Part shown: piece after piece, positions 1-64,000 of the stretch
Layout of the letters: the number at the start of each line of letters is the position of its first letter
Numbering within the stretch: the stretch's first letter is position 1
Source of the DNA: Nitrospirota bacterium
GTDB lineage: Bacteria; Nitrospirota; Thermodesulfovibrionia; UBA6902
Direction: 5' to 3'
NCBI GenBank assembly: GCA_016234115.1
Contig: JACRHD010000009.1
Location: 1-64,000 of the forward strand
DNA length: 64,000 nucleotides
Translations under genes and position numbers: made by a program
The notes under the pieces: model-generated
What the model was told of the DNA's origin: nothing
Database searches by the model: none
Seen by the model: the letters and a program-made list of their open reading frames with translations, nothing else

Positions 1-188
1 ACGTAAACGGAGACGGAGTGGTTAACCTGATGGACAAGCTTCTGGTGCGGCAGCACTTCGGCCAGTCAGTAGGGGACCCGAACTGGGACGTCAGGGCCGA
101 CGCAACGTGTGACGGGGTGGTGAACCTGATGGACAAACTCAGGGTCAGGCAGCAATTCGGCCAGACCGGCGGGTGCGCGTGCCAGTGA
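1..188 (+). CDS. Dockerin-type C-terminal fragment of a secreted protein (5' end outside window)
   Basis: An open frame enters from the left edge (codons in frame with base 3) and stops with TGA at 186-188. The visible 61 residues hold two Asp/Asn/Gly calcium-loop motifs (VNGDGVVNLMD and CDGVVNLMD), each followed by a helix ending in VRQ.FGQ, then a Cys-rich end. This is the two-repeat pattern of a type I dockerin. It is almost identical in DNA and protein to the last about 62 residues of the gene at 734-4312, so the two are paralogues, probably by tandem duplication. The rest of the protein cannot be seen, so its catalytic part is unknown. Dockerins usually bind cohesin modules or anchor proteins at the surface. 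Confidence 0.85.
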   Translation, partial: VNGDGVVNLMDKLLVRQHFGQSVGDPNWDVRADATCDGVVNLMDKLRVRQQFGQTGGCACQ

Positions 189-192
189 AGGC

Positions 193-320
193 AGAGTCAA
201 GAGTCAAGAGTCAAGAGTCAAGAGTTAAGAGTCAAGAGTCAAGAGTTAAGAGTTAAGAGTTAAGAGTTAAGAGTTAAGAGTTAAGAGTCAAGAGTTAAGA
301 GTCAAGAGTTAAGAGTCAAG
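193..320. repeat. Heptamer tandem array, GAGTCAA/GAGTTAA units
   Basis: About eighteen 7-bp units alternate between GAGTCAA and GAGTTAA with no other sequence between them. The array starts directly behind the stop codon of the preceding gene. It is the longest member of a repeat family found in about twenty places in this window. No coding role is seen here. Confidence 0.9.
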
Positions 321-733
321 TAGGGGCTGACCGGAGTGTCTGCCCGCCGTAGGGGCGATCCGGCGGATCGCCCGGCTGTTTTTCGCCATAGATCTTGCCT
401 GTTTGCGCAATCGCGCAAGTAACGAATTTTCTTGACAGAAGCCACAGCCGGTATGGTTTAATTAAGGGCATCTTAACGGCACGTATTTTCCTTTAAAACA
501 GCAGTAACATTTGGTTTGTTCCCGACGTAGCGTTGGGGGACTACGATATGAGTTTCAGACGCTTATCAGCGCTGAGGCGTCGGCGAGGTCGGCAGCGGAT
601 TCGACGTTGATGAACACTATTAGCGAACAGGATGTGAAAATTACCTTGAGATTACGAGGATAGCAGAGTAGAGTCTTAATACTATAACTAAAAAAACTCA
701 GCCCATGGGGCTCGAGTAAAGATGGAGGCGCTT
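321..733. other. Intergenic stretch with TAGGGGC-type repeat; no clear gene
   Basis: Bases about 326-392 hold a short dispersed repeat (TAGGGGC, GTGTCTGCCCG, then GGCGATCC/GGATCGCC as a hairpin). It also follows heptamer arrays at 4347-4410, 36128-36186 and 59509-59535. From 430 to 720 there is AT-richer sequence with a TTGACA at 432-437 but no well-spaced -10 box, and a possible hairpin near 565-595 (GACGC ... GCGTC). It probably contains the promoter of the following gene, but I cannot fix it. No small coding gene with a ribosome site is visible. Confidence 0.5.
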
Positions 734-3700
734 ATGGAAAGGAAGAAGATGTTGACGTTGATCCTGTGTGTGCTGCTGCTTGCTTTCGCTGCCGGGCCGC
801 CTGCTGTACACGCGGGGGATTTTGACGGTTGCACCGATGACGCGTGTCCGAATACCCGGCTCTTCGGCCAGTGTAACAACAGTAACGGTGCTCCCGTCCG
901 GGAGGCAATAGTAAGGGTTTATGATGCTGACCCCGTGGACCATGATTACATCGGTCAGGCATGGACCGGAGACACCGGAAGCTGGGAATTGACCTTTGAG
1001 AACTTTACCGACTGCGAAGGCACGCTCTTTCACAACCACTGTCCTTATCCGGATGACACGCTGTGGGAGAACAGGCGCGCGGACGCCTATATGATTTTGT
1101 ATGCCAGAAACGATGCCATTGCCGATGTCTTCTGCCCGGCTCTGGTCTGCCCCCCTGCCGGAGGGACATGGACCTTTCCTCATTCCGCCGGCCCCTTTGT
1201 CATCCGTCAGGACATCGGGGATGGAGACCAGGACTATGGCACAACCAGCGTGATTGATCTTGACGGCGATCCGAATACTCCCGGGGAAGATGAGGCTTTT
1301 ACTGTCTTTGAGAACTTGAGACGGGCATGGCGTTATATTGAGGGACAAACCGGTGGTGTGTGGGTCCCCCAAATTGGAGTTGAGTTTCCATGTCAGGGGG
1401 GACTTTTCGGTCTTCCCTGCCCGGGGAGACCCTATTTCGACCCGTACTTTACCCATAATATCTTCCTCCTTAGAGGAGCGGGCCAAAATACCCATGTGCA
1501 TGAATATGGCCACTTTGTCATGTTCCAGGCCTACGATCAGTCCTGGCCGCCGACCCCCGCAGATCAATTCGGGAGTATATCCGGCGGCGACTTCTTTAAT
1601 TCGGATTGTATGTACCATAGAGAGCCCTTATCTGAAGAATGTGCCTGGACCGAGGGATGGGCGGGTTTCCTGCCGTTGGCTGTTTTTGATGATAGTTCAT
1701 CAGAAAATACATCCGGTGAGCAGATCAGTTCTTCAGCAGAACGTTACGAGGGTCTTGTAACGGGCGCTCTGTGGGACGCCCTGGATGCTTCGGATGACGG
1801 CTTTGACAAATTCAGCAGCAGCTTCGAGGCAATCTTTGATACTCTCCAGGCGGGATGGCCGGGGTCTTGTGCTACCTATGTTGATCCGCCGGTCGGTCTG
1901 CAGTGCATCTCCAGCCAGAGGAATTTCCGGGACTTTTACAGAGATTGGCGCCTTCGCGGACATGACCCGATCGTACTTAACGCCGCGGCCTTCCAGAACC
2001 GCATCAATGTAAACAACGCTCCCCGCATGGCTTCGCTCAATGCGCCTTCCGGCACAGTCTACAGAGGTTCGTCAATTACCATCACTGCAACAGGCGCAGA
2101 CGACAGTGGAGGATTTATTGACGGCCTTCTGTCTTCGGCAACCTTTGAATACAGTCTGAATGGAACGACATGGCAACCTATAGTTGACGTGTCGTCAACC
2201 GGTTCAGACACTTTCTCTCTTTATTGGGTCATCGGCTTCACAGCGCCGTCTGTAACTGTTCGCGCCAGGGTCACTGACAATCTGGACACGGTCTCAGGCT
2301 GGATGCAAAGCGCTCCCTTCGCCGTTGAAGCGCCGCAGCCGGACCTTATCGTCGAGGGCATCACAACCAATCCCGTAAGCCCTGTTCCCGGCCAGAGTAT
2401 TTCTGTGACCGTTACAGTAAAAAACCAGGGGGATGCTGATGCAGGCAGCTTTATTACGGCATTCTACAAAAATGAAGGCACGATTTGTGAGGAGATATGT
2501 TCGGACTTTGGATGTTTACTTTATTGCGGCCTTCCTAAGCCGCCGTATGGAGCGGATTTTACCTGCTCTTTGGGCGGTCTGGATGCCGGCTTAACAACAA
2601 CTTGCACCGGCACAGTTATCTATTCCTCGGCCGGAACATACAATATGCACGCGATAGTGGATAAAGTCATTTCAGTGACGGAGTCGGATGAGACCAATAA
2701 CGCGTTCGGGCCACAGAGTATTACTGTACAACAGCCATGCACCGACGCTGACGGCGATGGATACGGCAGTCCTGGTCACGCTTCCTGTCCTGAGGGCAAC
2801 GCGACAGACTGTGATGACAGTGATCCGTCAGTCAATCCTGAAGCAGCAGAAATCGTCTGCGATTACCGGGACAATAATTGTGACGGTCTGTCGGATGAAG
2901 GCTTCCCGGTAGGGCAGGGGTGTTATACCGGCACAGGCGCCTGTCAGGCGTCAGGCACATTTATATGTATGGGCGCTTATGAGCTTGAGTGCGATGCGGT
3001 CCCCGGAAATCCATCACCTGAGATATGCAACAACCTTGATGATGACTGTAACGGGCAGATTGACGACGGCGTCTTAAACATCTATTATCAGGATTCTGAT
3101 GATGACGGGTATGGTAATCCTGCTTTTTTTGTATATGCATGTTCGCTGCCCCCGGGCGGTCACATCGTGGACAACTACGCGGACTGCAATGACTTTGACG
3201 AGTCAATTAATCCCTCAGCATCAGACGTCTGCGACGGGATAGACAATGACTGTGACGGCCGGATTGATAATCCCGGGGCTTCTGTAATAGCAGGACCTTT
3301 CCTTAATCCATCTAACGGACATACCTATTACGCGGTTGCCAATAATACCTGGACAGACGCGGAAGCTCAGGCGCAGTTGTTCGGCGGACATCTCGTGACG
3401 ATCAATGACGACGCGGAGAACAGTTGGGTATGGGAAACGTTTGCTTCACAGGTCGGAGGCCGTCTGTGGATCGGACTGACTGACGCGGCACAGGAGGGCA
3501 CATTCGTATGGGCCAGTGGGGAGACTGCTTCGTACTTCAATTGGTGGTGTCGCTCCCAGACGGATTGCGAACCGAGCAATTCAGGCGGGGCCGAGCATTA
3601 CGTGGAATTGAATAATTACGTCTGGAATGACAATATCAACGGGCAGTCTTTAATCGGTATCGTGGAAATCGCCGAGATTTGTGACGGAGTGGACAATGAC

Positions 3701-4312
3701 TGTGACGGACAGATCGATGAAGGCTTCGACTCGGACGGTGACGGCATTGCCGATTGCGATGACAACTGTCCTGACCATTGGAATTCCGACCAGGTCGACA
3801 CAGACGGCGACGGCATCGGCGACGCTTGCGACCAGTGCGACAGCCTGCCTGTTATCAACGGTCTTACAGTTGACGGCTGTCTCTCCGAGCTTTGCAAAAG
3901 CGATTTGAGCGCAAGTGCAAGCGACGAGTGCGGAGGCAATCTCACATACACCTGGACGCCGCTGAACGGAGGGGCGATTATCGGCAGCGGGGCAGTTGTA
4001 CAGTTCGATCCCCCTGACGCAGGACCTCATCCGTGTCCGTATCAGGTGCAGCTTACGGTAACGTCGGACCTATCAGGATTATCATCGAATCAGACTGTGG
4101 ACATACGCATAAAGCCGGCCGGAGACGTAAACGGAGACGGTGTGGTTAATCTGATGGACAAGCTTCTGGTGCGCCAGCACTTCGGCCAATCCGCAGGAGA
4201 CCCGAACTGGGACGCGCGCGCCGACGCAACGTGTGACGGTGTGGTGAACCTGATGGACAAGCTCAAGGTCAGGCAGCAGTTCGGGCAGACCGGAGGGTGC
4301 GGGTGCCAGTGA
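734..4312 (+). CDS. Large secreted multidomain protein: putative metallopeptidase, CARDB, MopE-like repeats, C-type lectin, dockerin
   Basis: Secreted protein of 1192 residues. The ATG at 734 is chosen over the one at 722 because GGAGG sits 5 nt upstream, and the signal peptide (Lys-rich start, Leu/Ala core, cut near AVHA) then begins properly. Domains in order: a region with HEYGH at residues 256-260 and TEGWAG near 306, the HExxH plus distal Glu pattern of a zinc peptidase; a bacterial Ig-like stretch; a CARDB-like domain (about 535-665); MopE-type Cys/Asp motifs (about 670-840: DCDDSD, DNNCDG, DNDCDG); a C-type-lectin-like domain (about 858-977: AEAQAQLFGGHLVTI, LWIGLTD); a further MopE/thrombospondin-3-like calcium stretch; and a C-terminal dockerin (about 1128-1192). 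Its role is probably extracellular proteolysis or adhesion with calcium-stabilised stalks. Peptidase activity is inferred from the motif only. Export could use the Gsp system encoded at 16-28 kb. Confidence 0.85.
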   Translation: MERKKMLTLILCVLLLAFAAGPPAVHAGDFDGCTDDACPNTRLFGQCNNSNGAPVREAIVRVYDADPVDHDYIGQAWTGDTGSWELTFENFTDCEGTLFHNHCPYPDDTLWENRRADAYMILYARNDAIADVFCPALVCPPAGGTWTFPHSAGPFVIRQDIGDGDQDYGTTSVIDLDGDPNTPGEDEAFTVFENLRRAWRYIEGQTGGVWVPQIGVEFPCQGGLFGLPCPGRPYFDPYFTHNIFLLRGAGQNTHVHEYGHFVMFQAYDQSWPPTPADQFGSISGGDFFNSDCMYHREPLSEECAWTEGWAGFLPLAVFDDSSSENTSGEQISSSAERYEGLVTGALWDALDASDDGFDKFSSSFEAIFDTLQAGWPGSCATYVDPPVGLQCISSQRNFRDFYRDWRLRGHDPIVLNAAAFQNRINVNNAPRMASLNAPSGTVYRGSSITITATGADDSGGFIDGLLSSATFEYSLNGTTWQPIVDVSSTGSDTFSLYWVIGFTAPSVTVRARVTDNLDTVSGWMQSAPFAVEAPQPDLIVEGITTNPVSPVPGQSISVTVTVKNQGDADAGSFITAFYKNEGTICEEICSDFGCLLYCGLPKPPYGADFTCSLGGLDAGLTTTCTGTVIYSSAGTYNMHAIVDKVISVTESDETNNAFGPQSITVQQPCTDADGDGYGSPGHASCPEGNATDCDDSDPSVNPEAAEIVCDYRDNNCDGLSDEGFPVGQGCYTGTGACQASGTFICMGAYELECDAVPGNPSPEICNNLDDDCNGQIDDGVLNIYYQDSDDDGYGNPAFFVYACSLPPGGHIVDNYADCNDFDESINPSASDVCDGIDNDCDGRIDNPGASVIAGPFLNPSNGHTYYAVANNTWTDAEAQAQLFGGHLVTINDDAENSWVWETFASQVGGRLWIGLTDAAQEGTFVWASGETASYFNWWCRSQTDCEPSNSGGAEHYVELNNYVWNDNINGQSLIGIVEIAEICDGVDNDCDGQIDEGFDSDGDGIADCDDNCPDHWNSDQVDTDGDGIGDACDQCDSLPVINGLTVDGCLSELCKSDLSASASDECGGNLTYTWTPLNGGAIIGSGAVVQFDPPDAGPHPCPYQVQLTVTSDLSGLSSNQTVDIRIKPAGDVNGDGVVNLMDKLLVRQHFGQSAGDPNWDARADATCDGVVNLMDKLKVRQQFGQTGGCGCQ

Positions 4313-4668
4313 AGGCAGAGTTAAGAGTCAAGAGTTAAGAGTTAAGCAGGGGCTGACCTGTGTGTCTGCCCGCACGTAGGGGCGATCCGATGGATTGCCC
4401 CTATAATTGAGGTGGACCAAAAGACTTCGATGTGCAAATCAGGGGGGGAATTCATTACCGGGAGTCCGGTAAATGGAAAGCAGTGTTCCACAGTATATAA
4501 GATTTTATAATAATTAAATTGCTTTCTTGACAGGCTTAGTATATTATTCCTGCTTAATCGTATCCAACCCTTTCGAAGTCTTGACGCCGGATTGCGTAAT
4601 TTTACTTAGTGGGTCTTCATCAGGGGCTTATTGTCTCAATAAATATTTTATTCTGAAGAAGGTGCTTC
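4313..4668. other. Intergenic stretch: heptamer array, TAGGGGC repeat, AT-rich promoter region
   Basis: A short heptamer array (4318-4346) follows the stop codon. Next comes the same TAGGGGC/GTGTCTGCCC/GGCGATCC module as at 326-392 (4347-4410), so the whole gene tail plus repeat block is duplicated from the left edge. A hairpin ACCGG-GAGT-CCGGT lies near 4459-4472. An AT-rich stretch with TTGACA at 4527-4532 probably holds the promoter of the next gene, but the -10 spacing is unclear. No small gene is evident. Confidence 0.55.
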
Positions 4669-7600
4669 ATGATTAATAAACTGAGAGGAAGATTATCACA
4701 GGGCATTTTACTCCTTGCACTGATGCTGAAGATTTCATATGCCTTTGCGGCAGTCCCGCAGACCATCGACTATCAGGGTTATCTGACGGATTCGGAGCGC
4801 AATCCGGTAAACGGGTCAGTGTCGCTGACGTTCAGAATTTACAACAGCCCAAACGGTGACGCGACTACGGCCTTATGGACGGAGACACAGGAAGGCGTGC
4901 TGGTAATCAATGGGATTTATAACGTAATAATCGGGTCGGTCAATCCGGTCGCGCTTTCATTTAATGAGCAGTATTATCTCAGTATCGAAGTAGGGACGGA
5001 CGGCGAGATGTCTCCAAGGTTGCAATTGACGGGCGCGCCGTATGCGATAAGGGCGACAGAGGCCGATAATGCGGACAGGGTGGGCGGCCTGCCTGCGGGC
5101 GACTACCAGTTACGCGTCAGCGGCGCGTGCGCTGCGGGACAAGCGGTCCGGACCATCAATACGGACGGGACGGTTGAATGTGAAGCGGATGATGACTCGG
5201 GCGGCGATATTACGGCGGTAGCGGCAGGCGCAGGGTTGGAAGGCGGCGGAATGAGCGGCGACGTCACGCTGAATGCCGACACAACCTATCTGCAGAGGCG
5301 GGTAAACGCCTCATGCGCGCCGGGAAGCAGTATCAAGAGTGTAAATGCCGACGGGACTGTTCTGTGCGAAAGCAATGCTGACACCGTGGACGGCATGCAT
5401 TCGACCGATTTTTGCAACAGCGCATCGGCGGATATACAGCAATCCAATCTGCTGGCCCTGATCGCATCGCTTCAGGCGCAGATCAATTCCCTGGCCAATC
5501 CCGCGTCCTCTGCGCCGCAGCCGGCAATCCTGATAGAGACAGACAATGCCGGGAATGCGTCCAGCGCCCAGGTGGTAATGGATGCGCAGGGAAACGCGCT
5601 TGCAGTGTGGAGGCAGTCTGACGGCGCACGCAATAACATTTGGGCCAACAGGTACTCGGCAAGGGCGGGCTGGGGAGCGGCGGTGTTGATAGAGACGGAC
5701 AATGCAGGGGATGCATTGGGTCCCCAGGTGGCAATGGACGCGCAGGGAAACGCGATGGCCGTGTGGTATCAGCATGACGGCACACGTTTTAACATATGGG
5801 CCGTTAGGTACACGGCAGGCTCGGGCTGGGGAGCAGCGGGATTGATAGAGACGGAAGACGCGGGGAGTGCGTCCGGCGCCCAGGTGGCGATGGACGCCCA
5901 GGGAAACGCGACAGCCGTGTGGCATCAGCATGACGGCGTGCGCACTAATGTATGGGCCAACAGACACACGGCAGGGACGGGGTGGGGAGAGGCGGTATTG
6001 ATAGAAACAGACAATACGGGGAGCGCGTCCGGCGTCCAGGTCGCAATGGATGCTCAGGGAAACGCGACAGCCGTGTGGCAACAGTCTGCCGGCGCGCGCA
6101 CTAACGTATGGGCAAACAGGTACACGGCAGGGACCGGCTGGGCAGAGGCGGCATTGATAGAGACGGACAATACAGGGGACGCGTCAATTCCCCAGGTCGC
6201 AATGGATGCGCAGGGAAATGCGACAGCCGTGTGGAGGCAGGCTGACGGCGCGCGTACTAACATTTGGGCCAACAGGTACACGGCAGGGACGGGCTGGGGA
6301 ACTGCGGTATTGGTAGAGACTGACAATACAGGGAGCGCTTATTCTCCCCAGGTGGCAATGGATGCGCAGGGAAACGCGACAGTCGTGTGGCATCAGTATG
6401 ACGGCGCGCGTTACAGCATTTATTCCAACAGGTACACAGCAGGGGCGGGCTGGGAAGGAGCGGAACCGATAGAGGCTGACAACTCCGGGGACGCAGTGGG
6501 TCCCCAGGCGGCCATGGATGCGAGGGGAAACGCGATAGCCGTGTGGCAACAGTCTGACGGCACGCGTAATAACATTTGGACAAGCAGGCACACGGCTGAG
6601 ACGGGCTGGGGAGAGGCGGTATTGATAGAGACGGACAATGCAGGGGATGCGTTGGGTCCCCAGGTTGCAATGGATGCGCAGGGAAACGCCATAGCCGTGT
6701 GGGAGCAGTATGACGGAACGCGTTTTAATATTTATTCATTGTACATGCCCGGGACCGGCTGGGGAGCGGCGGTATTGATAGAGACGGACAATACAGGGAG
6801 CGCGTCAGATCCCCAGGTGGCAATGGACGCTCAGGGAAACGCGACAGCCGTGTGGTATCAGCATGACGGCGAGCGTTTTAATGTATGGGCCGGCAGGTAC
6901 GCTGCGGGAACGGGCTGGGGAGAGGCGGTCTTGATAGAGACGGACAATGCAGGGGATGCGTCCGGTCCCCAGGTGGCAACGGATGCGCAGGGAAACGCGA
7001 CAGCCGTGTGGTATCAGTATGACGGCGCGCGCACTAACGTATGGGCCAACAGGTACACGGCGGGAACAGGCTGGGGAGAGGCGGTCTTGATAGAGACGGA
7101 CGATACAGGAGATGCTTATACTCCAAAGGTGGCAATGGACGCGCAGGGAAACGCGACAGTCGTGTGGTATCAGTATGACGGATCAGTTTATAACGTATGG
7201 GCAAACAGGTACTCGGCGGGAACAGGGTGGGCAGAGGCGGTATTGATAGAGGAGGACGACGCGGGAAGCGCTAATGATCCCCGGGTGGCGATGGACTCGC
7301 AGGGAAACGCGACAGCCGTGTGGTATCAGTATGACGGGACGCGTTATAACATTCTGGCTAAGAGGTACACGGCGGGGACGGGCTGGGGGGCGGCGGCATT
7401 GATAGAGACGGACAATGCAGGAAATGCATATTACCCCCAGGTGGCAATGGACGCGCAGGGAAACGCGACAGCAGTGTGGTATCAGTATGACGGGACGCGT
7501 TTTAACATATGGGCCGGCAGGTACACGGCGGGAACAGGCTGGGGGGCGGCGGTATTGATAGAGACGGACAATGCAGGAAATGCATATTACCCCCAGGTGG

Positions 7601-8001
7601 CAATGGACGCGCGGGGAAACGCGACAGCCGTGTGGCAGCAGTCTTCCGGCGCGCGCACTGACATATGGGCCAACAGTTACATGTCGGGAACAGGTTGGGG
7701 AGCGGCGGTATTGATAGAGACGGACAATGCAGGCAGCGCTGAGTATCCCCAGGTAGCAATGGACGCGCAGGGAAACGCGACAGCCGTGTGGCAGCAGTCT
7801 GTCGGCGCGCGCACTGACGCATGGGCAAACAGGTACAAGGCAGGAACAGGCTGGGGAGCGGCGGTATTGATAGAGACGGGCAATGCAGGCAGCGCTGAGT
7901 ATCCCCAGGTAGCAATGGACACGCAGGGAAACGCGATGGCAGTGTGGAGGCAGTATGACGGCGCGCGTGATAACGTATGGGCCAACAGGTACAGGAAATA
8001 G
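4669..8001 (+). CDS. Secreted protein with sixteen tandem 52-residue repeats
   Basis: 1110 residues. The ATG is preceded by AAGGTG and followed by a signal peptide (residues 1-28, cut near AFAA). Residues about 29-130 resemble a small N-terminal domain common in secreted delta-proteobacterial and Nitrospirota proteins ([15 protein letters not shown] ... [14 protein letters not shown]). A short helical linker lies at about 245-275. From about residue 283 to the end there are 16 copies of a 52-residue unit with the core VLIETDNAG..(S/D)[19 protein letters not shown]...N(I/V)[12 protein letters not shown] (variable positions dotted). The Trp/Gly/Asp-box rhythm suggests a beta-propeller or beta-solenoid. 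I do not recognise an enzymatic motif. A surface or extracellular binding role is plausible. Repeats are near-identical at DNA level, so copy number may vary between strains. Confidence 0.85.
5518..7998 (+). repeat. Sixteen 156-bp tandem coding repeats
   Basis: The unit beginning TTGATAGAGACGGACAAT recurs every 156 bp (for example near 5531, 5687 and 5843) until the stop codon at 7999-8001. Substitutions cluster in the same few codons of each unit, and units 13/14 and 15/16 are nearly the same. That is the pattern expected of unequal recombination or copying between units. Confidence 0.9.
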
Positions 8002-8250
8002 CAGGTAAATTGATCACAATCTGCTTACACCTTACTTTCCTTGTAATGTGACATTGCACAAAGCGGCCCGCTTCATTTGTGTGTCATGGCACACTCGGGA
8101 CATACTCTTCAAATCTTTTCACCTGATCTAACATTCTGAAAACAAAACAAAATCCGGAAAAAATATTTGTTCTCTTTGCGGGCATGCTTCTTGATAATGA
8201 TATCGTATCTGAAAAATTCATTTCAATCTAATTAAAAGGGAGGCTGTGCT

Positions 8251-8871
8251 ATGTTTGTCAAAAGAATTGTTGTGTCCGTGCTTCTGTTATCGTTTCTTGT
8301 GTTGGGAGGTAATGCTTTCGCGTCCTATAACCTTTCACTGGTGAATCTGCCTTCGGCGGTGCAGCCGGGCGGCGGCTCATTTGCTTTCGACGTTTATCTG
8401 ACTGATCCGACGGAGCCTTATATGGGCTGGTCTTTTTCTCTTCTCATTTCAGGCCAGGGCGCCCAGGACGGAGTAAATTTCAACCTCACGACGCCGGTAA
8501 ATTCAAAGAATGATCCCGCTTATGTATTCAGCGGAAACAGCTACGATTATCAGTGCGGGTCTATTGGAGGCAATTCAAATTCAATCATGTGCGCGGACCT
8601 GACAAACGACCTCAGCACGGTCAGCACAGGCGGACTGCTTGCTCATCTTACAGTTGATTATGACGCCTCCGCAGGCGGGATTTACGACATAAGCGTCGGC
8701 TCTCCTACATTTAATTTCGTAGTAGACGGCAACTTTAATAACCAGCCGACCGGACAGCAGGAGACAGTATTAGGATCGACAGCGGTTGCTCCCGAGCCGG
8801 TCAGCGCAGTGCTTTTTATCGTGGGAGTGGCAACGCTCGGCGTGAGAGGTTACTACAGAAACAGAAAATAA
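8251..8871 (+). CDS. PEP-CTERM surface protein with a cohesin-like fold
   Basis: 206 residues with GGGAGG 7 nt before the ATG. An N-terminal signal peptide (KRIV ... GNAFAS) is followed by a domain of about 150 residues rich in beta-strands (VQPGGGSFAFDVYLTD ... LAHLTVDYDASAGG). This resembles cohesin-type modules often found in PEP-CTERM proteins. The C-terminus has the full sorting signal: PEP (in APEPVSAV), a hydrophobic stretch and an Arg/Lys-rich tail (YYRNRK). In known systems such tails are cut by the exosortase EpsH/XrtA during surface display. No exosortase gene lies in this window. The dockerin-tailed gene 4 kb upstream makes a cohesin-dockerin link possible, but that is inference from fold resemblance only. 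Confidence 0.8.
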   Translation: MFVKRIVVSVLLLSFLVLGGNAFASYNLSLVNLPSAVQPGGGSFAFDVYLTDPTEPYMGWSFSLLISGQGAQDGVNFNLTTPVNSKNDPAYVFSGNSYDYQCGSIGGNSNSIMCADLTNDLSTVSTGGLLAHLTVDYDASAGGIYDISVGSPTFNFVVDGNFNNQPTGQQETVLGSTAVAPEPVSAVLFIVGVATLGVRGYYRNRK

Positions 8872-8880
8872 GTCTTTAAC

Positions 8881-8901
8881 GAGGGGGGCGTCGCCCCCCT
8901 C
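8881..8901. terminator. Convergent hairpin between the PEP-CTERM gene and mtnP
   Basis: A 9-bp perfect stem (GAGGGGGGC with GCCCCCCTC) and a 3-nt loop lie between two convergent genes whose stops are 38 bp apart. There is no strong T tract on either side. It probably ends transcription from both directions. Confidence 0.7.
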
Positions 8902-8908
8902 ATCTCTA

Positions 8909-9697
8909 TCATATCCTCGCTTCTTTCAACGCCTCACCGCAGGGGCATTCCCTTTTTTCAGGCATAACTGAAAATGTCTCTTTAAGCAGGAGCTTGATCT
9001 TCCCGGTCGAGGACTTCATCGCATTCATTACCTCGGAAACGGTAAGCTTTTTCCTGCTGATACCGGCGGCATAATTTGCAACGACAGACACGCCGGCGTA
9101 GCATATTTCCAGCTCCCTCGCGAGGGAGGCCTCGGGCATGCCGGTCATTCCCACTACGGCGCCGCCGAGGATGCCGAAGCCCCTGATTTCAGATGCGGTC
9201 TCAAGACGGGGACCTTCGACGGCGACATATGTCCCGCCGTTTTTCAGAGATACCCCGACGCGCTTCCCGGCCTCCATGAGGACCCGGCGGAGCTGCGGGC
9301 AATAAGGCTCTGTGAAATCAATGTGCACGACCCCGTCCTTTCCGTCATAAAACGTCGATTTCCTGTTTCTTGTCATGTCCAGCACCTGGTCTGTAATTAC
9401 AATATCTCCGGGCCGCAGACCTTTTTTGATGCCACCTGCGGCGTTTATCGATATGACCCTGTCAACGCCCAATTTCCTGAAGCCCCACATGTTGGCCCTG
9501 TAGTTGATCATATGAGGAGGGATATCATGGCGCTTTCCGTGGCGCGGCAGAAAAATTATTTCCGCATCCCCCATTTTCCCTATGAGATATGGTCCGGACG
9601 GTTTACCGAAAGGTGTGGGGACGCTTTTCCTGCTTATTAAGACGAGACCCTGGATATCATAGAGACCGCTTCCGCCGATCACGCCTGTTTTTGACAT
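8909..9697 (-). CDS. mtnP: S-methyl-5'-thioadenosine phosphorylase
   Basis: 262 residues, the usual length. The enzyme splits 5'-methylthioadenosine with phosphate into adenine and 5-methylthioribose 1-phosphate (methionine salvage, polyamine by-product removal) in the cytoplasm. Family signs: N-terminal GVIGGSGLYD, phosphate-site PRHG with GKRHDIPPH, INAAGGI, and the nucleoside-site region VAVEGPRLETASEIR followed by VGMTGMPEA. A C-terminal CPCGEAL element is seen in many bacterial MTA phosphorylases. AGGAGG lies 5 nt upstream of the ATG. No other methionine-salvage gene is adjacent. The related purine nucleoside phosphorylases are less likely, given the MTGMPEA motif. Confidence 0.93.
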   Translation of the reverse strand: MSKTGVIGGSGLYDIQGLVLISRKSVPTPFGKPSGPYLIGKMGDAEIIFLPRHGKRHDIPPHMINYRANMWGFRKLGVDRVISINAAGGIKKGLRPGDIVITDQVLDMTRNRKSTFYDGKDGVVHIDFTEPYCPQLRRVLMEAGKRVGVSLKNGGTYVAVEGPRLETASEIRGFGILGGAVVGMTGMPEASLARELEICYAGVSVVANYAAGISRKKLTVSEVMNAMKSSTGKIKLLLKETFSVMPEKRECPCGEALKEARI

Positions 9698-9776
9698 ATT
9701 ATCCTCCTTTATAGCATTATGTATTTGTTGTGCTTGCAGGGCTTCCTTTCAGGACTTCCTGAAGCAGGCTGGAGCC

Positions 9777-9803
9777 TTGCCCTACATGTTACAACATTAT
9801 AAT
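9777..9803 (+). promoter_or_regulatory. Possible promoter of tldD
   Basis: A perfect TATAAT at 9798-9803 lies 25 bp before the tldD ATG. The best -35 (TTGCCC, 9777-9782) is only 15 bp away, so the -10 is supported but the -35 is weak. Confidence 0.35.
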
Positions 9804-9828
9804 ACGTTTGTAGTAATAACGAATAAAT

Positions 9829-11220
9829 ATGATTAATATACCCGGGGAACTTTTAACGAAAATTATCAAACGGGCCCTCGCAAGGGGCGGCGATTACGCT
9901 GACGTTTACGTCGAACATGAAAGTCCTCTCTCCATTCAGCTTGAAGACGACAGGCTTGAAAAGATCGTAACAGGCACGGAGTCCGGAATTGGAGTCAGGG
10001 TCCTTTTCAGGGGAAAGTCCGCCTACGCGTACAGCAATGATTTTTCGGAGGCCTCGCTCCTGCAGATTGCGGACGCGGTAAGCGCCGCCGTCAGGGAGGA
10101 GAGCGCAAAGGACACTGTGCTGGATTTAAGACAGATAAGGCCCTCGGTTGATTTCGTTATAATGCACAGGCCGTCTGATGTGCCGATGGAAAGGAAGATC
10201 GCGCTCGTTGAAAACGCCAACAGGGCGGCAAAAGGGGTCAGCAGCAAGATAAAGCAGGTGTCCGTAATTTACAGGGATTCAGCGCAGCGCGTGAAGATAG
10301 CGACGTCCGATGGAAACGTTGCAGAGGACGAGCGTATTTACACCCTTGCCCTCGTTCAGGTCGTTGCCTCTGACGGCGATGCGCTTCAGACCGGGTATGA
10401 ACCCCTTGGGGGGCTCACCGGATTTGAGCTCTTTGAAGAAAATCCCTTTGAGGAAACGGCAGTAAAGGCGGCGCGCAAGGCGGTGGCGATGTTGAGCGCA
10501 AGAAAGGCCCCGGGGGGCAGGATGCCGGTCGTCATTTCGTCTGAAGCGGGCGGCACAATGATACACGAGGCAGTAGGACACGGACTGGAAGCCGATCTTG
10601 CGCAGCAGGGGTTGTCGGTCTACACGAATAAAGCCGGACAGCAGATCGCGTCGCCTCTCGTCACAATTATCGACGATGCCACCCTGCCGAATAAAAGGGG
10701 TTCCTTCCGGTTTGACGACGAGGGCACTCCTTCTCAAAGGACTGTGCTGGTCGACAAGGGGGTCCTGAAGTGTTACATGTACGACAGGCTTACGTCGATG
10801 AAGGAGGGGAGGGCGTCCACGGGAAACGGCAGGCGGCAATCGTACAAAGAAAGGCCGATTCCGAGAATGACAAATACATTTATTGCGCCGCACAAGGGTG
10901 ATCCGCTTGAGATAATCGGATCCGTCGAGAAGGGATTTTTTGTGAAGAAAATGGGAGGCGGACAGGTCAACACCGTGACCGGGGAGTTTGTTTTTGAGGT
11001 ATCGGAAGGTTACATTATAGAAAAGGGACAGGTCGGCGAGCCCGTCAGAGGCGCCACCCTTGTAGGAAACGGTCCTGATGTCCTCAAATCAATTGATATG
11101 GTAGGCGGTGATCTGGGTTTTGCAATCGGGACATGCGGAAAAGACTCGCAAGGGGTGCCTGTTTCCGATGCCATGCCTACCCTCAGAATACCTGAAATGG
11201 TTGTCGGGGGGGAGGTCTGA
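9829..11220 (+). CDS. tldD: TldD-family metalloprotease
   Basis: 463 residues, normal TldD length. TldD and TldE/PmbA together form a zinc-dependent protease that degrades unfolded peptides and processes microcin B17 and CcdA in E. coli. The zinc motif is visible as HEAVGHGLE near residue 245 (HExxxH plus Glu), after the conserved EAGGTMIHEA lead-in. The C-terminal half has the usual GGGQVNTVTGEFVFEV and GNGPDVLKSIDMVG elements. The start has no good ribosome site, and the TATAAT at 9798 is close. The partner gene pmbA/tldE is not next to it in this window, although in many Nitrospirota and delta-proteobacteria the two are adjacent. Downstream comes lpxC after 173 bp. Confidence 0.92.
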   Translation: MINIPGELLTKIIKRALARGGDYADVYVEHESPLSIQLEDDRLEKIVTGTESGIGVRVLFRGKSAYAYSNDFSEASLLQIADAVSAAVREESAKDTVLDLRQIRPSVDFVIMHRPSDVPMERKIALVENANRAAKGVSSKIKQVSVIYRDSAQRVKIATSDGNVAEDERIYTLALVQVVASDGDALQTGYEPLGGLTGFELFEENPFEETAVKAARKAVAMLSARKAPGGRMPVVISSEAGGTMIHEAVGHGLEADLAQQGLSVYTNKAGQQIASPLVTIIDDATLPNKRGSFRFDDEGTPSQRTVLVDKGVLKCYMYDRLTSMKEGRASTGNGRRQSYKERPIPRMTNTFIAPHKGDPLEIIGSVEKGFFVKKMGGGQVNTVTGEFVFEVSEGYIIEKGQVGEPVRGATLVGNGPDVLKSIDMVGGDLGFAIGTCGKDSQGVPVSDAMPTLRIPEMVVGGEV

Positions 11221-11393
11221 TTGTGCTAAATACAAACACATTAGATGTATTTATGATACATGCCTTTCGGTAAAGCCTTTGTTTTTTCAATAAAGTAGCA
11301 TTGGTATCTAATTTGCTTATAATTCCATGATAAATTTTAAGAAACAATGCATGCCACTTGGAATTTCGTAATTTTTCAACTGGTTTTAAAAAA

Positions 11394-12287
11394 ATGAGAC
11401 TTCAAAACACAATAAAGAAAGAAATAGTCGTGACCGGGAAGGGCCTTCACACGGGAATGGTCATAAATATGAGGATTAATCCTGCTCCCAGGGACACGGG
11501 GGTCATTTTTATAAGGGTCGATAAAGGGAACGTCAGAATAAAGGCCGGCGTCAGCTCGGTTGTTGATACGACTTTTGCCACTACCATTGCTTCAAAAGGC
11601 ATTAAGGTCGGGACGGTCGAACACCTTCTCGCTGCGTTTTCAGGATTAAATATAGATAATGTATACGTCGAACTGGATGGGCCCGAGGTGCCGATAATGG
11701 ATGGGAGCGCGTTGCCGTTTGTCAATAAGATGATAGAGGCCGGCATAGCAAAACAGGCGAAGTCCATATCTTATATAAGGATACTCGAACCCGTTGTGGT
11801 TTCAAAGGGCCAGAGCCAGATCGCCGTTACGCCGTATGACGGCACAAGGATAACGTACCGTCTTTTCTATACGCATCCCGCCTTCGGAGAACAGAAACTG
11901 GCGTTGGACATTGCGGCCCTGAAATTTGCCCAGGAGGTTGCGCCTGCGCGGACTTTCGGGTTTCTGAGAGACGTTGAAATGCTGCGGTCCAGGGGGCTGG
12001 CGAAAGGCGGTTCACTGGAAAACGCCATCGTGCTTGGCGATAAAGAAGTTATCAACGGGAATAAATTAAGATTCAGGGATGAATTTGTCAGGCATAAAAT
12101 ACTGGACGCCGTCGGCGACATTTCATTAATAGGCTCTCCCATCCGGGGACATATAATCGCCAATAAGTCCGGTCATACGCTCCATATAGAACTCCTCAGA
12201 AAGATACTTTCGTGCCGTGATTCATGGGAGTATGTCTCCGAATCAGCCGTGCTTCCTTTTGCTTCGCAGATGGTGGCACAGGCTTAA
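11394..12287 (+). CDS. lpxC: UDP-3-O-acyl-N-acetylglucosamine deacetylase
   Basis: 297 residues when started at ATG 11394. This matches the family N-terminus (TIKKEIVVTGKGLHTG) better than the TTG at 11358. LpxC is the zinc enzyme for the first committed step of lipid A synthesis. Zinc and catalytic motifs are all present: VEHLLAA (about residues 75-81), the HKILDAVGD block (about 233-241) giving His and Asp ligands, and the late GHTLH catalytic His (about 261). VPIMDGSA and EVAPARTFGF are further LpxC signatures. No clear Shine-Dalgarno precedes either start. It is not fused to FabZ. It shows that the organism makes LPS, in agreement with the kds genes at 32-35 kb. Confidence 0.93.
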   Translation: MRLQNTIKKEIVVTGKGLHTGMVINMRINPAPRDTGVIFIRVDKGNVRIKAGVSSVVDTTFATTIASKGIKVGTVEHLLAAFSGLNIDNVYVELDGPEVPIMDGSALPFVNKMIEAGIAKQAKSISYIRILEPVVVSKGQSQIAVTPYDGTRITYRLFYTHPAFGEQKLALDIAALKFAQEVAPARTFGFLRDVEMLRSRGLAKGGSLENAIVLGDKEVINGNKLRFRDEFVRHKILDAVGDISLIGSPIRGHIIANKSGHTLHIELLRKILSCRDSWEYVSESAVLPFASQMVAQA

Positions 12288-12409
12288 GGTCTTTCCTTCT
12301 TACAGTGCCACGCGAAAATTCCGGCCAAGGGATTGCAGCAACATGTTATTGAATCATACCTCCCGGAGTTTATGAATAATCAGGGCCGGCCGGATAAAAA
12401 GATAAAAAA

Positions 12410-12442
12410 AAGCTGTCCCATCACATAGTGACGGGACAGCTT
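12410..12442 (-). terminator. Rho-independent terminator of the Lys/Ala-rich small gene
   Basis: A 10-bp perfect stem AAGCTGTCCC/GGGACAGCTT with a 13-nt loop. Read on the minus strand it is followed by a run of eight T. It lies 26 bp behind the stop codon of the 29-codon gene. Confidence 0.85.
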
Positions 12443-12467
12443 AGCTCCTTAAGAGCGTTTAACTGCG

Positions 12468-12557
12468 TTATTTCTTTTTCTTGGCTGGAGCTTTCTTAGC
12501 TGGAGCTTTCTTTGTTGCCTTTTTCTTCGTTGCAGCGGCTTTCTTAGTGGCGGCCAT
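12468..12557 (-). CDS. 29-residue Lys/Ala/Pro-rich basic protein (histone H1-like tail)
   Basis: A small gene with all signs of being real: a GGGGGTG ribosome site about 7 nt before the ATG, 29 codons, TAA, then a strong terminator 26 bp later. The product begins MAATKKAAAT and is made only of Lys, Ala, Thr and Pro after Met (13 Lys), with two KKAPA units. Such sequences resemble the C-terminal tails of bacterial histone-H1-like proteins (Hc1, AlgP) and eukaryotic H1, which bind DNA without a fold. It could be a free nucleoid-binding microprotein, or bind RNA or polyphosphate. The exact function is unknown. The gene upstream (12599-13144) is on the same strand 41 bp away. Confidence 0.75.
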   Translation of the reverse strand: MAATKKAAATKKKATKKAPAKKAPAKKKK

Positions 12558-12598
12558 TCGTCTTCACCCCCTTTCCTCTCCCGTTTGCGGGAGTAAGT

Positions 12599-13144
12599 TC
12601 ATAATCTTCCCATAAGTAATATCTTCTTTGAAGCCAACAGCTTTTTGAGATTGCGGTCTCCGCTCTTTTTCATTGCCTTATAATCCGACTGGTTCATTAC
12701 CGTGTAACGGATTTCCCTCCCGAACCTTTTTTCGATGTCGCTTACAATCTTATCGATATTTCCCGAATCGGAAACTACAAACAGATCAAGACCGGGCAGG
12801 TTCGTATCGTCTACATAGGGTCCGTATATAAAAGCGGCTTTTGTGTCACATGCGTTCAGTATGGATTTGAGGGCGCCGGGAAGTCCGAGTGATTTGGCGA
12901 TCAGCCCTTTAAGTTCAGGGAAGAGAGAGGAGTTTCTGTTGACCCTGAAATATTTGAGATTGCCTTCTCTTTCACTCGTGACGAGTTCCATCTGCGCCAG
13001 TTTGTCGAGTTCCCTCTTTATCCCGGAGGCATTTTTGTTGGTCAGCCGGGCGATCTCTCTGACGTAAAACTTTTCCTCGGGATTGTTGAAAAGCAGAGAC
13101 ATGATGTCGGCCCTGATTCCCGATGTGAAGAGTTTTTCCAACAT
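12599..13144 (-). CDS. Winged-helix regulator with nucleotidyltransferase-like C-terminal domain
   Basis: 181 residues from the ATG at 13144. The longer frame up to 13228 would add a hydrophobic, AT-rich stretch that looks non-coding. Residues about 1-70 form an ArsR/MarR-like winged helix (RADIMSLLFNNPEEKFYVREIARLT with a KRELDKL recognition helix). The second half (KAAFIYGPYVDD ... LDLFVVSD ... IDKIVSDIEKRFG) resembles a degenerate Pol-beta nucleotidyltransferase fold: Gly-Ser is replaced by Gly-Pro and the catalytic DxD is only partly kept (GLDLF). Proteins of this make-up are common in archaea and Nitrospirota as uncharacterised regulators. No good ribosome site is seen. It may be co-transcribed with the Lys/Ala-rich small gene downstream. 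Confidence 0.7.
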   Translation of the reverse strand: MLEKLFTSGIRADIMSLLFNNPEEKFYVREIARLTNKNASGIKRELDKLAQMELVTSEREGNLKYFRVNRNSSLFPELKGLIAKSLGLPGALKSILNACDTKAAFIYGPYVDDTNLPGLDLFVVSDSGNIDKIVSDIEKRFGREIRYTVMNQSDYKAMKKSGDRNLKKLLASKKILLMGRL

Positions 13145-13554
13145 ATTGAAATATAATTTATACGATAAAAAAATATTTGTCAAGAAAAAAATACAAAAAA
13201 GAAACATAAAGATACTTTTTGTATACAAGTTAATTGTTGCGGAGAATAATTCTTTTGTTGACGATTATCAAACAAGCCAATTACGGTATCAGAAATGTTA
13301 ATGGAGGAAGACGGCTGCAAGTCTCCGGCTGCCGGTCTTCAATCCGTTGCCGGCGACTAATTGCGGTCTGTGCTGTGATATAATTTACCGATGAAGCAGG
13401 GACGCTTCACGGCCGGCTTTGGAAGAGGGCCGCGAGTGCGGAGAGCTTTTGAAGGGGCGTCTCGGTTATCATATAACCGGATACAGGATGCGGCAAGGTT
13501 GCTGCTTTGAGCGGGCGTTAAAATTCGGGAGGATTACGGGGGTAAAAGGGAATT
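13145..13554. promoter_or_regulatory. Divergent intergenic region with extended -10 promoter and structured leader
   Basis: This is the 410-bp gap between divergent regulator genes. An extended -10 box (TGATATAAT, 13376-13384) predicts a start near 13391 and a leader of about 165 nt before the DtxR-type gene. The leader holds several hairpins: GAAGC ... GCTTC (near 13394-13409), CGGCC ... GGCCG, and a perfect CGGTTAT-CAT-ATAACCG at about 13464-13480. The -35 is weak. I do not recognise a known riboswitch class. The left part is AT-rich and may hold the promoter of the minus-strand gene. Confidence 0.5.
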
Positions 13555-14208
13555 ATGGAAAACAACAAACTTCGCGACGAGATACTTGAGCTTGTGTGGT
13601 CCCTGAGGGAAAGAGGGACGAAAAGTCTGGGCGCGCTTATTGAAGGCGTCCGGGACAGCGAGGCTTCCGATGTTATAAGGAAGATGGAGAAGTCCGGGCT
13701 GGTTGTAATACGGAACGATGAAGTGGAATTGACTGAAAAAGGAGAAGCCCGATCGAGGGACCTGACGCGGCGTCACCGTCTTGCGGAGAGACTGTTTCAC
13801 GACGTCCTTGAAGTAGGCATGCAGGAAAGCGAGGAAACGGCGTGCGAGGTCGAGCATTTCCTGTCCCCTTCGGTCACCGACAGTGTGTGCTCTTTTTTGG
13901 GGCATCCTCCTACGTGTCCCCACGGCAAACCCATTCCCCGCGGTCAATGCTGCTCGAAATACAGGAATGAAGTCAAGCCGCTCGTCATGCAGTTAAAGGA
14001 ATTCGACGTGGGCGCGAGGGGGAGGATCGTGTTTATCGCACCTTCGGAGAATTCAAGGCTTGAGAGGCTTGCGTCCATGGGTATCGTTCCGGGAAGCGTT
14101 ATACGCCTGAAGCAGAAAAGACCTTCATTTGTGCTGGAGATCGACGAGACGACGCTTGCCATCGACGGCCTGATCGCGGAAGAGATTTATGTGAAGGAGA
14201 AAAGGTAG
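13555..14208 (+). CDS. DtxR/MntR-family metal-dependent repressor with FeoA (SH3-like) domain
   Basis: 217 residues. It probably senses Fe(II) or Mn(II) and represses uptake genes. Residues about 1-65 are the winged helix (EGVRDSEASDVIRKMEKSGLV, then VELTEKGEARSRDLTRRH). The following dimer and metal domain has the hallmark AERLFHDVL ... CEVEHFLSPSVTD ... CPHGKPIP, with Cys, Glu and His ligands of the DtxR type. Residues about 140-217 are a FeoA-like SH3 domain (LKEFDVGARGRIVFI ... LASMGIVPGSVI). An extra Cys pair (QCC) after CPHGKPIPRG is common in clostridial and Nitrospirota homologues. GGGGG about 8 nt upstream is a weak ribosome site. No feoB lies beside it, so targets are elsewhere. See the leader at 13391-13554. 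Confidence 0.85.
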   Translation: MENNKLRDEILELVWSLRERGTKSLGALIEGVRDSEASDVIRKMEKSGLVVIRNDEVELTEKGEARSRDLTRRHRLAERLFHDVLEVGMQESEETACEVEHFLSPSVTDSVCSFLGHPPTCPHGKPIPRGQCCSKYRNEVKPLVMQLKEFDVGARGRIVFIAPSENSRLERLASMGIVPGSVIRLKQKRPSFVLEIDETTLAIDGLIAEEIYVKEKR

Positions 14209-14217
14209 AGGCACGCG

Positions 14218-14279
14218 TTAAGAGTCAAGAGTTAAGAGTCAAGAGTTAAGAGTCAAGAGTTAAGAGTCAAGAGTTAAGA
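14218..14279. repeat. Heptamer tandem array (GAGTCAA/GAGTTAA)
   Basis: About nine 7-bp units lie between two convergent genes, right behind the DtxR-type gene. Same unit as the array at 193-320. Confidence 0.9.
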
Positions 14280-14306
14280 AACCCAATCCATGCTTTGCGC
14301 TTGTGT

Positions 14307-15788
14307 TTATTTCATTGAAGGCGCGAGGGCGGTCAGGCGTTTTCGGGCGTGTCTTCCCAGCTCGGTGTCGGGCGCGACTTTTAACTGGTTGTTATATTCG
14401 ATGACGGCCGACCGGAGATCGCCTGTCTTTTCATAGCATATTCCAAGGAGTCCGTGAATCTCAGGGTGCCGGGGCGCCGCCTCCGCAAAATTTCTGAGGT
14501 AGGGGACCGCCTCCGGGTAGTTCCGCAGATTGAAATAGCTCTTACCGAGGCCGAAATGGGTTTGAGCATGGCCCGGATACAGGTCAAGGCTCTTTTTGAA
14601 TTCACGGACCGCCTGCCTGTAGTCCTCCTGAAAAAAACGGACGAGCCCTGATCCGTACCAGGAAGGCTGATAACCGTTATCGAGGGAAAGCGCTTTCCGG
14701 AACGCGCCTTCGGCATCGGAGTACCTTTTCTGCTGCAGCTCGACGAAGCCCAGCAGATTGTGAAATGACGCCTGTGAGGAATCCGCCTCGAGGGCCTTGC
14801 GGACGCTTTTTTCAGCGGCGCTGAAATTTTCTTTCCGGTAGTGGTTTTCCGCCTCGTCATAGATGAAATATATCTTGTTTATTTCTCTGAGCTTTTTTGT
14901 CTCCGCCTGGAAACGCTCGGCGGACCTGCCGTCCCCGCGGACCGTGTGAGGGGGCAGTTCATTTATCATTGCCTGGATTTCGCTTATCCTGACGTCCGTC
15001 CGGGGATGGGTCGAGAGCATCTCGGAGACGAAGCTGTCTTCATCTTTCGATTTGCCCATCCTTCTTAAATAGTCGTTCACCGCCTTCTCAAGAACATTGT
15101 GGGCATATATCGCCTGAAGCGGGTCGTATCCCAGCATGGCCATGTATTTCACGCCGAGTCTGTCCGCCTGGATCTCCTGGCCTCTGTCATACTTGAGCAG
15201 CAGAAGGCTGCTGCCGACGGCCCCTACCTGCAGCAGCGCATCGCCGCCGCTCCTGCCCTCGAACGCCGCCGCCCCGACCGCAAGCCCTAATTGCTGAAGT
15301 GTCATGCGGGACAGTCTCTGCGCGGAATGCCTTGCCATAACATGCCCGGCCTCATGGCCGATGACCGCGGCGAACTGCGCTTCATTCTGCATCTCGGCCA
15401 GCAGCCCCCGGGTGATCGCCACATACCCGGGAAGCGCGAACGCGTTGGGGACGGATGTATTCTGAACGTGGAACTTCATGGGCAGATGCGGCCGCTCCGA
15501 ACGCTGCCATATCTGTCTTGTGATCGACTCAAGGTATGCCTCGATCTGCCGGTCATGATACGGTCCTCCGAATTCCCACATCAAAGACGGCGCAGACTCC
15601 TTTCCGATGCCGATCTCCTGTTCTTCGCTTACAAGCATGAGCTCATGCTGTCCTGTGACCGGATTGACGGCGCATGAAAAAGGCAGCAACGGCATGAGGA
15701 GAAAAAGCATATAGAGGAAGAACTGCCGCGGGAATAATACGCGGTCTAAAGGGGATCCCGCATTCAGACTATAGTATTGCACAGGCAA
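14307..15788 (-). CDS. M48-family periplasmic metalloprotease with TPR repeats (BepA-like lipoprotein)
   Basis: Up to 493 residues. The first codon at 15788 would be TTG and the true start is uncertain (ATG 15710 is an alternative). A lipobox (LPFSC, Cys 39 of the long form) marks a lipoprotein. The M48 domain carries HEAGH (residues 145-149) with GYVAITRGLL before it and a downstream EIQADRLGVKYM motif holding the third zinc ligand. The C-terminal 200 residues are TPR repeats (about 290-480: AEKSVRKAL, DAEGAFRKAL, AVREFKKSL). This is the architecture of BepA/YfgC, which checks outer-membrane protein assembly and LPS-transport proteins such as LptD. It lies convergent to the DtxR-type gene and divergent from the gsp operon. 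Confidence 0.88.
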   Translation of the reverse strand: MPVQYYSLNAGSPLDRVLFPRQFFLYMLFLLMPLLPFSCAVNPVTGQHELMLVSEEQEIGIGKESAPSLMWEFGGPYHDRQIEAYLESITRQIWQRSERPHLPMKFHVQNTSVPNAFALPGYVAITRGLLAEMQNEAQFAAVIGHEAGHVMARHSAQRLSRMTLQQLGLAVGAAAFEGRSGGDALLQVGAVGSSLLLLKYDRGQEIQADRLGVKYMAMLGYDPLQAIYAHNVLEKAVNDYLRRMGKSKDEDSFVSEMLSTHPRTDVRISEIQAMINELPPHTVRGDGRSAERFQAETKKLREINKIYFIYDEAENHYRKENFSAAEKSVRKALEADSSQASFHNLLGFVELQQKRYSDAEGAFRKALSLDNGYQPSWYGSGLVRFFQEDYRQAVREFKKSLDLYPGHAQTHFGLGKSYFNLRNYPEAVPYLRNFAEAAPRHPEIHGLLGICYEKTGDLRSAVIEYNNQLKVAPDTELGRHARKRLTALAPSMK

Positions 15789-16110
15789 GATAATATTATA
15801 AATTGAATTTAGTTCGTAACTCGTTACATTAATATCACTTCAGAGACCTGTAACTGATTTTATAGTATTTACATCAATGCTTCAACTTTCATATACGCGG
15901 TCCTCGGGCGCACGGTCCATCGCGCTCCATACCTCGAAATATCTACAATTATATGGTATAGTAATTTTGCCGGCGTTATCCGGCCAAGGCGCTGAATTTA
16001 TTATATATTGATGAAGCTCCGAAAATGTTTACATGGATTAGACAGCCATTGAAATGGGTCATAGCCGACTGTTAACGGTTTTTTCATTAACGGCACAGAA
16101 AAGGAATAGC
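15789..16110. other. Divergent intergenic region upstream of gspD
   Basis: 322 bp between the M48 gene and gspD, AT-rich with a GCCGG-CGTTAT-CCGGC hairpin near 15970-15985. It must hold the gsp operon promoter, but I cannot assign -35/-10 boxes with confidence. No coding potential is visible. Confidence 0.4.
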
Positions 16111-18291
16111 ATGAAAAGACATTATATTATTCTGATTATTATCAGCCTGCTTGTTACTGTTACGTTTTCATTCGCACAGGAGGAGCAATCTCCGGAGCCG
16201 CCTCCGGTCCCTCCTGTAAATGCCCCGCCTGAAGCCGCGCCCCCGGCCCCTGCCGACATTGTGCAGCCTGCTGTCCCGAACCAGCAGCCGGGCGCTCCGC
16301 GACATATGCCGCGCCGTGTTCAACCCGGCGAGCCCGAGGATGGGGCCGAACAGTTAAGAAGTTCAGCGGCTGCTCCGAAAGAGGAAAATTACATAATCCT
16401 GAACTTCGATAATGCCGACCTGCGAGACGTCATTAATACGGTAGGGACCATTACAAAAGAGAACTTCATTATCAGCCCAGGGGTCGATGCAAGGATAACA
16501 ATTCATTCCGCGAAGAAGATACCTGTCAGCGAGGTTATGAACGTATTTGAATCCGTCCTTGAAGTCAACGGCATATCTATTGTAAGGTCCGGGGAATTCT
16601 TCAAGGTGGTCCCGGGGGCCTCGGCCAAACAGAAGCCGCTTGAAATAAAAAAAGGGAATAAGGCTGAAGACGTCGCGGCCGTAGACAGGATGATTACCCA
16701 GATCGTCCCGGTCGAATTTGTGCCCGTAAATGAAATCAACACCGTTATCACGCCGCTGCTTTCCCAGTTCGGCAGCGTCATACCCAATTCGAGGAACAAC
16801 ATCCTCATCATCAGCGATCTGTCGTCAAATATCAAGCGCCTTCTCGTTATCCTTGAGGAGATAGACGTAAACGCGTTTGAAAATACAAGGATGCTTTTTT
16901 TCAGGCCGCAGTTCTCCGATGTCTCGGCGCTTTCGGAAGAATTGACGGAAGTGCTGAATGCCCTGAATATTACAAAGGAAGGGCTTTCCATAATGTTGAT
17001 AGAGCGGATCAACAGCCTTGTGATTTTTTCTTCAAGTCCTTCTCTTCTGGAGGCCGTCGAAGGGTGGCTGAAAAAGCTGGACGAGGAGATAGTAAGCGGA
17101 CAGAATGTATTTATCTATCATGTGCAGAATGTAAAGGCTGAAAACATCGCGGACATCCTGGACACCCTTTACGGTGAAGGCGCAACCAAGAAAGTCGCCG
17201 TCCGCCGGGACCAGCCGAAGGCCGCTGCTCCGGCTGCTGGACAGGCCGCTGCACCCGCCGCAGCGCATGCCCAGCCCGCCCGTCAGCAGGCCGCAAAGGA
17301 AGGGGGGGGCGCTAAAGTAGAGATTATCACGTTTGAACCGACGAATTCTCTTATAATCCTCGCGCCTCCCGGGCTGTACAGGGAGATGGCGGAGACGATC
17401 AGGAGAATCGATACATATCCGAGGGAAGTGCTCATCGAGGGCGTCGTAGCGCAGGTGACCCTCACCGACAAGGACGAATACGGAGTTCAATGGTCTACCC
17501 TGCAGAATATAAACATCGAGGGCAATAAATATAACGGCCTGGTCCGCAACAGCCTCGGCGATCTTTTAACGGAAGCTCCCGGATTTAATGACGGCCTGGC
17601 AGGGGGTCTGTCGGTTGTCTTGTTCAGGCCCGATAAACTGACGACCATACTTAACGCCCTTGCCAGCAGGTCGAAGGTGAATATTTTGCAGAGTCCGCGC
17701 CTGCTTGTGAGGGACCAGGAGGAAGCGACTATCGAAGTGGGACAGGAGATACCGACCGCAACGAGCACCACTTCATCGACGTCGACGGACACATTGACGC
17801 AGAGCATCCAGTATAAGACGGTCGGCATTAAATTAAAAATCAAACCTACCATCAACGAGGAAAAGACGGTGGTGCTCGATATCGAGCAGGAGGTGTCTTC
17901 ACAGGGGGACAACGTAAGAATAGGGGCGGAAGGCAATGTATTCCCCGCTTTCAATACGACGAAGACCAAGACATCTATTGTAGTGCCGAATGAGCATGGA
18001 ATAATTATCGGCGGTATCATGGATGAAACTAAAAACAAATCTTATAACGGGATACCTTTCCTGAGTTCCATTCCCATTATCGGCGGGCTTTTCCGCTACC
18101 AGGTGGACCTGATTACAAAAAAAGAGCTGGTCATAATCATTACCCCTCATGTCGTGGTCACCAAAATCGAAGGGGACGACGTAACAAGCGAATTTATCGG
18201 GAAACTGAAAGAGGCGAAGAAATATCTCGAAGAAAAAGACATCCGGTACTCAAGACCTCCGGAGGGGAAGCAGCCGGCCCTGAAACAATGA
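16111..18291 (+). CDS. gspD: Type II secretion outer-membrane secretin GspD
   Basis: 726 residues from ATG 16111, preceded by AAGGA at 6 nt and followed by a clean signal peptide (KRHYIILIIISLLV ... SFAQ). The ATG at 16054 adds no signal-like sequence. After a Pro/Ala-rich linker (residues about 27-85) come the N0 domain (NFDNADLRDVINTVG), N1-N3 ring-building domains with an Ala/Gln-rich loop (about 370-400), and the secretin domain (about 440-700: ILQSPRLLVRDQEEATIEVGQEIP ... IPFLSSIPIIGGLFR). It forms the outer-membrane channel of the type II secretion system. It overlaps gspE by ATGA. No pilotin is seen. A PilQ role is less likely because the pseudopilin genes follow in Gsp order. Confidence 0.93.
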   Translation: MKRHYIILIIISLLVTVTFSFAQEEQSPEPPPVPPVNAPPEAAPPAPADIVQPAVPNQQPGAPRHMPRRVQPGEPEDGAEQLRSSAAAPKEENYIILNFDNADLRDVINTVGTITKENFIISPGVDARITIHSAKKIPVSEVMNVFESVLEVNGISIVRSGEFFKVVPGASAKQKPLEIKKGNKAEDVAAVDRMITQIVPVEFVPVNEINTVITPLLSQFGSVIPNSRNNILIISDLSSNIKRLLVILEEIDVNAFENTRMLFFRPQFSDVSALSEELTEVLNALNITKEGLSIMLIERINSLVIFSSSPSLLEAVEGWLKKLDEEIVSGQNVFIYHVQNVKAENIADILDTLYGEGATKKVAVRRDQPKAAAPAAGQAAAPAAAHAQPARQQAAKEGGGAKVEIITFEPTNSLIILAPPGLYREMAETIRRIDTYPREVLIEGVVAQVTLTDKDEYGVQWSTLQNINIEGNKYNGLVRNSLGDLLTEAPGFNDGLAGGLSVVLFRPDKLTTILNALASRSKVNILQSPRLLVRDQEEATIEVGQEIPTATSTTSSTSTDTLTQSIQYKTVGIKLKIKPTINEEKTVVLDIEQEVSSQGDNVRIGAEGNVFPAFNTTKTKTSIVVPNEHGIIIGGIMDETKNKSYNGIPFLSSIPIIGGLFRYQVDLITKKELVIIITPHVVVTKIEGDDVTSEFIGKLKEAKKYLEEKDIRYSRPPEGKQPALKQ

Positions 18292-19997
18292 ACCGCGAAG
18301 CAGTAAAAATCACAAAGTCGGATTTGTTCGGCAAGATATTGCTCGACCTGAATCTGATAAATTCCGAGAAGCTCGAGATAGCGTTAAAAGAGCAGTCTTC
18401 CCAGGACAAAGACAACCGGCGAAGGCTGGGTGAAACACTGGTGGAGCTGGGTTTCGTATCGGAAGAGGACATGCTCGGCGCCCTCGCCCGGCAGCTCGGA
18501 CTGACGTATGTGAAATTCTCCGAATATCCCAAGCTGATTCCCGCTGCTTCATACCCTACGGTCAAATTCATGAAGCAGTACAAATTCGCGCCCATCGGGG
18601 TAAGTGACAGCGTCATGAAGATTACAATGGCCGACCCCCTCGACGAATATGTGCTCGAGGCGCTGCACAGTTTTACGGACAGGTCTCTGGAGATTTATCT
18701 GAGCAGTGAAAAGGACATCATGGAGGCGATCGAACAGTATTTCGGCAGCAACGTGCAGATGACGAGCATTATGGAGGGCATGAGGGAGGAAGACGCCGCG
18801 GAAGAGGGCATAGAGCTTCATGAGGACGTCCATCATCTCAGGGACATGGCGTTTGAGGCGCCTATCGTGAAATTAGTGAACATGCTCATCACCCGCGCTG
18901 TGGAGAGCAGGACCAGCGATATCCATATCGAGCCGTTTGAAAACAATGTGAAGGTGAGATACAGGATCGACGGCGCCCTCACGGACGTCGAATCTCTACC
19001 CAGACGCATACAGCCCGCGGTCATATCAAGGGTAAAAATCATGTCGCGGCTGAACATAGCTGAAAGAAGATTGCCCCAGGACGGAAGAATAAAACTGCGT
19101 GTCTCCGGAAGGGACATCGATCTCAGGGTTTCGAGCATCCCCACGATCTACGGCGAAAGCATAGTCATGAGGATCCTCGACAGCGGCACCGCCCTTGTGG
19201 TCCTGGAGCAGTTGGGCTTTCCCGAAGACACGGTGGAAAAATACAGAAAGGTGATCACGACCCCTTACGGGATGTTTCTCGTGACGGGGCCGACGGGAAG
19301 CGGAAAGACGACCACCCTTTACGCGTCCCTTAACCAGTTGAATTCCCCGGACAAGAAAATAATCACGATCGAAGACCCGATAGAATACCAGATTGAAGGC
19401 ATCAACCAGATACAGGTGAAGCCCCAGATCGGTCTCACATTTGCGAACGGGCTCAGGCATATCGTCCGTCAGGACCCGGATATCATCATGGTCGGCGAGA
19501 TCAGGGACGTCGAGACCGCGGAGATAGCCATTCATTCCGCCCTTACGGGGCATCTCGTCTTCAGCACCCTTCATACAAATGACGCTCCCGGGGCGGTGAC
19601 GAGGCTCCTGGACATGGGGATAGAGGGGTTTCTCGTATCGTCCTCTTTAATCGGCGTCCTCGCGCAAAGGCTTGTAAGAGTAATTTGCCCCAAATGCAAA
19701 GAACTCCTCCCCCCGGACAGGCAGGTCGAATTGCCGGGGCTGGACATAACCGCTTATCACGGGGCCGGGTGCGAAGACTGCAGATATACGGGGTATCGTG
19801 GAAGGACCGGAATTTTCGAGATGATGGCGGTTGACGGCGAGATGAGGCAGCTCATACTCGACAGGGTGAATGCGGATGTTATCAGGCAAAAGGCGGTCCG
19901 GAAAGGGATGCAGGTTTTAAGGGACTCCGGATGGCAGAAGGTCAAAGAGGGTGTGACGACCGTTGAGGAAGTATTAAGGGTCACGCAGGAAGGGTGA
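18288..19997 (+). CDS. gspE: Type II secretion ATPase GspE
   Basis: 569 residues, a cytoplasmic hexameric ATPase that powers pseudopilus assembly. The start overlaps the gspD stop (ATGA). An N-terminal MshEN-like domain (ILLDLNLINSEKLEIAL ... LGETLVELGFVSEEDM), which in relatives can bind c-di-GMP, precedes the catalytic core. The core has Walker A GPTGSGKTTT (about 333-342), an Asp box (ITIEDPIE), Walker B DPDIIMVGEIRD and a His box (STLHTND). The tetracysteine zinc element is present as CPKC ... CEDC (about 467-503), typical of GspE/PilB. c-di-GMP control is possible and would fit the HD-GYP gene at 38 kb, but is inferred only. Confidence 0.94.
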   Translation: MNREAVKITKSDLFGKILLDLNLINSEKLEIALKEQSSQDKDNRRRLGETLVELGFVSEEDMLGALARQLGLTYVKFSEYPKLIPAASYPTVKFMKQYKFAPIGVSDSVMKITMADPLDEYVLEALHSFTDRSLEIYLSSEKDIMEAIEQYFGSNVQMTSIMEGMREEDAAEEGIELHEDVHHLRDMAFEAPIVKLVNMLITRAVESRTSDIHIEPFENNVKVRYRIDGALTDVESLPRRIQPAVISRVKIMSRLNIAERRLPQDGRIKLRVSGRDIDLRVSSIPTIYGESIVMRILDSGTALVVLEQLGFPEDTVEKYRKVITTPYGMFLVTGPTGSGKTTTLYASLNQLNSPDKKIITIEDPIEYQIEGINQIQVKPQIGLTFANGLRHIVRQDPDIIMVGEIRDVETAEIAIHSALTGHLVFSTLHTNDAPGAVTRLLDMGIEGFLVSSSLIGVLAQRLVRVICPKCKELLPPDRQVELPGLDITAYHGAGCEDCRYTGYRGRTGIFEMMAVDGEMRQLILDRVNADVIRQKAVRKGMQVLRDSGWQKVKEGVTTVEEVLRVTQEG

Positions 19998-20006
19998 TGA
20001 AAAAAT

Positions 20007-20429
20007 ATCCACAGATTACGCAGATTGCACAGCTTAATAAAATTGGTTCTTCCGGGAATTGTGCGGGTAAGCACCGTCATTCCCGTGCCTAAAGCACCTA
20101 CTGTTGGCAGTCAGTAAGCGGGAATCCAGTGGATATAAATGATTTTCTTTTAAAAGAGTAGATGATAATAAAGTTTGTTCAATGAAGATGGGGCTTAAAG
20201 AGCGGGAAAGGCGGAAGCAATTGCTTCTTTAAGAGCTGGATTACCGATTAAAAACTTCGGGAATGACGGTTAATATATGCTTTTTCACAGGAAAGCCAGA
20301 AGAACCATAAAATTAAGGGTTATTCCTGATATGGGTAAAAGAAACATATTAACACTAAGACGCTGAGGAACGAAAAAAAGTCTCTATGTTTAAATTAAGA
20401 AATCTGTGTGATCTGCGTGATCTGCGGAT
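20007..20429. repeat. Inverted-repeat-flanked insertion between gspE and gspF
   Basis: Arms at 20007-20032 and 20404-20429 (ATCCACAGATTACGCAGATT type, and its complement) match in 22 of 26 positions and enclose the element at 20045-20306. Its right arm ends 17 bp before the gspF start. The stretch 19998-20446 holds no gene. Confidence 0.7.
20045..20306. mobile_element. MITE-like element, copy 1 (262 bp)
   Basis: Ends in GGTTCTTCC and GGAAGAACC-like inverted termini, with a second inner pair CCGTCATTCCCG / CGGGAATGACGG. Copy 2 (28283-28521) is nearly identical over its whole length apart from a 22-bp module (GTGCCTAAAGCACCTACTG) present only here. That module also occurs in opposite orientation at 51780-51818. 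Copy 3 (62639-62812) has only the inner part. No reading frame for a transposase is present, so movement would need a helper in trans. Confidence 0.75.
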
Positions 20430-20446
20430 TTATTCAATGGATTAAT

Positions 20447-21664
20447 ATGGAAACGTATTACTACGAGGCGACGACGCGGGACGGCAATATCGTAACCGGC
20501 ACCCTTGAGGTGGCGAGTGAGCGTCTTGCCGTGGACCGCATTCAGGACATGGGATATTTCCCCCTGAAGATCAGCAAGTCCGTCAGGCGTGAAAATTACT
20601 TCAGCCTCTTATTGTCGTCCGTAAAAAACAGGATAACTACAAAGGACGTGGCCATTTTTACTTACCAGACGGGCGTGCTGCTTGAGGCCGGTTTTACGCT
20701 CGATAAATCGCTTTCCATACTGACCGAGCTGACGGAAAAAGACAGCATGAAGGAGCTTATCCGGGACATCCTTTCGCAGATAAAGGGGGGCAGGTCTTTT
20801 TCGGATTCATTACTGAAATATCCTTCCGTGTTTCCCCTGTTTTACGTGAATATGATTAAGGCCGGTGAAGCAGGCGGATTTCTCGAAAGCACGATCTCCC
20901 GTATGACGGATTACCTTGAGAATTCCGAGAAGCTGAGGGAGGAGGTCCGCTCGGCCCTCATTTATCCGCTTATCCTTTCTTTCGTCGGAGGGGCCGCCGT
21001 AGTGGTGCTCCTGACATTCGTGGTCCCGCAGTTTTCAAAGATATTTACCGACATGGGGCGCGACCTTCCGCTGCCTACCGTCATATTGCTGGCCGTAAGC
21101 GGGGCGCTGGTAAAGTACTGGTGGGCGCTGGTCCTTTTGACCGGCGTCGGAGTCTTTACGATAAAAAGATATGTAGACAGCGAGGAGGGCAGACGCAAAT
21201 GGGACGGGATGAAATTCAGCCTCCCCATATTCGGAAAACTGTTCAGGGAGACCGCGGTTTCGCGGTTTGCCAGGACATTAGGGACCCTCCTTGGAAGCGG
21301 GGTGCCCATATTGAACGCGCTGCAGATAGTGAAGGGGACCCTTGGAAGCGACAAAATATCCGAGATAATATCGAGCGTAAGAGAGTCCGTCAGGAAAGGG
21401 CGTGGACTTTCGGAGCCGTTGAGGAACAGCAATATAATTCCGCCGCTCGCCGTCCATATGGTGACCGTCGGCGAAGAGACCGGAAAGCTGGACGAGATGC
21501 TTATCAAGATCGCCGACCGGTTCGACCTGGAAGTGAGGACTACCGTCAAGCGCCTTCTTTCCATGCTGGAGCCCGCGCTGATTCTGATTATGGGGCTTAT
21601 GGTCGGTTTTATCGTCGTTGCGATGCTTACGGCCATATTCAGCATTAATGAATTGCCGTTTTAA
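20447..21664 (+). CDS. gspF: Type II secretion inner-membrane platform protein GspF
   Basis: 405 residues from ATG 20447 (METYYYEATTRDGN is the family start). The 20408 start lies in the inverted-repeat arm. Two GspF/PilC domains are present (about 65-190 and 268-390: VAIFTYQTGVLLEAG, then FARTLGTLLGSGVPILNAL), each ending in Glu/Gly motifs (IKAGEAGG, TVGEETGK). Three membrane segments lie at about 170-195, 215-240 and 375-400. It interacts with GspE, L and M as the inner-membrane platform. No good ribosome site precedes it, and a 449-bp repeat insertion separates it from gspE. The upstream part of the operon may therefore be transcribed or translated differently from here on. Confidence 0.92.
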   Translation: METYYYEATTRDGNIVTGTLEVASERLAVDRIQDMGYFPLKISKSVRRENYFSLLLSSVKNRITTKDVAIFTYQTGVLLEAGFTLDKSLSILTELTEKDSMKELIRDILSQIKGGRSFSDSLLKYPSVFPLFYVNMIKAGEAGGFLESTISRMTDYLENSEKLREEVRSALIYPLILSFVGGAAVVVLLTFVVPQFSKIFTDMGRDLPLPTVILLAVSGALVKYWWALVLLTGVGVFTIKRYVDSEEGRRKWDGMKFSLPIFGKLFRETAVSRFARTLGTLLGSGVPILNALQIVKGTLGSDKISEIISSVRESVRKGRGLSEPLRNSNIIPPLAVHMVTVGEETGKLDEMLIKIADRFDLEVRTTVKRLLSMLEPALILIMGLMVGFIVVAMLTAIFSINELPF

Positions 21665-21665
21665 A

Positions 21666-21731
21666 AATACAGGGTCCAGGGGCCGGGGACCGGGAAAGTC
21701 GTGGATCCCGGACCCTTGACCCCGGACCCTT
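21666..21731. repeat. Inverted heptamer repeat (GGGTCCA/GGGTCCG type)
   Basis: About four GGGTCCA/GGGGCCG units, a short spacer and their inverted copies (GGACCCTTGACCCCGGACCC) form a long imperfect hairpin between gspF and gspG. Confidence 0.8.
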
Positions 21732-21754
21732 TAAAAGATGATATGGAGGATACA

Positions 21755-22204
21755 ATGAACACTGAAAACAGAATGAAGATGTTAAGATGTCGCCGGGGCT
21801 TCACGCTCATCGAGCTCATGGTCGTTATGATAATTCTCGGGATGTTGGCCGCGCTCGTGGTCCCGAGGATGTTCGGCAGGATAGGACAGGCCAAGCAGAA
21901 GGCGGCCTATGCCCAGATAGAGCTTTTCGGGACTGCCCTCGATTCCTTCCGTCTCGACGTCGGCCGTTATCCTACGTCTGCCGAAGGCCTCGACGCCCTT
22001 ATCAGCCAGGTTTCAGGCGCCGACGACTGGAACGGCCCGTATCTGAAGAAGAACGAGATCCCCCCCGATCCATGGAACAATCCGTACCATTATGAATCTC
22101 CCGGCAGAAACGGAGATTATGACCTGTATTCCTATGGGGCCGACAACGCGGAGGGCGGTGATGGAGAAGATGAAGATATCGTCAGTTGGAAGTCGTCAAG
22201 ATAA
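21755..22204 (+). CDS. gspG: Major pseudopilin GspG
   Basis: 149 residues from ATG 21755, which has GGAGG 6 nt upstream. The frame opening at 21701 is translated repeat. Prepilin peptidase site RRG^FTLIELM with Glu at +5, then the long hydrophobic helix. The GspG core follows: KAAYAQIELFGTALDSFRLD, GRYPTSAEGLDAL, PPDPWNNPYHYESPG and a calcium-binding Asp-rich end. Main subunit of the pseudopilus in the periplasm. Its 3' end overlaps the start of gspH by 44 nt. The prepilin peptidase GspO/PilD needed for processing is not in this window. Confidence 0.95.
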   Translation: MNTENRMKMLRCRRGFTLIELMVVMIILGMLAALVVPRMFGRIGQAKQKAAYAQIELFGTALDSFRLDVGRYPTSAEGLDALISQVSGADDWNGPYLKKNEIPPDPWNNPYHYESPGRNGDYDLYSYGADNAEGGDGEDEDIVSWKSSR

Positions 22205-22751
22205 GATTCAAGATTCAACATTCAACATTCAGGATGCGGGATCAATGGTGAATTCCCGCAAAGCGGGAGCGGGCTTCACCCTTATTGAGCTTATTATCGT
22301 CCTGATTATAATAGGACTCGCGTCCGGGGTCGTCGGCCTTGTCATCAGCAGGAGCTCGGGCAATTTTGAGTTAAAGAGCATTTCCAAGGAACTGTCGGCG
22401 GTCATGAGGCTTGCCCGAAACCGGGCGATTACAGAAAAGAGGACCTACTGCTTCGTCATAGATATAAATGAGAGAATGTATAATCTTTCTACGGATAAAA
22501 GAGAAGATGATAAAGATAAAGAGGATACGGACGATAATGAAAAAATCATACGGGTGGTGAATAAGCCTTTTCCTAAAGACCTGCAGATGTCGGTAATGGG
22601 CGGCGATTCGGATTCTCAGATTATAGAATTCTTTGCCGACGGCAGCTCGACAGGGGGGGTAATAGAGGTCTCCGGCGAGAAAGGAGCGGTATATCATATA
22701 ACCGTAAACCGGATTACCGGAAGGGTCGATGTGGAGCGGGGGGAGAGTTAA
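22161..22751 (+). CDS. gspH: Minor pseudopilin GspH with an unusually long leader
   Basis: 196 residues from ATG 22161, chosen because GGAGG lies 6 nt upstream inside gspG. ATG 22245 would give a normal 10-residue leader but has a poorer site. Cleavage is at AGAG^FTLIELIIVLIII. The mature part has the GspH pattern (KELSAVMRLARNRAITEKRTYCFVID ... IEFFADGSSTGG). The predicted leader of 38 residues is largely a translated heptamer repeat (KIQDSTFNIQDAG). Ordinary leaders have 6-25 residues. A hairpin CCCGC-AAA-GCGGG codes for the residues just before the cut site. GspH belongs to the pseudopilus tip complex (H-I-J-K). Confidence 0.85.
   Translation: MEKMKISSVGSRQDKIQDSTFNIQDAGSMVNSRKAGAGFTLIELIIVLIIIGLASGVVGLVISRSSGNFELKSISKELSAVMRLARNRAITEKRTYCFVIDINERMYNLSTDKREDDKDKEDTDDNEKIIRVVNKPFPKDLQMSVMGGDSDSQIIEFFADGSSTGGVIEVSGEKGAVYHITVNRITGRVDVERGES
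22202..22233 (+). repeat. Heptamer repeat coding for the gspH leader
   Basis: AAGATTC and AACATTC units in tandem start at the gspG stop codon and are read in frame into the gspH leader. Confidence 0.8.
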
Positions 22752-23212
22752 TGATTCAAAATTCAAGATTCAAGATTCAAGATTCAAGAGCTAAAAAATC
22801 CTCAGTTTTGAATTTTGAATCTTCAATGTTGAATTGCCGCGAAGCGGGAGGCTTCACCCTGATCGAGGTGATCGTTGCGATTGTTATTCTGAGCATCAGC
22901 CTCGTGCTGGTCATGCAGTTGTTTGCGGGGGGGCTGAGGGCGGCAAGGACGTCCGGCGATTATTCGCGCGCGGTCCTTCATGCCAAGGACAAGATGGGCG
23001 AGCTGCTTGAAAATCCCGTCAGTGAAACGGGCTCCTTCGACGACGGCTATGAATGGGAGACGGAGGTGCAGAATTATAAGGAGTTCGAGGATGTGAAAAT
23101 GACGTTAATGGAATTGAAAGTGAGAGTCAAATGGGACGACGCCCTGAAAAACCCCCGTACCGTGGAGCTCGTCGGCCTGAAGGCGGTTTCAGATGAAGAA
23201 GAAAACTTATAA
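22751..23212 (+). CDS. gspI: Minor pseudopilin GspI with a repeat-derived long leader
   Basis: 153 residues. The ATG shares one base with the gspH stop (TAATG), and GGGGAG sits just upstream, so the long form is favoured. The internal ATG at 22826 would give a 9-residue leader. The cut site is CREAGG^FTLIEVIVAIVIL, Glu at +5 present. The mature GspI core includes RAVLHAKDKMGELLENP and a C-terminal beta part ending in VKWDD. The 34-residue leader is coded by heptamer repeats in direct and then inverted order (FKIQDSRAKKSSVLNFESS). The peptide just before the cut (REAGG) matches that of gspJ and nearly that of gspH. Member of the pseudopilus tip with H, J and K. Confidence 0.88.
   Translation: MIQNSRFKIQDSRAKKSSVLNFESSMLNCREAGGFTLIEVIVAIVILSISLVLVMQLFAGGLRAARTSGDYSRAVLHAKDKMGELLENPVSETGSFDDGYEWETEVQNYKEFEDVKMTLMELKVRVKWDDALKNPRTVELVGLKAVSDEEENL
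22754..22831 (+). repeat. Inverted heptamer repeat coding for the gspI leader
   Basis: TCAAGAT/TCAAAAT units in direct order, a 16-bp spacer, then TTTTGAA/TTGAATC units in inverted order, all inside the gspI frame. Confidence 0.8.
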
Positions 23213-23909
23213 CATAATTCAAGATTCCGGATTCAAGATTCAAGACGCGGGATTGAAAAAGTTCTCGATATTGAATTTTGAATATTCAATTTTGAAGTCC
23301 CGCGAGGCGGGAGGATTCACCCTCCTTGAGCTCATAATCGCGATAACGATTCTGACCATGATCACCTTGATCATCGGCAGCGGCTTCCGGTTAGGCATTC
23401 AGGCCTGGGAAAAGGGGGAGAAGGCGACGGGCGAGGCGCAGAGGCTGAGGGTCCTGTCGAGCCTGTTTTCCCAGCAGATCGCGTCTATCTATCCGTATAG
23501 AATGAAGCTCGAAGACGAGGACGAGCCTGTAGTGGTGTTCAAGGGGGAGCCGGATTCAATGGTCTTTGTCACTACGCTTGCCAACTCCTCATTCGGGGGG
23601 TTCAAGTGGGTTAAATACATATACAGGGACGGAGATCTTTTATATAAGGAAGGATTGCTTCCGGACAAGAAACTGGAAGAGCATATCAAGAAAGATGAAG
23701 AAATAATTGATCCCGGTATCGGAGAGGTCACGTTCGCTTATCGCGACGTTGAGGGGGACTGGGAGGATGAGTGGGATTACGGTAAAGAGCTTCCCGCGGC
23801 AGTGAGGGTGGAATTGCCGGACCGGCAGCCGTTCGTTATCGCGGTCCCCATGGGAAAGGAAAAGAAAGAGGAACTCGAGCCGAATGAGCCCGTCGGGAAG
23901 GTCCTGTAA
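23193..23909 (+). CDS. gspJ: Minor pseudopilin GspJ with a repeat-derived long leader
   Basis: 238 residues. The ATG lies inside the 3' end of gspI (20-nt overlap) behind AAGGCGG. The cut site is REAGG^FTLLELIIAITIL. The mature part has the GspJ features EAQRLRVLSSLFSQQI, DSMVFVT and a C-terminal VRVELPD. The 41-residue leader again reads through heptamer units in both orientations (FKIQDAGLKKFSILNFEYS). It is thus the third pseudopilin in a row whose leader contains the same repeat. GspJ is part of the H-I-J-K tip that contacts substrate and GspC/GspD. Confidence 0.88.
   Translation: MKKKTYNIIQDSGFKIQDAGLKKFSILNFEYSILKSREAGGFTLLELIIAITILTMITLIIGSGFRLGIQAWEKGEKATGEAQRLRVLSSLFSQQIASIYPYRMKLEDEDEPVVVFKGEPDSMVFVTTLANSSFGGFKWVKYIYRDGDLLYKEGLLPDKKLEEHIKKDEEIIDPGIGEVTFAYRDVEGDWEDEWDYGKELPAAVRVELPDRQPFVIAVPMGKEKKEELEPNEPVGKVL
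23213..23297 (+). repeat. Inverted heptamer repeat coding for the gspJ leader
   Basis: AATTCAAGATTC units followed by inverted TTGAATTTTGAATATTC units, read in frame. It ends in a CCCGC ... GCGGG hairpin just before the prepilin cut site. Confidence 0.8.
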
Positions 23910-23913
23910 TTTA

Positions 23914-24843
23914 ATGAGAAAGGTCTTTCATAAAAATCAGGACGGCGGGGTCGCGCTCGTGCTTGTCATCTGGATTATCGTCGTCCTCATTGCGATAGTG
24001 GGGGAGTTTTCATATTCCATGAGGACTGAGATCAATATTGCAAGGAACTTCAAGGAAGAAGAAGAGGCGTATAATCTGGCCCTTTCCGGGATTGAGCAGG
24101 CCAGGGCGGAGGTCCTTACCGCCAAAGACCTTTCAAGAATGTTCATGAACGAGGAAGATGTTCTTGTGCTCGATCCTGACGCCGCGGAACCGCCGGCAAG
24201 GAATACCGAGCTGGGCAGGGGGAGATTCGAATATGTCATTACGGACGAAGAAGGCAAGATGAATATCAATAAGGTTTCACGGGACCAGATAAGGGCCCTG
24301 TTTAATGAAACAGTCGGTGAGATCGAGGACATCGACACGGTCCTTGATTCAATTGAGGACTGGATAGACGACGATGTGCTCGACGGCCCCGACCTCCACC
24401 GCGCAAGCGGCGCCGAAGATGATTATTACGAAGAGCTGGACAGGCCTTACAGCGCAAAGGACGGCCCGTTCGATTCCCCGGAAGAGCTGCTTCTTGTCAA
24501 AGGCATGACCCCGGAGTTTTTCCAGGGGTCTCGGGAGGTCGGCGAGGAAGGGGAGTATGAAGGAGTCGGGAAATACCTGACCGTCTACGGCACGGGCGCC
24601 GTAAATACAAGGACCGCCCCGAAGACCGTCCTTGAAATCATGTATCCGGGTCAGGCGGACAGTATTATGGAACAACGGAAATCAGGCGCCCCGACAGCCG
24701 GCGGCGGGGCCGTGTCGAAATTTTTCAGGATCGTCTCTACCGGCTACAGCGCGGACGGAGAGATCAGGAGGACCATCAGGACGATATTTAAAAAAAATAT
24801 GGACAAACTGGAGACTGTGTACTGGAATGACAACACCGTTTGA
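23914..24843 (+). CDS. gspK: Minor pseudopilin GspK
   Basis: 309 residues from ATG 23914, five bases after the gspJ frame ends. The leader is short (MRKVFHKNQDGG) before GVALVLVIWIIVVLIAI. As in other GspK proteins the +5 Glu is missing. The large alpha-helical insert is seen in INKVSRDQIRALFNETVGE ... IEDWIDDDVLDGPD, followed by FDSPEELLLVKGMTPE and NTRTAPKTVLEIMYPG. GspK caps the pseudopilus tip. Unlike gspH/I/J, this leader carries no heptamer repeat. Confidence 0.9.
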   Translation: MRKVFHKNQDGGVALVLVIWIIVVLIAIVGEFSYSMRTEINIARNFKEEEEAYNLALSGIEQARAEVLTAKDLSRMFMNEEDVLVLDPDAAEPPARNTELGRGRFEYVITDEEGKMNINKVSRDQIRALFNETVGEIEDIDTVLDSIEDWIDDDVLDGPDLHRASGAEDDYYEELDRPYSAKDGPFDSPEELLLVKGMTPEFFQGSREVGEEGEYEGVGKYLTVYGTGAVNTRTAPKTVLEIMYPGQADSIMEQRKSGAPTAGGGAVSKFFRIVSTGYSADGEIRRTIRTIFKKNMDKLETVYWNDNTV

Positions 24844-26404
24844 GAAAATGTTCGGGACCTTTTTAGGCGTCGAGTTCAGGGAGGACTCCCTCGTCGTTTC
24901 ATTTATGAAAAACGGCATCGCGGGGATGCGTATGCTTTCATCGTCGACGTTCCCTTTGAAGACCGATGATATCAGTCTTGCCGAGATCAGGGGATACATC
25001 AACCGGCTGGGTATAAAACCCGCAAGGGTGTTTGTAAGCATACCGGACAAATGGGCGATTACCCAGTTCGCCGGGATACCTTCGATAAAAGGAAAAGGCA
25101 AAGACACCCTGTCAAACCTTATGCGGTTTGAGATAGAGCGGCACATCCCTTTCAATATCGAGGAGGTCAACTGCGATTTTCTCGTGCTCGATGAAAAAGA
25201 CAAGGCGTATTCCGTCGCCTTTGTCGCCGTTCAGAAAGAGAAAATGGACTACGTTTCGGAATATCTTGAAAAGCTCTCCCTGCGGCCGGACACGGTCATG
25301 CCCTCATCATTTGCGGTCCTGAATGCCGTTGAGCTGTGCGGCGTCACGGCAGGCGGGCTGCCGGAGGTCCTGGGGATAGGACGGAAATCCGGCGTCCTCG
25401 GGAAGAAAGGCCTGATAAATATCTCCGTATACCTCAGCGGAATGCATGCTTGCATGTCGGTGCTGAAAGACGGCCTTTACGCGTATCACAGGTCTTTTGC
25501 CTACAGTCCGGACCAGGGGCCTGAGGCGTTTATCAGCGACCTCTCCGGTTATACGGCCGACATCAGGTCGAGATATTCTTCAGAGCGGCTGAATGCGCTG
25601 ATACTGTCGGGCGACCTGTCTTTTCTTGAGGACCGTATCGACGAATTGAAGGAGAAGACCGGCTCGAATATTATTACTCCCGCCCGCGTCGCCGGATTTT
25701 TCAGGGGTGCCGGGAAGAAAGACGTAAACATGCTTCCGGCTTCGATAGGGGCCTGTCTCGGAGGGCTCGGGCTTGCGACATACACCGTCAATCTGCTGCC
25801 GCACAAAATGGAATATGAGGAGACAAGAGCCGTTCCGGTGAGCACCGGAATATTGCTGGCGCTGGCGCTTGTATTCGTTTCAGGGATATTTGCCGTCGAT
25901 GCCGTTAAAAGGAAAAGACATCTCGAGAAAATAGAAGCGGAGCTTACAAAGAACGCGCCCGTCATAACCGGGATTGAACAGCTTTCCTCCGATATAAAGG
26001 GCATTCAGGGACAGCTTGAGGCGCTGGGTAATTTAAAAGAGAGGGAGATTGCGCTCGAACTTCTGAAGGAGATTTCCGGGCTCCTGCCGAAGGAGGCGTG
26101 GATAACAAATTTCGAGTATAAGGTTTTTGAGCTTAAGGACAATAAGAAAGAGATCGGGGAACTCGTCCTGAGCGGCTACGCGTCTTCCTCCGCCGCTCTC
26201 ATACCTCTTCTGGAAGATTCCCCTTATCTTGAAAAAGTGGCCTTTGTAGGACCCGTCAAAAAGACCGGCGACAAGGAGCAGTTTAAATTAAACGCCCAGA
26301 TAGTCCTGCCTGCCCGGCCTGGAAAGAAGGCGGAAGAGGGGAAAGCCCCCGCCGGCACTGATACGAAGCCGGCTGTTGAGGAATTACAACATGAAAATAA
26401 GTGA
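24827..26404 (+). CDS. gspL: Type II secretion protein GspL (PilM-like and PilN-like parts in one chain)
   Basis: 525 residues from ATG 24827, overlapping gspK by 17 nt. The longer frame upstream is a shadow of gspK. Residues about 1-320 form an actin-like cytoplasmic domain related to PilM (FLGVEFREDSLVVSF ... FVSIPDKWAITQFAGIP ... LSNLMRFEIERHIPFN), which binds the GspE N-terminus. One membrane segment lies at about 340-360 (GILLALALVFVSGIFAV). The periplasmic part resembles PilN/GspL (KEISGLLPKEAWITNFEY). The chain anchors the ATPase to the inner-membrane platform. It overlaps gspM. Confidence 0.87.
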   Translation: MTTPFEKMFGTFLGVEFREDSLVVSFMKNGIAGMRMLSSSTFPLKTDDISLAEIRGYINRLGIKPARVFVSIPDKWAITQFAGIPSIKGKGKDTLSNLMRFEIERHIPFNIEEVNCDFLVLDEKDKAYSVAFVAVQKEKMDYVSEYLEKLSLRPDTVMPSSFAVLNAVELCGVTAGGLPEVLGIGRKSGVLGKKGLINISVYLSGMHACMSVLKDGLYAYHRSFAYSPDQGPEAFISDLSGYTADIRSRYSSERLNALILSGDLSFLEDRIDELKEKTGSNIITPARVAGFFRGAGKKDVNMLPASIGACLGGLGLATYTVNLLPHKMEYEETRAVPVSTGILLALALVFVSGIFAVDAVKRKRHLEKIEAELTKNAPVITGIEQLSSDIKGIQGQLEALGNLKEREIALELLKEISGLLPKEAWITNFEYKVFELKDNKKEIGELVLSGYASSSAALIPLLEDSPYLEKVAFVGPVKKTGDKEQFKLNAQIVLPARPGKKAEEGKAPAGTDTKPAVEELQHENK

Positions 26405-27029
26405 CAGGGAAAAGAAATTTTTATTGATCGGCGGCTTCGCGGTGTTTGCCGTTTTAATTTATTACGCTTATTCCATGTATGCGGACTATAAGAAGCGCAC
26501 CGCCGATTTCTCCGATGCCAGGCTGGTGATGCTTGAAAAGCAGTTGAAGCGTATATCCGGAAAAGATGACGTCGAAAAGAATCTCGAGGAAATCAGGAAG
26601 GCGCTTGAGGTAAAGGAAAAGGCGGTCCTCCAGGGCGACAAGCCGCCTGTCGCCGCGGCGGAGCTTTCAAGGCTGCTCAGGGAGGCGGCGTCCGCACAGG
26701 GCGTCAATATAGCATTGGAGCGCACACTGAACCCTTCGGACTTCAGTTATTATATTGCCGTTCCCGTGGAGATAGGGTTTACCGCGACGACGGAAAAATT
26801 GAAAGGGATACTGTACAGCCTGAAGATATCGCCCTTTCTGCTGACGGTCCCGGAGATCAAGATCAGGGTCACCAACGTCACAAAGCCCGTCGATATTTAC
26901 ACTACTCTGGTCGTTACGGGATATATCAAGAGGCCTTCCGAGATGGCGACGGAAGATGCTGAAAAAGAAACAGGCGCCGATAAGAGTAAAGGTAAAGTAA
27001 AAGAGAAGACGGAAGAGAAAGAAATTTAA
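26391..27029 (+). CDS. gspM: Type II secretion protein GspM (PilO-like)
   Basis: 212 residues from ATG 26391 (MKISDREKKFLLIGGF), inside the end of gspL. Short cytoplasmic N-terminus, one membrane helix (about 10-27), a coiled coil (about 35-85: KQLKRISGKDDVEKNLEEI) and a ferredoxin-like periplasmic domain (VPVEIGFTATTEKLKGILY). This is the GspM/PilO layout. The last about 25 residues are charged Lys/Glu repeats of no known role. Partner of GspL. Sequence identity in this family is low, so the call rests on layout and position. Confidence 0.82.
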   Translation: MKISDREKKFLLIGGFAVFAVLIYYAYSMYADYKKRTADFSDARLVMLEKQLKRISGKDDVEKNLEEIRKALEVKEKAVLQGDKPPVAAAELSRLLREAASAQGVNIALERTLNPSDFSYYIAVPVEIGFTATTEKLKGILYSLKISPFLLTVPEIKIRVTNVTKPVDIYTTLVVTGYIKRPSEMATEDAEKETGADKSKGKVKEKTEEKEI

Positions 27030-27030
27030 T

Positions 27031-27699
27031 ATGAGGAAGAGAATACTCCGCAATTATTTCCTGATAAATCTTGTATTGCTGGTGGGTATTGTTTTTTTAG
27101 GCGTTGAGTTCTACGAGATTTATTTCCGGAAAATGGACATTCCGCTTGAGGCCCCTGCCGGCCCGGCCGGGAAAGAAGTGAAGGCCGTTGAGGATGGACC
27201 CCTGCCCCTCGACCCTGCGCCGTTTCAGGTAATATCGGAGCTGGACATCTTCAGGCCTACGCGGTCTCCGTACAAGGAAGAAGCCGCCCAGCAGGCCGTA
27301 CCGAAGATACCTCCGAGACTTTTCGGTACGATCATCCTCGGAAGCGAGAAGACGGCGATCCTTGAAGACCCGAATTCCAAATCAACCCGGATTTATCGCA
27401 TCAACGAAAAAATAGGGGGTTTTCTCGTCTCCGAAATACTGGAGGACAAGGTCGTCCTGACGTGGGACGGCGAGAAATCCGAAGTCAGATTAAGAGAGGA
27501 AAAGAAGGGGTTGCCGCCGGTTAAACCTGTGGCTGCGCAGCCGCCCGCTGCGCCGCAGCCGCCTGCAGCGCAGCAGCCGCCCGCTGCGCCGCAGCCTCAG
27601 GTCCAGACCCAGCCGGGGCAGAGAAATGTTCCGCAGAGGCCTGTGCCGCAGAGGCGGGTGCCGCAGAGGACGCTCCGGACCGCGCCCGATGACCAGTAA
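27031..27699 (+). CDS. gspC: GspC-like inner-membrane protein with HR domain and Pro/Gln-rich tail
   Basis: 222 residues, starting 1 bp after gspM. One N-terminal membrane helix (about 10-28). The homology region typical of GspC (or of PilP) lies at about 68-155: ISELDIFRPTRSPYKEE, LFGTIILGSEKTAIL, EKIGGFLVSEILEDKVVL. In GspC this domain touches GspD N0 and couples inner and outer membrane. There is no PDZ domain. Instead the last 60 residues are Pro/Gln/Ala repeats (PPAAPQPPAAQQ). Placement at the end of the operon, not before gspD, is seen in several delta-proteobacteria and Nitrospirota. Confidence 0.75.
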   Translation: MRKRILRNYFLINLVLLVGIVFLGVEFYEIYFRKMDIPLEAPAGPAGKEVKAVEDGPLPLDPAPFQVISELDIFRPTRSPYKEEAAQQAVPKIPPRLFGTIILGSEKTAILEDPNSKSTRIYRINEKIGGFLVSEILEDKVVLTWDGEKSEVRLREEKKGLPPVKPVAAQPPAAPQPPAAQQPPAAPQPQVQTQPGQRNVPQRPVPQRRVPQRTLRTAPDDQ

Positions 27700-28213
27700 A
27701 ATGAAAAAAACCGTATTAATATTCATGTTGCTGAGCTGTCTGTTCCTTTTGGCGCTGCCCCGCGCTTATGCTCAAGTCGGCAAGGTTGCGGGCGAAGTCG
27801 CTGCCGACTTCACGCTGAAGGACCTGTCCGGCAGGGAAGTGACGCTCTCATCCTTCAGGGGAAGGCCCGTTATCCTGAATTTCTGGGCCACGTGGTGCCC
27901 TTACTGCAGACAGGAGAGGGCGTCTCTCAAGTCTCTTTATCAGGAATACAGAGAGAAGGACCTGGTCATTGTATCCGTCTCAATCGACAGTTCTCTGAAA
28001 GCCGTGAAGAAGTATATGGAGCAGAATACGGCGCCTTATATTGTCCTGACCGACACTGAAGGGACGGCCGCGGGCCGGTATAATGTCATGAGCCTTCCTA
28101 CTACATACCTCATAAGCCGTGACGGAAAAATCATCCGCAAATTTATGGGCATGGTAAACTGGACTGACGCAAATATCAGGGAATATGTCGATAAACTGAC
28201 CGAACGGAAATAG
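27689..28213 (+). CDS. TlpA/ResA-like thiol-disulfide oxidoreductase
   Basis: 174 residues from ATG 27689, overlapping the GspC-like gene. ATG 27701 is the alternative. A signal peptide (KKTVLIFMLLSCLFLLALP ... AYAQ) places it in the periplasm. The thioredoxin fold shows the redox motif WATWCPYC, a cis-Pro loop (SLPTTYLI) and a ResA-like DFTLKDLSGREVTLSSFRG start. It may reduce or oxidise disulfides in secreted proteins or cytochromes. Its place in the gsp operon suggests folding of exported substrates. It is a helpful comparison for the related protein at 58390, where TGA stands at the position of the first Cys. Confidence 0.88.
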   Translation: MTSKMKKTVLIFMLLSCLFLLALPRAYAQVGKVAGEVAADFTLKDLSGREVTLSSFRGRPVILNFWATWCPYCRQERASLKSLYQEYREKDLVIVSVSIDSSLKAVKKYMEQNTAPYIVLTDTEGTAAGRYNVMSLPTTYLISRDGKIIRKFMGMVNWTDANIREYVDKLTERK

Positions 28214-28224
28214 ACCTCTTTTCC

Positions 28225-28253
28225 TTGACAAAACATTGTGCTATGATTAGAAT
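28225..28253 (+). promoter_or_regulatory. Sigma-70-type promoter for gcvH-lpd
   Basis: TTGACA (28225-28230), 17-bp spacer, TAGAAT (28248-28253). The predicted start near 28260 gives a leader of about 280 nt that contains the MITE-like element. The stretch 28214-28542 holds no gene. Confidence 0.7.
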
Positions 28254-28282
28254 TTCACACGCTCGGGAAACTTATAAATTTT

Positions 28283-28521
28283 GGTTCTTCCGGGAATTGT
28301 GCGGGTAAGCACCGTCATTCCCGCAGTCAGTAAGCGGGAATCCAGTGGATATAAATGATTTTCTTTTAAAAGAGTAGATGATAATAAAGTTTGTTCAAGA
28401 AGATGGGCGCTTAAAGAGTGGAAAGGCGGAAGCAATTGCTTCTTAAGGAGCTGGATTCCCGATTAAAAACTTCGGGAATGACGGTTAATATATGCTTTTT
28501 CACAGGAAAGCCTGAAGAACC
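28283..28521. mobile_element. MITE-like element, copy 2 (239 bp)
   Basis: Same element as 20045-20306, same orientation, lacking the 22-bp module. Ends are AAATTTTGGTTCTTC and GAAGAACCTAAATTT, nearly perfect inverted termini. It sits between the promoter and the gcvH start and would be transcribed as a hairpin in the leader. Confidence 0.8.
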
Positions 28522-28542
28522 TAAATTTTAAAGGAGGGAAAA

Positions 28543-28935
28543 ATGTATCCTGAAGATTTGAAGTATCATAAAGAACATACGTGGGTGAAGGTTTCGGGTA
28601 AAAAGGCGACGGTGGGAATTTCTTTTTACGCGCAGGAATCACTTGGCGACATCGTATATATCGATGCTCCGGAAATAGACGCTTCCATCGAAGCGGGCAT
28701 GGAGTTGACCCAGATCGAATCTACCAAGGCGACTTCTTCCGTTATAAGCCCTGTGAGCGGGACCATCCTCGAGTTCAATGAAGAGTTGACGGAGACCCCC
28801 GAGATAATAAATGAAGACCCTTACCATAAAGGATGGATAGCCGTTCTCGAGATTGAAGACGAGTCCGAGCTCGATGATCTCATGGATGCCGCCGAATATG
28901 AAAAATATCTTGAAGAAGAGGTAAAACTGAAATAA
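28543..28935 (+). CDS. gcvH: Glycine cleavage system H protein (lipoyl carrier)
   Basis: 130 residues behind a strong AAAGGAGGG ribosome site. The lipoyl-lysine is in the motif QIESTKATSS (usually ESVKA), about residue 64. The fold signature DLKYHKEHTWVKV ... GDIVYIDAPE ... SPVSGTILEFNEEL ... NEDPYHKGWIAVLE is standard. The protein shuttles the aminomethyl group between the glycine cleavage subunits, and in some bacteria serves lipoate relay. gcvT and gcvP are not adjacent. It is fused translationally to lpd by a TAATG overlap, so H and L proteins are made together. Confidence 0.95.
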   Translation: MYPEDLKYHKEHTWVKVSGKKATVGISFYAQESLGDIVYIDAPEIDASIEAGMELTQIESTKATSSVISPVSGTILEFNEELTETPEIINEDPYHKGWIAVLEIEDESELDDLMDAAEYEKYLEEEVKLK

Positions 28936-30320
28936 TGAAAATTACAATAATCGGGGCCGGCCCCGGCGGCTATGTCGCGGCCATAAGGGCAGCACAATCA
29001 GGGGCGGAAGTCACTGTCATTGAGGAAAAGGAAGTAGGCGGCACGTGTCTCAACTGGGGCTGCATCCCGACAAAGACGCTTATCGCGTCCGCGGAGGCCC
29101 TTCACAAGGTGAAAAACGCTGAGGACTTCGGGCTTGACTTCAGCGGCAGCGCTGTGCCTAACATTCAGAAGATCGTCGAAAGAAAGAATAAAGTGGTCAG
29201 CACCCAGGTAAAAGGCATACGCGGCCTCTTCAAGTCCTGGGGAGTCAATTTAATCGAAGGAAGGGGACACATAGTCGGCCCAAAAAAGATAAGGGTCACC
29301 CTGAAGGACGGATCAACAAAGGAAATCGAGACGGACAAAATAATAATCGCTACGGGTTCAAAGCCCGCCCAGATTCCGGTCTTCCCTTTTGACGGGGAAA
29401 AAATATTATCGAGTGATCATGCAATCAATCCGACCTCCGTTCCCAAAAAGCTCCTCATCGTCGGCGCAGGAGTGATCGGCTGCGAGTTCGCGTTCATCTA
29501 TAATGAATTCGGCTCGGAAGTCACAATGGTGGAGATGATGCCCCGGGCGGTCTCCACCGAAGACGAAGAGATCTCCGCGCTGCTGGAAAGAGAGCTGAAG
29601 AAAAATAAAATAAAACTCTTAACAAATACAGGCGTTCAAAAAGTCGATGTAAAGGCGGACGGCGTTACCGCCACCCTTACAGACGGCAAGACCATCGAGG
29701 CCGAGAAGGTGCTTGTCTCTATCGGCAGGTCGGTGAATTCAAAGGACCTCGGACTCGAAGAGTTAGGAGTCAATATGGGCAAGAGAGGCGAGATACCCGT
29801 TGACAGCCGGATGCAGACGAACATCGAAGGCATATACGCGATAGGCGACGTTGTCGGCGGAATAATGCTTGCTCATCTTGCGTCCAAAGAGGGCCTCGTA
29901 GCAGCCGAGAATGCGGTCGGGGGAAATGCGGAGATTAAATTGGACGTAATTCCAGCCGCGATATTCACAAGCCCGGAGATTGCTTCAGTCGGACTCAGGG
30001 AACATCAGGTCAAAGACAAAGGCATTAACTACAAGGTCGGCAGGTTCCAGTTCCGCGCCCTCGGAAAGGCCCACGCGATGGGCGAGATATCAGGGATGTT
30101 CAAGATTATCTCCGACGCAGCGACGGATAAAATATTAGGCGCTCACATCATCGGTCCTCACGCCTCCGATTTAATCCATGAGGTCGCAGTCGCAATGGAA
30201 GGCGGGCTCACAGTAAAAGACATCGCCCACACAATCCACGCCCACCCGACCTTGGCCGAAGGCATCATGGAAGCCGCCGAGGATGTGCATGGCATGGCGG
30301 TGCATTGTCCTAAGAAGTAG
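28935..30320 (+). CDS. lpdA: Dihydrolipoyl dehydrogenase
   Basis: 461 residues. FAD enzyme that reoxidises dihydrolipoyl groups with NAD+, here probably for the glycine cleavage H protein encoded just upstream (1-nt overlap). It has an FAD-binding GAGPGGYVAAIRAA start, redox disulfide GGTCLNWGCIPTKT (Cys about 37 and 42), NAD-binding GAGVIGCEFAFIYNEFG, FAD loop IYAIGDVVGG and the catalytic His-Glu pair in HAHPTLAEGIMEA near the end. Length and motifs are complete. A terminator follows. Confidence 0.95.
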   Translation: MKITIIGAGPGGYVAAIRAAQSGAEVTVIEEKEVGGTCLNWGCIPTKTLIASAEALHKVKNAEDFGLDFSGSAVPNIQKIVERKNKVVSTQVKGIRGLFKSWGVNLIEGRGHIVGPKKIRVTLKDGSTKEIETDKIIIATGSKPAQIPVFPFDGEKILSSDHAINPTSVPKKLLIVGAGVIGCEFAFIYNEFGSEVTMVEMMPRAVSTEDEEISALLERELKKNKIKLLTNTGVQKVDVKADGVTATLTDGKTIEAEKVLVSIGRSVNSKDLGLEELGVNMGKRGEIPVDSRMQTNIEGIYAIGDVVGGIMLAHLASKEGLVAAENAVGGNAEIKLDVIPAAIFTSPEIASVGLREHQVKDKGINYKVGRFQFRALGKAHAMGEISGMFKIISDAATDKILGAHIIGPHASDLIHEVAVAMEGGLTVKDIAHTIHAHPTLAEGIMEAAEDVHGMAVHCPKK

Positions 30321-30403
30321 GGAAGCTTGATTCCCCCTTTGAAGAAGGGGGATGAAGGGGGATTTTGTAATTATTGGTTTTTAGTCTAAAGACGATTCAA
30401 AGA

Positions 30404-30441
30404 TAAAACCGGTACAGTAAAAACCTGTGCCGGTTTTTTTA
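30404..30441 (+). terminator. Rho-independent terminator after lpd
   Basis: A 12-bp stem (AAACCGGTACAG with CTGTGCCGGTTT, one G-T pair) followed by seven T. A second GC hairpin (CCCCCTT ... AAGGGGG) lies at about 30335-30353. Confidence 0.9.
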
Positions 30442-30510
30442 TTCCATCTTGCACATTGCCGGGGTATAATAGAGCAGTTTGCGAGGCAGGGATCTTCAGG
30501 AGGAAGAATT

Positions 30511-30690
30511 ATGAAAAAGACTAATTTCGATCGTTATCTTGAGGAGCAACTAAAGGCAACGGCGTTTGCCGGGCGTTTCAAAAGTGCGGGTGAGGCTTGG
30601 GACGCACGTTGCAGCCTCATCTCCGGCAAACTCTCCGTCGAAAACCTCGACATCCAGCTTCCTCCCGGCATGGAGGTGGCGGATGTCTAA
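30511..30690 (+). CDS. Small protein, 59 residues, resembling the N-terminus of HTH antitoxins
   Basis: The ATG at 30511 has AGGAGG 8 nt upstream, so translation is likely. The start KKTNFDRYLEEQLK and FAGRFKSAGEAWDA is the usual N-terminal stretch of HigA/XRE-type antitoxins and of short leader genes of such pairs. The helix-turn-helix that should follow is absent and is replaced by a short C-terminus (SVENLDIQLPPGMEVADV). It may be an intact small partner protein or a cut-down antitoxin gene. It lies just upstream of the AbiE pair, but that pair has its own promoter. Function not known. Confidence 0.55.
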   Translation: MKKTNFDRYLEEQLKATAFAGRFKSAGEAWDARCSLISGKLSVENLDIQLPPGMEVADV

Positions 30691-30697
30691 AATAACC

Positions 30698-30733
30698 TTG
30701 ACTTTCTCCGGAAAGTACGGAATAATCGTACTT
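30698..30733 (+). promoter_or_regulatory. abiE promoter with overlapping operator palindrome
   Basis: TTGACT (30698-30703), 17-bp spacer, AATAAT (30721-30726). A perfect 7-bp inverted repeat AAGTACG/CGTACTT with 7-nt spacer (30713-30733) covers the -10 box. Known AbiEi antitoxins repress their own promoter by binding inverted repeats, so this is the likely operator. Confidence 0.7.
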
Positions 30734-30749
30734 GCTGGAGGAAGCTGAC

Positions 30750-31364
30750 ATGGAAAAGGCCCATACGCCATATTTAGACTACATCTATCTGATGGACTCA
30801 CTGCGTGATTATGCATCCCCCAAATCCAAGCTGACGACCATGATCAAGTCAGGAGAGGTGATCAAGCTCAGGCGGGGGCTTTTCCTTGACAGCCGCGCGG
30901 AGTATTCAATTAAAACTCTGGCGAACAAGATATACGGCCCGTCATATATCTCATTTGAATACGCTCTTTCATATTATAATCTCATACCTGAGCGTGTGGA
31001 GACTGTCACCTGCGCAAGTTACTCTAAAAACAAGAGCAGGAGATTTGATACGCCGGTGGGATCATTTCTCTACAAGAACATACCTCGGGCCGCGTATCCC
31101 TACGGCATTGCAAGGCTGGAGGAAGGAAACAATCCCTTTCTCATCGCCACCAGGGAAAAGACCCTCTGCGATACCCTTTCCAAAATCAGCGGGGTCAAAA
31201 GTGTTAAGGCGCTCGCAGTCAGCCTTTTTGAAAATCTCCGGATCGACAGGGAAGAACTGTCTGCGATTAATGTGAAGGACGTCGCGTTTCTCGCGCCCCT
31301 GTACAGGAAAAAGACCGTTGCCCTGTTCCTGCAATATCTTCAAAAGGAGGCTGCCCGTGCATAG
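30750..31364 (+). CDS. abiEi: AbiEi-type antitoxin / transcriptional repressor
   Basis: 204 residues from ATG 30750 (GGAGG 8 nt upstream). The N-terminal winged helix (SKLTTMIKSGEVIKLRRGLFLDSRAEY) is the AbiEi 'transcriptional regulator AbiEi antitoxin' domain. The rest has the typical ISFEYALSYYNLIPERV, VGSFLYKNIPRAAYPYGI and ATREKTLCDTLSKI elements. In type IV toxin-antitoxin systems AbiEi counters the toxin without binding it and represses the operon. It overlaps the toxin gene by 8 nt. Such pairs give phage abortive infection or stabilise DNA. Confidence 0.87.
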   Translation: MEKAHTPYLDYIYLMDSLRDYASPKSKLTTMIKSGEVIKLRRGLFLDSRAEYSIKTLANKIYGPSYISFEYALSYYNLIPERVETVTCASYSKNKSRRFDTPVGSFLYKNIPRAAYPYGIARLEEGNNPFLIATREKTLCDTLSKISGVKSVKALAVSLFENLRIDREELSAINVKDVAFLAPLYRKKTVALFLQYLQKEAARA

Positions 31365-32253
31365 CGCTGTTGAAGATATGCTGAAGAAATATTCCTGTAA
31401 AACAGCGGACGATTATAAAAACGCCCTGAAAGAGATATTGCAGGAGATAGCGCTTCTGGGGCTGTTCCGCGCCAACCTGTTTGACACGGCTGCTTTTTAC
31501 GGCGGGAGCGCGCTTCGGATTTTTTACGGACTTGACCGTTTCTCCGAGGACCTCGATTTTTCGCTGCTTAAGAAGTCGGACAAGTTCGATATTGCGCCCT
31601 ATTGTGACTTTATCAGGGATGAAATGGCGGCCTTCGGGTTCGAGACGGAGGTGACTAAAAAAGTAAAGTCCGGGAAGTCGAACATTGAATCAGCTTTTAT
31701 AAAAGCAGGAACGCTTATTCATCTGCTTCAGATCGAATCCATAAAACCTCCGGTTTCAGCAATAGCCGGGAATGAGCTTCTGAAAATTAAAATTGAGATT
31801 GACACTAATCCTCCTGCAGGCGCAAAGTATGAAGTGAAATATCTCCTGACCCCGGTCCCCTGCCATGTGCGGATATTCTCTGTTTCGTCCCTGTTTGCCG
31901 GGAAGATACATGCCCTTCTGTGCCGTAACTGGAAAAACGGGAGGATGAAGGGAAGGGACCTTTATGATTATGTTTGGTATCTCTCAAGGGCAACTCCGCT
32001 CAATATTCTTCACCTCCAGGAAAGGATGAAGCAGACAGGGCATCTGGAAGAGGAGGAAAGGTTAACGACCGCAAGGCTAAGAGAAATGCTTGCGAAGAAG
32101 TTTTCAGCCATTGATTACGCACAGGCAAAACAGGATGTCCTGCCGTTTATAAAAGATCCCCGCACGCTTGAGCTCTGGTCTGCTGATTTTTTCCGTTCCA
32201 TAACACGGGAGAAGCTGGTCCATATTGAGAAAACCGGGAACACAAATGCCTGA
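31357..32253 (+). CDS. abiEii: AbiEii-type nucleotidyltransferase toxin
   Basis: 298 residues from GTG 31357, chosen for AAGGAGG 6 nt upstream. The frame from 31318 is longer only because it reads inside abiEi. The nucleotidyltransferase motif is FYGGSALRIFYGLDRFSEDLDFSL (GGSxxxR ... DLDF) at about residues 47-71, followed by a conserved Lys/Asp patch (KIHALLCRNW.NGRMKGRDLYD). Related toxins transfer nucleotides to tRNA acceptor stems or otherwise use NTPs. All visible catalytic residues are kept, so the toxin is probably active. Confidence 0.88.
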   Translation: MHSAVEDMLKKYSCKTADDYKNALKEILQEIALLGLFRANLFDTAAFYGGSALRIFYGLDRFSEDLDFSLLKKSDKFDIAPYCDFIRDEMAAFGFETEVTKKVKSGKSNIESAFIKAGTLIHLLQIESIKPPVSAIAGNELLKIKIEIDTNPPAGAKYEVKYLLTPVPCHVRIFSVSSLFAGKIHALLCRNWKNGRMKGRDLYDYVWYLSRATPLNILHLQERMKQTGHLEEEERLTTARLREMLAKKFSAIDYAQAKQDVLPFIKDPRTLELWSADFFRSITREKLVHIEKTGNTNA

Positions 32254-32465
32254 CTTTATCTCCGGCCCTGGTGCAAAAGCTCCAGCATCTGCACGGATAT
32301 GACTCGCTTGACTGTCACACGGATGCCCATGAGTTGACCGAATCCGTCCCCCGATCTTTTCTGCCAATAATAATCCACAGGCAATCGCCCCGCTTGCCCT
32401 GAGAAAAATCCCATCCTCATGTTTTTAGAAACTTATTGTATAATAGGGCGTTGAAATTTCATCGT

Positions 32466-33296
32466 ATGCAAACCAGAGAAATAAACATAGGCAATGTAAA
32501 AGTCGGCGGGCAAAATCCCCTTGCCTTTATCGCGGGGCCGTGCGTAATTGAGAGTGAAGAGATCACTTTAAGAATCGCCGGCAAACTGAAAGAGTATTCG
32601 GAAAAGCTGAACATCCCTTTCATTTTTAAAAGCTCCTATGACAAGGCCAACAGGACATCGGTCAACTCGTATAGAGGCCCCGGTTTCGACAAGGGGATAA
32701 AGGTACTCCTGAGAGTTAAAGAAGAACTCGGGGTCCCGGTGCTCTCGGACGTTCATTCGGCGGAGGAAGCCGTAAAAGCGGCGGCGACGCTGGATGTCAT
32801 CCAGATTCCGGCTTTCCTTTGCAGGCAGACGGATATAATCGTAGCAGCCGCAAAGACAGGGAAGCCTGTGAACATCAAGAAAGGTCAGTTCCTCGCTCCT
32901 CAGGATGTAAAGAACATAATTGACAAGGCCCTTTCAACCGGCAATCAAAATATAATGATTACTGAAAGGGGCGTGTCATTCGGATATAATAATCTTGTCG
33001 TGGATATGCGCTCGATTCCCATAATGCGGTCGTTCGGTTATCCTGTGGTTTATGACGCCACGCACAGTGTGCAGTTGCCCGGTGGAATGGGCAGTTGTTC
33101 AGACGGTCAGAGGGAGTATATCGAACCTCTTTCAAGGGCGGCGGTGGCGGCAGGATGCGATGCCGTATTTATGGAAGTACATGAAGACCCCGGCAAGGCG
33201 CTTTGCGACGGCCCGAATATGCTGGACCTTGAAGGGTTTTTTGTATTGGCGAAGAAACTTAACGAATTGAATCAATTAGTGAAAGGATGGGAGTAG
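32466..33296 (+). CDS. kdsA: 2-dehydro-3-deoxyphosphooctonate aldolase (KDO-8-P synthase)
   Basis: 276 residues from ATG 32466 (the frame opens at 32436). It joins arabinose 5-phosphate and phosphoenolpyruvate to KDO 8-phosphate for LPS inner core. Motifs: AFIAGPCVIES, PFIFKSSYDKANRTS, LSDVHSAEEA, IQIPAFLCRQTD (Cys as in metal-dependent forms), NIKKGQFLAPQD, YDATHSVQLPGG and MEVHEDPGKALCDGPN. No clear ribosome site, and a TATAAT lies near 32441. kdsD and kdsC follow after a 118-bp repeat gap, giving a complete KDO precursor route. Confidence 0.95.
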   Translation: MQTREINIGNVKVGGQNPLAFIAGPCVIESEEITLRIAGKLKEYSEKLNIPFIFKSSYDKANRTSVNSYRGPGFDKGIKVLLRVKEELGVPVLSDVHSAEEAVKAAATLDVIQIPAFLCRQTDIIVAAAKTGKPVNIKKGQFLAPQDVKNIIDKALSTGNQNIMITERGVSFGYNNLVVDMRSIPIMRSFGYPVVYDATHSVQLPGGMGSCSDGQREYIEPLSRAAVAAGCDAVFMEVHEDPGKALCDGPNMLDLEGFFVLAKKLNELNQLVKGWE

Positions 33297-33317
33297 AGAA
33301 GTCTGTCATCGACCAGA

Positions 33318-33407
33318 AAATACATCGTCATTCCCGAGGTAGTAATCGGGAATCCAATTCCTGTAACAACATGGATACCCGCCTTCGCGGGTATGACTCT
33401 TTTACGA
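33318..33407. repeat. Dispersed CGTCATTCCCG / CGGGAATCCA and CCCGCCTTCGCGGG repeat
   Basis: Paired half-sites of the same kind as the inner ends of the MITE-like element, plus a CCCGC-CTTC-GCGGG hairpin. They fill the gap between kdsA and kdsD. Related short modules lie at 37018-37052, 49054-49168 and 51719-51818. Confidence 0.65.
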
Positions 33408-33414
33408 ATATAAC

Positions 33415-34383
33415 ATGAAAGATATTATTCAACACGCAAAAAACATTCTAAAAATCGAATCCGACGCGGTGGGCGCGCTCATCGACCGCATCGATGAGAA
33501 TTTTGTGCAGGCCATCGAAATATTAAGCTCCTGCGAAAGCAAAGTGGTGGTGACCGGCATGGGCAAGTCGGGCATAATCGGCAGGAAGATAGCGGCGACG
33601 CTTGCGTCGACAGGAACTCCGGCGTTCTTTCTGAACCCCGCGGAAGGCAGTCACGGCGACGTGGGCGTTGTTTCCAAGGGGGACGTAGTGCTTGCGATCT
33701 CAAACAGCGGAGAGACAGAGGAGATTATACGGCTGCTGCCTACGTTTAAAAGGATGGACATAAGAATTATCGCCATGACGGGAAATCCGAAATCCGCGCT
33801 CTCAAAGACAGCGGACGTCTCACTCGACGTGTCCGTGAAGGAAGAGGCATGTCCGATGGGACTTGCGCCGACGGCGTCTACAACAGCGTCTCTTGCTATG
33901 GGGGACGCCCTGGCCATCACACTGCTGAGCAGGAAGGGGTTTACTGAAGAGGATTTCGCGTTTTTCCATCCCGGCGGGAACCTCGGCAAGAAGCTGCTTT
34001 TGACGGTCGAGGACCTTATGCATACCGGCAGCGCCGTCCCGCTGGCGCATGCGGACACCCTTATGAAAGACGCCATAATGGAAATTTCATCCAAACGTAT
34101 GGGTATAACCGCGGTTACGGGCGACGACGGGAAATTGCTGGGTGTTATAACGGACGGCGACCTGAGAAGAGGCCTCGAAAAATGGGGCGCGAAATTCTTT
34201 TCCCTGAAGGCGCGCGACGTGATGACCCACAGGCCGAAAACAATAACCACCAATGTCCTTGCGGCCAGGGCGGTCGCGATAATGGAGAAATATTCCATTA
34301 CCGTGCTTATGGCGGTCGATGAGGAGGACAACATTAAGGGCGTTATACATCTGCATGATTTATTGAAGGCGGGGATAGTATGA
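33415..34383 (+). CDS. kdsD: D-arabinose 5-phosphate isomerase
   Basis: 322 residues (KdsD/KpsF family). It converts ribulose 5-phosphate to arabinose 5-phosphate, the KdsA substrate. The SIS domain (about 30-170) has VVVTGMGKSGIIGRKIAATLASTGTP, NPAEGSHGD and AISNSGETEEI. A His-containing FFHPGGNLGK segment follows and two CBS domains (about 205-320) end the chain. The ATG overlaps with kdsC by ATGA at the 3' end, so the two are co-translated. Whether it should be called kpsF cannot be decided from sequence. The LPS context favours kdsD. Confidence 0.93.
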   Translation: MKDIIQHAKNILKIESDAVGALIDRIDENFVQAIEILSSCESKVVVTGMGKSGIIGRKIAATLASTGTPAFFLNPAEGSHGDVGVVSKGDVVLAISNSGETEEIIRLLPTFKRMDIRIIAMTGNPKSALSKTADVSLDVSVKEEACPMGLAPTASTTASLAMGDALAITLLSRKGFTEEDFAFFHPGGNLGKKLLLTVEDLMHTGSAVPLAHADTLMKDAIMEISSKRMGITAVTGDDGKLLGVITDGDLRRGLEKWGAKFFSLKARDVMTHRPKTITTNVLAARAVAIMEKYSITVLMAVDEEDNIKGVIHLHDLLKAGIV

Positions 34384-34946
34384 AAGGCAAGGGTCCAGGG
34401 TCCGGGGTCAAGGGTCAAGCTAAAAAAAGCATTGACGAAAGGGCAAAGAACGTTAAGCTCCTGATCCTCGACGTCGACGGGGTGATGACCGACGGGAGCA
34501 TCATTCTGGACAATGAAGGCAATGAGTTCAAGAGATTTCATGTGCGCGACGGACACGGCATAAAGATGCTGAAGAAGGCGGGCATAATGACGGCGATAAT
34601 TACGGGCAGGAGCTCGAAGGTCGTGGATATCAGGGCAAAGGAGCTCGGTATCGAGGACGTGTATCAGAAGGTATTCAAAAAAACTGCGGTCTATGAAGAG
34701 CTTCTGAAGAAGTACAATTGCAGCGATGAAAACGTGGCGTTCATGGGTGATGATATTGTCGATGTCGGGCTTCTGAAAAGGGCGGGGCTCTCATCCGTTC
34801 CTGCCGACGCGGATGAAGACACTAAGAAATATGCGAACCTGGTAATGAAAAAGAACGGGGGCAGGGGCGCTGTCAGGGAGTTCACGGATTTGATATTGAA
34901 GGCGTCCGGGCACTGGGAGAAAGTGTCTAAGGAGTATCTTGATTAA
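34380..34946 (+). CDS. kdsC: 3-deoxy-D-manno-octulosonate 8-phosphate phosphatase, with repeat-derived N-terminal extension
   Basis: 188 residues. HAD-type phosphatase making free KDO. Catalytic LILDVDGVMTDG (nucleophile Asp about 31), GHGIKMLKKAGI, IITGRSS and FMGDDIVD are all present. The length is slightly above the usual 165-180 because the first about 14 residues (MKGKGPGSGVKGQ) are a translated GGGTCCA/GGGTCAA heptamer array at 34384-34420. The start overlaps kdsD (ATGA). No alternative Met lies between the array and the catalytic motif, so the extension is probably made. The 3' end overlaps pgsA. Confidence 0.92.
   Translation: MKGKGPGSGVKGQAKKSIDERAKNVKLLILDVDGVMTDGSIILDNEGNEFKRFHVRDGHGIKMLKKAGIMTAIITGRSSKVVDIRAKELGIEDVYQKVFKKTAVYEELLKKYNCSDENVAFMGDDIVDVGLLKRAGLSSVPADADEDTKKYANLVMKKNGGRGAVREFTDLILKASGHWEKVSKEYLD
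34384..34420 (+). repeat. Heptamer array inside kdsC
   Basis: About five GGGTCCA/GGGTCCG/GGGTCAA units are read in frame right after the start codon. Confidence 0.85.
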
Positions 34947-35460
34947 CGTTCCGACCGTCATTACATTCAGCAGGATATTGATAATCATACCTTTTGTCCT
35001 TGTGGCCCCCGGAAATCCCCTGTTGGGCGCAGTGCTCTTTGCCGTTGCTTCACTGACCGACTTTTTAGACGGATACCTCGCAAGAAAATCGCAGCAGGTC
35101 ACGAAAATGGGCATCCTCCTCGACCCGATAGCGGACAAGCTCCTTGTCATCTCGGCGCTCATAGTGCTTGTGGACATGGCGACCATCCCGGCATGGATAG
35201 CTATCGTTATCATCGCGAGGGAATTTCTTGTTACCGGATTAAGGGTCGTTGCCCTTTCAAGGGACATCGTCATACCCGCTGAGATGGGCGGTAAAATAAA
35301 GGTGGTTGCCCAGATATCCTCCATTCTGGTCCTGCTGCTGGACCATACCCTTATCTCCATGGATTTATACAGCGCCGGCATTACCCTGTTGTGGATCTCC
35401 ATGGTCCTCGGCGTAGTGTCCGGGGTCCAGTATTTCATCCTTTTCCGGAAGAGGCTATGA
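34939..35460 (+). CDS. pgsA: CDP-diacylglycerol-glycerol-3-phosphate 3-phosphatidyltransferase
   Basis: 173 residues starting with TTG 34939. AAGGAG is 5-6 nt upstream and the family N-terminus INVPTVITFSRIL follows directly, so TTG is well supported. It makes phosphatidylglycerol phosphate in the inner membrane. The CDP-alcohol phosphotransferase motif is complete: DGYLARKSQQVTKMGILLDP with the two further Asp (DFLDG ... LDPIADK). Four to six membrane helices. Overlaps kdsC upstream and plsY downstream. Confidence 0.93.
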   Translation: MINVPTVITFSRILIIIPFVLVAPGNPLLGAVLFAVASLTDFLDGYLARKSQQVTKMGILLDPIADKLLVISALIVLVDMATIPAWIAIVIIAREFLVTGLRVVALSRDIVIPAEMGGKIKVVAQISSILVLLLDHTLISMDLYSAGITLLWISMVLGVVSGVQYFILFRKRL

Positions 35461-36122
35461 CGCCTGAGGCCCTTACGTTTTATCCGCTGATGTATCTTCT
35501 TGTGCCCGCCGCGTTCATCATGGGCTCCATACCTTTCGGACTCCTCGTGACGCGTCATAAAGGGGTAGACATCCGCACCATTGGAAGCGGCAATATAGGC
35601 GCCACAAATGTACTGAGGAGCGCGGGGAAATGGTCTGCGGTCCTGACATTGCTGGGCGATGCGCTCAAGGGCCTGGCGCCGGTGCTCATGTGCAATTATT
35701 TAATTTCCCTGAGAGTCCCCGCTGAAAATGCCGTTTTGTTTTATGGTGCGAGGGATTTCTGGGGCGGGCTAACCGGGCTTTCCGCTGTGGCAGGACACAT
35801 CTTTTCGGTGTTCCTTTCTTTTAAAGGCGGCAAAGGCGTTGCAACGGGTCTCGGGGTCTTAATCGCGTACAGTCCTGTAACAGCCCTCGCGGCGTCAGTG
35901 ACGTGGATCGCAGTGGCGGCGATTACAAAATATTCTTCGCTCGCCGCGATCATCGCAGTCGGCTCGGTGCCGGTCACTTTTGCGCTGCTTGAGTTCTCGG
36001 CGGTTAAAGTCATTTCCGGAATGTTGATCGCGATACTGATAGTCTTCAGGCATAAGGAAAATATAAAGAGGCTTATCGAAAAAAGAGAATCGAAGATAGG
36101 AGAGTTAAGAGTCAAGAGTTAA
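35457..36122 (+). CDS. plsY: Acyl-phosphate:glycerol-3-phosphate acyltransferase
   Basis: 221 residues from ATG 35457, overlapping the pgsA stop. It makes lysophosphatidic acid from acyl-phosphate, the first step of phospholipid synthesis in the membrane. The three PlsY motifs are visible: GSIPFGLL, GSGNIGATNVLRSAGK and AGHIFSVFLSFKGGKGVATGLG. About six membrane helices. The last residues (GELRVKS) and the stop codon are read from a heptamer array (36101-36128), so the natural C-terminus was changed or ended by the repeat. Confidence 0.93.
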   Translation: MTPEALTFYPLMYLLVPAAFIMGSIPFGLLVTRHKGVDIRTIGSGNIGATNVLRSAGKWSAVLTLLGDALKGLAPVLMCNYLISLRVPAENAVLFYGARDFWGGLTGLSAVAGHIFSVFLSFKGGKGVATGLGVLIAYSPVTALAASVTWIAVAAITKYSSLAAIIAVGSVPVTFALLEFSAVKVISGMLIAILIVFRHKENIKRLIEKRESKIGELRVKS

Positions 36123-36128
36123 GAGTTA
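36101..36128. repeat. Heptamer array giving the plsY stop codon
   Basis: Four GAGTTAA/GAGTCAA units overlap the plsY 3' end, followed by a TAGGGGC-type module up to about 36186. Confidence 0.85.
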
Positions 36129-36216
36129 TGTAGGGGCAGCCCCCTGTGTCTGCCCATTTGCAGGGTCGAGGCGGAGACTCGCCTGATATTGACAGCTATC
36201 GTCCGGAAATAATTGT

Positions 36217-37005
36217 ATGAAACAGCAAACGAAAAAAGCGGTAGTTCTTTTAAGCGGAGGGGTCGATTCGACGACTGTGCTTGCGATTGCAAAATCTCAG
36301 GGGTTTGAGATTTATGTGCTGAGCTTCGACTATGAACAGAGGCACAAGGTAGAGCTTGAGTCGGCGAAAAGAGTCGCCGTCGCATTCGGAGTTGCCAAAC
36401 ATCTTGTAATAAATTTCAACCTCCGGGACATCGGCGGGTCCGCGCTGACTTCAGAGATGGAAGTCCCAAAAGCAGGGGTCAGGGGTCAGGGGTCAGGGGT
36501 CAGGGACGACAACCAATCCCCAATCCCTGTCACTTACGTTCCGGCGCGCAATACGATCTTTCTTTCCTTTGCGCTGGGGTGGGCCGAGGTGTTGGGCTCG
36601 GCGGATATTTTTATAGGCGCAAATGCTGTGGATTACAGCGGCTATCCCGATTGCAGGCCCGAGTTTATAAGGGCCTTTGAAGATATGGCAAACCTCGCTA
36701 CGAAGGCGTCCGTAGAAGGTAAATGCAGATTTAAGGTCCATGCCCCTTTGATCAATCTCACAAAGGGAGAGATCATAAAAAAGGGGACCGGGCTTGGCGT
36801 GGACTACTCCTTGACATGGAGCTGCTATGACCCTCAAAGAAGTGAAGAGGTAATGGAGGCAGGGAGTGAGGAGGCAACCTCCATCACTCCATCACTCCAT
36901 CGCTCCATCACTGATTTCAGACCATGCGCAAAGTGCGACAGTTGCATTCTCAGGGCAAAGGGGTTCAGGGAAGCGGGCATACAGGACCCGGTCCTGGAAA
37001 CTTAA
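36217..37005 (+). CDS. queC: 7-cyano-7-deazaguanine (preQ0) synthase with two repeat insertions
   Basis: 262 residues. It converts 7-carboxy-7-deazaguanine with ammonia and ATP to preQ0 for queuosine. PP-loop [33 protein letters not shown] and [13 protein letters not shown] are typical. The zinc site is formed by Cys in SCYDP and [15 protein letters not shown]. The protein is longer than most (220-235) because two stretches have no counterpart in the family as I know it. One is [13 protein letters not shown] (translated GGGGTCA repeats, 36475-36506). The other is about 27 residues before the CxxC motif, read from ACTCCATC 8-bp repeats and their inverted partner (36850-36912). Both keep the frame and lie in loops, so activity may remain. 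Confidence 0.93.
36475..36506 (+). repeat. GGGGTCA heptamer array inside queC
   Basis: Four and a half perfect units, in frame. Confidence 0.9.
36858..36912 (+). repeat. 8-bp repeat (ACTCCATC) with inverted partner inside queC
   Basis: Four units of ACTCCATC/GCTCCATC are preceded by an inverted match (GGAGTGAGGAGG), forming a hairpin within the coding region. Confidence 0.75.
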
Positions 37006-37076
37006 AATTCTGCTTTAGGCGTCATGCCCGCTTACTGACTGCGGGAATGACTTTGCTGTCTGGGCTTCTCAATTGA

Positions 37077-37105
37077 TTGTCCGTCCCCATATCCTGTGAT
37101 ATAAT
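37077..37105 (+). promoter_or_regulatory. Promoter with extended -10
   Basis: TTGTCC (37077-37082), 17-bp spacer, TATAAT (37100-37105) with TG one base upstream. The predicted start is at about 37112, giving either a leaderless short frame or a leader of about 320 nt for the gene at 37432. Confidence 0.65.
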
Positions 37106-37431
37106 CCCGATATGTATCATTTCCCCTGGAAGCTTCCAACGGAAATTCATGAAAGATTACTGACCCGGCAATACCTAATGCTTAAGATGTGCCTGAATAA
37201 AGAAGACATAACTATCTTATAAGTTGAGATAAATATTATAAGGAGGAGCTGGTCAAAATAATTAAAGCAGGTTGGTGAGAGACCTGTGAAACAATCAGGA
37301 AGACGATGTTACTTTTTATAGCGGTGCAAGTCCGGCTAATTAATTGACACAAGAGGCGACAGGAGAAATTATGTTCTCAACTTATTTATCGGATTTCTCT
37401 GAGAGCTCTGTGGTCAACGAGGGAGGTCGAT
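37106..37431 (+). other. Long leader or undescribed RNA region upstream of the Cys-rich gene
   Basis: Bases 37112-37222 can encode 36 residues (MYHFPWKLPTEI ...) starting 7 bases behind the -10 box, but nothing else supports it. An AAGGAGG at 37240-37246 has no good start codon behind it. From 37264 to 37340 there are hairpins (CAGGT ... ACCTG) and the string GGTGCAAGTCCGGC, which resembles loops of structured RNAs. I could not match a known riboswitch or a complete intron. The stretch 37006-37076 holds a CGTCATGCCCG repeat. Confidence 0.4.
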
Positions 37432-37938
37432 ATGCATGTTAGGAGACATCATTCATCAACACAAAGGAAGAGTATGGACACTTGCGGAGACCCCTACCTT
37501 TCACAGGATATGAGATATGAGACTGCTGTCTGCAAAAGGTGCAATGCCGCATATCAAAACAAGAGATGGAGCTTCGATGAAAGTCTTCTGAGGAGGATGA
37601 ATGAATGGAAGGTCGTCAATAAGGTCCTTTGTCCCGCGTGCCAGAAGATCAAAGACAGGTTTCCGGGCGGGATCGTTACGTTGAAAGGAGAATTTCTCAG
37701 GGAGCACAAAGATGAAATCATGAACCTGATCAGGAATGAAGAGGAGAGGGCCATGGGCTTTAATCCCCTTGAGAGAATCATGGGAATAAATGTTGTCAGG
37801 GAAGGTATGGAGCTGACTACGACCAATGAAAAGCTTGCCCAGAGGATCGGCAAAAGCATTTACCGCGCTTACCACGGCAAGGTAGGGTATAAATGGTCCC
37901 GGGACACAAAGCTCCTCAGGGTCGCATGGGAGAGATAA
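37432..37938 (+). CDS. Zinc-ribbon-containing protein of the BCAM0308/NMD3-like family
   Basis: 168 residues with GGGAGG 6 nt before the ATG. Two CxxC pairs (CKRC about 34-37, CPAC about 67-70) form a zinc ribbon in the first half. The second half (GEFLREHKDEIMNLIRNEEERA ... TTTNEKLAQRIGKSIYRAYHG ... YKWSRDTKLLRVAWER) is a well-conserved domain of unknown function seen in proteobacteria and Nitrospirota. The ending VAWER and basic character suggest RNA or ribosome binding, but this is not shown. The reading frame is well isolated, with a possible long regulatory leader. Confidence 0.72.
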   Translation: MHVRRHHSSTQRKSMDTCGDPYLSQDMRYETAVCKRCNAAYQNKRWSFDESLLRRMNEWKVVNKVLCPACQKIKDRFPGGIVTLKGEFLREHKDEIMNLIRNEEERAMGFNPLERIMGINVVREGMELTTTNEKLAQRIGKSIYRAYHGKVGYKWSRDTKLLRVAWER

Positions 37939-38050
37939 TAGAGTTAAGAGTTAAGAGTTAAGAGTCAAGAGTTAAGAGTCAAGAGTTAAGAGTCAAGAGT
38001 TAAGAGTTTTGAAAAAGTAATTATCGCCGAACTCTAAACTCTAAACTCTG
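37939..38050. repeat. Heptamer arrays in direct and inverted order between convergent genes
   Basis: About ten GAGTTAA/GAGTCAA units (37939-38008), a spacer, then AACTCTA units in the opposite sense (38030-38050). The inverted units form the last codons and stop of the minus-strand HD-GYP gene. The pair can fold as a terminator-like hairpin. Confidence 0.85.
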
Positions 38051-39143
38051 TTTTTTGCCTGCTGAGCGCCCTCATGAAGGCCTCGACCACGTCCGGGTCA
38101 AATTGCCTGCCCCTGTGCCTGTGCAGCTCGGCCAGGGCAAATTCAATGCCGGGAGCGGCCCTGTAAGGCCTGTCGGAGGTCATGGAGTCATATGAGTCCG
38201 CAACGTGAAGTATCCTTGCCCCGACAGGGATTTCATCGCCTTTGAGCCTGTAAGGATATCCGGTGCCGTCAATCTTCTCATGGTGATATTCGATAAAGGG
38301 GATGACGTCTTTCAGTTGTTTGATTTCTCTGAGGATGGCGGCCCCCTGGGCGGGATGCCTTTTGACGATTTCGAATTCTTCCGGCGTGAGCCTTCCGGGC
38401 TTGTCCAGGAGATAATCAATGGTCCCGATCTTTCCGATGTCATGCAGAAGACCGGCAAGCCTGATATTTTTTATTTCATCACTGTCAATCAGCATTTCCC
38501 GCGCTATCTGCTCGGCGTATTGCGAGACCCTCTCCGAATGTCCTTTGGTCCACGGGCTTTTTGCGTCAAGGGAATTTATCATGACGCTGATGAGCTTTAT
38601 GAACAGCTCCTCCAGTTCTCCATATGATTCATTGAGGTCCTCAAGCATGTTGAAGAAGGCCTCCCGCCCCTTCCTCGCCCTCAGTTCTCTTTCTTTCATT
38701 TCGTTGATTGCCTCGGCATAGACGTCAATAAGCGCCTCGTAATCCTCCTCGGTCTTTTTTATCGCGGAAATGTCCGTCACGCAGTGAAGCGCGCCGATAA
38801 ATTCTCCCTTGTAAATCAGAGCAGAGGCGTCCACGAGGAGGCGCTTTTCAGGCAGGGGCGCATAAATTTCAATATTCCCCTTTTTGCCTTCTTTAAGCAT
38901 ATCTGCAAGGGGGCAGGTCCGGGGCGCCGCGCACGGCGGATGAAACAATTCGCAGCACTTCAATTTCTCCGGATTGTCGAAATTGCTGAAAAGGCGTTTC
39001 ATCGAGCTGCTGAAGAAAGCGATATTGAACTCGTCGTCGCTTATAAATGAGGGATGGGGGAGGGCGTCGATTATTTCCTTATGGGCCTCTATGTACTCTT
39101 TAAGAAGGGCGCGGGAGGCGGATTCATGTTTTAACGAGTTCAT
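38034..39143 (-). CDS. PAS-HD-GYP cyclic-di-GMP phosphodiesterase
   Basis: 369 residues. It likely hydrolyses c-di-GMP in the cytoplasm. The N-terminal PAS-like domain (about 20-130) contains several Cys (CCELFHPPCAAPRTCP, about 63-78), which could hold a metal or FeS centre. A coiled coil leads to the HD-GYP domain (about 185-360): LAGLLHDIGKIG (HD pair), VKRHPAQG, EYHHEKIDGTGYP with the GYP triplet, and LHVADSYDSMTSDRPYR. The start overlaps the upstream sensor gene by 20 nt, so both are made together. The C-terminal TEFRV and stop come from a heptamer repeat. Confidence 0.9.
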   Translation of the reverse strand: MNSLKHESASRALLKEYIEAHKEIIDALPHPSFISDDEFNIAFFSSSMKRLFSNFDNPEKLKCCELFHPPCAAPRTCPLADMLKEGKKGNIEIYAPLPEKRLLVDASALIYKGEFIGALHCVTDISAIKKTEEDYEALIDVYAEAINEMKERELRARKGREAFFNMLEDLNESYGELEELFIKLISVMINSLDAKSPWTKGHSERVSQYAEQIAREMLIDSDEIKNIRLAGLLHDIGKIGTIDYLLDKPGRLTPEEFEIVKRHPAQGAAILREIKQLKDVIPFIEYHHEKIDGTGYPYRLKGDEIPVGARILHVADSYDSMTSDRPYRAAPGIEFALAELHRHRGRQFDPDVVEAFMRALSRQKTEFRV

Positions 39144-40839
39144 TTTCTTTCAATTGCGACAGTTCGGAGTTCAGGCGTCTTATCTCTCTTTTCAGCTCCT
39201 TCATTTTAAGCTCTCTTCCCACAGCCATCTCATAGAATTTTTCGAGGTCCTCCACCTGTCTCTTGAGGTCCTGCTCCGATTGTTTCAGCTTCTGCTGCGC
39301 GCTCTTGAGGCCGGTGATATCGGTAGCTATGACGACCGTGTGCAGGTAGTTGCCTTTTTTGTCCCGGATGGGCCGCTGGCTCACATAGAACCAGTGATCA
39401 TCGGCGGTCTTCACTTCTGTCCTCTCCATCGGTTCTTCATTCCGGATGAGGTCTTCGCAATGGCCGCGCTGCGCCGTATCGCTGGTTGAAAGAAACTCAT
39501 AAAATTTCCTGTTGACCATCCTGTTCGCGGGCACTCCTGCGTACCTGGCGAAGCTGCTGTTGCACCTCTTGATCTTCAGCTCCTTGTCAATAAGGATAAT
39601 AAAATCAGTGACCGTATCGACCGTGGCCTCCCACTCTATCTTTCCCCTAGTCACCACTTTCAGGAGCTGATTGTGTTCTTCCTCCATCTGTTTTCGCTGC
39701 GTTATGTCCCTGGCGATATGAATAATGCCTATCATTTCGTTATTGCCGTCAAGTCTTGGAATCGACCGTATTTCGATAAATTTTTCGAGGTTGGGTTCGA
39801 ATATTTCATAGGTTGAAGACGTTGTCGTAACGACGCACTGACAGCTCGGACAATCCTGGGGCGGGGAGTCCGTGCCGTGATAATACCGGTAACACTTGTT
39901 CACTTTGCCTGGGTAAAGCTCCGGCAGTCTGAGAGTTTCCTGCGCGGTCCTGTTGGCCTGTATAATATTGAAGTCCTTGTCATGTATGGTTATCATGTCG
40001 GGTATGGCATTGAATGTGTCTTCCCAGTCCTGTTTGGACTGGAGCACCATCTCCTTCATCCTGGTGCGTTCCGTAATGTCCGTAATGGTCAGAAGGACCG
40101 CCGCCTTTTCCTCATTATCGCTCTCCGGCGTCGTGCCGCTTATGCGCGTTATTACGGCGGAAAAGATCAGCCGGATATCGGAAGGCCCGGGGGCGACGAC
40201 AAAATCTTTTTTCAGGGTCTCGCCTGTTTTCAGGTTCTTTTTGATTTCATCTTCAAGGGGCGTAATAAACCGGTCCAGTGTGAATGACGGAAACTGATCG
40301 TGCAGTTTTTCAAAGACCCTGTTAGTGAAAAATATGTTCAACTTGTTGCTTAGAACAATCAGGATTGAAGGGACCGAGACCATGATGTTGTCATTATATT
40401 CCTTTGAAGCCTTGAGGTTTTTCAGGGCGTCTTCAATGTGTTCCGCCATAAAATTAAAGCCGTTCGCAAGCTGGCCTACTTCGTCCCGGCTGTCGATCCT
40501 GATTCTGGTGTCCCATTTGCCCTGGGCTATTTCGAGCATGCCCGCGGTGAGTTTTTTCAGGGGGCGCGTAATCGTCTCCGACAGGAAAAAGGCGATGCAG
40601 AGAATAATAAAAACTCCGGCGATTGTCGTCACAAAGCCGATCACGGCGAAATAACCGCAGATACTCTCAACGACGTCCGGGGCGAGGCCTTCATTGAACA
40701 GTGTCTTGCGGATGATATGCTGGAAAATGACGTTCAGGGCGATTCCGCCGATCGTAAGGACAAGAAAAAAAGAAAGAAGAATGCTTTTTCTCAAACTCGA
40801 CTTTGACGAGACAATGCTATCGGGGCAATTGTTGTCCAT
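39124..40839 (-). CDS. Membrane sensor with HAMP and PAS domains, no output domain
   Basis: 571 residues. Two membrane helices (about 17-40 and 62-88) enclose a short periplasmic loop. A HAMP domain (about 90-145: TRPLKKLTAGMLEIAQGKWDTRI) is followed by three PAS domains (about 150-265, 275-390 and 395-515). The second has a Cys cluster (CYRYYHGTDSPPQDCPSCQC) of the same style as in the HD-GYP partner. The chain ends in a coiled coil. There is no kinase, cyclase or methyl-accepting domain. The partner HD-GYP gene overlaps its 3' end, so it probably signals by contact with that enzyme. Confidence 0.87.
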   Translation of the reverse strand: MDNNCPDSIVSSKSSLRKSILLSFFLVLTIGGIALNVIFQHIIRKTLFNEGLAPDVVESICGYFAVIGFVTTIAGVFIILCIAFFLSETITRPLKKLTAGMLEIAQGKWDTRIRIDSRDEVGQLANGFNFMAEHIEDALKNLKASKEYNDNIMVSVPSILIVLSNKLNIFFTNRVFEKLHDQFPSFTLDRFITPLEDEIKKNLKTGETLKKDFVVAPGPSDIRLIFSAVITRISGTTPESDNEEKAAVLLTITDITERTRMKEMVLQSKQDWEDTFNAIPDMITIHDKDFNIIQANRTAQETLRLPELYPGKVNKCYRYYHGTDSPPQDCPSCQCVVTTTSSTYEIFEPNLEKFIEIRSIPRLDGNNEMIGIIHIARDITQRKQMEEEHNQLLKVVTRGKIEWEATVDTVTDFIILIDKELKIKRCNSSFARYAGVPANRMVNRKFYEFLSTSDTAQRGHCEDLIRNEEPMERTEVKTADDHWFYVSQRPIRDKKGNYLHTVVIATDITGLKSAQQKLKQSEQDLKRQVEDLEKFYEMAVGRELKMKELKREIRRLNSELSQLKENELVKT

Positions 40840-41032
40840 AACTTGTTTCAGACCGGGCGGATTGAATTTATCTGAAATAATGAATTTCTTTTACACATAT
40901 GATTTAATCGGTATGAATACAGAAGAACTTTAATATATTAATTGGTTATGTAAACGCGTTAAAGTCACCTTACCTGCGGGCAGGCGCAATAAACTTGAAA
41001 AACTTCTTATATTACCTATAAAATCTTTCCTG

Positions 41033-41824
41033 ATGAGTATTCTGTTTGAGATCCTGAAAAACAAAAAAGAGGAGCTTCAGGCCGTTAAAAGCTCCGTGCG
41101 GCTGACCGAGTTGAAGGCACGCGCCAAGGACGCTCCGGCTGTAAAGCCGTTCAGGGCCGCTGTTCAGAGGGAACCGGGCGGCAGCGTAAGGTTTATCGCC
41201 GAAATTAAAAAGGCCTCCCCGTCCAGGGGCGTGATAAGAAAGGACTTCAATCTTTCCGAGATAGTGTCCGTCTACAACAGAAAAGACGGTGTTGCCGCCA
41301 TCTCCGTAATCACGGAGGAGCGCTTCTTTTCCGGCAGGCTCGATTATCTGAACAAGGCGAGGAAGAAGACCGTGAAGCCCCTCCTGAGAAAGGACTTCAT
41401 TTTCGATGAATATCAGGTCTACGAATCACGCGTCAACCACGCCGATGCGATACTGCTGATAGTGTCCGCCCTGGAGAAATCACAGTTGGGAGACCTCTTC
41501 GAACTCGCGAAGTGTCTTTCCCTGGAGTGTCTTGTGGAAGTCCATGACTGGAAAGAGCTCGACATGGCGCTTTACTGCGGGGCCGAGATAATCGGCATAA
41601 ACAACCGGGACCTTAAGACCCTTAATATAAACCTGAAGACCACCTTTGACCTGTTGAAGGACATACCCGACGACAGGACAGTGGTAAGTGAAAGCGGCAT
41701 TGAAACAAGGGCCGACGTGCTGGCCCTCGATGCCACACGGGCGGACGCAATGCTGGTAGGCACCACGCTCATGAAAGCCGCCGACATCGGGAAGAAGATT
41801 GACGAGCTGACGGGAAAGCAATAG
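41033..41824 (+). CDS. trpC: Indole-3-glycerol phosphate synthase
   Basis: 263 residues. It closes the indole ring in tryptophan synthesis. TIM-barrel motifs: FIAEIKKASPSRGVI, VAAISVITEERFFSG, PLLRKDFIFDEYQV, ADAILLI, LECLVEVHDWKEL, EIIGINNRDL, VSESGIETRADV and DAMLVGTTLM. All catalytic Lys, Glu and Asn positions are present. No ribosome site of note. It stands apart from other trp genes and is followed by an inverted heptamer repeat and argB. Confidence 0.95.
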   Translation: MSILFEILKNKKEELQAVKSSVRLTELKARAKDAPAVKPFRAAVQREPGGSVRFIAEIKKASPSRGVIRKDFNLSEIVSVYNRKDGVAAISVITEERFFSGRLDYLNKARKKTVKPLLRKDFIFDEYQVYESRVNHADAILLIVSALEKSQLGDLFELAKCLSLECLVEVHDWKELDMALYCGAEIIGINNRDLKTLNINLKTTFDLLKDIPDDRTVVSESGIETRADVLALDATRADAMLVGTTLMKAADIGKKIDELTGKQ

Positions 41825-41890
41825 GGTCCAGGATCCAGGGGCCAGGGTCCGGGAAAAACACGGCACTGGCCTCTGGACCCCGGTCCCATC
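41823..41890. repeat. Inverted heptamer repeat (GGGTCCA type)
   Basis: Units GGGTCCA/GGATCCA/GGGGCCA run to a short spacer and return as GGCCTCTGGACCCCGGTCCC. This is the same build as at 21666-21731. Confidence 0.8.
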
Positions 41891-41905
41891 AAAAGGAGAG
41901 ACTGA

Positions 41906-42787
41906 ATGAAAACAATGATCGAGAAGGCAAATATACTTATCGAATCCCTTCCCTATATAAAAAAGTTCTTCGGCAAGACTTTTGTCATAAAATACGGCGG
42001 CGCGGCCATGGTGGATGAGGACCTGAAGCACGCCTTTGCCCAGGACGTCGTGCTCCTGAATTTTATCGGCATCAAACCGGTGATAGTCCACGGCGGAGGG
42101 CCGAAGATAAACAAGGTCATGGAACAGATGGGCAAGAAGCCCACCTTTATTCACGGACAGCGGTTTACCGACAGTGAGACCATCGACATCGTAGAAATGG
42201 TGCTTGGGGGGCTGATCAACAAGCAGATAGTTTCCCTGATTAACAGCCACGGCGGCCGCTCTATCGGCTTAAGCGGAAAAGACGGCAATCTTATCCGCGC
42301 CCGTAAAAAGGTGATCAGGAAGGTGTCCCCGGACACGGGCGCGCCCGAAATAATCGATCTCGGTCTCGTGGGAGAAGTAGAGCAAGTAAACCCGCAGATC
42401 CTTTTCTCAATGGAGAGGGACGGCTTCATCCCGGTAATCGCCCCCATAAGCGCCGGCGGTGAAAACGAGACCCTCAACATCAATGCGGACTATGTCGCGG
42501 GGGCGATAGCCTCGGCCCTGAAGGCGGAGAAACTGATGCTGCTGACGGATGTGTCGGGGATCAGGGACAAAAACAACAAGCTGCTCCCGACATTGAGCAT
42601 AAAGAAAATCAAACCACTCGTGACAAACGGCACTATATCCGGCGGCATGCTGCCGAAGGTCCAGGCGTGCCAGAGCGCCCTTGCTGACGACGTGCAGAAG
42701 GCCCACATCATCGACGGCCGGGTCCCGCACGCGCTCCTCCTTGAGATATTCACGGAAAAGGGCATCGGGACGGAGATAGTGAAGTAG
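41906..42787 (+). CDS. argB: Acetylglutamate kinase
   Basis: 293 residues behind AAAGGAGAG. It phosphorylates N-acetylglutamate in arginine synthesis. Motifs: FVIKYGGAAM, IGIKPVIVHGGGPKIN, INSHGGRSIGLSGKDGNLI, IAPISAGGENETLNINAD, LLTDVSGIRD and TISGGMLPKVQACQSAL. The N-terminal helix before the kinase core is of the length seen in arginine-sensitive hexameric forms, so feedback inhibition is possible. No other arg gene is near. Confidence 0.96.
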   Translation: MKTMIEKANILIESLPYIKKFFGKTFVIKYGGAAMVDEDLKHAFAQDVVLLNFIGIKPVIVHGGGPKINKVMEQMGKKPTFIHGQRFTDSETIDIVEMVLGGLINKQIVSLINSHGGRSIGLSGKDGNLIRARKKVIRKVSPDTGAPEIIDLGLVGEVEQVNPQILFSMERDGFIPVIAPISAGGENETLNINADYVAGAIASALKAEKLMLLTDVSGIRDKNNKLLPTLSIKKIKPLVTNGTISGGMLPKVQACQSALADDVQKAHIIDGRVPHALLLEIFTEKGIGTEIVK

Positions 42788-42792
42788 GCGAC

Positions 42793-42959
42793 GCGCAAAG
42801 GGGAGCCTGCTACGGAATTTCTCTAATCGACAAACACCATTTTTACATTTTTGCTTCAGTGCCTTATGTATCTTCAATAATTAAGAATTTATTTGTCCTG
42901 TAAAAGTTTTTTTAAAAAAGGTGTCGTATAGAAATTCCTCCGCAGACTCCCCTTTGCGC
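42793..42959. mobile_element. Palindromic MITE-like element (167 bp)
   Basis: Terminal arms of about 30 bp (GCGCAAAGGGGAGCCTGC at 42793-42810, and GCAGACTCCCCTTTGCGC at 42942-42959) match almost perfectly, with GGAATTTCT/AGAAATTCC and CGACAAACACC/GGTGTCG continuing inward. The inside is AT-rich and has no gene. Sequence unlike the other repeats of this window. Confidence 0.8.
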
Positions 42960-43010
42960 TTTTACGGTCAGTACGACATGGACACAAGACCCCTGCCCCT
43001 TGCCCTTACA

Positions 43011-43655
43011 TTAATACAGCCGGAAATAAACTGGAATGATATTGTGGCGGTGCAGTTCTTCTATAAGCGCGATCAGCCCTACCAGCCACATGAACCAGAG
43101 AGAGTCGATGAATCTCCTGCGGAGAGATCCCGGTATGATGGAATATTCTTCTGGCTCTTCAAGCAATGAAAATGACGGTATGAACGCCGGGACCCTTCTG
43201 CGGTATTCCCTGAATGCCTCGCCGTGACGCTCGACCAGGTCGCTTTCCTCCCGCCTGATCACGAGGGGATAATAAACCGCGAACAGGATGAATATCGTAA
43301 GGGGGATGGAAAGTGTCTTGGTGACAAGCCCGACCCCGACGGCGCCGAGGAGGCTGAAGAGGTATAAGGGATTTCTGCACATTGAATAAGGTCCGGTTGT
43401 CACCAGCGACTTCCTCTTGTACCCTGAAATGTATACGGAACACCACATTCGTCCGACTGCGGCGATACCTGCCAGGACCGTCCCGAGCATAAACAGTATG
43501 CCCCCGATGAAACCGTTTTCTTCCCAGCAACTGCCCGAAAACAGGACCATGGCTCCCACCCCGGCCATGAAGAACTTTGACAGGAGCATGCGGTTGTCTA
43601 AAAATAAATACTTGATTGAAGACATGATCAGAGATATTAGTGGCGACTGCTGCAT
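43011..43655 (-). CDS. Isoprenylcysteine carboxyl methyltransferase (ICMT)-like membrane methyltransferase
   Basis: 214 residues with five or so membrane helices. The conserved C-terminal catalytic stretch is present: TTGPYSMCRNPLY and later EESDLVERHGEAFREYRRRVPAFIP, as in the ICMT/phospholipid-N-methyltransferase families that use S-adenosylmethionine. Bacterial members methylate small molecules or lipids, and the substrate is unknown here. Flanked by a MITE-like element and an inverted heptamer repeat, with no operon partner. Confidence 0.8.
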   Translation of the reverse strand: MQQSPLISLIMSSIKYLFLDNRMLLSKFFMAGVGAMVLFSGSCWEENGFIGGILFMLGTVLAGIAAVGRMWCSVYISGYKRKSLVTTGPYSMCRNPLYLFSLLGAVGVGLVTKTLSIPLTIFILFAVYYPLVIRREESDLVERHGEAFREYRRRVPAFIPSFSLLEEPEEYSIIPGSLRRRFIDSLWFMWLVGLIALIEELHRHNIIPVYFRLY

Positions 43656-43667
43656 TTTGTCAATATG

Positions 43668-43767
43668 CAGTTAGCGGTCAGCAGTCAGCAATCAGCCTTC
43701 AGCTTCGGAAAAAAAGTCGTCGATATTTTGGCTGATCGCTGATTGCTGACTGCTGACCGCTGATTTG
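43668..43767. repeat. Inverted heptamer repeat (GCAGTCA type) upstream of nrdJ
   Basis: Units GCGGTCA, GCAGTCA and GCAATCA are followed by a spacer and by their inverted copies TGATTGC, TGACTGC and TGACCGC. The right arm supplies the -35 region of the nrdJ promoter. Confidence 0.85.
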
Positions 43768-43774
43768 ATATAAT
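43746..43774 (+). promoter_or_regulatory. nrdJ promoter, probably leaderless transcript
   Basis: A perfect extended -10 (TGATATAAT, TATAAT at 43769-43774) ends 6 bases before the nrdJ ATG, so transcription should begin at or next to the start codon. The -35 (CTGACT, 43746-43751, 17-bp spacer) lies in the heptamer repeat. No ribosome site exists. Confidence 0.6.
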
Positions 43775-43780
43775 TGACAC

Positions 43781-45517
43781 ATGAATTTGACCGAAAACGC
43801 CTTGACGGTTTTGCGGACGCGCTACCTGCTCAGGGACGAGCAGGGGAATATCAGGGAAACGCCTGAGGAATTGTTTCACAGGGTAGCGAGGGCCGTGGCG
43901 TCCGCGGAGGCCCTTTACGGGGGCGACCCGGATGAATGGGAAGAGAAATTTTTCGGGGCGATGAGCGGGCTGCTTTTTCTTCCCAATACCCCTACGCTGA
44001 TTAATGCCGGGAAGGAACACGGACAGCTTGCCGCCTGCTTCGTCCTTCCTGTCGATGATTCGATGACAAGCATCTTTGATTCCCTCAAGAACGCGGCCCT
44101 TATCCTTCAGAGCGGCGGCGGCACCGGCTTCTCATTTTCAAAACTGAGACCGAGGGCCGACATCGTGAAATCGACAGGCGGCATCGCCAGCGGTCCCGTA
44201 TCGTTCATGAGGATTTACAATACGGCAACGGAGGTCATTAAACAGGGCGGGGCCAGGAGGGGAGCGAACATGGGGATACTGAGGGTGGACCATCCCGATG
44301 TCATCGAATTCATCAAAATAAAGCGTCACGCCGAAGAGCTCAGGAATTTCAATATCTCCATTTCGGTAACGGACGCGTTCATGGAGGCCCTTAAGAACGG
44401 CTCCGAATATGACCTGGTCAACCCGCGCAGTAAAAAGGTGACCGGACGGGTGAAGGCAAAGGATGTGTTTCACGAACTGGTCGAGAGCGCGTGGGAGACC
44501 GGGGACCCCGGACTCGTGTTTATCGACAGGATCAACAGGGACAACCCGACTCCCCATATAGGTGAGATTGAGAGTACGAACCCGTGCGGAGAACAACCCC
44601 TTTTGCCGTATGAGGCGTGCGTGTTGGGATCGATAGATTTATCGAAGGTGGTGAAGGAAGGCAAGGGGCAAGGGGCAAGGGGCAAGGGGCAAGAAATAGA
44701 CTGGGACCGGATTGCATATCTTGTGAGACTCGGGGTTCGCTTCCTGGACAACGCCATTGATGTAAACATATATCCTGTTCCGGAGATAGAGCGGATGCAT
44801 AAAGGAAACAGAAAGATAGGCCTCGGGATCATGGGATGGGCCGACTTGCTGATAAGGCTCGGAATCAGGTACAACACCCCGAGGGCTTATAAACTGGCCC
44901 GAGAGGTCATGAGCTTTATCAGGGGCCATGCGCGCGAAATGTCATCGGAGCTGGCGCGGCAGAGGGGGGCCTTTCCGAATTTCAGGGGCTCCATCTACAA
45001 TACGCCCGGGTTTGCGTCGAAGGGCGGTTTGCGAAACGCGACCACGACCACTATAGCGCCTACAGGGACCCTTTCATTGATCGCGGGGTGTTCAAGCGGC
45101 ATTGAACCGCTTTTCGCGATAGCCTACAAGCGACTGGTCCTGGATACGGAGCTCCAAGAGATACATCACCTTTTTCTTGAAACCGCGAGACAGAGGGGTT
45201 TCTACAGTGAAGGACTGATTGAAACGGTCAGTAAGAAAGGAGACCTGAGGGGGCTTAAGGAGGTCCCTGCGGATGTAAAAAGAATTTTTATAACCTCACA
45301 TGAAATCTCCGCTGAAGACCACATCGAAGTCCAGGCCGCGTTCCAGGAGTTTACCGACAACGCGGTGTCCAAGACCATAAACCTGAAACACCGGGCGACA
45401 AGAGATGACATTGAACGCGCTTTTCTGCTGGCCTACGAAAAAGGCTGCAAAGGGATAACAGTATTCAGATACGGGTCGAAATTAGGGACGCTGGTAAAGG
45501 CGGATGAAGTCGATTAA
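43781..45517 (+). CDS. nrdJ: Adenosylcobalamin-dependent ribonucleotide reductase (class II)
   Basis: 578 residues. It reduces ribonucleotides to deoxyribonucleotides without oxygen, using B12. Motifs: LPNTPTLINAGKEHGQLAACFVLP (substrate-side Cys), SGGGTGFSFSKLRPRAD, VIKQGGARRGANMGIL, NPCGEQPLLPYEACVLGSIDLSK (active-site Cys and Glu) and TTTIAPTGTLSLIAG. The start ENALTVLRTRYLL is the family N-terminus. Two oddities. A GGGGCAA heptamer array (44660-44693) is translated as KGQGARGKGQ between beta and helix elements. And the chain ends at TVFRYGSKLGTLVKADEVD without the usual C-terminal Cys-pair/zinc tail that accepts electrons from thioredoxin. A separate polypeptide or another Cys pair may do this. 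Confidence 0.94.
   Translation: MNLTENALTVLRTRYLLRDEQGNIRETPEELFHRVARAVASAEALYGGDPDEWEEKFFGAMSGLLFLPNTPTLINAGKEHGQLAACFVLPVDDSMTSIFDSLKNAALILQSGGGTGFSFSKLRPRADIVKSTGGIASGPVSFMRIYNTATEVIKQGGARRGANMGILRVDHPDVIEFIKIKRHAEELRNFNISISVTDAFMEALKNGSEYDLVNPRSKKVTGRVKAKDVFHELVESAWETGDPGLVFIDRINRDNPTPHIGEIESTNPCGEQPLLPYEACVLGSIDLSKVVKEGKGQGARGKGQEIDWDRIAYLVRLGVRFLDNAIDVNIYPVPEIERMHKGNRKIGLGIMGWADLLIRLGIRYNTPRAYKLAREVMSFIRGHAREMSSELARQRGAFPNFRGSIYNTPGFASKGGLRNATTTTIAPTGTLSLIAGCSSGIEPLFAIAYKRLVLDTELQEIHHLFLETARQRGFYSEGLIETVSKKGDLRGLKEVPADVKRIFITSHEISAEDHIEVQAAFQEFTDNAVSKTINLKHRATRDDIERAFLLAYEKGCKGITVFRYGSKLGTLVKADEVD
44660..44693 (+). repeat. GGGGCAA heptamer array inside nrdJ
   Basis: Nearly five perfect units in frame, giving a 7-residue periodic peptide GKGQGAR. 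Confidence 0.9.
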
Positions 45518-45528
45518 GGCCGGTTATT

Positions 45529-46659
45529 ATGAGACCCCTGGCAAATGAGAGCGCAACAGGAGATTTTTTAAAGGGTCTTTTTTATTTTGTCCTCCTTGTT
45601 GTTGTTTCATCTGTTTCCGCAGAAGCCGCTGAATCTTCCGACCTTTCAAAGCACCCCATATATTCCGGATACGATTTTGGAAAAAAAGAGAAGGTCATAA
45701 ATCTCGGCACGCAGCCGTTGTATATACCGTCGGGGGTGATTGGTGAAGTAATGAAAAGGGACAGGACCCTGAAAAACTCCCTGAAGAAAAAGGGGTGGGA
45801 GGTCCGGTTTCACTCATTCCTGAAAGGAGAGGACATAAATTATTTCATCAAAAGAGGGGACATAGACGCAGCAATGGCAGGCGATATGCCCACGATCATG
45901 ATCGCCTCCGCCGGAAAAATCGTTGTCACGGCCCTCGCTCAACAGGGTTTTACGTCTATTATTGCCACCGATTACATGGAGATATCCGAGCTGAAGGGAG
46001 CAAGAGTAGGCTATCCCTCGGGGTCCAACGCATATTACGCGTTTCTTGTCGGCCTTTCACTGTCGGGCTTAAAAGAAACGGACGTGAAAATGATTCCTTA
46101 TGATATAGTCGAACTGCCTGCGGCGCTTTCAGAGGAAAAAATAGACGCGTTCACATCGTGGGAGCCGATCACGACCATTTCACTGCGGAATTATAATAAG
46201 TTTATCGTTATTCAAAGATACCTCAGTTCAGGTTATTTCTATATCGCAAGATCGCCGACAGGGCGGCATCCCGATATGGCCGAAGCCCTGACAGCAGCCT
46301 TTATGCGCGCCTTGATATGGCTGAGACTCGATAGAAACAATTTGCAAAAGGCCGCCGGGTGGACACTTCAGGCGGGAGAAGAACTTCAGGGAGCGCCCCT
46401 GGGCCTTTCAGCACTGCAGATAGCCGAGATGACAAGAAGCGATATCCTGGATATCGTTTCCGTCCCGTTTATTCCCGCGAGGGCCTATGAAGCCGGGGGC
46501 TCCATATATTCTGCATTTGAGTTTCTGAAAAAGATCGGCAAGATACCGCCTGAAGCAGCATGGGACAGGGTCTCCGGCAGTTTCGACAACACTATTCTCA
46601 GAAAGATTTCACTGGACCCCCGAAGGTATGAAATATACGATTTCAATTATGAAGAATAA
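45529..46659 (+). CDS. NrtA/SsuA/THI5-like periplasmic substrate-binding protein
   Basis: 376 residues, with a hydrophobic export segment at about 16-33 (FYFVLLVVVSSVSAEAAE). The body has the two-lobed binding-protein pattern of the NMT1/THI5 or nitrate/sulfonate type: VINLGTQPLYIPSG, FIKRGDIDAAMAGDMPTIM, LKGARVGYPSGSNAYYAFLVGL and EEKIDAFTSWEPI. The ligand cannot be told. There is no permease or ATPase gene. Instead the stop codon overlaps the start of a hybrid histidine kinase, so this protein probably feeds a signal into that kinase. ATG 45529 follows nrdJ by 11 bp. Confidence 0.85.
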   Translation: MRPLANESATGDFLKGLFYFVLLVVVSSVSAEAAESSDLSKHPIYSGYDFGKKEKVINLGTQPLYIPSGVIGEVMKRDRTLKNSLKKKGWEVRFHSFLKGEDINYFIKRGDIDAAMAGDMPTIMIASAGKIVVTALAQQGFTSIIATDYMEISELKGARVGYPSGSNAYYAFLVGLSLSGLKETDVKMIPYDIVELPAALSEEKIDAFTSWEPITTISLRNYNKFIVIQRYLSSGYFYIARSPTGRHPDMAEALTAAFMRALIWLRLDRNNLQKAAGWTLQAGEELQGAPLGLSALQIAEMTRSDILDIVSVPFIPARAYEAGGSIYSAFEFLKKIGKIPPEAAWDRVSGSFDNTILRKISLDPRRYEIYDFNYEE

Positions 46660-49042
46660 TAAAATACGGACCAGGATGATGGTATACTTCGGTGCGGCCT
46701 TTGTCGTTACCTTCGTCGCCATTGAACTGGCAATGATTTACGGGCTTCCTTTCACCGGCCTCGGCGGGGAGTATAAAGAGAGAAAGACCGAGGTCCTGAA
46801 ATCGGTTTCCGGGCTTGCCGATATGAAAAAGGAGCAGCTCATAAGCCTGTTCAATGAAAGGAGGGCCGATTCGAAGAGCCTTGCGGAGAGCGAAATTTTC
46901 AGGACTGCCGCAGCCGGGAAGGCCCTTGGTCGTATCCATCAAAATCTTGTCACCTTAAAAGAGAACCATGAAGTATATGAAGCGCTGCACCTGATCGATG
47001 CGGAGACGGGAAGGATTGTCGCTTCAACTGAGGCGGGCGACGTTGGGATAGATCGATCACGGGACCCTGACTTCCTCGCTGTTTTAAACCCGCTTGCCGG
47101 GGACTCCGTTACTATAAAGAAGTCCTTTAAAAGCCCGGGGATATTTTTCTACGTCTATAGTCCGGTCAGGGGGCCTCGGGTGAAAATAGGGCAGGGCGGT
47201 CCGGTTGCGGTACTGATAACCCGAAGCAGCGTTGATAAGATGATCAGCTCCATCCTCCATACAGGCAGGGCACTCGGGACCACGGGAGAGGTGATATTCC
47301 TGGACCAGGACGCGAGGATACTCGCCCCGCTCAGGCGCCCATTGCCTGACGGGACCCTGGCAAGACCTCTTGAATTTATTGATTCCTCGAAAGCGGCCGG
47401 GATGGCCGCCGGCGGCATAGAGGGGATTATTGAGGCCGAAGACTATCGGGGCGTTCCTGTGTTGGCGGTGACCCGTCATATACCGGTCACCTCGGAAATC
47501 CGTTGGGGGATTGTCGTAAAGACCGACGTTCAGGAAGTCTTTGCCCCTCTGAGGAAAGATATTATCAACGCCGCCATGATCACGCTGACAGGCTGCATCA
47601 TGGTCCTGCTTATCACATATTTGATCGCGACGAAACTTTCCGGCCCGATAAAACAATTGAGCAGGGCGGCGCAGCAGGTAGGGGAAGGCAATCTGGACGT
47701 ACGCGTCCCTGCGGAAGCTCAGGACGAAGTGGGAATGCTGGCTGAGGCCTTCAATTCAATGCTTGAGCGAATACGGAACTACCATCAGGACCTTGAGGAC
47801 CGGGTCGCAAAACGCACGGCCGAACTCAATTCGGTGAATGAGGAATTGCGCGGCGAGATGGCCGGGCGCTTACGCGCTGAAAAGGAAAAAGAAAAACTCG
47901 AAGAGCAGCTCCGGCAGGCGCAGAAGATGGAGGCGATAGGGCTATTGGCCGGGGGCGTGGCCCACGACTTCAACAACGTGCTGATGGCTATAATCGGTTA
48001 TTCGTATTTATTGAAGAACAGGCTTCAGGACGACGCTGGCCTGAGGTCGCATGTCGAACAGATCATCGCCGTCAGCAACAGGGCCGCCAATATGGTCCGG
48101 GGACTGCTCGCGTTCAGCAGGAAACAGGTGCTCAAGCCCATGCCTGCCGACCTGAACGACATTGTAAGAAATACGGAAAAATTCCTCAAGATGATCATAG
48201 GAGCGGACATTGAATTCACAACTAAATATTCGGAGAAGCTGCTGACTGTAATGGTCGACGCCGGCCAGATGGACCAGGTGTTGACCAACCTCGTTATGAA
48301 TGCCAGGGATGCGATGCCCCAGGGCGGCGTCCTCAGCATAGAGACCGGCATATTCGACCTGGAAGACGAGTATGTAAAAGCATACCTGCTGGACAACCCC
48401 GGAGTTTATGCCTGCATATCGCTTTCAGACACCGGTTCAGGTATGGACGAAGAAACAAGAAAGAAGATCTTCGAGCCTTTCTTTACGACTAAAGGGGTAG
48501 GAGAGGGGACCGGACTCGGGCTTTCGACGGTATACGGTATAATCAAACAGCACGACGGGCATATAACCGTCTACAGCGAACCCGGCAGGGGAACGACGTT
48601 CCGGATATACCTCCCGCTTATAGAGGCCGTGGCGGAAAAAGAGCAGACCCCGTCAATTGCAAGCTTGAGGGGCGGAGACGAGACCGTCCTTTTGGCCGAG
48701 GACAATGAACACGTGAGAACTCTCGGGAGATACGTGCTCGAAAAATACGGATACCGGGTCCTGATCGCGGAAGACGGTGTGGAGGCCGTCAATAAATTCA
48801 ACGAGCATATAGACGAAATCCGGTTGTGCATCCTCGACGTCATTATGCCGAAGAAGAGCGGGAAGGATGTATATGACGAGATAAAAAGGACGCGGCCTGG
48901 CGTGAAAGTGCTTTTTATGAGCGGCTATACGGCCGATGTGCTGCACAGAAAAGATATTCTCGGCGAGGGTCTGAATTTTATTACAAAGCCCGTGACGCCT
49001 GAGACGCTTTTAAAGAAGGTGCGGGAGGTGCTGGATGCATAG
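46628..49042 (+). CDS. Hybrid sensor histidine kinase (Cache-like sensor, HAMP, HisKA, HATPase, receiver)
   Basis: 804 residues from ATG 46628 (797 from ATG 46649), overlapping the binding-protein gene. Membrane helices at about 18-40 and 318-340 enclose a 270-residue periplasmic double-Cache-like sensor (DAETGRIVASTEAGDVG, FYVYSPVRG). HAMP follows (about 340-390), then a coiled coil, a HisKA motif GGVAHDFNNVLMAIIGYSYLL (phospho-His about 444), N/G boxes (VLTNLVMNARDAMPQGG, SDTGSGMD, GEGTGLGLSTVYGIIKQHDG) and a C-terminal receiver (LCILDVIMPKKSG, phospho-Asp about 738). No DNA-binding regulator is adjacent, so output goes elsewhere. Confidence 0.92.
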   Translation: MKYTISIMKNNKIRTRMMVYFGAAFVVTFVAIELAMIYGLPFTGLGGEYKERKTEVLKSVSGLADMKKEQLISLFNERRADSKSLAESEIFRTAAAGKALGRIHQNLVTLKENHEVYEALHLIDAETGRIVASTEAGDVGIDRSRDPDFLAVLNPLAGDSVTIKKSFKSPGIFFYVYSPVRGPRVKIGQGGPVAVLITRSSVDKMISSILHTGRALGTTGEVIFLDQDARILAPLRRPLPDGTLARPLEFIDSSKAAGMAAGGIEGIIEAEDYRGVPVLAVTRHIPVTSEIRWGIVVKTDVQEVFAPLRKDIINAAMITLTGCIMVLLITYLIATKLSGPIKQLSRAAQQVGEGNLDVRVPAEAQDEVGMLAEAFNSMLERIRNYHQDLEDRVAKRTAELNSVNEELRGEMAGRLRAEKEKEKLEEQLRQAQKMEAIGLLAGGVAHDFNNVLMAIIGYSYLLKNRLQDDAGLRSHVEQIIAVSNRAANMVRGLLAFSRKQVLKPMPADLNDIVRNTEKFLKMIIGADIEFTTKYSEKLLTVMVDAGQMDQVLTNLVMNARDAMPQGGVLSIETGIFDLEDEYVKAYLLDNPGVYACISLSDTGSGMDEETRKKIFEPFFTTKGVGEGTGLGLSTVYGIIKQHDGHITVYSEPGRGTTFRIYLPLIEAVAEKEQTPSIASLRGGDETVLLAEDNEHVRTLGRYVLEKYGYRVLIAEDGVEAVNKFNEHIDEIRLCILDVIMPKKSGKDVYDEIKRTRPGVKVLFMSGYTADVLHRKDILGEGLNFITKPVTPETLLKKVREVLDA

Positions 49043-49053
49043 GCGTTGGTCGC

Positions 49054-49168
49054 CGTCATTCCCGAGGTCTTTATCGGGAATCTACCCTTCGACAGGCTCA
49101 GGGCGACATGGCTTGTCATGGTGAGCCTGTCGAACCATGGATTCCCGCTTAAGGACTGAGGGAATGAC
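49054..49168. repeat. Composite dispersed repeat between convergent genes
   Basis: CGTCATTCCCG/CGGGAATC half-sites surround a hairpin TTCGACAGGCTCAGGG ... GAGCCTGTCGAA (49088-49134). The stretch separates the hybrid kinase gene from the convergent MCP gene and may act as a terminator. Confidence 0.75.
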
Positions 49169-49189
49169 GCTTACGAAACCTTAGCAGGA

Positions 49190-51643
49190 TTACACCTTGA
49201 ACCATTCCGCCATCCCGTTGAGCTCTGCTGCCAGCTTCGACAGGTCTTCCGAAGAGCGTTTTATCTCGGAAACGGACCCGGTCAGGTGTCTTGTTATATT
49301 GGCGATGCCTTCCATATTGTTTGATACCGCTTCCGTAGTCGTAGTCTGTTCATCGGTTGCCGCCGCTATTCTCTGCACCATATCGGTGACCCCGCCGACA
49401 TACGCGACTATTTTGTCTATTGATTGAAGGGTGCTGTTCACACTGGTGAGGACGTTTTCGGCATAGGTCTTTTCTTCCTTCATCGCGTTTACGGAATCCT
49501 TTATCTCTTTTTCCATCGTCTTTATCGTCTTCGTGATGCTGTCCGTTGCCTGCGTGGTCCTCTCCGCAAGCTGACGTACGTTGTCCGCTACGACGGCAAA
49601 GCCGCGTCCCTGCTCGCCGGCGCGCGCCGCTTCTATGGCCGCGTTTAAGGCAAGGAGGTTGGTCTGGTCGGCTATGTCCTTGATTAGGGTGACGACACTG
49701 CTGACCTCTTTGGATTTATGTCCCAGCTCTTCAATCTTGGCGGCAGATGCCTTGACGGTATCGACAAACTTTGTCAGGTAATTCATAGTGACGTCCATTT
49801 CTTCTTTGCCGTGGATCGCGGTCTCTTTCATGGCCTGGGCGGTCTTTGAGGTCTCCGCGGCATTTCTTGCGACATCCGTTATAGTCTGCGATATCTGGGT
49901 AATGGCTGCGGCCGACTGTTCCACCTGCTGGGACTGCTCTTTTGAGCCGCTGTCGAGCACTGACGCGGTGGCCGACAATTCTTCGGAGCTGCTTGCGAGG
50001 CCGCTGGTCGCAACCCTCATTTTCTCGACTATCTCTCTCAGATTAGTGACCATCGACGCCATGGAGGTCTGCACCGTTCCGATCTCGTCATTCGAATTGA
50101 CATTGAGCTCATCCTTCAGATTGCCGTGCGAGACCTCATCGGAGGCGTGAATCAGCCGGCTTAAGGGATTTGATATGGTACGGTAGACCCACATTCCGAA
50201 GATGATGCCGAAAATCACGACGCCGACGCTGATAAAGCCCAGGATCGCCGTGCTGTACCGGACCATTTTATTTACTGCGCCGATCGCCTTTTCCTGTTCA
50301 CCCTGTGCCAGGATGGCGGTTTCCCTGCCTTTTTCCGCCTGTTTGGAAACCACACCCTTTAATTTCTCTATGGCCTGCGCCGACCTTTCCTGCATGCTTA
50401 ATTTGTTGTGGAGTTTTGCAATTACCCCGTCATCCGCGAAAAGGTGGCCCTTTACCGAATTCATCGCAACACCCATACTCTGAAGAATCTTCAGCTCCTC
50501 TTGTACATTTATCTTTTTTAATGACCTTTCCAGGTTTTTTGTGACTGGCACGATGAATTCAAATACCTTTTCAATTTCATGTTCCGTATTGTCAATATCT
50601 TCACTGGTTGAAGCTGTGAAGAGTCTTGTCGTCAGCCCGTCTATCGACATGCTGTTGGACATAAGATCGGCGGTGCCTGACAGGATATTGTTGGCGACAT
50701 TCACCTGAAAGAGGTGCGACTGCTGTCTTTCAGTCTCTGCCCTGTATTTTTCGTTGGCCGTGGTGACCTCCTGCTCCTTTACAAGGACCACTACGGACAG
50801 ACTCTCTTTTATTTCTTTCGCGATTTTATCATAGGAGTTTTTTTCTTCCTCGCCCGCCTCTCCGAAAAGGGAGGTCCTGAGCTTTAGGAATTCTTCCAGT
50901 TTTTTCGTGATGATCTTTATGTCAGTCGACAGGCCCTTTGAGTTTTTCAGATGTTCATTATGGGATATTTTCTCTAAAAGGACATTGATTTTGCCCTTGG
51001 CAATAATGGTGCCTTTCCTGTCCTTTGCAGTCTCTGTCTCCTTGATTACAAACTGGAAGTCCTTCAGCATCGAAAGTAATAATTGCATATTCTTCATATC
51101 GCCCGCAATGGACGTAGTTTCATCCATTGATACTATAAAGGCCGCAGAGCGGTTAAGCTGGAGGCTCCTTACCTTCTTGTTCATCTCATTCAACCTGTTT
51201 GAGGATTCCTTTAACTTCTGTGTTATAGCATGTTTTGCCGCCTCGGCGTCTTCTTCAGCTTCGAGCCTCGCCTCTGTCGTTTCAAAAAATTCCGACGCTA
51301 TTTCCTTCATCTCATCATAAGTCGTCATCGCCTTGTCTCCTGCCATCGACTCAAGAGAAGACTGAGCGTTTTTTACACCAGCCAAAGAGGTCTCGGCGTC
51401 TTTGCGATGGGCGTCATATTCCTCTGTGTTTTTCGAAACGCTTACTTTAATCAGATCGGCGATGACTTCCTGTATCGTTTTCTGGAATTCAATCGATTTC
51501 ATCTGATAAGGGGTGCTCCGCTCGGTAAGGTAAAAGAGCTTGCTCTTGACGAAGCTCATGCCGATTATGCTTGTGGCGGTCACGGCGGCCACAATAATGA
51601 GGACGATTACGACATTTAAAGTTAATTTGGTTTTTATAGTCAT
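49190..51643 (-). CDS. Methyl-accepting chemotaxis protein with long periplasmic helical sensor
   Basis: 817 residues. Membrane helices at about 7-30 and 440-462. The roughly 410 residues between them are predicted as long helices with heptad-like Glu/Lys/Ala patterns, so probably a helical-bundle sensor. HAMP follows (about 463-515: [19 protein letters not shown]). The signalling domain has the invariant hairpin tip: [45 protein letters not shown]. It passes signals to CheW/CheA. It is last in a minus-strand array with three binding proteins and a rhodanese (51847-54753), which are possible ligand-loading partners. Confidence 0.93.
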
Positions 51644-51718
51644 TATTTTAAAATCCGGGATTTGGGCGGTTCATTCAACATCGCCCGAATCCCGGGCATC
51701 CTTAGTTGTTTCCCTGGT

Positions 51719-51818
51719 CGTCATGCCCGAAGTCTTTGAATCGGGCATCCAGTTCCTTAGCTGTCCGGATTCCCGCTGACTGACTGCCAACAGTAGGTGC
51801 TTTAGGCACGGGAATGAC
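51719..51818. repeat. Dispersed repeat with the 22-bp module of the MITE-like element
   Basis: CGTCATGCCCG and CGGGCATCC half-sites, then an inverted copy of the block 20079-20134 (including CAGTAGGTGCTTTAGGCAC). Lies between the rhodanese and MCP genes. Confidence 0.7.
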
Positions 51819-51846
51819 AACGGATGTGCTTTATAAAAGCATCTTC

Positions 51847-52329
51847 TTACTCCGTCGGATATCCTTTGCTCTTCCAGTCAGGCATACCTTCCCTGTACCA
51901 GTAGACCTTCTTGAAGCCAAGGTGCTTCATCATGATGGCCGCCCTGGGGGAGCGCGGACACTTGACGCCGTTGCAGTACACTACGTAGTCCTTGTCCTTG
52001 TCGAGACCGTTGGCAAGCGAAGGGTCTTTAATGAGATCATCGGCAGGCAGGTGCGTCGCGCCTTCGATCCTTTCAGTGTCATACTGGGTCTTGTTCCGGG
52101 TGTCGACGATGGCGGTCTTGTTCGATTTCCATATCTTGTGGACCTCTTCTCCGCTGATAACAGACACATTCAGGCCATCCAGAATCGTTACCGGCAACTC
52201 TTTCTTTTCTTTTTCGATCTCGGTGATCGCGTCGATTTTCTTTACGACGTCTTCCGGCCACATGTCGGCAAAGCAAATGCCTGACATCACGAATATCGCA
52301 GACAATGCGATCAGTAAACATCTCTTCAT
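51847..52329 (-). CDS. Periplasmic rhodanese-like sulfurtransferase
   Basis: 160 residues from ATG 52329 (AAGGAG 8 nt upstream). A signal peptide (KRCLLIALSAIFVMSG, cut near CFA) exports it. The rhodanese domain (about 55-155) has IVDTRNKTQYDTERIEGATHLP and the active-site loop VVYCNGVKCPRS with the catalytic Cys, followed by AAIMMKHLGFKKVYWYREGMPDWKSKGYP. Single-domain periplasmic rhodaneses bind or transfer sulfane sulfur. Located between the PstS-like binding proteins and the MCP, so a role in sensing sulfur species is conceivable but not shown. Confidence 0.87.
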   Translation of the reverse strand: MKRCLLIALSAIFVMSGICFADMWPEDVVKKIDAITEIEKEKKELPVTILDGLNVSVISGEEVHKIWKSNKTAIVDTRNKTQYDTERIEGATHLPADDLIKDPSLANGLDKDKDYVVYCNGVKCPRSPRAAIMMKHLGFKKVYWYREGMPDWKSKGYPTE

Positions 52330-52374
52330 TTTATATCTCCTTTTTTTGAGGTTTAAACACACCTTATGGTGTTT

Positions 52375-53136
52375 TTATTGTTTAATGTAACCCCGCCCCT
52401 CTCCCTTTATAAAGTCGAAGAGTTTCTGTACATCGGGAGACGGCCGGCCCTTTGTGACTGCTATGATCGGCCTCGATATCTCCGGGATATTGGGGACGCT
52501 GACCGTCGCGTCGGAGAGGCCGAGCGGGTCGATGCCGATGGCCTCTGCATTTGCGGCCACGGTCTCTTTTATATTCACGTAGTCCGTGGCGTCAAGGACA
52601 TCCTTTGTCACTGCCTCGCCGTCTAATATCTCCTGTGTGAATACGGCGTTTTGTCCGGGAGATGCTTTACCCCAGATAACAATGATGGGTAAATCATTTC
52701 CTCCGAGCCCCGCCCAGTTCGTTATCTTGCCTGTAAATATCCCTTTCAACTCTTCCCTGGACAGTTTTTTGACAGGATTGTCCTTGTGGAGAAAGACGAC
52801 CGTCCTGTTTTTTGCTATCTCCGTCTGCTGAAGGCTTGCTGGATCAACAGTTATCCCATCCTTTTCAGCGCCCTTTATCATGTTTTCAAGCGTTACGGCG
52901 GCAGTGGCTATATCCGCCTTCCCCTCGATCAGGTCTATAAGACCGTTTTTCGGCGTGCTCTGCAGGACATTGAGCGTATTGCCGGTCGCTTTTTCATAGG
53001 GAGAGGCCAGCGGCCTGAATACGGTATTTATCGCCGCGCCGCCGCCGTTGACCTTGATTTCAGCTCCCAGGGCGATGGCGCCGCTCATTAGAAAAAGGAC
53101 AAGGCCGGCAATAAAAAAAGTTTTGTACTTTGACAT
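52375..53136 (-). CDS. PstS-like periplasmic substrate-binding protein 1
   Basis: 253 residues with signal peptide (cut near ALGAE). Phosphate-binding-protein-like fold: EIKVNGGGAAINTVFRPL (first anion-binding loop in PstS relatives), GKADIATAAVTLENM, VVFLHKDNPVKKLSREELKGIFTGKITNW and a C-terminal SPDVQKLFDFIKGEGRGYIKQ. It is more diverged from the next two than they are from each other. The ligand (phosphate, other oxyanion or another small molecule) cannot be read from sequence. No pstCAB genes are near. Confidence 0.87.
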   Translation of the reverse strand: MSKYKTFFIAGLVLFLMSGAIALGAEIKVNGGGAAINTVFRPLASPYEKATGNTLNVLQSTPKNGLIDLIEGKADIATAAVTLENMIKGAEKDGITVDPASLQQTEIAKNRTVVFLHKDNPVKKLSREELKGIFTGKITNWAGLGGNDLPIIVIWGKASPGQNAVFTQEILDGEAVTKDVLDATDYVNIKETVAANAEAIGIDPLGLSDATVSVPNIPEISRPIIAVTKGRPSPDVQKLFDFIKGEGRGYIKQ

Positions 53137-53186
53137 ACGTTACACCTCCTTGCGGTATCTCAGACTGACAAATGACAGGCAGATAT

Positions 53187-53954
53187 TTATTTCTTTATAT
53201 GTTTCTGGCCTTCACCCTTTATGAAGTCAATAAGCTTTTGCAGGTCAGGCGATATTTTGCCCTTTGCAAATACGTTGATGGGTTTTGTCTTCACCACCGT
53301 GGACTCTGGAGATTTGACAGAGGCGTCAATCAGGCTTGACGGCAGGTAACCCACTGCTTCTGGAAGGGTCGCCACGGACTGTTTCACATCCTCAGCGGTT
53401 TTTACTTCGAGGTGGTCCTTTGTCAGCGGTTCCTTTTCAAGTATCTGGTCGGAAAAGGTCTTATTGCTCGCCTCAAGGAGCGAGCCCCAGATTACAATTA
53501 CAGGCGCGTCTTTTCCTCCCACATCTTTCCAGTTTTCAATCTTGCCTGCAAAGAGCTCTTTTATCTGCGCGGCAGTAAGCGCTGATACGGGATTGTCCTT
53601 ATGGATGACAATCTTATAACTCTTCGGCTCTTCAATTGTCACCTCCTGATATGCTGCATCGCCGCTGACTTCATAGCCGTCCTTTTTCAGCAGGTCGATA
53701 AGCTCATCCATTGTATGGGCCGCCATTGCGGCGTCGATTGTCCCGGCATCCAGGGCCTTGATTGCGGCCTTGCTGCCGTACGTGAATGTCGTCAGGTCAA
53801 TCCCGGTGGCTTTTTCAAAAGGTTCTTCAACAGGCTTCAGGACCGAGTTTGAAGCTGTTGTACCTGCCCCGATCCTGAGTTCGGACGCAAAGACCCCGCT
53901 ACTGCATACGGAAACAGCGAGGATTACAGCGACTGCGAAAATATTCCTTTTCAT
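53187..53954 (-). CDS. PstS-like periplasmic substrate-binding protein 2
   Basis: 255 residues from ATG 53954 (GGAGGAGG upstream). The in-frame start at 53993 would spoil the signal peptide (KRNIFAVAVILAVSVCSSGVFAS). Mature protein with LRIGAGTTASNSVLKPVEEPFEKATG, KALDAGTIDAAMAAHTMDEL, IVIHKDNPVSALTAAQIKELFAGKIENW and the C-terminal SPDLQKLIDFIKGEGQKHIKK. About half identical to copy 3 by eye. Member of a three-gene tandem family on the minus strand. Probably delivers a ligand to the nearby MCP instead of a transporter. Confidence 0.87.
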   Translation of the reverse strand: MKRNIFAVAVILAVSVCSSGVFASELRIGAGTTASNSVLKPVEEPFEKATGIDLTTFTYGSKAAIKALDAGTIDAAMAAHTMDELIDLLKKDGYEVSGDAAYQEVTIEEPKSYKIVIHKDNPVSALTAAQIKELFAGKIENWKDVGGKDAPVIVIWGSLLEASNKTFSDQILEKEPLTKDHLEVKTAEDVKQSVATLPEAVGYLPSSLIDASVKSPESTVVKTKPINVFAKGKISPDLQKLIDFIKGEGQKHIKK

Positions 53955-53994
53955 TTCTTTCCTCCTCCTGTAATTAGCGACGTGCTCCTCCATA

Positions 53995-54753
53995 TTATTT
54001 TTTTATATACTTACGGCCGTCACCTTTTATAAATTCAATAAGCGCCTGGATATCAGCCGAGGGTTTGCCCTTTGCAAATATATTCATGGGTTTTGTTATC
54101 AACGCAGGGGCCGCGGGGGCCTTGACAGAGGCGTCAAGCAGAGCTGCCGGCAGATAACCTATTGCTTCGGGACGGGAGGCGACGTTGTACGTCACGTCAT
54201 TAACTGAAAGGAGATGCCCCGCCCACGGCTCGTTGTTGAGAATTTGGTCTTCAAATGCCTTATTACAACTCTCGGATCTCTTACCCCGGACTACTGTTAC
54301 CGGTAAATCCGCCCCTCCCACTTCCTTCCAGTTATTTATCCTGCCGGTAAACAATCCTCTCAACTGTTCAATAGTGAGCGAGTTGACAGGGTTGTTCCTG
54401 TGGACAATTACGACATTGTGTTTTGGCTCGTCGATTTTTATCTCCTGAAATGCAGCGGGCTCTTTAATTTCATAGCCGTCTTTCTTCAGAATGTCGATGA
54501 TTTCTTCTTTAGTATGAGCTCCCATTACGGCGTCGACATCTCCCTGATCCAGGGCCTTGAAGGCGGCCGTACTTCCGTAGGTCGTGACGGTCAGATTTAT
54601 CCCTGTGGCTTTTTCAAAAGGGTCTTCCACGGGTCTAAGTACCGAGGCGGAGGCGGTTGTCCCCGCCCCGACCCTGATTTCAGACGCGAACGCGAATGCG
54701 CTGCTTATAAAGAGAGAGACGATAATGATAAAAATATAACCGCATTTCTTCAT
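53995..54753 (-). CDS. PstS-like periplasmic substrate-binding protein 3
   Basis: 252 residues, first gene of the minus-strand array, with GGAGAC before the ATG and signal peptide KKCGYIFIIIVSLFISSAFAFAS. Pattern as in copy 2: IRVGAGTTASASVLRPVEDPFEKATG, KALDQGDVDAVMGAHTKEEI, VVIVHRNNPVNSLTIEQLRGLFTGRINNW and ADIQALIEFIKGDGRKYIKK. It differs at the position of the second anion loop (VVRGKRSESCNKAF), which could mean another ligand. The operon promoter should lie in 54754-54850, where I see no clear boxes. Confidence 0.87.
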   Translation of the reverse strand: MKKCGYIFIIIVSLFISSAFAFASEIRVGAGTTASASVLRPVEDPFEKATGINLTVTTYGSTAAFKALDQGDVDAVMGAHTKEEIIDILKKDGYEIKEPAAFQEIKIDEPKHNVVIVHRNNPVNSLTIEQLRGLFTGRINNWKEVGGADLPVTVVRGKRSESCNKAFEDQILNNEPWAGHLLSVNDVTYNVASRPEAIGYLPAALLDASVKAPAAPALITKPMNIFAKGKPSADIQALIEFIKGDGRKYIKK

Positions 54754-54857
54754 GGTCGGTCTCCTTACTTATTCACCTTTTGATTGTGTCTCCCTAATCA
54801 GGTAAGTATTGATTCGGAAATTTGTTAAGAAAACTTTAGACGAGGAGAAAAGAGGGG

Positions 54858-54920
54858 GTCATGGGGCAAGGGTCAAGGGGCATGGCAAAGGTTTTTCTCC
54901 TGACCCTTGCCCCCTGACCC
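54858..54920. repeat. Inverted heptamer repeat (GGGTCAA/GGGGCAA type)
   Basis: Units GGGGTCA, GGGGCAA and GGGTCAA, spacer, then GACCCTTGCCCCCTGACCC in inverted order. It lies directly behind the stop codon of the M16 gene at 54921 and could act as its terminator. Confidence 0.85.
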
Positions 54921-56264
54921 TTATTTGAATTCTTCTTTCAAAGCGGCTTTCTCCTGATCGGCGACTACGACGAGGACAAAGTTATCGGGATCGAGGTGTT
55001 TTTTCGCCGCCTGGAGGACATCTTCCTTTGTTACACTCCTGATGTAGTCGGGATACCTGTCGATGTAATCGAGGCCGAGCCCGTAATATTCGACCGCAAG
55101 GAGAAAACCCGCTATGCGCTGGCCGGTCTCAAACCTCAGGGGAAAGCTCCCCGTAAGAAAGGATTTTGCGTCGGCCAATTCCGGATCGGACACCGGGGTA
55201 TTTCTGATTTCAGCGAGCTCCTTCAAAATCTCCTCTATCGCCTTATTGGCTGATTCGTTCTTCGTCTGGACCCCAACCTGGAACGAGCCTCCATACTTGT
55301 TCGCCGCGAAAAAACTGTGCACATCATAGGCGAGACCTTTCTGCTCCCTGATATTCTGCATGAGTCTGGATTCAAAGCCTCCGCCCCCGAGGATATGGTT
55401 CATAATAAGTACGGCATAATAATCAGGGTCGTCCCTCCTGATGCCTGAATGGCCGAGTATTATGTTCGCCTGAGTCAGGTCTTTATCGATAATGACGGTC
55501 TTTCTTTCCGGGGCCTTTTCCGGTCTCCGGGGACTAACAGCCTGATGTTGCCCGGCAGCCCACCCGGAGAAATAACGCTTCAGGAGATCATCGACTTCAT
55601 CAGGAGTGACGTCCCCCACAACGGACATGATTGCGTTGCCGGGGACATAATAGTCGGAATGAAAACGAACGACGTCTTCCCTTGTAATTCCGTCAAGTGT
55701 CTCCGGCGTGCCCTGGAACAGCCTTCCGTAGGGATGGGGGCCGTACACGTTCTTTATGAATTCTTTTGACGCGACAAAACCGGGGTCCTCTTCCTGCGCC
55801 TTTAAGGCGCCCTTGATCCTTTCCCTCTTCTTGTCCAGCTCATCAGCAGGGAAAGAAGGATTGAGAATTATATCCGAGAGCAGGTCGCAACCGAGGTCCA
55901 AATCCTTCTTGAGCACGGACAGTCCTACTGTAATGAAGTCGTCACCTCCCCCTGCGCTCAGTGAAGCGCCGACGAAATCCGTTTCCTCGCTGATCATGGA
56001 AGCGGTCCTTTTCCCGGTCCCGGAGGTTAGGAGCTCGGCGGTAAGATTGGCGAGGCCGGCCTTCTCATCAGGTTCGGTTATGCTGCCGGCCTTAACGCCT
56101 ACAGTGACCTTGACGATGGGAAGATTATGCCTTTCAACTATCAGGAGCGTCATTCCGTTATCAAGGACGCTTCTTCTTACGTCGAGGGCATGGGCGTCGG
56201 TGAACAGTGAACAGTGAACAGTGAACATAATAAAAACAGTAACGAGCACCGGGACGAGTTTCAT
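54921..56264 (-). CDS. M16-family peptidase-like protein, non-catalytic subunit
   Basis: 447 residues from ATG 56264 (a GTG at 56285 adds 7 residues read from a repeat). Signal peptide at the N-terminus, part of which (FTVHCSLFTD) is read from GAACAGT heptamers. M16 fold: VRRSVLDNGMTLLIVERHNLPIVKVTVGVKAGS ... RRDDPDYYAVLIMNHILGGGGFESRLMQNIREQKGLAYDVHS. The HxxEH zinc motif is missing: GLANLTAELL stands where GLSHLLEHL is in the neighbour. So this is the structural half of a heterodimeric processing-type peptidase, paired with the catalytic gene just upstream. Confidence 0.9.
   Translation of the reverse strand: MKLVPVLVTVFIMFTVHCSLFTDAHALDVRRSVLDNGMTLLIVERHNLPIVKVTVGVKAGSITEPDEKAGLANLTAELLTSGTGKRTASMISEETDFVGASLSAGGGDDFITVGLSVLKKDLDLGCDLLSDIILNPSFPADELDKKRERIKGALKAQEEDPGFVASKEFIKNVYGPHPYGRLFQGTPETLDGITREDVVRFHSDYYVPGNAIMSVVGDVTPDEVDDLLKRYFSGWAAGQHQAVSPRRPEKAPERKTVIIDKDLTQANIILGHSGIRRDDPDYYAVLIMNHILGGGGFESRLMQNIREQKGLAYDVHSFFAANKYGGSFQVGVQTKNESANKAIEEILKELAEIRNTPVSDPELADAKSFLTGSFPLRFETGQRIAGFLLAVEYYGLGLDYIDRYPDYIRSVTKEDVLQAAKKHLDPDNFVLVVVADQEKAALKEEFK
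56200..56226 (-). repeat. GAACAGT heptamer array in the signal peptide of the M16-like protein
   Basis: Nearly four perfect units within the coding region. Confidence 0.85.
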
Positions 56265-56269
56265 TCCGC

Positions 56270-56296
56270 ACTTCTCACTTCTCACTTCTCACTTCC
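56270..56296 (-). repeat. GTGAGAA heptamer array at the M16 gene junction
   Basis: Nearly four units (CTTCTCA on the plus strand). The array contains the stop codon of the catalytic M16 gene and, in another frame, a GTG start for the next gene. Confidence 0.85.
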
Positions 56297-57646
56297 CCCT
56301 TTCTTAAGCGGTATTAACACGCCCACCGTTCTTTTGTCTTCAACGAGGTATTTCTGCGCGACCCGCTGGACGTCCTGCGGGGTGACTTTTCTTATCCCCT
56401 CAAAATATTTGTCTTTCAGCCTCCAGTCGCCCAACATCTCAAACATCGCGATAAGCCGCGCCTGGAAAAAAATTGAATCCTGGGCCATGAGAAATCCCGC
56501 TTCAATCTGGTTCTTTGCCTTCCGGACTTCCTTCTCGTCCGGCGGCTCGTTCTTTATCCTCTCTATCTCTTCATAAAGGGCCTTTTCCACTTCGTCAATC
56601 GCTTTGCCGGGCAGGGCGGTTGCGTCGAGGTAAAACAGGGTAGGATATTTCTCGAGACTGCTGTACGACGCGTCCGCAGACAGCGCGACCCTCTTTTGAT
56701 CAATGAGGCCCTTGTATATCCTCGAACTTTTCCCCCCGGAAAGGACAGAAGCCAGCACTTCAAGCGCATAACTGTCTTCATCGTATATGTTCGGGGCCTT
56801 GTACGCGGCAAGTATGTAAGGCAGCTCCGCCTCTTTTTTCACGTACACCCTTCTTTCTCCGGTCTGTTCAGGCTCGCCGAGGTCGGGATTTCGTATGTCC
56901 TCTCCGCGTGGTATGCCTCCGAATTCGTCCCTGATCTTTTTCAGCACGGCATCCATGTCGATATTACCCGCGACAATGACTATCGCATTATTTGGGACAT
57001 AGTGCTTCCTGTAATATGAATAGAGATCGTCCCTCGTTATCCTCTTAATGTCCTCCATCCACCCGATGGTCGGCCACCTGTACGGGATATTCCTGAACGC
57101 CGCGGACATGACCTCTTCGTATACAAGGCTCTGAGGGTCGTCGTCGTAGCGCATCCTTCGCTCTTCCATTACGACTGCCGTTTCCGCGAGGGTCTCCCCG
57201 GGGTCCATTATTAAATTCCGCATCCTGTCGGCCTCGAGCTCTATGGAAAGATAGAGTTTATCCGGGGCAAGTTTCTGGTGATAAAAAACATAATCCTTGC
57301 TGGTCCCGGCATTATCAACGCCTCCGGCCCGGCTGATGATCTTTGAAAACACCTTGGGTCCGTATTCAGGCGTGCCTTTAAACATCAGGTGCTCAAGGAG
57401 ATGGCTGAGCCCGGTCTTGCCTGTCTGTTCGTGGATTGAGCCCGCATTGTACCATATCTGAAATACAGACAAAGGCGCGTTGGTGTCCCTGAGCGCAAAT
57501 ACCTTAAGGCCGTTTGGAAGAGTCTCTTCATACAGCGCGTCCTGCCGGATGGTTTGCGCTCCTTTTTTCAGCCCTTGCGCGTCATGCGCGCAGCCGGATG
57601 AAAACAAGATAAGAAGAAGCATTACGGAAGCGATTCTTTTAGTCAT
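56282..57646 (-). CDS. M16-family zinc peptidase, catalytic subunit (lipoprotein)
   Basis: 454 residues with a lipoprotein signal (FSSGC, Cys 19). Inverted zinc motif HxxEH is present in GLSHLLEHLMFKGT (about residues 82-95), with the downstream Glu in LAETAVVMEERR. The C-terminal half contains LPYILAAYKAPN, LEVLASVLSGGKSSRIYKGLIDQKR and the Arg/Tyr substrate stretch. Typical members degrade or process peptides in the periplasm together with a non-catalytic partner, here the next gene. Gene order catalytic then non-catalytic is common. Confidence 0.92.
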   Translation of the reverse strand: MTKRIASVMLLLILFSSGCAHDAQGLKKGAQTIRQDALYEETLPNGLKVFALRDTNAPLSVFQIWYNAGSIHEQTGKTGLSHLLEHLMFKGTPEYGPKVFSKIISRAGGVDNAGTSKDYVFYHQKLAPDKLYLSIELEADRMRNLIMDPGETLAETAVVMEERRMRYDDDPQSLVYEEVMSAAFRNIPYRWPTIGWMEDIKRITRDDLYSYYRKHYVPNNAIVIVAGNIDMDAVLKKIRDEFGGIPRGEDIRNPDLGEPEQTGERRVYVKKEAELPYILAAYKAPNIYDEDSYALEVLASVLSGGKSSRIYKGLIDQKRVALSADASYSSLEKYPTLFYLDATALPGKAIDEVEKALYEEIERIKNEPPDEKEVRKAKNQIEAGFLMAQDSIFFQARLIAMFEMLGDWRLKDKYFEGIRKVTPQDVQRVAQKYLVEDKRTVGVLIPLKKGGSEK

Positions 57647-57684
57647 AACGTAAATACTAACAAAGATGGAATGTCAGGTCAAAT

Positions 57685-57766
57685 GCTATATAACGTTCCA
57701 ACCGTTTCAACCGCTTGAGCCGTTTGAACCGTTCAAGCGGTTCAAGCCGTTCAGCCGTTTGAAAGT
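57685..57766. repeat. 9-bp degenerate repeat (AACCGTTTC/AAGCGGTTC)
   Basis: About eight units of a 9-bp motif in both orientations that can fold on itself. A shorter relative lies at 58335-58380. Confidence 0.65.
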
Positions 57767-57776
57767 GAAAAAAATA

Positions 57777-57798
57777 TGCAGGCCGGTTACGGCCTGCA
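57777..57798 (-). terminator. Rho-independent terminator of the Spy/ZraP-like gene
   Basis: A 9-bp stem TGCAGGCCG/CGGCCTGCA with 4-nt loop, followed on the minus strand by a run of seven T after ATA. Confidence 0.85.
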
Positions 57799-57832
57799 TT
57801 CGAGCTGTATAAGGAGAAAGCAATGAAAAGCT

Positions 57833-58204
57833 TTAGCGGCAATTACAACCTGCACAGTTGCCGCGCGCGTCCTGCGGCAGTTTTACGGAAATCTGCTCAC
57901 GAAGGTCCGCCATGTCTTTTTCCAGTTTAGTCAGATATTCCTGAGAGGTTTCCGGATTGCGGACCGCCTCGGAATATTCAAACCTCTTGTCGTGAAGGCC
58001 CTTTCTCAGTTCCCTGGTCTCGTCAAGGAATTTCGGGTCGGACGTCTGGCCGCACATTCCCGTCATGGGTCCCGTCATATGTCCTCCGCACCCCTGCATC
58101 ATCATATGCCCGCCTTTTACGTCGCCATGATCATGGGCTGCAACTGCCAGCGCGGCAACCGCAAGAACAATTGCCGCTGCGATACCTATTAATACTTTTT
58201 TCAT
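57833..58204 (-). CDS. Spy/ZraP-like periplasmic protein, His/Met/Cys-rich
   Basis: 123 residues behind AGGAGG. Signal peptide (KKVLIGIAAAIVLAVAALAVAA). The N-terminal mature part is rich in metal-binding residues (HDHGDVKGGHMMMQGCGGHM, MTGMCG). The middle is an LTxxQ-like helical hairpin (DETRELRKGLHDKRFEYSEAV, LEKDMADLREQI) as in Spy/CpxP/ZraP proteins. It ends in a Cys cluster (NCAGCNCR). Relatives bind zinc or copper and act as chaperones under envelope stress. It is divergent from the probable selenoprotein gene, with 185 bp between them. Confidence 0.82.
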   Translation of the reverse strand: MKKVLIGIAAAIVLAVAALAVAAHDHGDVKGGHMMMQGCGGHMTGPMTGMCGQTSDPKFLDETRELRKGLHDKRFEYSEAVRNPETSQEYLTKLEKDMADLREQISVKLPQDARGNCAGCNCR

Positions 58205-58389
58205 ATAACCTCCTTTCCGGTTTTTAATTTATTATCTTTGAGACAGGTTAACTGAAAAGGTTGAAGAAAGAATGAAAACTTTATGAATACTTTGTGAAGA
58301 TATCAATCGCAGGAGGGAAATGGTATACTAACCGTCAGGCAACCGATTAAACCGGTCAAACTGTTAAATCGTTTAAACCCTTTATCGAC

Positions 58390-58968
58390 ATGACGATTGT
58401 TCTGAAAAACATTTTCATTATTATTGCGCTGGTTCTGTTCCCTTTCCTGGGCGGCTGCACGGAAGACAAGGCCCCGGAATTATCAGGGAACAAAATGTCG
58501 GTTGCAGAGCTGTTGGCCTCTATGGACATGAGGCATATGGCCCAGCCGGTAAAGGCGCCTGATTTTGAGCTGCCTTCCGTAGGAGGGGGAACAGTGGGCA
58601 TCTCTCAGCACCGGGGGAAGGTGGTCCTCCTGAGTTTCTGGACGACATGGTGACCGTGGTGCAGGAAGGAGTTGCCTTCCCTGGAGAACCTTAACCGGCA
58701 TTTTAAAGGCAAGGATTTTGTCATTATAGCAATAGACTTACGGGAAGACAGGGACAGTGTAATGAGTGTTGTCAGGGAGCACGGTTTATCTTATTATAAC
58801 CTCATCGACGAAACCGGGGAAGTCAGCGCTCAATACGGCGTCCGCTCCACGCCCATGAAATTCGTTATCGACACCGAGGGCAACCTGGTCGGCGGCTCGC
58901 TTGGTTTCAGGGAATGGGACAGCGATCAGATGAAGGCGCTCATCCGGGCTTTAATGCAAAAAAGATAA
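58390..58968 (+). CDS. Probable selenocysteine-containing TlpA-like lipoprotein thioredoxin (in-frame TGA at codon 88)
   Basis: One continuous frame of 192 residues if TGA at 58651-58653 is read as selenocysteine. Lipobox FLGGC (Cys 23) puts it on a membrane facing the periplasm. The fold is TlpA/ResA: APDFELPSVGGG, HRGKVVLLSFWTTW, then TGA, then PWCRKELPSLENL, and later FVIIAIDLRED and the cis-Pro loop VRSTPMKFVIDTEG. The TGA stands exactly where the first Cys of CxxC belongs (WATWCPYC in the protein at 27689), giving UxxC. Downstream coding sequence is fully kept with no frameshift. A SECIS-like hairpin lies at 58664-58680. If UGA were a plain stop, the product would be 87 residues and useless. 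A nonsense-mutated pseudogene is the alternative. selA/selB are not in the window. Confidence 0.8.
58651..58689 (+). promoter_or_regulatory. SECIS-like element following the in-frame UGA
   Basis: UGA (58651-58653), 10 nt, then a perfect 6-bp stem GGAAGG/CCTTCC (58664-58669, 58675-58680) with the 5-nt loop AGTTG. The stem extends by CA/TG past one bulged C. The loop starts 16 nt behind the UGA and has G at its second position. As I recall, bacterial SECIS elements have a short stem, a small G-containing loop and about this distance. Confidence 0.65.
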
Positions 58969-59094
58969 TTTCAGCCACGAATTTCAATTTTCACGAATAA
59001 AAAACGCAATGACTGTGAAGTCCCTTATTCCTCAAGGGCTTATTTAACGGTGTAATTTGTGTTGATTCGTGTTAATTCGTGGCTAATACTGATG

Positions 59095-59418
59095 CTAATA
59101 GATCGACCTTATTCTCCCGGTGCCGCGGTCGAAGATAATAACGTCGACAACCCCGTCCTTATCGACTATTCTGGCCTTTATAAACCTTCCTCCCGGCTTC
59201 TCGATCTTTACGTCTAACCCCTTTTTCTCGTAATAATCTTTCAGGGCGCTCTCGGAGTCATAACTTGTCATAATCGAGCTGCATATGCCGTATCTGCTGC
59301 ACTTGGGGCAAAAGTCGCCATAAGGAGTAACAGGTCTTTCATTTTGCCAGCTAAAGCCGTCTGAGGCCGGCAGGACCAACAGGGGAAAAGCCAATGTCAG
59401 GAGAATCAATAACTTCAT
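59095..59418 (-). CDS. Small periplasmic protein with CxxC motif
   Basis: 107 residues, signal peptide (KLLILLTLAFPLLVLPAS). The mature part contains FCPKCSRYGICSS, two close Cys pairs that could bind a metal or heme-free cofactor. A C-terminal alpha-beta domain follows (ESALKDYYEKKGLDVKI ... ARIVDKDGVVDVIIFDRGTGRIRSIY). I do not recognise a named family. Spacing and codon use are like the neighbours. It could belong with the envelope-stress genes on either side. Confidence 0.6.
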   Translation of the reverse strand: MKLLILLTLAFPLLVLPASDGFSWQNERPVTPYGDFCPKCSRYGICSSIMTSYDSESALKDYYEKKGLDVKIEKPGGRFIKARIVDKDGVVDVIIFDRGTGRIRSIY

Positions 59419-59482
59419 TTGCTGACCTTCATAAAGTTATTATAACTTATCAAAACAAATTGAAGAAATTGTGAAGGGGACG

Positions 59483-59535
59483 TAAGAGTTAAGAGTCAAG
59501 AGTTAAGAGTAGGGGGGACCCGGTGGGTTGCCCTT
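59483..59535. repeat. Heptamer array with TAGGGG-type module
   Basis: Three GAGTTAA/GAGTCAA units followed by TAGGGGGGACCC.GGTGGGTTGCCC. Same pairing of the two repeat types as at 193-392 and 4318-4410. The rest of the gap to 59612 has a degenerate TTCGACGGGCTCA repeat. Confidence 0.75.
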
Positions 59536-59612
59536 TCATCGTCAGAGCCCATAGTTCGACGGGCTCACTATGATATGCTTGTCACCCTATCTTGACGAAG
59601 GGTGTGCATTTT

Positions 59613-60968
59613 TTAAAATATTACCGTAAACTTCGACCCCTTGCCCGGGGCGCTGTCCACTTCTACGCGGCCCCCCATTACTTCGACAAGTTCTTTTACG
59701 ATGGCGAGTCCAAGTCCTTTTCCGCCGGATTCCTCATCCTTGTAAAATCTCTCGAAGATCTTTGAAAGCCTTCCTTCTTCGATGCCGCTTCCCGTGTCTT
59801 CAACGGAGATGAGGAACCCCTGGGCATGGTCCTGAACATGTTTGTCCCATTTGACGGCGATCCCGCCTGAGCCTGTATGCCTGAACGCGTTGGTGAGAAG
59901 GTTCTTCAGTATGATATGGAGCTTCTCCGGATACGTCTTTACAATAAGAGGCGGGCCTTCGGTCGTTAAATAAAGCCCCTTTTCCTCGATGAGTTTCTTC
60001 ATGACCCCGGCAGTCGATTCGACAAAATCCCTGAGATTGATCTCCTCGATGTCCCCTTTCCTGAAAAAACTCGCCTCGGCCCTGGTGATGTCTTCAATCC
60101 CCTCGACAAGCGAGATCATCCTCCGCACCTCTGAATTAATGTTCCTGAATACCTCGCCAGGATCGGACAGCACCCCGTCTTCAACAGCTTCGAGGTTCCC
60201 CTTGATGATAGTCAGCGGCGTTCTTAATTCGTGCGTAATATTGGAGGTAAGGTGCTTTCTCAACAGGTCCTCTCTCTTGAGCGCCTCAGCCATATAAAAA
60301 AAGGTCTCGGTCAGCATGTCGAGCTCGTCCGTGTATCCCCGGCGCGGTTTCGGTCTGAGGACTGCGAATTCCCCTCGCGCAATTTTACCCGCGGCCTCCG
60401 TCAGTTTCATCACGGGTTTGGAAAGGAGCGAGGTGAACAGGACCGACAGCAATAAGGCGCCTGCGCCGGCTATCATAAAGGAGATAACAAGAAACTCTCT
60501 GCCCCGCTTTCTGAATATCTCCTCCTTCAGCGGCAGCGCGCCGAACCTTTCGAGGGGCCTTACATACAGCTTACCGATCTCCCTGCCTTCAATATAGAGG
60601 GGGTACCACGTAAAATCGCCTTTCCCGGACGGGAGGTTGAGATATGATCTCATCCTGTGCAGCATGTATGAATCCATTGAAAAGAGCACGTCGGCGGAGG
60701 ACATAATCCTGCGGCCCGCGCTGTCTTCGAGATATGTTTCGAACCCGAGCATAAGGCCCCAGTGAAGCGTTTCATGGAGCGACCCATGGTCCCATGTATC
60801 GTTTTTGTAGCTCCCTTCGATAGAGGCGAGGACCCAGTATAACTGGTCCTCTTTCGTGCCCTTGAGGAAATCGTCGAAGTCCTTCATGATGAGTCGCTCA
60901 AAGGCAATGTTCGACAGCAGGGCGAGAAGGATGACGAATATGAATGCTGAAAATAATTTAGTCCTCAT
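59613..60968 (-). CDS. Sensor histidine kinase
   Basis: 451 residues. Membrane helices at about 5-25 and 155-180 flank a periplasmic sensor of about 130 residues (DDFLKGTKEDQLYWVLASIEGSY ... RREIGKLYVRPLERF in outline). HAMP (about 182-235: KPVMKLTEAAGKIARGEF), HisKA with SNITHELRTPLTIIKGNLEA (phospho-His about 245), then N-box ILKNLLTNAFRHTGSG, VEDTGSGIEE and KGLGLAIVKELVEVMGG. It overlaps the response regulator gene by 11 nt and is its partner. Confidence 0.93.
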   Translation of the reverse strand: MRTKLFSAFIFVILLALLSNIAFERLIMKDFDDFLKGTKEDQLYWVLASIEGSYKNDTWDHGSLHETLHWGLMLGFETYLEDSAGRRIMSSADVLFSMDSYMLHRMRSYLNLPSGKGDFTWYPLYIEGREIGKLYVRPLERFGALPLKEEIFRKRGREFLVISFMIAGAGALLLSVLFTSLLSKPVMKLTEAAGKIARGEFAVLRPKPRRGYTDELDMLTETFFYMAEALKREDLLRKHLTSNITHELRTPLTIIKGNLEAVEDGVLSDPGEVFRNINSEVRRMISLVEGIEDITRAEASFFRKGDIEEINLRDFVESTAGVMKKLIEEKGLYLTTEGPPLIVKTYPEKLHIILKNLLTNAFRHTGSGGIAVKWDKHVQDHAQGFLISVEDTGSGIEEGRLSKIFERFYKDEESGGKGLGLAIVKELVEVMGGRVEVDSAPGKGSKFTVIF

Positions 60969-61650
60969 CAGGGCGGCCGATAAATCTGTATCCTATCCCG
61001 TAGACCGTCTTGATGTATGACGGGTTTTTGGGGTCTTCCTCGATCTTGTGGCGGATGTTTTTGATGTGGGCGTCTATTGTCCTGTCGTATCCCTCGAAAT
61101 CATAACCGAGGATGACATTTACAAGCTGCAGTCTTGAGAAGACCTGTTCCGGATGTTCGGCGAGACACTGCAGCAGCTTGAATTCAGTGGGCGTAAGCAC
61201 CACGGGCGAGCCGTTTCTGCGTATCTCGAAACGGAAAGAATCGATCACAAGGTCGCCCTTGTTGAAACTGACGCTCTGTTTCGTCCCTTTCGCCCGCCGG
61301 AGCAGGGCCTTTACCCTTGCCGCTAATTCTCTCGGGCTGAAGGGCTTCACGACATAATCATCAGCCCCTATGCCGAGCCCCTTAATGCGGTCCTCTTCGT
61401 CGCTCTTTGCGGTCAGCATGATGATGGGCACATCCGAATCAGCCCGAACGGTCCGGCATATGTCTTCCCCGTCCATGTCGGGGAGCATGAGGTCCAGGAC
61501 AATCAGGTCGAACCTTTCTTTCAGCAGGGAAACGGCGAGGCGCCCTGTCTGCGCCACGGTCACGACAAAGCCGTCTTTTTCGAGGTATGCCTTTACGATG
61601 TCCGATATCTGCTTTTCATCTTCGACAACGAGTATCCTGCCTCTGTTCAT
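60958..61650 (-). CDS. OmpR/PhoB-family response regulator
   Basis: 230 residues from ATG 61650 (MNRGRILVVEDEKQ is the natural start). Receiver domain with DE pair, phospho-Asp in FDLIVLDLMLPDMDG (about residue 53) and Lys in VVKPFSPREL. Winged-helix DNA-binding domain in the C-terminal 100 residues (VLTPTEFKLLQCLAEHPEQVFSRLQLVNVILG ... RTIDAHIKNIRHKIEEDPKNPSYIKTVYGIGYRF in parts). It forms a two-component system with the kinase. Targets may include the divergent or nearby envelope genes, unproven. Confidence 0.94.
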   Translation of the reverse strand: MNRGRILVVEDEKQISDIVKAYLEKDGFVVTVAQTGRLAVSLLKERFDLIVLDLMLPDMDGEDICRTVRADSDVPIIMLTAKSDEEDRIKGLGIGADDYVVKPFSPRELAARVKALLRRAKGTKQSVSFNKGDLVIDSFRFEIRRNGSPVVLTPTEFKLLQCLAEHPEQVFSRLQLVNVILGYDFEGYDRTIDAHIKNIRHKIEEDPKNPSYIKTVYGIGYRFIGRPDED

Positions 61651-61670
61651 GGTAAAATGATAACAAAAAG

Positions 61671-61756
61671 ACAGGGTCAAGGGTCAAGGGGCAAGGGGGC
61701 AAAGGGAGAAAAGCCCGGTCTTTACTTGACCCTTGACCCCTGACCCTTGACCCTGT
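61671..61756. repeat. Inverted heptamer repeat (GGGTCAA type)
   Basis: Units GGGTCAA, GGGGCAA on the left, TTGACCC, CTGACCC on the right, with a 30-bp spacer. It lies in the divergent region between the response regulator and yggS. Confidence 0.85.
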
Positions 61757-61803
61757 TTTTTCCTCTTGCCAACAAAAAAGCAAAAATGTTAGGCTTCTAT
61801 GCA

Positions 61804-62487
61804 ATGACGATTCCGGAAAATCTTGCTGCGGTCCTCGAAAGGATACGCAGCTCCGCCGTCAGGGCTGGAAGGGACCCCCGGGGAATCAAACTTGTCGCAG
61901 TCACAAAGACAGTCGGCCTGCCCGACATCGTCGAGGCGATAAACAGGGGAGCGACGATCCTTGGAGAAAGCAGGGTGCAGGAAGCGCAGAAAAAGATTTC
62001 AAATTTCAAATTTCAAATTTCAAATCCTGAAATTGAGTGGCATTTGATCGGGCATTTGCAGAAGAACAAGGCCAGGCATGCGGTCGGTCTGTTCGACCTT
62101 ATTCATACTGTAGACTCTGTAGGCCTTGCGGAGGAAATCGGTCGGCAGGCGGCAAAGGCAGGCAAGTCGCAGAGGGTCCTCGTACAGGTAAAGCTTTCAG
62201 GGGAAGAGGCCAAACACGGGGCGGCGGAGAGGGATTTGATGGAGACTCTCGGGAAAATTTCGGTAATGAAGGACCTTAAACTGGAGGGCCTCATGACAAT
62301 TCCTCCTTATTTTGAAGATCCCGGTTTGGTAAGGCCTTATTTCAGGAGGTTGAGAGAATTGAGGGATGAAGGGTCCAGGCAAGGCTTTGATTTGCCGGAG
62401 TTGTCAATGGGAATGTCCAATGACTTTGAGGTTGCGGTCGAAGAAGGCGCGACCATGGTAAGGATCGGGAGCGCGATCTTCGGATAG
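61804..62487 (+). CDS. yggS: YggS-family pyridoxal phosphate homeostasis protein
   Basis: 227 residues from ATG 61804 (an upstream ATG at 61786 is possible). It binds PLP through the Lys in KLVAVTKTV and keeps vitamin B6 and amino-acid pools balanced. Other family motifs are GESRVQEAQKK, IEWHLIGHLQKNK, IHTVDS, VLVQVKLSGEEAKHG, LEGLMTIPP and LSMGMSNDFEVAVEEGATMVRIGSAIFG. Between QEAQKK and EIEWH a TTTCAAA heptamer array (61994-62026) is translated as ISNFKFQISN where relatives have a short unrelated loop. Forms the common group yggS-proC-yggT, though a 402-bp repeat region separates it from proC. Confidence 0.93.
   Translation: MTIPENLAAVLERIRSSAVRAGRDPRGIKLVAVTKTVGLPDIVEAINRGATILGESRVQEAQKKISNFKFQISNPEIEWHLIGHLQKNKARHAVGLFDLIHTVDSVGLAEEIGRQAAKAGKSQRVLVQVKLSGEEAKHGAAERDLMETLGKISVMKDLKLEGLMTIPPYFEDPGLVRPYFRRLRELRDEGSRQGFDLPELSMGMSNDFEVAVEEGATMVRIGSAIFG
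61994..62026 (+). repeat. TTTCAAA heptamer array inside yggS
   Basis: More than four perfect units in frame. Confidence 0.9.
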
Positions 62488-62889
62488 AGACAGAGTAACG
62501 CGTTATGAGTTAAGAGTTAAGTGAGCGGTATCCAATCTTTTTTCTTGACTCTTAACTCTTAACTCCAATCCGTATTTATCGGGTTAATAGAATTTGGGCT
62601 CATCGTGGAAGAGTGTGGGTGATTTCAATTAACAAACGCGTCATTCCCGCAGTCAGTTGAGCGGGAATCCAGTGAATATAAATAATTTCTTTTTAAGAGA
62701 GTAGATGATAATAAAGCTTGTTCAAGAAGATGGGGCTTAAAGAGTGGAAAGCCGAAAGCAATTGCTTCTTAAGGCGATGGATCCCGATTAAAAACTTCGG
62801 GAATGACGTTGCTTGCAAGCTGTTTTAACCCACACTCTTACGCGATGAGACAGAATTTGTCTGGGAAAAGCATGTAAGGGAGCGATATA
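62488..62889. other. Repeat-filled gap between yggS and proC
   Basis: An inverted GAGTTAA heptamer pair lies at 62505-62566. A 22-bp inverted repeat (CTCATCG ... GAGTGTGGGT at 62599-62620 and its complement at 62828-62849, 20 of 22 matching) encloses copy 3 of the MITE-like element. No gene is seen. The proC ribosome site follows. Confidence 0.7.
62639..62812. mobile_element. MITE-like element, copy 3 (core only)
   Basis: Begins CGTCATTCCCGCAGTCAG and ends AAACTTCGGGAATGACG, about 85-90 percent like the inner parts of copies 1 and 2 by eye. The GGTTCTTCC termini are absent. Confidence 0.7.
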
Positions 62890-63690
62890 ATGACGATTGG
62901 TTTTATTGGCGGCGGTAATATGGCGGAAGCGTTAATTAAAGGGGCAAGGGTCAAGGGTCAAGGGTCAGCGGTGGAAATCCTTGTCTCCGAGCCCCGTCAA
63001 GACAGAAGGCAATATTTAGAACAAACATACGGCGTCAGGACCACAGCGTCCAACAAAGAAGCCGTCTCTTCATGCAGGATTATCATCCTTGCGGTAAAGC
63101 CCCAGAATATGGAGGCGGTGCTTGAGGAAATCTCGCCGGCTGTTACGGAAGACAAGACAGTGGTCTCGATTGCGGCCGGTATTACGCTTTCGTACCTGGC
63201 GTCAAAGCTGAAGACGAAAAGACTCATCCGCGTCATGCCGAATACGCCGGCCCTGGTGCAGAAGGGCATGACGGTCATGTCTTTGTGCGAATGTTTTTCG
63301 GATTCGGATATGGCCGCGGTCAGGGAAATCTTCATGTCCATCGGCGAGGTCCTGGTATTGCCTGAAAAATATATGGACGCGGTAACCGCTGTGTCCGGCA
63401 GCGGGCCCGCGTTTATCGCCCTCTTTGCCGAAGCGATGATCGAGGCTGGAGTAAAACTGGGACTGAGCGAAGATGACGCGCGTACACTAACGGTGCAGAC
63501 TGCCGTCGGAACGGCAAGATTATTAGAGACCCGGATGCCGCCCTCGAAGCTGAGGGAAATGGTGACATCGCCCGGGGGGACTACTGCGGCGGGACTGAAC
63601 GTATTCGCTGAAAAGGGCCTGAAGGAAATTGTAACGGCCGCATTGACGGCCGCAAAAAAGAGGGCGGAGGAATTAGGGAGGAGGGATTGA
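62890..63690 (+). CDS. proC: Pyrroline-5-carboxylate reductase
   Basis: 266 residues, AAGGGAG 7 nt before the ATG. Last step of proline synthesis. NAD(P)-binding IGFIGGGNMAEALIKG, AVKPQNM, IAAGITLSYL, RVMPNTPALVQKGMT and the signature SGSGPAFIALFAEAMIEAGVKLGLS ... MVTSPGGTTAAGL. After ALIKG a GGGTCAA heptamer array (62940-62968) is translated as ARVKGQGSAV, in the loop before the strand ILVSEP. Starts the proC-yggT pair (yggT starts 1 bp after the stop). Confidence 0.95.
   Translation: MTIGFIGGGNMAEALIKGARVKGQGSAVEILVSEPRQDRRQYLEQTYGVRTTASNKEAVSSCRIIILAVKPQNMEAVLEEISPAVTEDKTVVSIAAGITLSYLASKLKTKRLIRVMPNTPALVQKGMTVMSLCECFSDSDMAAVREIFMSIGEVLVLPEKYMDAVTAVSGSGPAFIALFAEAMIEAGVKLGLSEDDARTLTVQTAVGTARLLETRMPPSKLREMVTSPGGTTAAGLNVFAEKGLKEIVTAALTAAKKRAEELGRRD
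62940..62968 (+). repeat. GGGTCAA heptamer array inside proC
   Basis: About four units (GGGGCAA, GGGTCAA, GGGTCAA, GGGTCAG), in frame. Confidence 0.88.
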
Positions 63691-63691
63691 T

Positions 63692-63988
63692 ATGTTTATA
63701 TTCGGAAACTTTTTTACTGCGATAGGTTATATACTGAATACGGTGTTGACCGTCTACATGTGGGCAATCATCATCTCGGCCCTCCTGTCCTGGGTAAACC
63801 CGGACCCTTACAACCCGATTGTCAGGTTCCTATATTCAATTACAGAGCCGGTCCTCGGACCGATACGGCGCAGGATAGGGTTTTCAATCGGCATGGATAT
63901 TTCGCCCATGATCGTGATCCTTATCATCCTGTTCATTAAACATTTCATCGTTGCGTCCCTGCTTGACATGGGAGCGAGGATGAGGTGA
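63692..63988 (+). CDS. yggT: YggT-family integral membrane protein
   Basis: 98 residues, two main membrane helices (about 8-30 and 66-88). The family motif LLSWVNPDPYNPIVRFLYSITEPVLGPIRR (in parts) and ISPMIVILIILFI are present. YggT proteins commonly lie behind proC or yggS and are thought to help in cell-envelope or division-linked functions. A role in osmotic shock tolerance has been proposed in some species. The next gene (often divIVA or DUF167) is outside the window. A GAGTT heptamer remnant starts again at the right edge (63992-63999). Confidence 0.9.
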   Translation: MFIFGNFFTAIGYILNTVLTVYMWAIIISALLSWVNPDPYNPIVRFLYSITEPVLGPIRRRIGFSIGMDISPMIVILIILFIKHFIVASLLDMGARMR

Positions 63989-64000
63989 CATAAGAGTTCG

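Follow-up and report, generated by a model that had tools for sequence, protein, structure and literature searches.

The 64,000-nucleotide stretch of Nitrospirota DNA analysed here (the window) carries, on its minus strand, a co-directional gene pair in which a winged-helix gene leads the operon and a lysine-rich microprotein gene of 29 codons comes last, with lpxC as the convergent neighbour (Table 1). The microprotein translates as MAATKKAAATKKKATKKAPAKKAPAKKKK, with Lys at 13 of 29 residues, which is exactly the Lys/Ala/Thr/Pro product that had first been described. A GGGGGTG motif (12571-12565, minus strand), contained in the longer GAAAGGGGGTGA, stands a few bases 5' of its ATG. At the other end, the terminator region folds at -31.4 kcal/mol (z -6.4), and none of 200 shuffles folded equally well. 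The ribosome site and the terminator assigned to this gene by the original prediction are, therefore, both in place; a promoter of its own is not, as the promoter of the unit precedes the upstream winged-helix gene.

Table 1. Features of the locus, with their positions in the window.
Feature	Position	Strand	Basis
lpxC, convergent neighbour marking the locus, outside the unit	11358..12287	(+)	conserved
Intrinsic terminator, 15-pair hairpin and T run	12410..12442	(-)	sequence, folding
Lys-rich microprotein gene, 29 aa	12468..12557	(-)	translation; conserved ORF; poly-A avoidance
Near-fixed synonymous Ala codons	12530-12557	(-)	order-level relatives
Extended Shine-Dalgarno GAAAGGGGGTGA	12564..12575	(-)	sequence; GGNGGTG kept in relatives
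Intercistronic hairpin CTCCCG-CAAA-CGGGAG, immediately 5' of the Shine-Dalgarno	12578..12593	(-)	per-locus stem test
Winged-helix and degenerate MNT-type nucleotidyltransferase-like protein, 181 aa, conserved ATG	12599..13144	(-)	homologues, model, PDC-M05A
Sigma-70-type promoter TTGACA-17-TAAATT, 10 nt 5' of the winged-helix ATG	13155..13183	(-)	same layout in family f1
Operator-like element GTWTACAAAAAGTATnTTTATGTT, 5' of the -35 box	13203..13235	(-)	conserved; absent without the regulator gene

No other ORF in the window satisfies a K-rich, low-complexity rule, and none did so in five shuffled windows. A chance ORF can be set aside, given these shuffles, the linkage maintained over loci, and the avoidance of poly-A described below; on this evidence, the 29-codon ORF is a genuine small protein gene. 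An RNA family or a tRNA was also considered and rejected, with no Rfam match and no tRNA in the window. A DNA query over the 3.5-Mb draft genome returned no further copy, only the gene itself and chance pieces of 14-30 bases, and a check of the anti-Shine-Dalgarno through the 16S tail met with no 16S match in this draft.

The comparison set comprised 140 orthologous loci from 139 genomes, 86 genera, and 23 families, the paralogues L055, L227, and L228 being kept apart. The winged-helix protein is present in 49 of 61 relatives and, by profile, in 111 of 295 Nitrospirota genomes. Within the class Thermodesulfovibrionia, a Shine-Dalgarno-aware scan recovered a K-rich ORF 3' of the winged-helix gene at 117 of 119 loci, and separate inspection revealed one at both misses (L020, L034). 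All 21 loci from other Nitrospirota classes carry it too, the ORF of L207 ending after a few codons at the contig end. The small gene for a free basic peptide, predicted beside the winged-helix gene, is, thus, real and conserved in relatives, and the conservation of frame on which the prediction had staked itself holds at 28 of the first 30 loci, L024 and L037 ending at a contig edge. Judged by this distribution, the microprotein ORF is conserved over several Nitrospirota classes.

Length is variable and composition is not: the 115 complete ORFs of the class encode 13-127 aa (median 27), and the 138 pooled ORFs contain 47% K, 31% A, and 12% T, with 14 acidic residues among 4891. The ORF of L053 is atypical, having an acidic start and containing Cys. 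A GGNGGTG motif lies at most 22 nt from the chosen start at 118 of 138 loci, and a terminator-like signal follows the ORF at 92 of 134 by a crude rule. Each locus holds one to three of these K/A/T/P low-complexity genes. Tandem arrays of two or three copies, which differ from one another and have separate ribosome sites, occur at L221, L223, L225, L226, and L218, and likewise at the f9 loci L046, L146, L148, L154, and L157. Family f16 (L174, L175, L199, L201) has long relatives, some with scattered Cys, and one of its genomes (G324) contains two regulator copies, with a microprotein-type gene after each.

The neighbouring lpxC is convergent at 108 of the 140 loci and no locus where it was found has it on the same strand. 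At twelve lpxC loci (families f13 and f14, genus g40), the K-rich ORF is missing from that place, so that the microprotein appears dispensable in some lineages; the lpxC loci L252-L254 are incomplete. Five genomes (G006, G012, G021, G046, G056) yielded neither the microprotein ORF nor lpxC, and since lpxC is also missing there, incomplete assembly is probably the cause. A pattern search for stand-alone K-rich genes in regulator-less genomes gave matches (L229-L231, L234, L235) that held no such ORF. This pattern is insensitive and no proof of absence, as it matched 100 of the 140 known loci and missed the genes of genus g11, and a second K-rich pattern also failed on the window's own gene.

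The Lys runs of the microprotein genes mix AAA and AAG in such a way that long A runs are avoided. Of 86 genes, one has a run of at least eight A, whereas permuting Lys codons within each gene over 500 rounds gave a mean of 24.6 such genes (minimum 14), and AAA-AAA pairs number 67, compared with 99.5 in these shuffles. Because of this avoidance, the ORF is, as far as codon choice can tell, translated. In the first 12 codons of family f1, 13 of 23 possible synonymous single variants are seen, versus 11 of 76 possible amino-acid-changing ones. Within the window's order (19 genera), Ala codons 2, 3, 7, 8, and 9 are nearly fixed as GCC, GCC, GCC, GCT, and GCA, respectively. At four-fold sites of the neighbouring gene, the share of the commonest codon averages 0.49 and reaches at least 0.9 at 1 of 30 sites. 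Optimised initiation and a hidden RNA element are candidate explanations for this synonymous fixation at the start of the microprotein gene.

The hairpin between the two genes was assessed with one locus per genus, leaving out HEPN loci and dropping five loci for gap length. Of the 69 genera, 58 have a stem of at least 5 pairs just 5' of the ribosome site (shuffle mean 27.1, maximum 39), and 32 have one of at least 7 pairs, compared with 4.0 in shuffles. The 58 stems show 47 different 5' arms (counted partly by length) at a kept position, which indicates compensatory change. RNAalifold detected no consensus hairpin on a MAFFT alignment, probably due to the misalignment of arms with varying loop length. 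In family f1, all 29 loci share a TTGACA box and a spacer of 16-18 bases, with the -10 box ending 10-12 nt before the winged-helix ATG, and none has a ribosome site 5' of this ATG; the winged-helix mRNA, therefore, looks nearly leaderless in this family. An alternative, longer TTG start would reach into the conserved promoter DNA. Within one unit, the microprotein has a very strong ribosome site, whereas the regulator has none (family f1). Beyond the promoter, positions 13555-14208 (plus strand) encode a metal regulator of the DtxR/MntR type that is fused to a FeoA domain and gives a weak HTH match at its N-terminus.

The operator-like element has a single exact copy in the source genome. At two mismatches, 18 sites were counted versus 13 for a reversed-pattern control, and a wider operator regulon is, with a single exact site and a count near the control, unsupported. 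In genus g11 (G019, G028, G032), the regulator gene is gone and the K-rich ORF, still convergent to lpxC, sits behind TTGACA...TATAAA, both the -35 and the -10 being retained. All three genomes have lost the element (scores of -11.5, -22.2, and -10.5), while 26 of 29 regulator-bearing loci score from 24.6 to 45.1; of the others, L033 and L028 seem to be shifted by one base in register, and the element is lost from L034. Genome G051 also keeps a K-rich ORF convergent to lpxC and has no regulator match. The joint loss of element and regulator in g11 suggests that the winged-helix protein reads the upstream element, although L034, which keeps the regulator and has lost the element, is a counter-case. 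The microprotein being kept, along with the promoter core, where regulator and element are lost, these genomes further suggest that it is the working product of the operon.

The winged-helix protein of the window matches the PADLOC model PDC-M05A over residues 3-180 (1.3e-37) and has no Pfam nucleotidyltransferase (NTase) match at E up to 1; its unlinked paralogue L055 exceeds the cut-offs of PF18765 and PF01909. Catalysis in the MNT and HEPN families depends on the DxD and HEPN histidine motifs, respectively. In the window protein, the NTase motif GS...DxD has GP instead of GS and lacks the first Asp of DxD; DxD is retained by 2 of the 140 linked proteins and by all three unlinked paralogues. 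A HEPN gene intervenes between regulator and microproteins at 21 of 21 other-class loci and 2 of 119 class loci (family f6), overlapping the winged-helix gene in both groups, and none is found at the window locus. One other-class HEPN neighbour matches PDC-M05B (3.9e-17); this protein and one f6 HEPN give the PF05168 matches. The alignment shows that 22 of the 23 linked HEPNs lack the HEPN histidine, the exception being L226 with an RxxxxH, whereas 2 of the 3 paralogues have it. The AlphaFold model of the winged-helix protein has a mean pLDDT of 88, and its N-terminal half matches ArsR/SmtB-type repressors. Fold comparison returned mainly winged-helix repressors, with no nucleotidyltransferase among the matches listed, which leaves room for such a fold. 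The regulator would, from these motifs and neighbours, have evolved from the antitoxin of an MNT-HEPN pair, with catalysis lost. The unlinked winged-helix-MNT and HEPN pairs at L055, L227, and L228, found in the same genomes with an intact NTase motif, are likely active PDC-M05-type modules. PMC12988326 presents PDC-M05 as a nucleotidyltransferase and HEPN candidate with an unconfirmed antiviral role, and PMC3710099 provides background on the HEPN family.

The reading favoured here, with moderate confidence, is that of a chromosomal operon beside lpxC, in which an effector polycation would bind nucleic acid, with a domesticated pseudo-enzyme controlling its dose. The peptide would be a disordered and presumably abundant polycation, lying on the phosphates of a nucleic-acid backbone, with DNA as the likeliest target, in the manner of H1 and HC2/AlgP-type tails; as binding strength would follow charge, a wide length range could be tolerated. 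The winged-helix protein, on the element 5' of its own promoter, would set the peptide dose, and would now serve as a pseudo-enzyme sensor or scaffold, and the hairpin and strong ribosome site would lead to far more peptide than regulator. The composition of the peptide by itself makes nucleic-acid binding plausible. Nevertheless, this composition fits DNA and RNA alike, and the shortest peptides, of 13 aa, are short for a chromatin protein. HU/IHF was found in 32 of 32 genomes, so there is no nucleoid-protein gap to fill and the peptide would be no HU/IHF replacement. A broader view, that of phylum-old, free histone-tail-like microproteins forming, with a dead toxin-antitoxin regulator from a once antiphage-type module, a nucleoid (or RNA) charge rheostat, is put forward tentatively and falls short of probable.

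There is a modest chance that RNA or the ribosome, and not DNA, is the peptide's target, the peptide being a small basic ribosome- or RNA-associated protein or an RNA chaperone. Peptides of 13 aa would suit the ribosome surface or RNA as well as DNA, and HU is already present in all 32 genomes, but no specific feature points to RNA, and variation in repeat number, with lengths of 13 to 127 aa, is at odds with a fixed docking site. It is also conceivable, albeit very improbable, that selection bears on the RNA, as a 3' regulatory element with an incidental ORF. This would account for the near-fixed synonymous sites at codons 2, 3, 7, 8, and 9 across 19 genera, unlike the neighbouring gene, and for the conserved intercistronic hairpin; it sits poorly with a composition that stays constant while length changes and with the avoidance of poly-A within Lys runs, and the synonymous fixation is an observation confined, like its analysis, to the window's order.

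That the locus is a working PDC-M05-type toxin-antitoxin or defence module, in which the basic peptide serves as toxin, tag, or accessory, is unlikely. The matches to PDC-M05A (1.3e-37) and, for the other-class HEPN, PDC-M05B (3.9e-17) speak for it, as does the HEPN gene at all 21 other-class loci, whereas the near-complete loss of DxD from linked proteins (only 2 of 140 retain it, while all three unlinked paralogues do), the histidine lost from 22 of 23 linked HEPNs, and the HEPN gene missing from 117 of 119 class loci argue against it. Moreover, the position beside lpxC is fixed, unlike that of mobile defence genes, and the peptide persists without the regulator. Binding to polyphosphate or another polyanion store, an option raised by the original prediction, has lost ground and is the least probable of these readings. 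Lys-rich AlgP tails bind polyphosphate granules, according to PMC9239181, but a search limited to Ppk1 (Ppk2 being apart) found its core, PF02503, in none of 32 genomes with and without the microprotein gene, the window genome included, and in 7 of 14 control genomes; a polyphosphate role is unlikely because of this lack of Ppk1.

A literature search, thin on subscription journals, found no paper describing a lysine-rich microprotein beside lpxC. Since gene finders tend to skip low-complexity ORFs of 13-30 codons, annotation may be lacking a basic protein that is conserved throughout a bacterial class. To our knowledge, the microprotein would rank among the smallest H1-like proteins. The locus also shows, step by step, how a toxin-antitoxin pair may give up catalysis and turn into a housekeeping regulator. 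Since natural variants span 13 to 127 residues and may have or lack the regulator and HEPN, the effects of charge, length, and regulation can be tested directly.

Compared with known systems, the locus has the winged-helix-MNT gene of MNT-HEPN/PDC-M05 modules upstream of the microprotein, joined outside the class by an overlapping HEPN gene, but the catalytic residues are lost, HEPN is mostly gone in the class, and a basic microprotein has been added. At the window, a protein of the winged-helix and NTase type is present, and an active GS...DxD and a HEPN partner are not. The C-terminal KPAA tails of AlgP/PhaF (Pseudomonas) have a similar H1-tail-like composition, and AlgP tail peptides bind DNA, as stated in PMC9239181. 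These tails are, however, fused to a folded N-terminal domain, while the microprotein is free-standing, and Ppk1, taken as a genomic mark of an AlgP/PhaF-type polyP or PHA granule protein, is found in 0 of the 32 genomes (PF02503). The HC2/HctB and Burkholderia/Bordetella H1-like proteins (PF07382; NF038052, NF038053) resemble the microprotein in their low-complexity Lys/Ala repeats, in a length that varies with repeat number, and in having no folded domain. One of three long relatives tested passes the PF07382 cut-off of 40, a 107-aa protein scoring 62.9 bits; a 127-aa relative stays below it at 31.0, and relatives of 98 and 79 aa do not match. The window peptide has no PF07382 match at E up to 1, nor any other in Pfam or NCBIfam, and the NCBIfam matches of its relatives are all below cut-off; on these scores, it is not filed as a PF07382 member. 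Hc2 itself measures 165-237 aa, varies in length, and has relatives in other genera, as given in PMC2848022, compared with 13-127 aa in the class for the microprotein, which sits in a regulator operon. By analogy, the best reading is that the microprotein would work like HC2, BpH1, or AlgP tails.

Follow-up and report, generated by a model that had tools for sequence, protein, structure and literature searches.

Most of the known chemoreceptors that depend on a binding protein use one that also belongs to a transporter. The PstS protein of Pseudomonas aeruginosa, which binds phosphate at 7 nM, forms a 1:1 complex with the chemoreceptor CtpL (PMC4926252), the sensor of which is a helical bimodular (HBM) domain (PMC6321045). 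More than one binding protein, AibA and AibB, is needed for one chemoreceptor of Helicobacter pylori, TlpB, which has an sCache sensor, and the input of TorS comes from TorT, a periplasmic binding protein (PMC6321045).

We analyzed a locus in 64,000 nucleotides of Nitrospirota DNA (the window, meaning this whole stretch) in which a chemoreceptor (MCP) gene is accompanied by genes for three PstS-like periplasmic binding proteins (PBPs) and a rhodanese. Like CtpL-PstS, the unit combines a PstS-family binder with a chemoreceptor having a helical periplasmic domain, known here from genes and fold. However, the PstS of that system is encoded with pstCAB, also serves uptake, and binds phosphate, whereas the Nitrospirota unit has several apparently dedicated PBPs without the phosphate motif beside the MCP, no transporter, and a rhodanese in addition. 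With AibA/AibB-TlpB, it shares the presence of several binding proteins for a single chemoreceptor. Binding-protein-dependent chemoreceptors are already known as a kind; what would be new here, if true, is a rhodanese acting as partner of the receptor. Literature searches on rhodaneses with chemoreceptors and on the Nitrospirota unit, which had limited coverage and leave a prior description possible, returned nothing on point.

Gene content of the locus

Five minus-strand genes follow one another from position 54753 down to 49190 in the order PBP-A, PBP-B, PBP-C, rhodanese, and MCP, with the following features.

53995..54753, minus strand: PBP-A, periplasmic binding protein of the PstS type, 252 aa with a signal peptide (PF12849, E 2.5e-22)
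53187..53954, minus strand: PBP-B, periplasmic binding protein of the PstS type, 255 aa with a signal peptide (PF12849, E 3e-22)
52375..53136, minus strand: PBP-C, divergent PstS-like paralogue, 253 aa, N-terminal signal sequence (PF12849, E 8e-19)
51847..52329, minus strand: periplasmic single-domain rhodanese, 160 aa, ATG start (PF00581, E 2.5e-17)
51717..51821, no strand: dispersed repeat of ~100 bp in the rhodanese-MCP spacer, with 46 further matches in the same genome
49190..51643, minus strand: chemoreceptor (MCP), 817 aa (HAMP, 5e-11; MCPsignal, 1e-43)
50258..51556, minus strand: periplasmic sensor domain of the MCP, predicted TorS/McpZ-like helical fold (AF2 model, pLDDT 89.5, and structure matches)

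The composition read in the initial annotation, three PstS-like binders with a signal-peptide rhodanese and an MCP but without a transporter, was confirmed by open reading frames and Pfam searches. All three binders belong to the PBP_like_2 family (PF12849; E 1e-18 to 1e-22), with 56% identity between PBP-A and PBP-B and 39% between PBP-A and PBP-C, and the rhodanese carries the signal sequence MKRCLLIALSAIFVMSGICFA. No permease, ATPase, or other transporter gene adjoins the five-gene unit, and no pstC, pstA, or pstB was found in the 64-kb window. For PBP-B, a start at 53993 was rejected, the ATG at 53954 being preferred with a good ribosome site, GGAGGAGG, before it. The flanks hold two M16 peptidases and, in convergent orientation, an SsuA-like binding protein that overlaps with a hybrid histidine kinase of the dCache type. 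The host genome measures 3.5 Mb, and the window is part of its contig C60.

The genes for the three PBPs and the rhodanese are closely spaced. The gap between rhodanese and MCP measures ~204 bp and bears the repeat, compared to ~70 to 80 bp at the same place in close relatives. A strong inverted repeat (54856-54920) lies between the peptidase gene and PBP-A, and promoter and terminator scans gave only chance-level results. Judging from the ~70-bp spacing in relatives, a single transcript across all five genes is likely, with the repeat-bearing spacer between rhodanese and MCP as a reservation.

The receptor and its helical sensor domain

The MCP consists of TM1, a ~430-aa helical periplasmic sensor domain, TM2, HAMP, and an MCP signalling domain, and it thus has the architecture of SBP-dependent chemoreceptors (periplasmic ligand domain, HAMP, signalling domain). 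Pfam gave no sensor-domain match at E 0.001. The AF2 model of this domain is all helical and shows the stacked helical-bundle fold of the HBM/TorS-like type. Its best structural match was the sensor domain of TorS (Z 18.2, 224 residues at an rmsd of 2.1), complexes of TorS with TorT being matched at Z 16 to 18 (3o1h/i/j), while McpZ (8f7n; Z 16.9) was the only PDB match with a Foldseek E below 0.001 (3e-5). McpS (Z 14.5) and PilJ (Z 13.7) matched more weakly, and since helical bundles score high Z easily and are unspecific below about Z 13, only the TorS and McpZ matches were relied on.

The TMAO-sensing pair TorT-TorS thus includes the structure that the sensor domain matches best and forms a binder-sensor complex, but ~270 residues of TorS were aligned, compared to the ~430-aa sensor domain of the Nitrospirota MCP. 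In addition, TorS belongs to the histidine kinases, and TorT does not resemble PstS. McpZ shares the long helical chemoreceptor domain, although the 333 aligned residues are 8% identical and the rmsd is 9.1.

Conservation of receptor and partner genes in two phyla

A profile built from the three PBPs and searched in 150 related genomes gave matches in 56. In the 40 PBP neighbourhoods inspected, an MCP, usually of 810 to 850 aa, lay directly downstream in most. Because sampling from the PBPs is selected, a second search was keyed on the receptor sensor domain and yielded 51 matches in 30 genomes of the class. Directly upstream of these 51 receptors were one to three PBPs in 32 cases and a rhodanese in 18, with either of them present in 40; among the remaining 11, a LivK-type Peripla_BP_6 protein was found upstream in 4 and a Tll0287-like protein in 3.

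The same receptor occurs in 86 of the 141 genomes of the order containing Geomonas. We examined 51 of these receptors, namely, the best-scoring ones plus 20 regions picked down the list, reading the GC-rich loci by six-frame profile searches: PBPs lay upstream of 39, a Tll0287-like protein lay upstream of 1, and 11 had no recognised partner. A scan of named genomes gave the PBP-MCP pair in Geomonas propionica (two PBPs), Geomonas edaphica, and a Geobacteraceae MAG (three tandem PBPs). Conservation of the gene neighbourhood, the check put forward in the initial annotation, was thus borne out in the Nitrospirota class and in the Geomonas order. Equal gene order is found in two phyla and the arrangement in tens of genomes, a recurrence that places the adjacency beyond chance.

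When a tree was built from 99 sensor domains, the type of partner agreed with the branching, with 16 label changes compared to a mean of 35.7 for shuffled labels. The tree comprises a Tll0287 group, a LivK-type group (one member of which lacks a LivK-type partner), a GSTT-type PBP group, and a window-type group with PBP and/or rhodanese; partners of PBP type I, PBP type II, LivK type, and Tll0287-like type fall on separate branches. Such agreement between partner and branch is what receptor-partner co-evolution would give, and related receptors appear to have swapped a PstS-like partner for a LivK-type or Tll0287-like one. No recognised neighbouring partner was found for 12 of the 99 receptors, some of which may therefore act alone or with distant genes.

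The rhodanese and its possible roles

The active-site loop of the window rhodanese is YC-N-G-V-K-C-P-R-S (Cys-x4-Cys), and the loop YCNG[IV][KR]C[PWT]RS is common to 8 rhodanese orthologues, with both cysteines invariant. A single in-frame TGA is present in 7 further relatives of the rhodanese in the class; in the three paralogues checked, TGA (Sec) replaces the first loop Cys, and each is adjoined by a PF03601 gene, of a family named putative sulfate exporters. Since a Cys/Sec exchange marks a catalytic residue, the rhodanese probably functions as an enzyme in sulfur or redox chemistry. The role of sulfur processor or reporter that had been assigned to it is possible, the Sec paralogues beside PF03601 genes speaking for it, but no sulfur link was found for the unit itself.

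Within the genus, the rhodanese, and not the set of binders, is the most constant partner of the receptor, a point missed in the first reading of the locus: it lies directly 5' of the receptor in 10 of 10 members, whereas PBPs are present at that locus in only 4 (G000, G001, G003, and G006). As the other six keep receptor and rhodanese without PBPs there, the PBPs are not obligatory. In relatives from the second phylum, the set is present but lacks the enzyme, and six-frame profile searches did not detect a rhodanese in the Geobacterales units; the rhodanese as a universal partner was rejected on this basis.

One explanation that we take seriously, while not favouring it, is that the rhodanese does unrelated periplasmic housekeeping (cyanide or thiosulfate handling) and merely shares the operon. 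Rhodaneses are common in sulfur metabolism, and this family also occurs beside PF03601 genes, in agreement with such a role; however, adjacency to the same receptor recurs at 18 loci over several families, also without PBPs. Conversely, this receptor subtype could have the rhodanese as its real partner, which would sense sulfane sulfur or thiol redox state, the PBPs having been added later or as auxiliaries. The constancy beside the type-I receptor in the genus, the invariant Cys-x4-Cys loop, and the selenocysteine at its first position in paralogues favour this explanation, but we consider it rather unlikely, since the Geobacterales and many other classmates pair the same receptor with PBPs in the absence of a rhodanese, making PBP pairing the broader pattern, and since 19 of 37 rhodanese matches stand apart from these MCPs.

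A more novel possibility, which we consider rather less likely than not, is that the rhodanese presents a signal alongside a purely sensory PstS-like lineage. Its active-site Cys, as a persulfide or disulfide, or its product would report sulfane sulfur or thiol redox state to the TorS-like receptor, which would amount to chemotaxis steered by an enzyme in place of a passive binder.

A PstS-like lineage apart from phosphate transport

The PBPs were sorted by the gene downstream of them, which gave 62 linked to an MCP, 44 linked to pst, and 17 others. The E. coli pst locus was used as a reference sequence only. All MCP-linked PBPs fell on one side of a tree branch free of pst-linked PstS, and this split had a support of 100/100 in a thinned, bootstrapped tree. 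E. coli PstS structures show phosphate to be ligated by an Arg and a Ser-Gly-Thr segment; this site, written as R-x(2,4)-S-G-[TS], was present in 41 of 42 pst-linked proteins but in none of 60 MCP-linked ones. The PstS fold itself is kept: the AF2 model of PBP-B (pLDDT 90.7) matched PstS structures at Z up to 19.7. The TIGR02136 scores of the three PBPs were 73 to 78 bits, under the cut-off of 206.6 bits.

PBP-A, PBP-B, and the PBP-B orthologues form one group with a support of 100, while PBP-C forms a separate group, also supported at 100, with copies from L062, L071, L067, and L100; PBP-C orthologues were found in G001, G044, G132, and a Geobacteraceae MAG. The retention of divergent paralogues suggests more than one ligand, and to this extent the initial proposal that the three binders cover several ligands holds. 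Their identity as oxyanions, drawn by analogy with PstS, is unsupported and was rejected because the phosphate-holding residues are gone in all 60 MCP-linked PBPs.

The PBPs might be ordinary high-affinity scavengers that serve a transporter elsewhere and signal to the MCP in addition, which is what PstS does in Pseudomonas. Binding proteins with chemotaxis roles are indeed shared with transporters in Pseudomonas and E. coli (PMC4926252). A true pstS-pstC-pstA operon exists elsewhere in the genome, on C33, but it has its own PstS; no pst permease gene lies downstream of any of the 62 MCP-linked PBPs, and their separate lineage lacks the residues for binding phosphate. We consider such sharing improbable. 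Relatives in which these binders stand with pstCAB, which would have contradicted a dedicated sensory function, were looked for and not found. Together with the conserved adjacency and the separate binder lineage, this strongly supports the dedicated sensory unit without a transporter that the initial annotation had put forward, and we regard a transporter-free, dedicated binding-protein-dependent chemosensory unit as the probable function of the locus. A PstS lineage would then have left transport to become a part of signalling, its divergent paralogues being kept beside one receptor in two phyla, cultivable Geomonas included.

Proposed signalling and taxis output

In the proposed mechanism, the three PstS-like proteins would bind one or more small periplasmic ligands, and the PBPs would contact the MCP at its long helical sensor domain, in the way that TorT docks on TorS and PstS on CtpL, so that CheA activity and, with it, flagellar rotation would change. 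With three divergent paralogues, one receptor would cover a wider range of ligands. The rhodanese may inform the receptor as a second periplasmic input, acting on a sulfur species and yielding a product or intermediate that is sensed; alternatively, its Cys/persulfide state may be read directly by the receptor. It can now be asked which signals environmental Nitrospirota and Geobacterales swim towards and if a chemoreceptor can have a secreted enzyme as its sensor.

In seven relatives (L063, L067, L072, L074, L075, L077, and L079), the PBP-(rhodanese)-MCP unit is part of a cheR-cheY-cheA cluster, in which it has a CheW-CheZ protein on one side and CheB on the other. In the genome studied here, the orthologous che cluster is on C51, a contig also bearing flagellins, and the receptor unit is at a separate site. 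Flagellar taxis is the expected output of the receptor, given this membership in relatives and the genome's own che cluster on one contig with flagellins. It is very improbable that the adjacency reflects chance or a lineage-specific rearrangement without a functional link; the location of the unit away from the che cluster and the repeat between rhodanese and MCP would fit such an origin, but the equal gene order in two phyla, the che-cluster membership, and the partner type tracking the sensor-domain tree contradict it. Some of the units within che clusters also carry an ODP-family protein or a hemerythrin-like protein.

Binding-protein and sensor genes beyond the unit

Immediately beside the PBP-rhodanese-MCP unit lies a second transporter-free binding-protein/sensor pair, in which the SsuA/NMT1-like binding protein gene overlaps the hybrid kinase gene by 32 bases. 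Three additional PBP_like_2 genes of G000, one of the four genus members with PBPs at the receptor locus, each share a 4-base overlap with the downstream gene. The same genome harbors a second che operon, where a GSTT-type PstS-like protein gene is flanked by an MCP gene and a CheW-like gene, the latter being followed by MCP and then CheA.

Window 45529-49042, + strand: SsuA/NMT1-like binding protein and dCache-HAMP hybrid histidine kinase
G000 C4, L261:1411-4481: PBP_like_2 gene and overlapped gene for a PAS/GAF sensor protein
G000 C59, L262:1173-4660: PBP_like_2 gene and overlapped gene for a PAS/GAF sensor protein
G000 C13, L263:37-3371: PBP_like_2 gene and overlapped gene for a 769-aa protein
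L059 (G000 C68), 5762-13057: second che operon

Variation among receptor and rhodanese relatives

Relatives of the receptor at loci L197-L200 and at L194-L196 and L259 have a LivK-type binding protein or a Tll0287-like protein as partner, replacing the PBPs. The unit-type sensor domain also occurs in other architectures: two Geobacteraceae receptors carry eight or more HAMP domains between it and the signalling domain, and at a third locus, where no output domain was recognised, PBP and sensor domain are combined with a GAF domain.

L104:9735-14522: Geobacteraceae receptor, long HAMP array
L105:9703-14094: Geobacteraceae receptor, long HAMP array
L103:9806-12160: unit-type PBP and sensor domain joined to GAF domain

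Three rhodanese paralogues have TGA (selenocysteine) at the catalytic position and each adjoin a gene of PF03601, a putative sulfur-anion exporter family; at L203, a Tll0287 sensor kinase and a sigma-54 regulator are also present.

L203:4038-4511: rhodanese paralogue
L204:3747-4226: rhodanese paralogue
L205:3221-3697: rhodanese paralogue

Repeats flanking the MCP gene

The MCP gene is flanked by dispersed GTCATTCCCG-type repeats, the first of which has 46 additional matches elsewhere in the genome.

Window 51717-51821: GTCATTCCCG-type repeat
Window 49054-49169: GTCATTCCCG-type repeat
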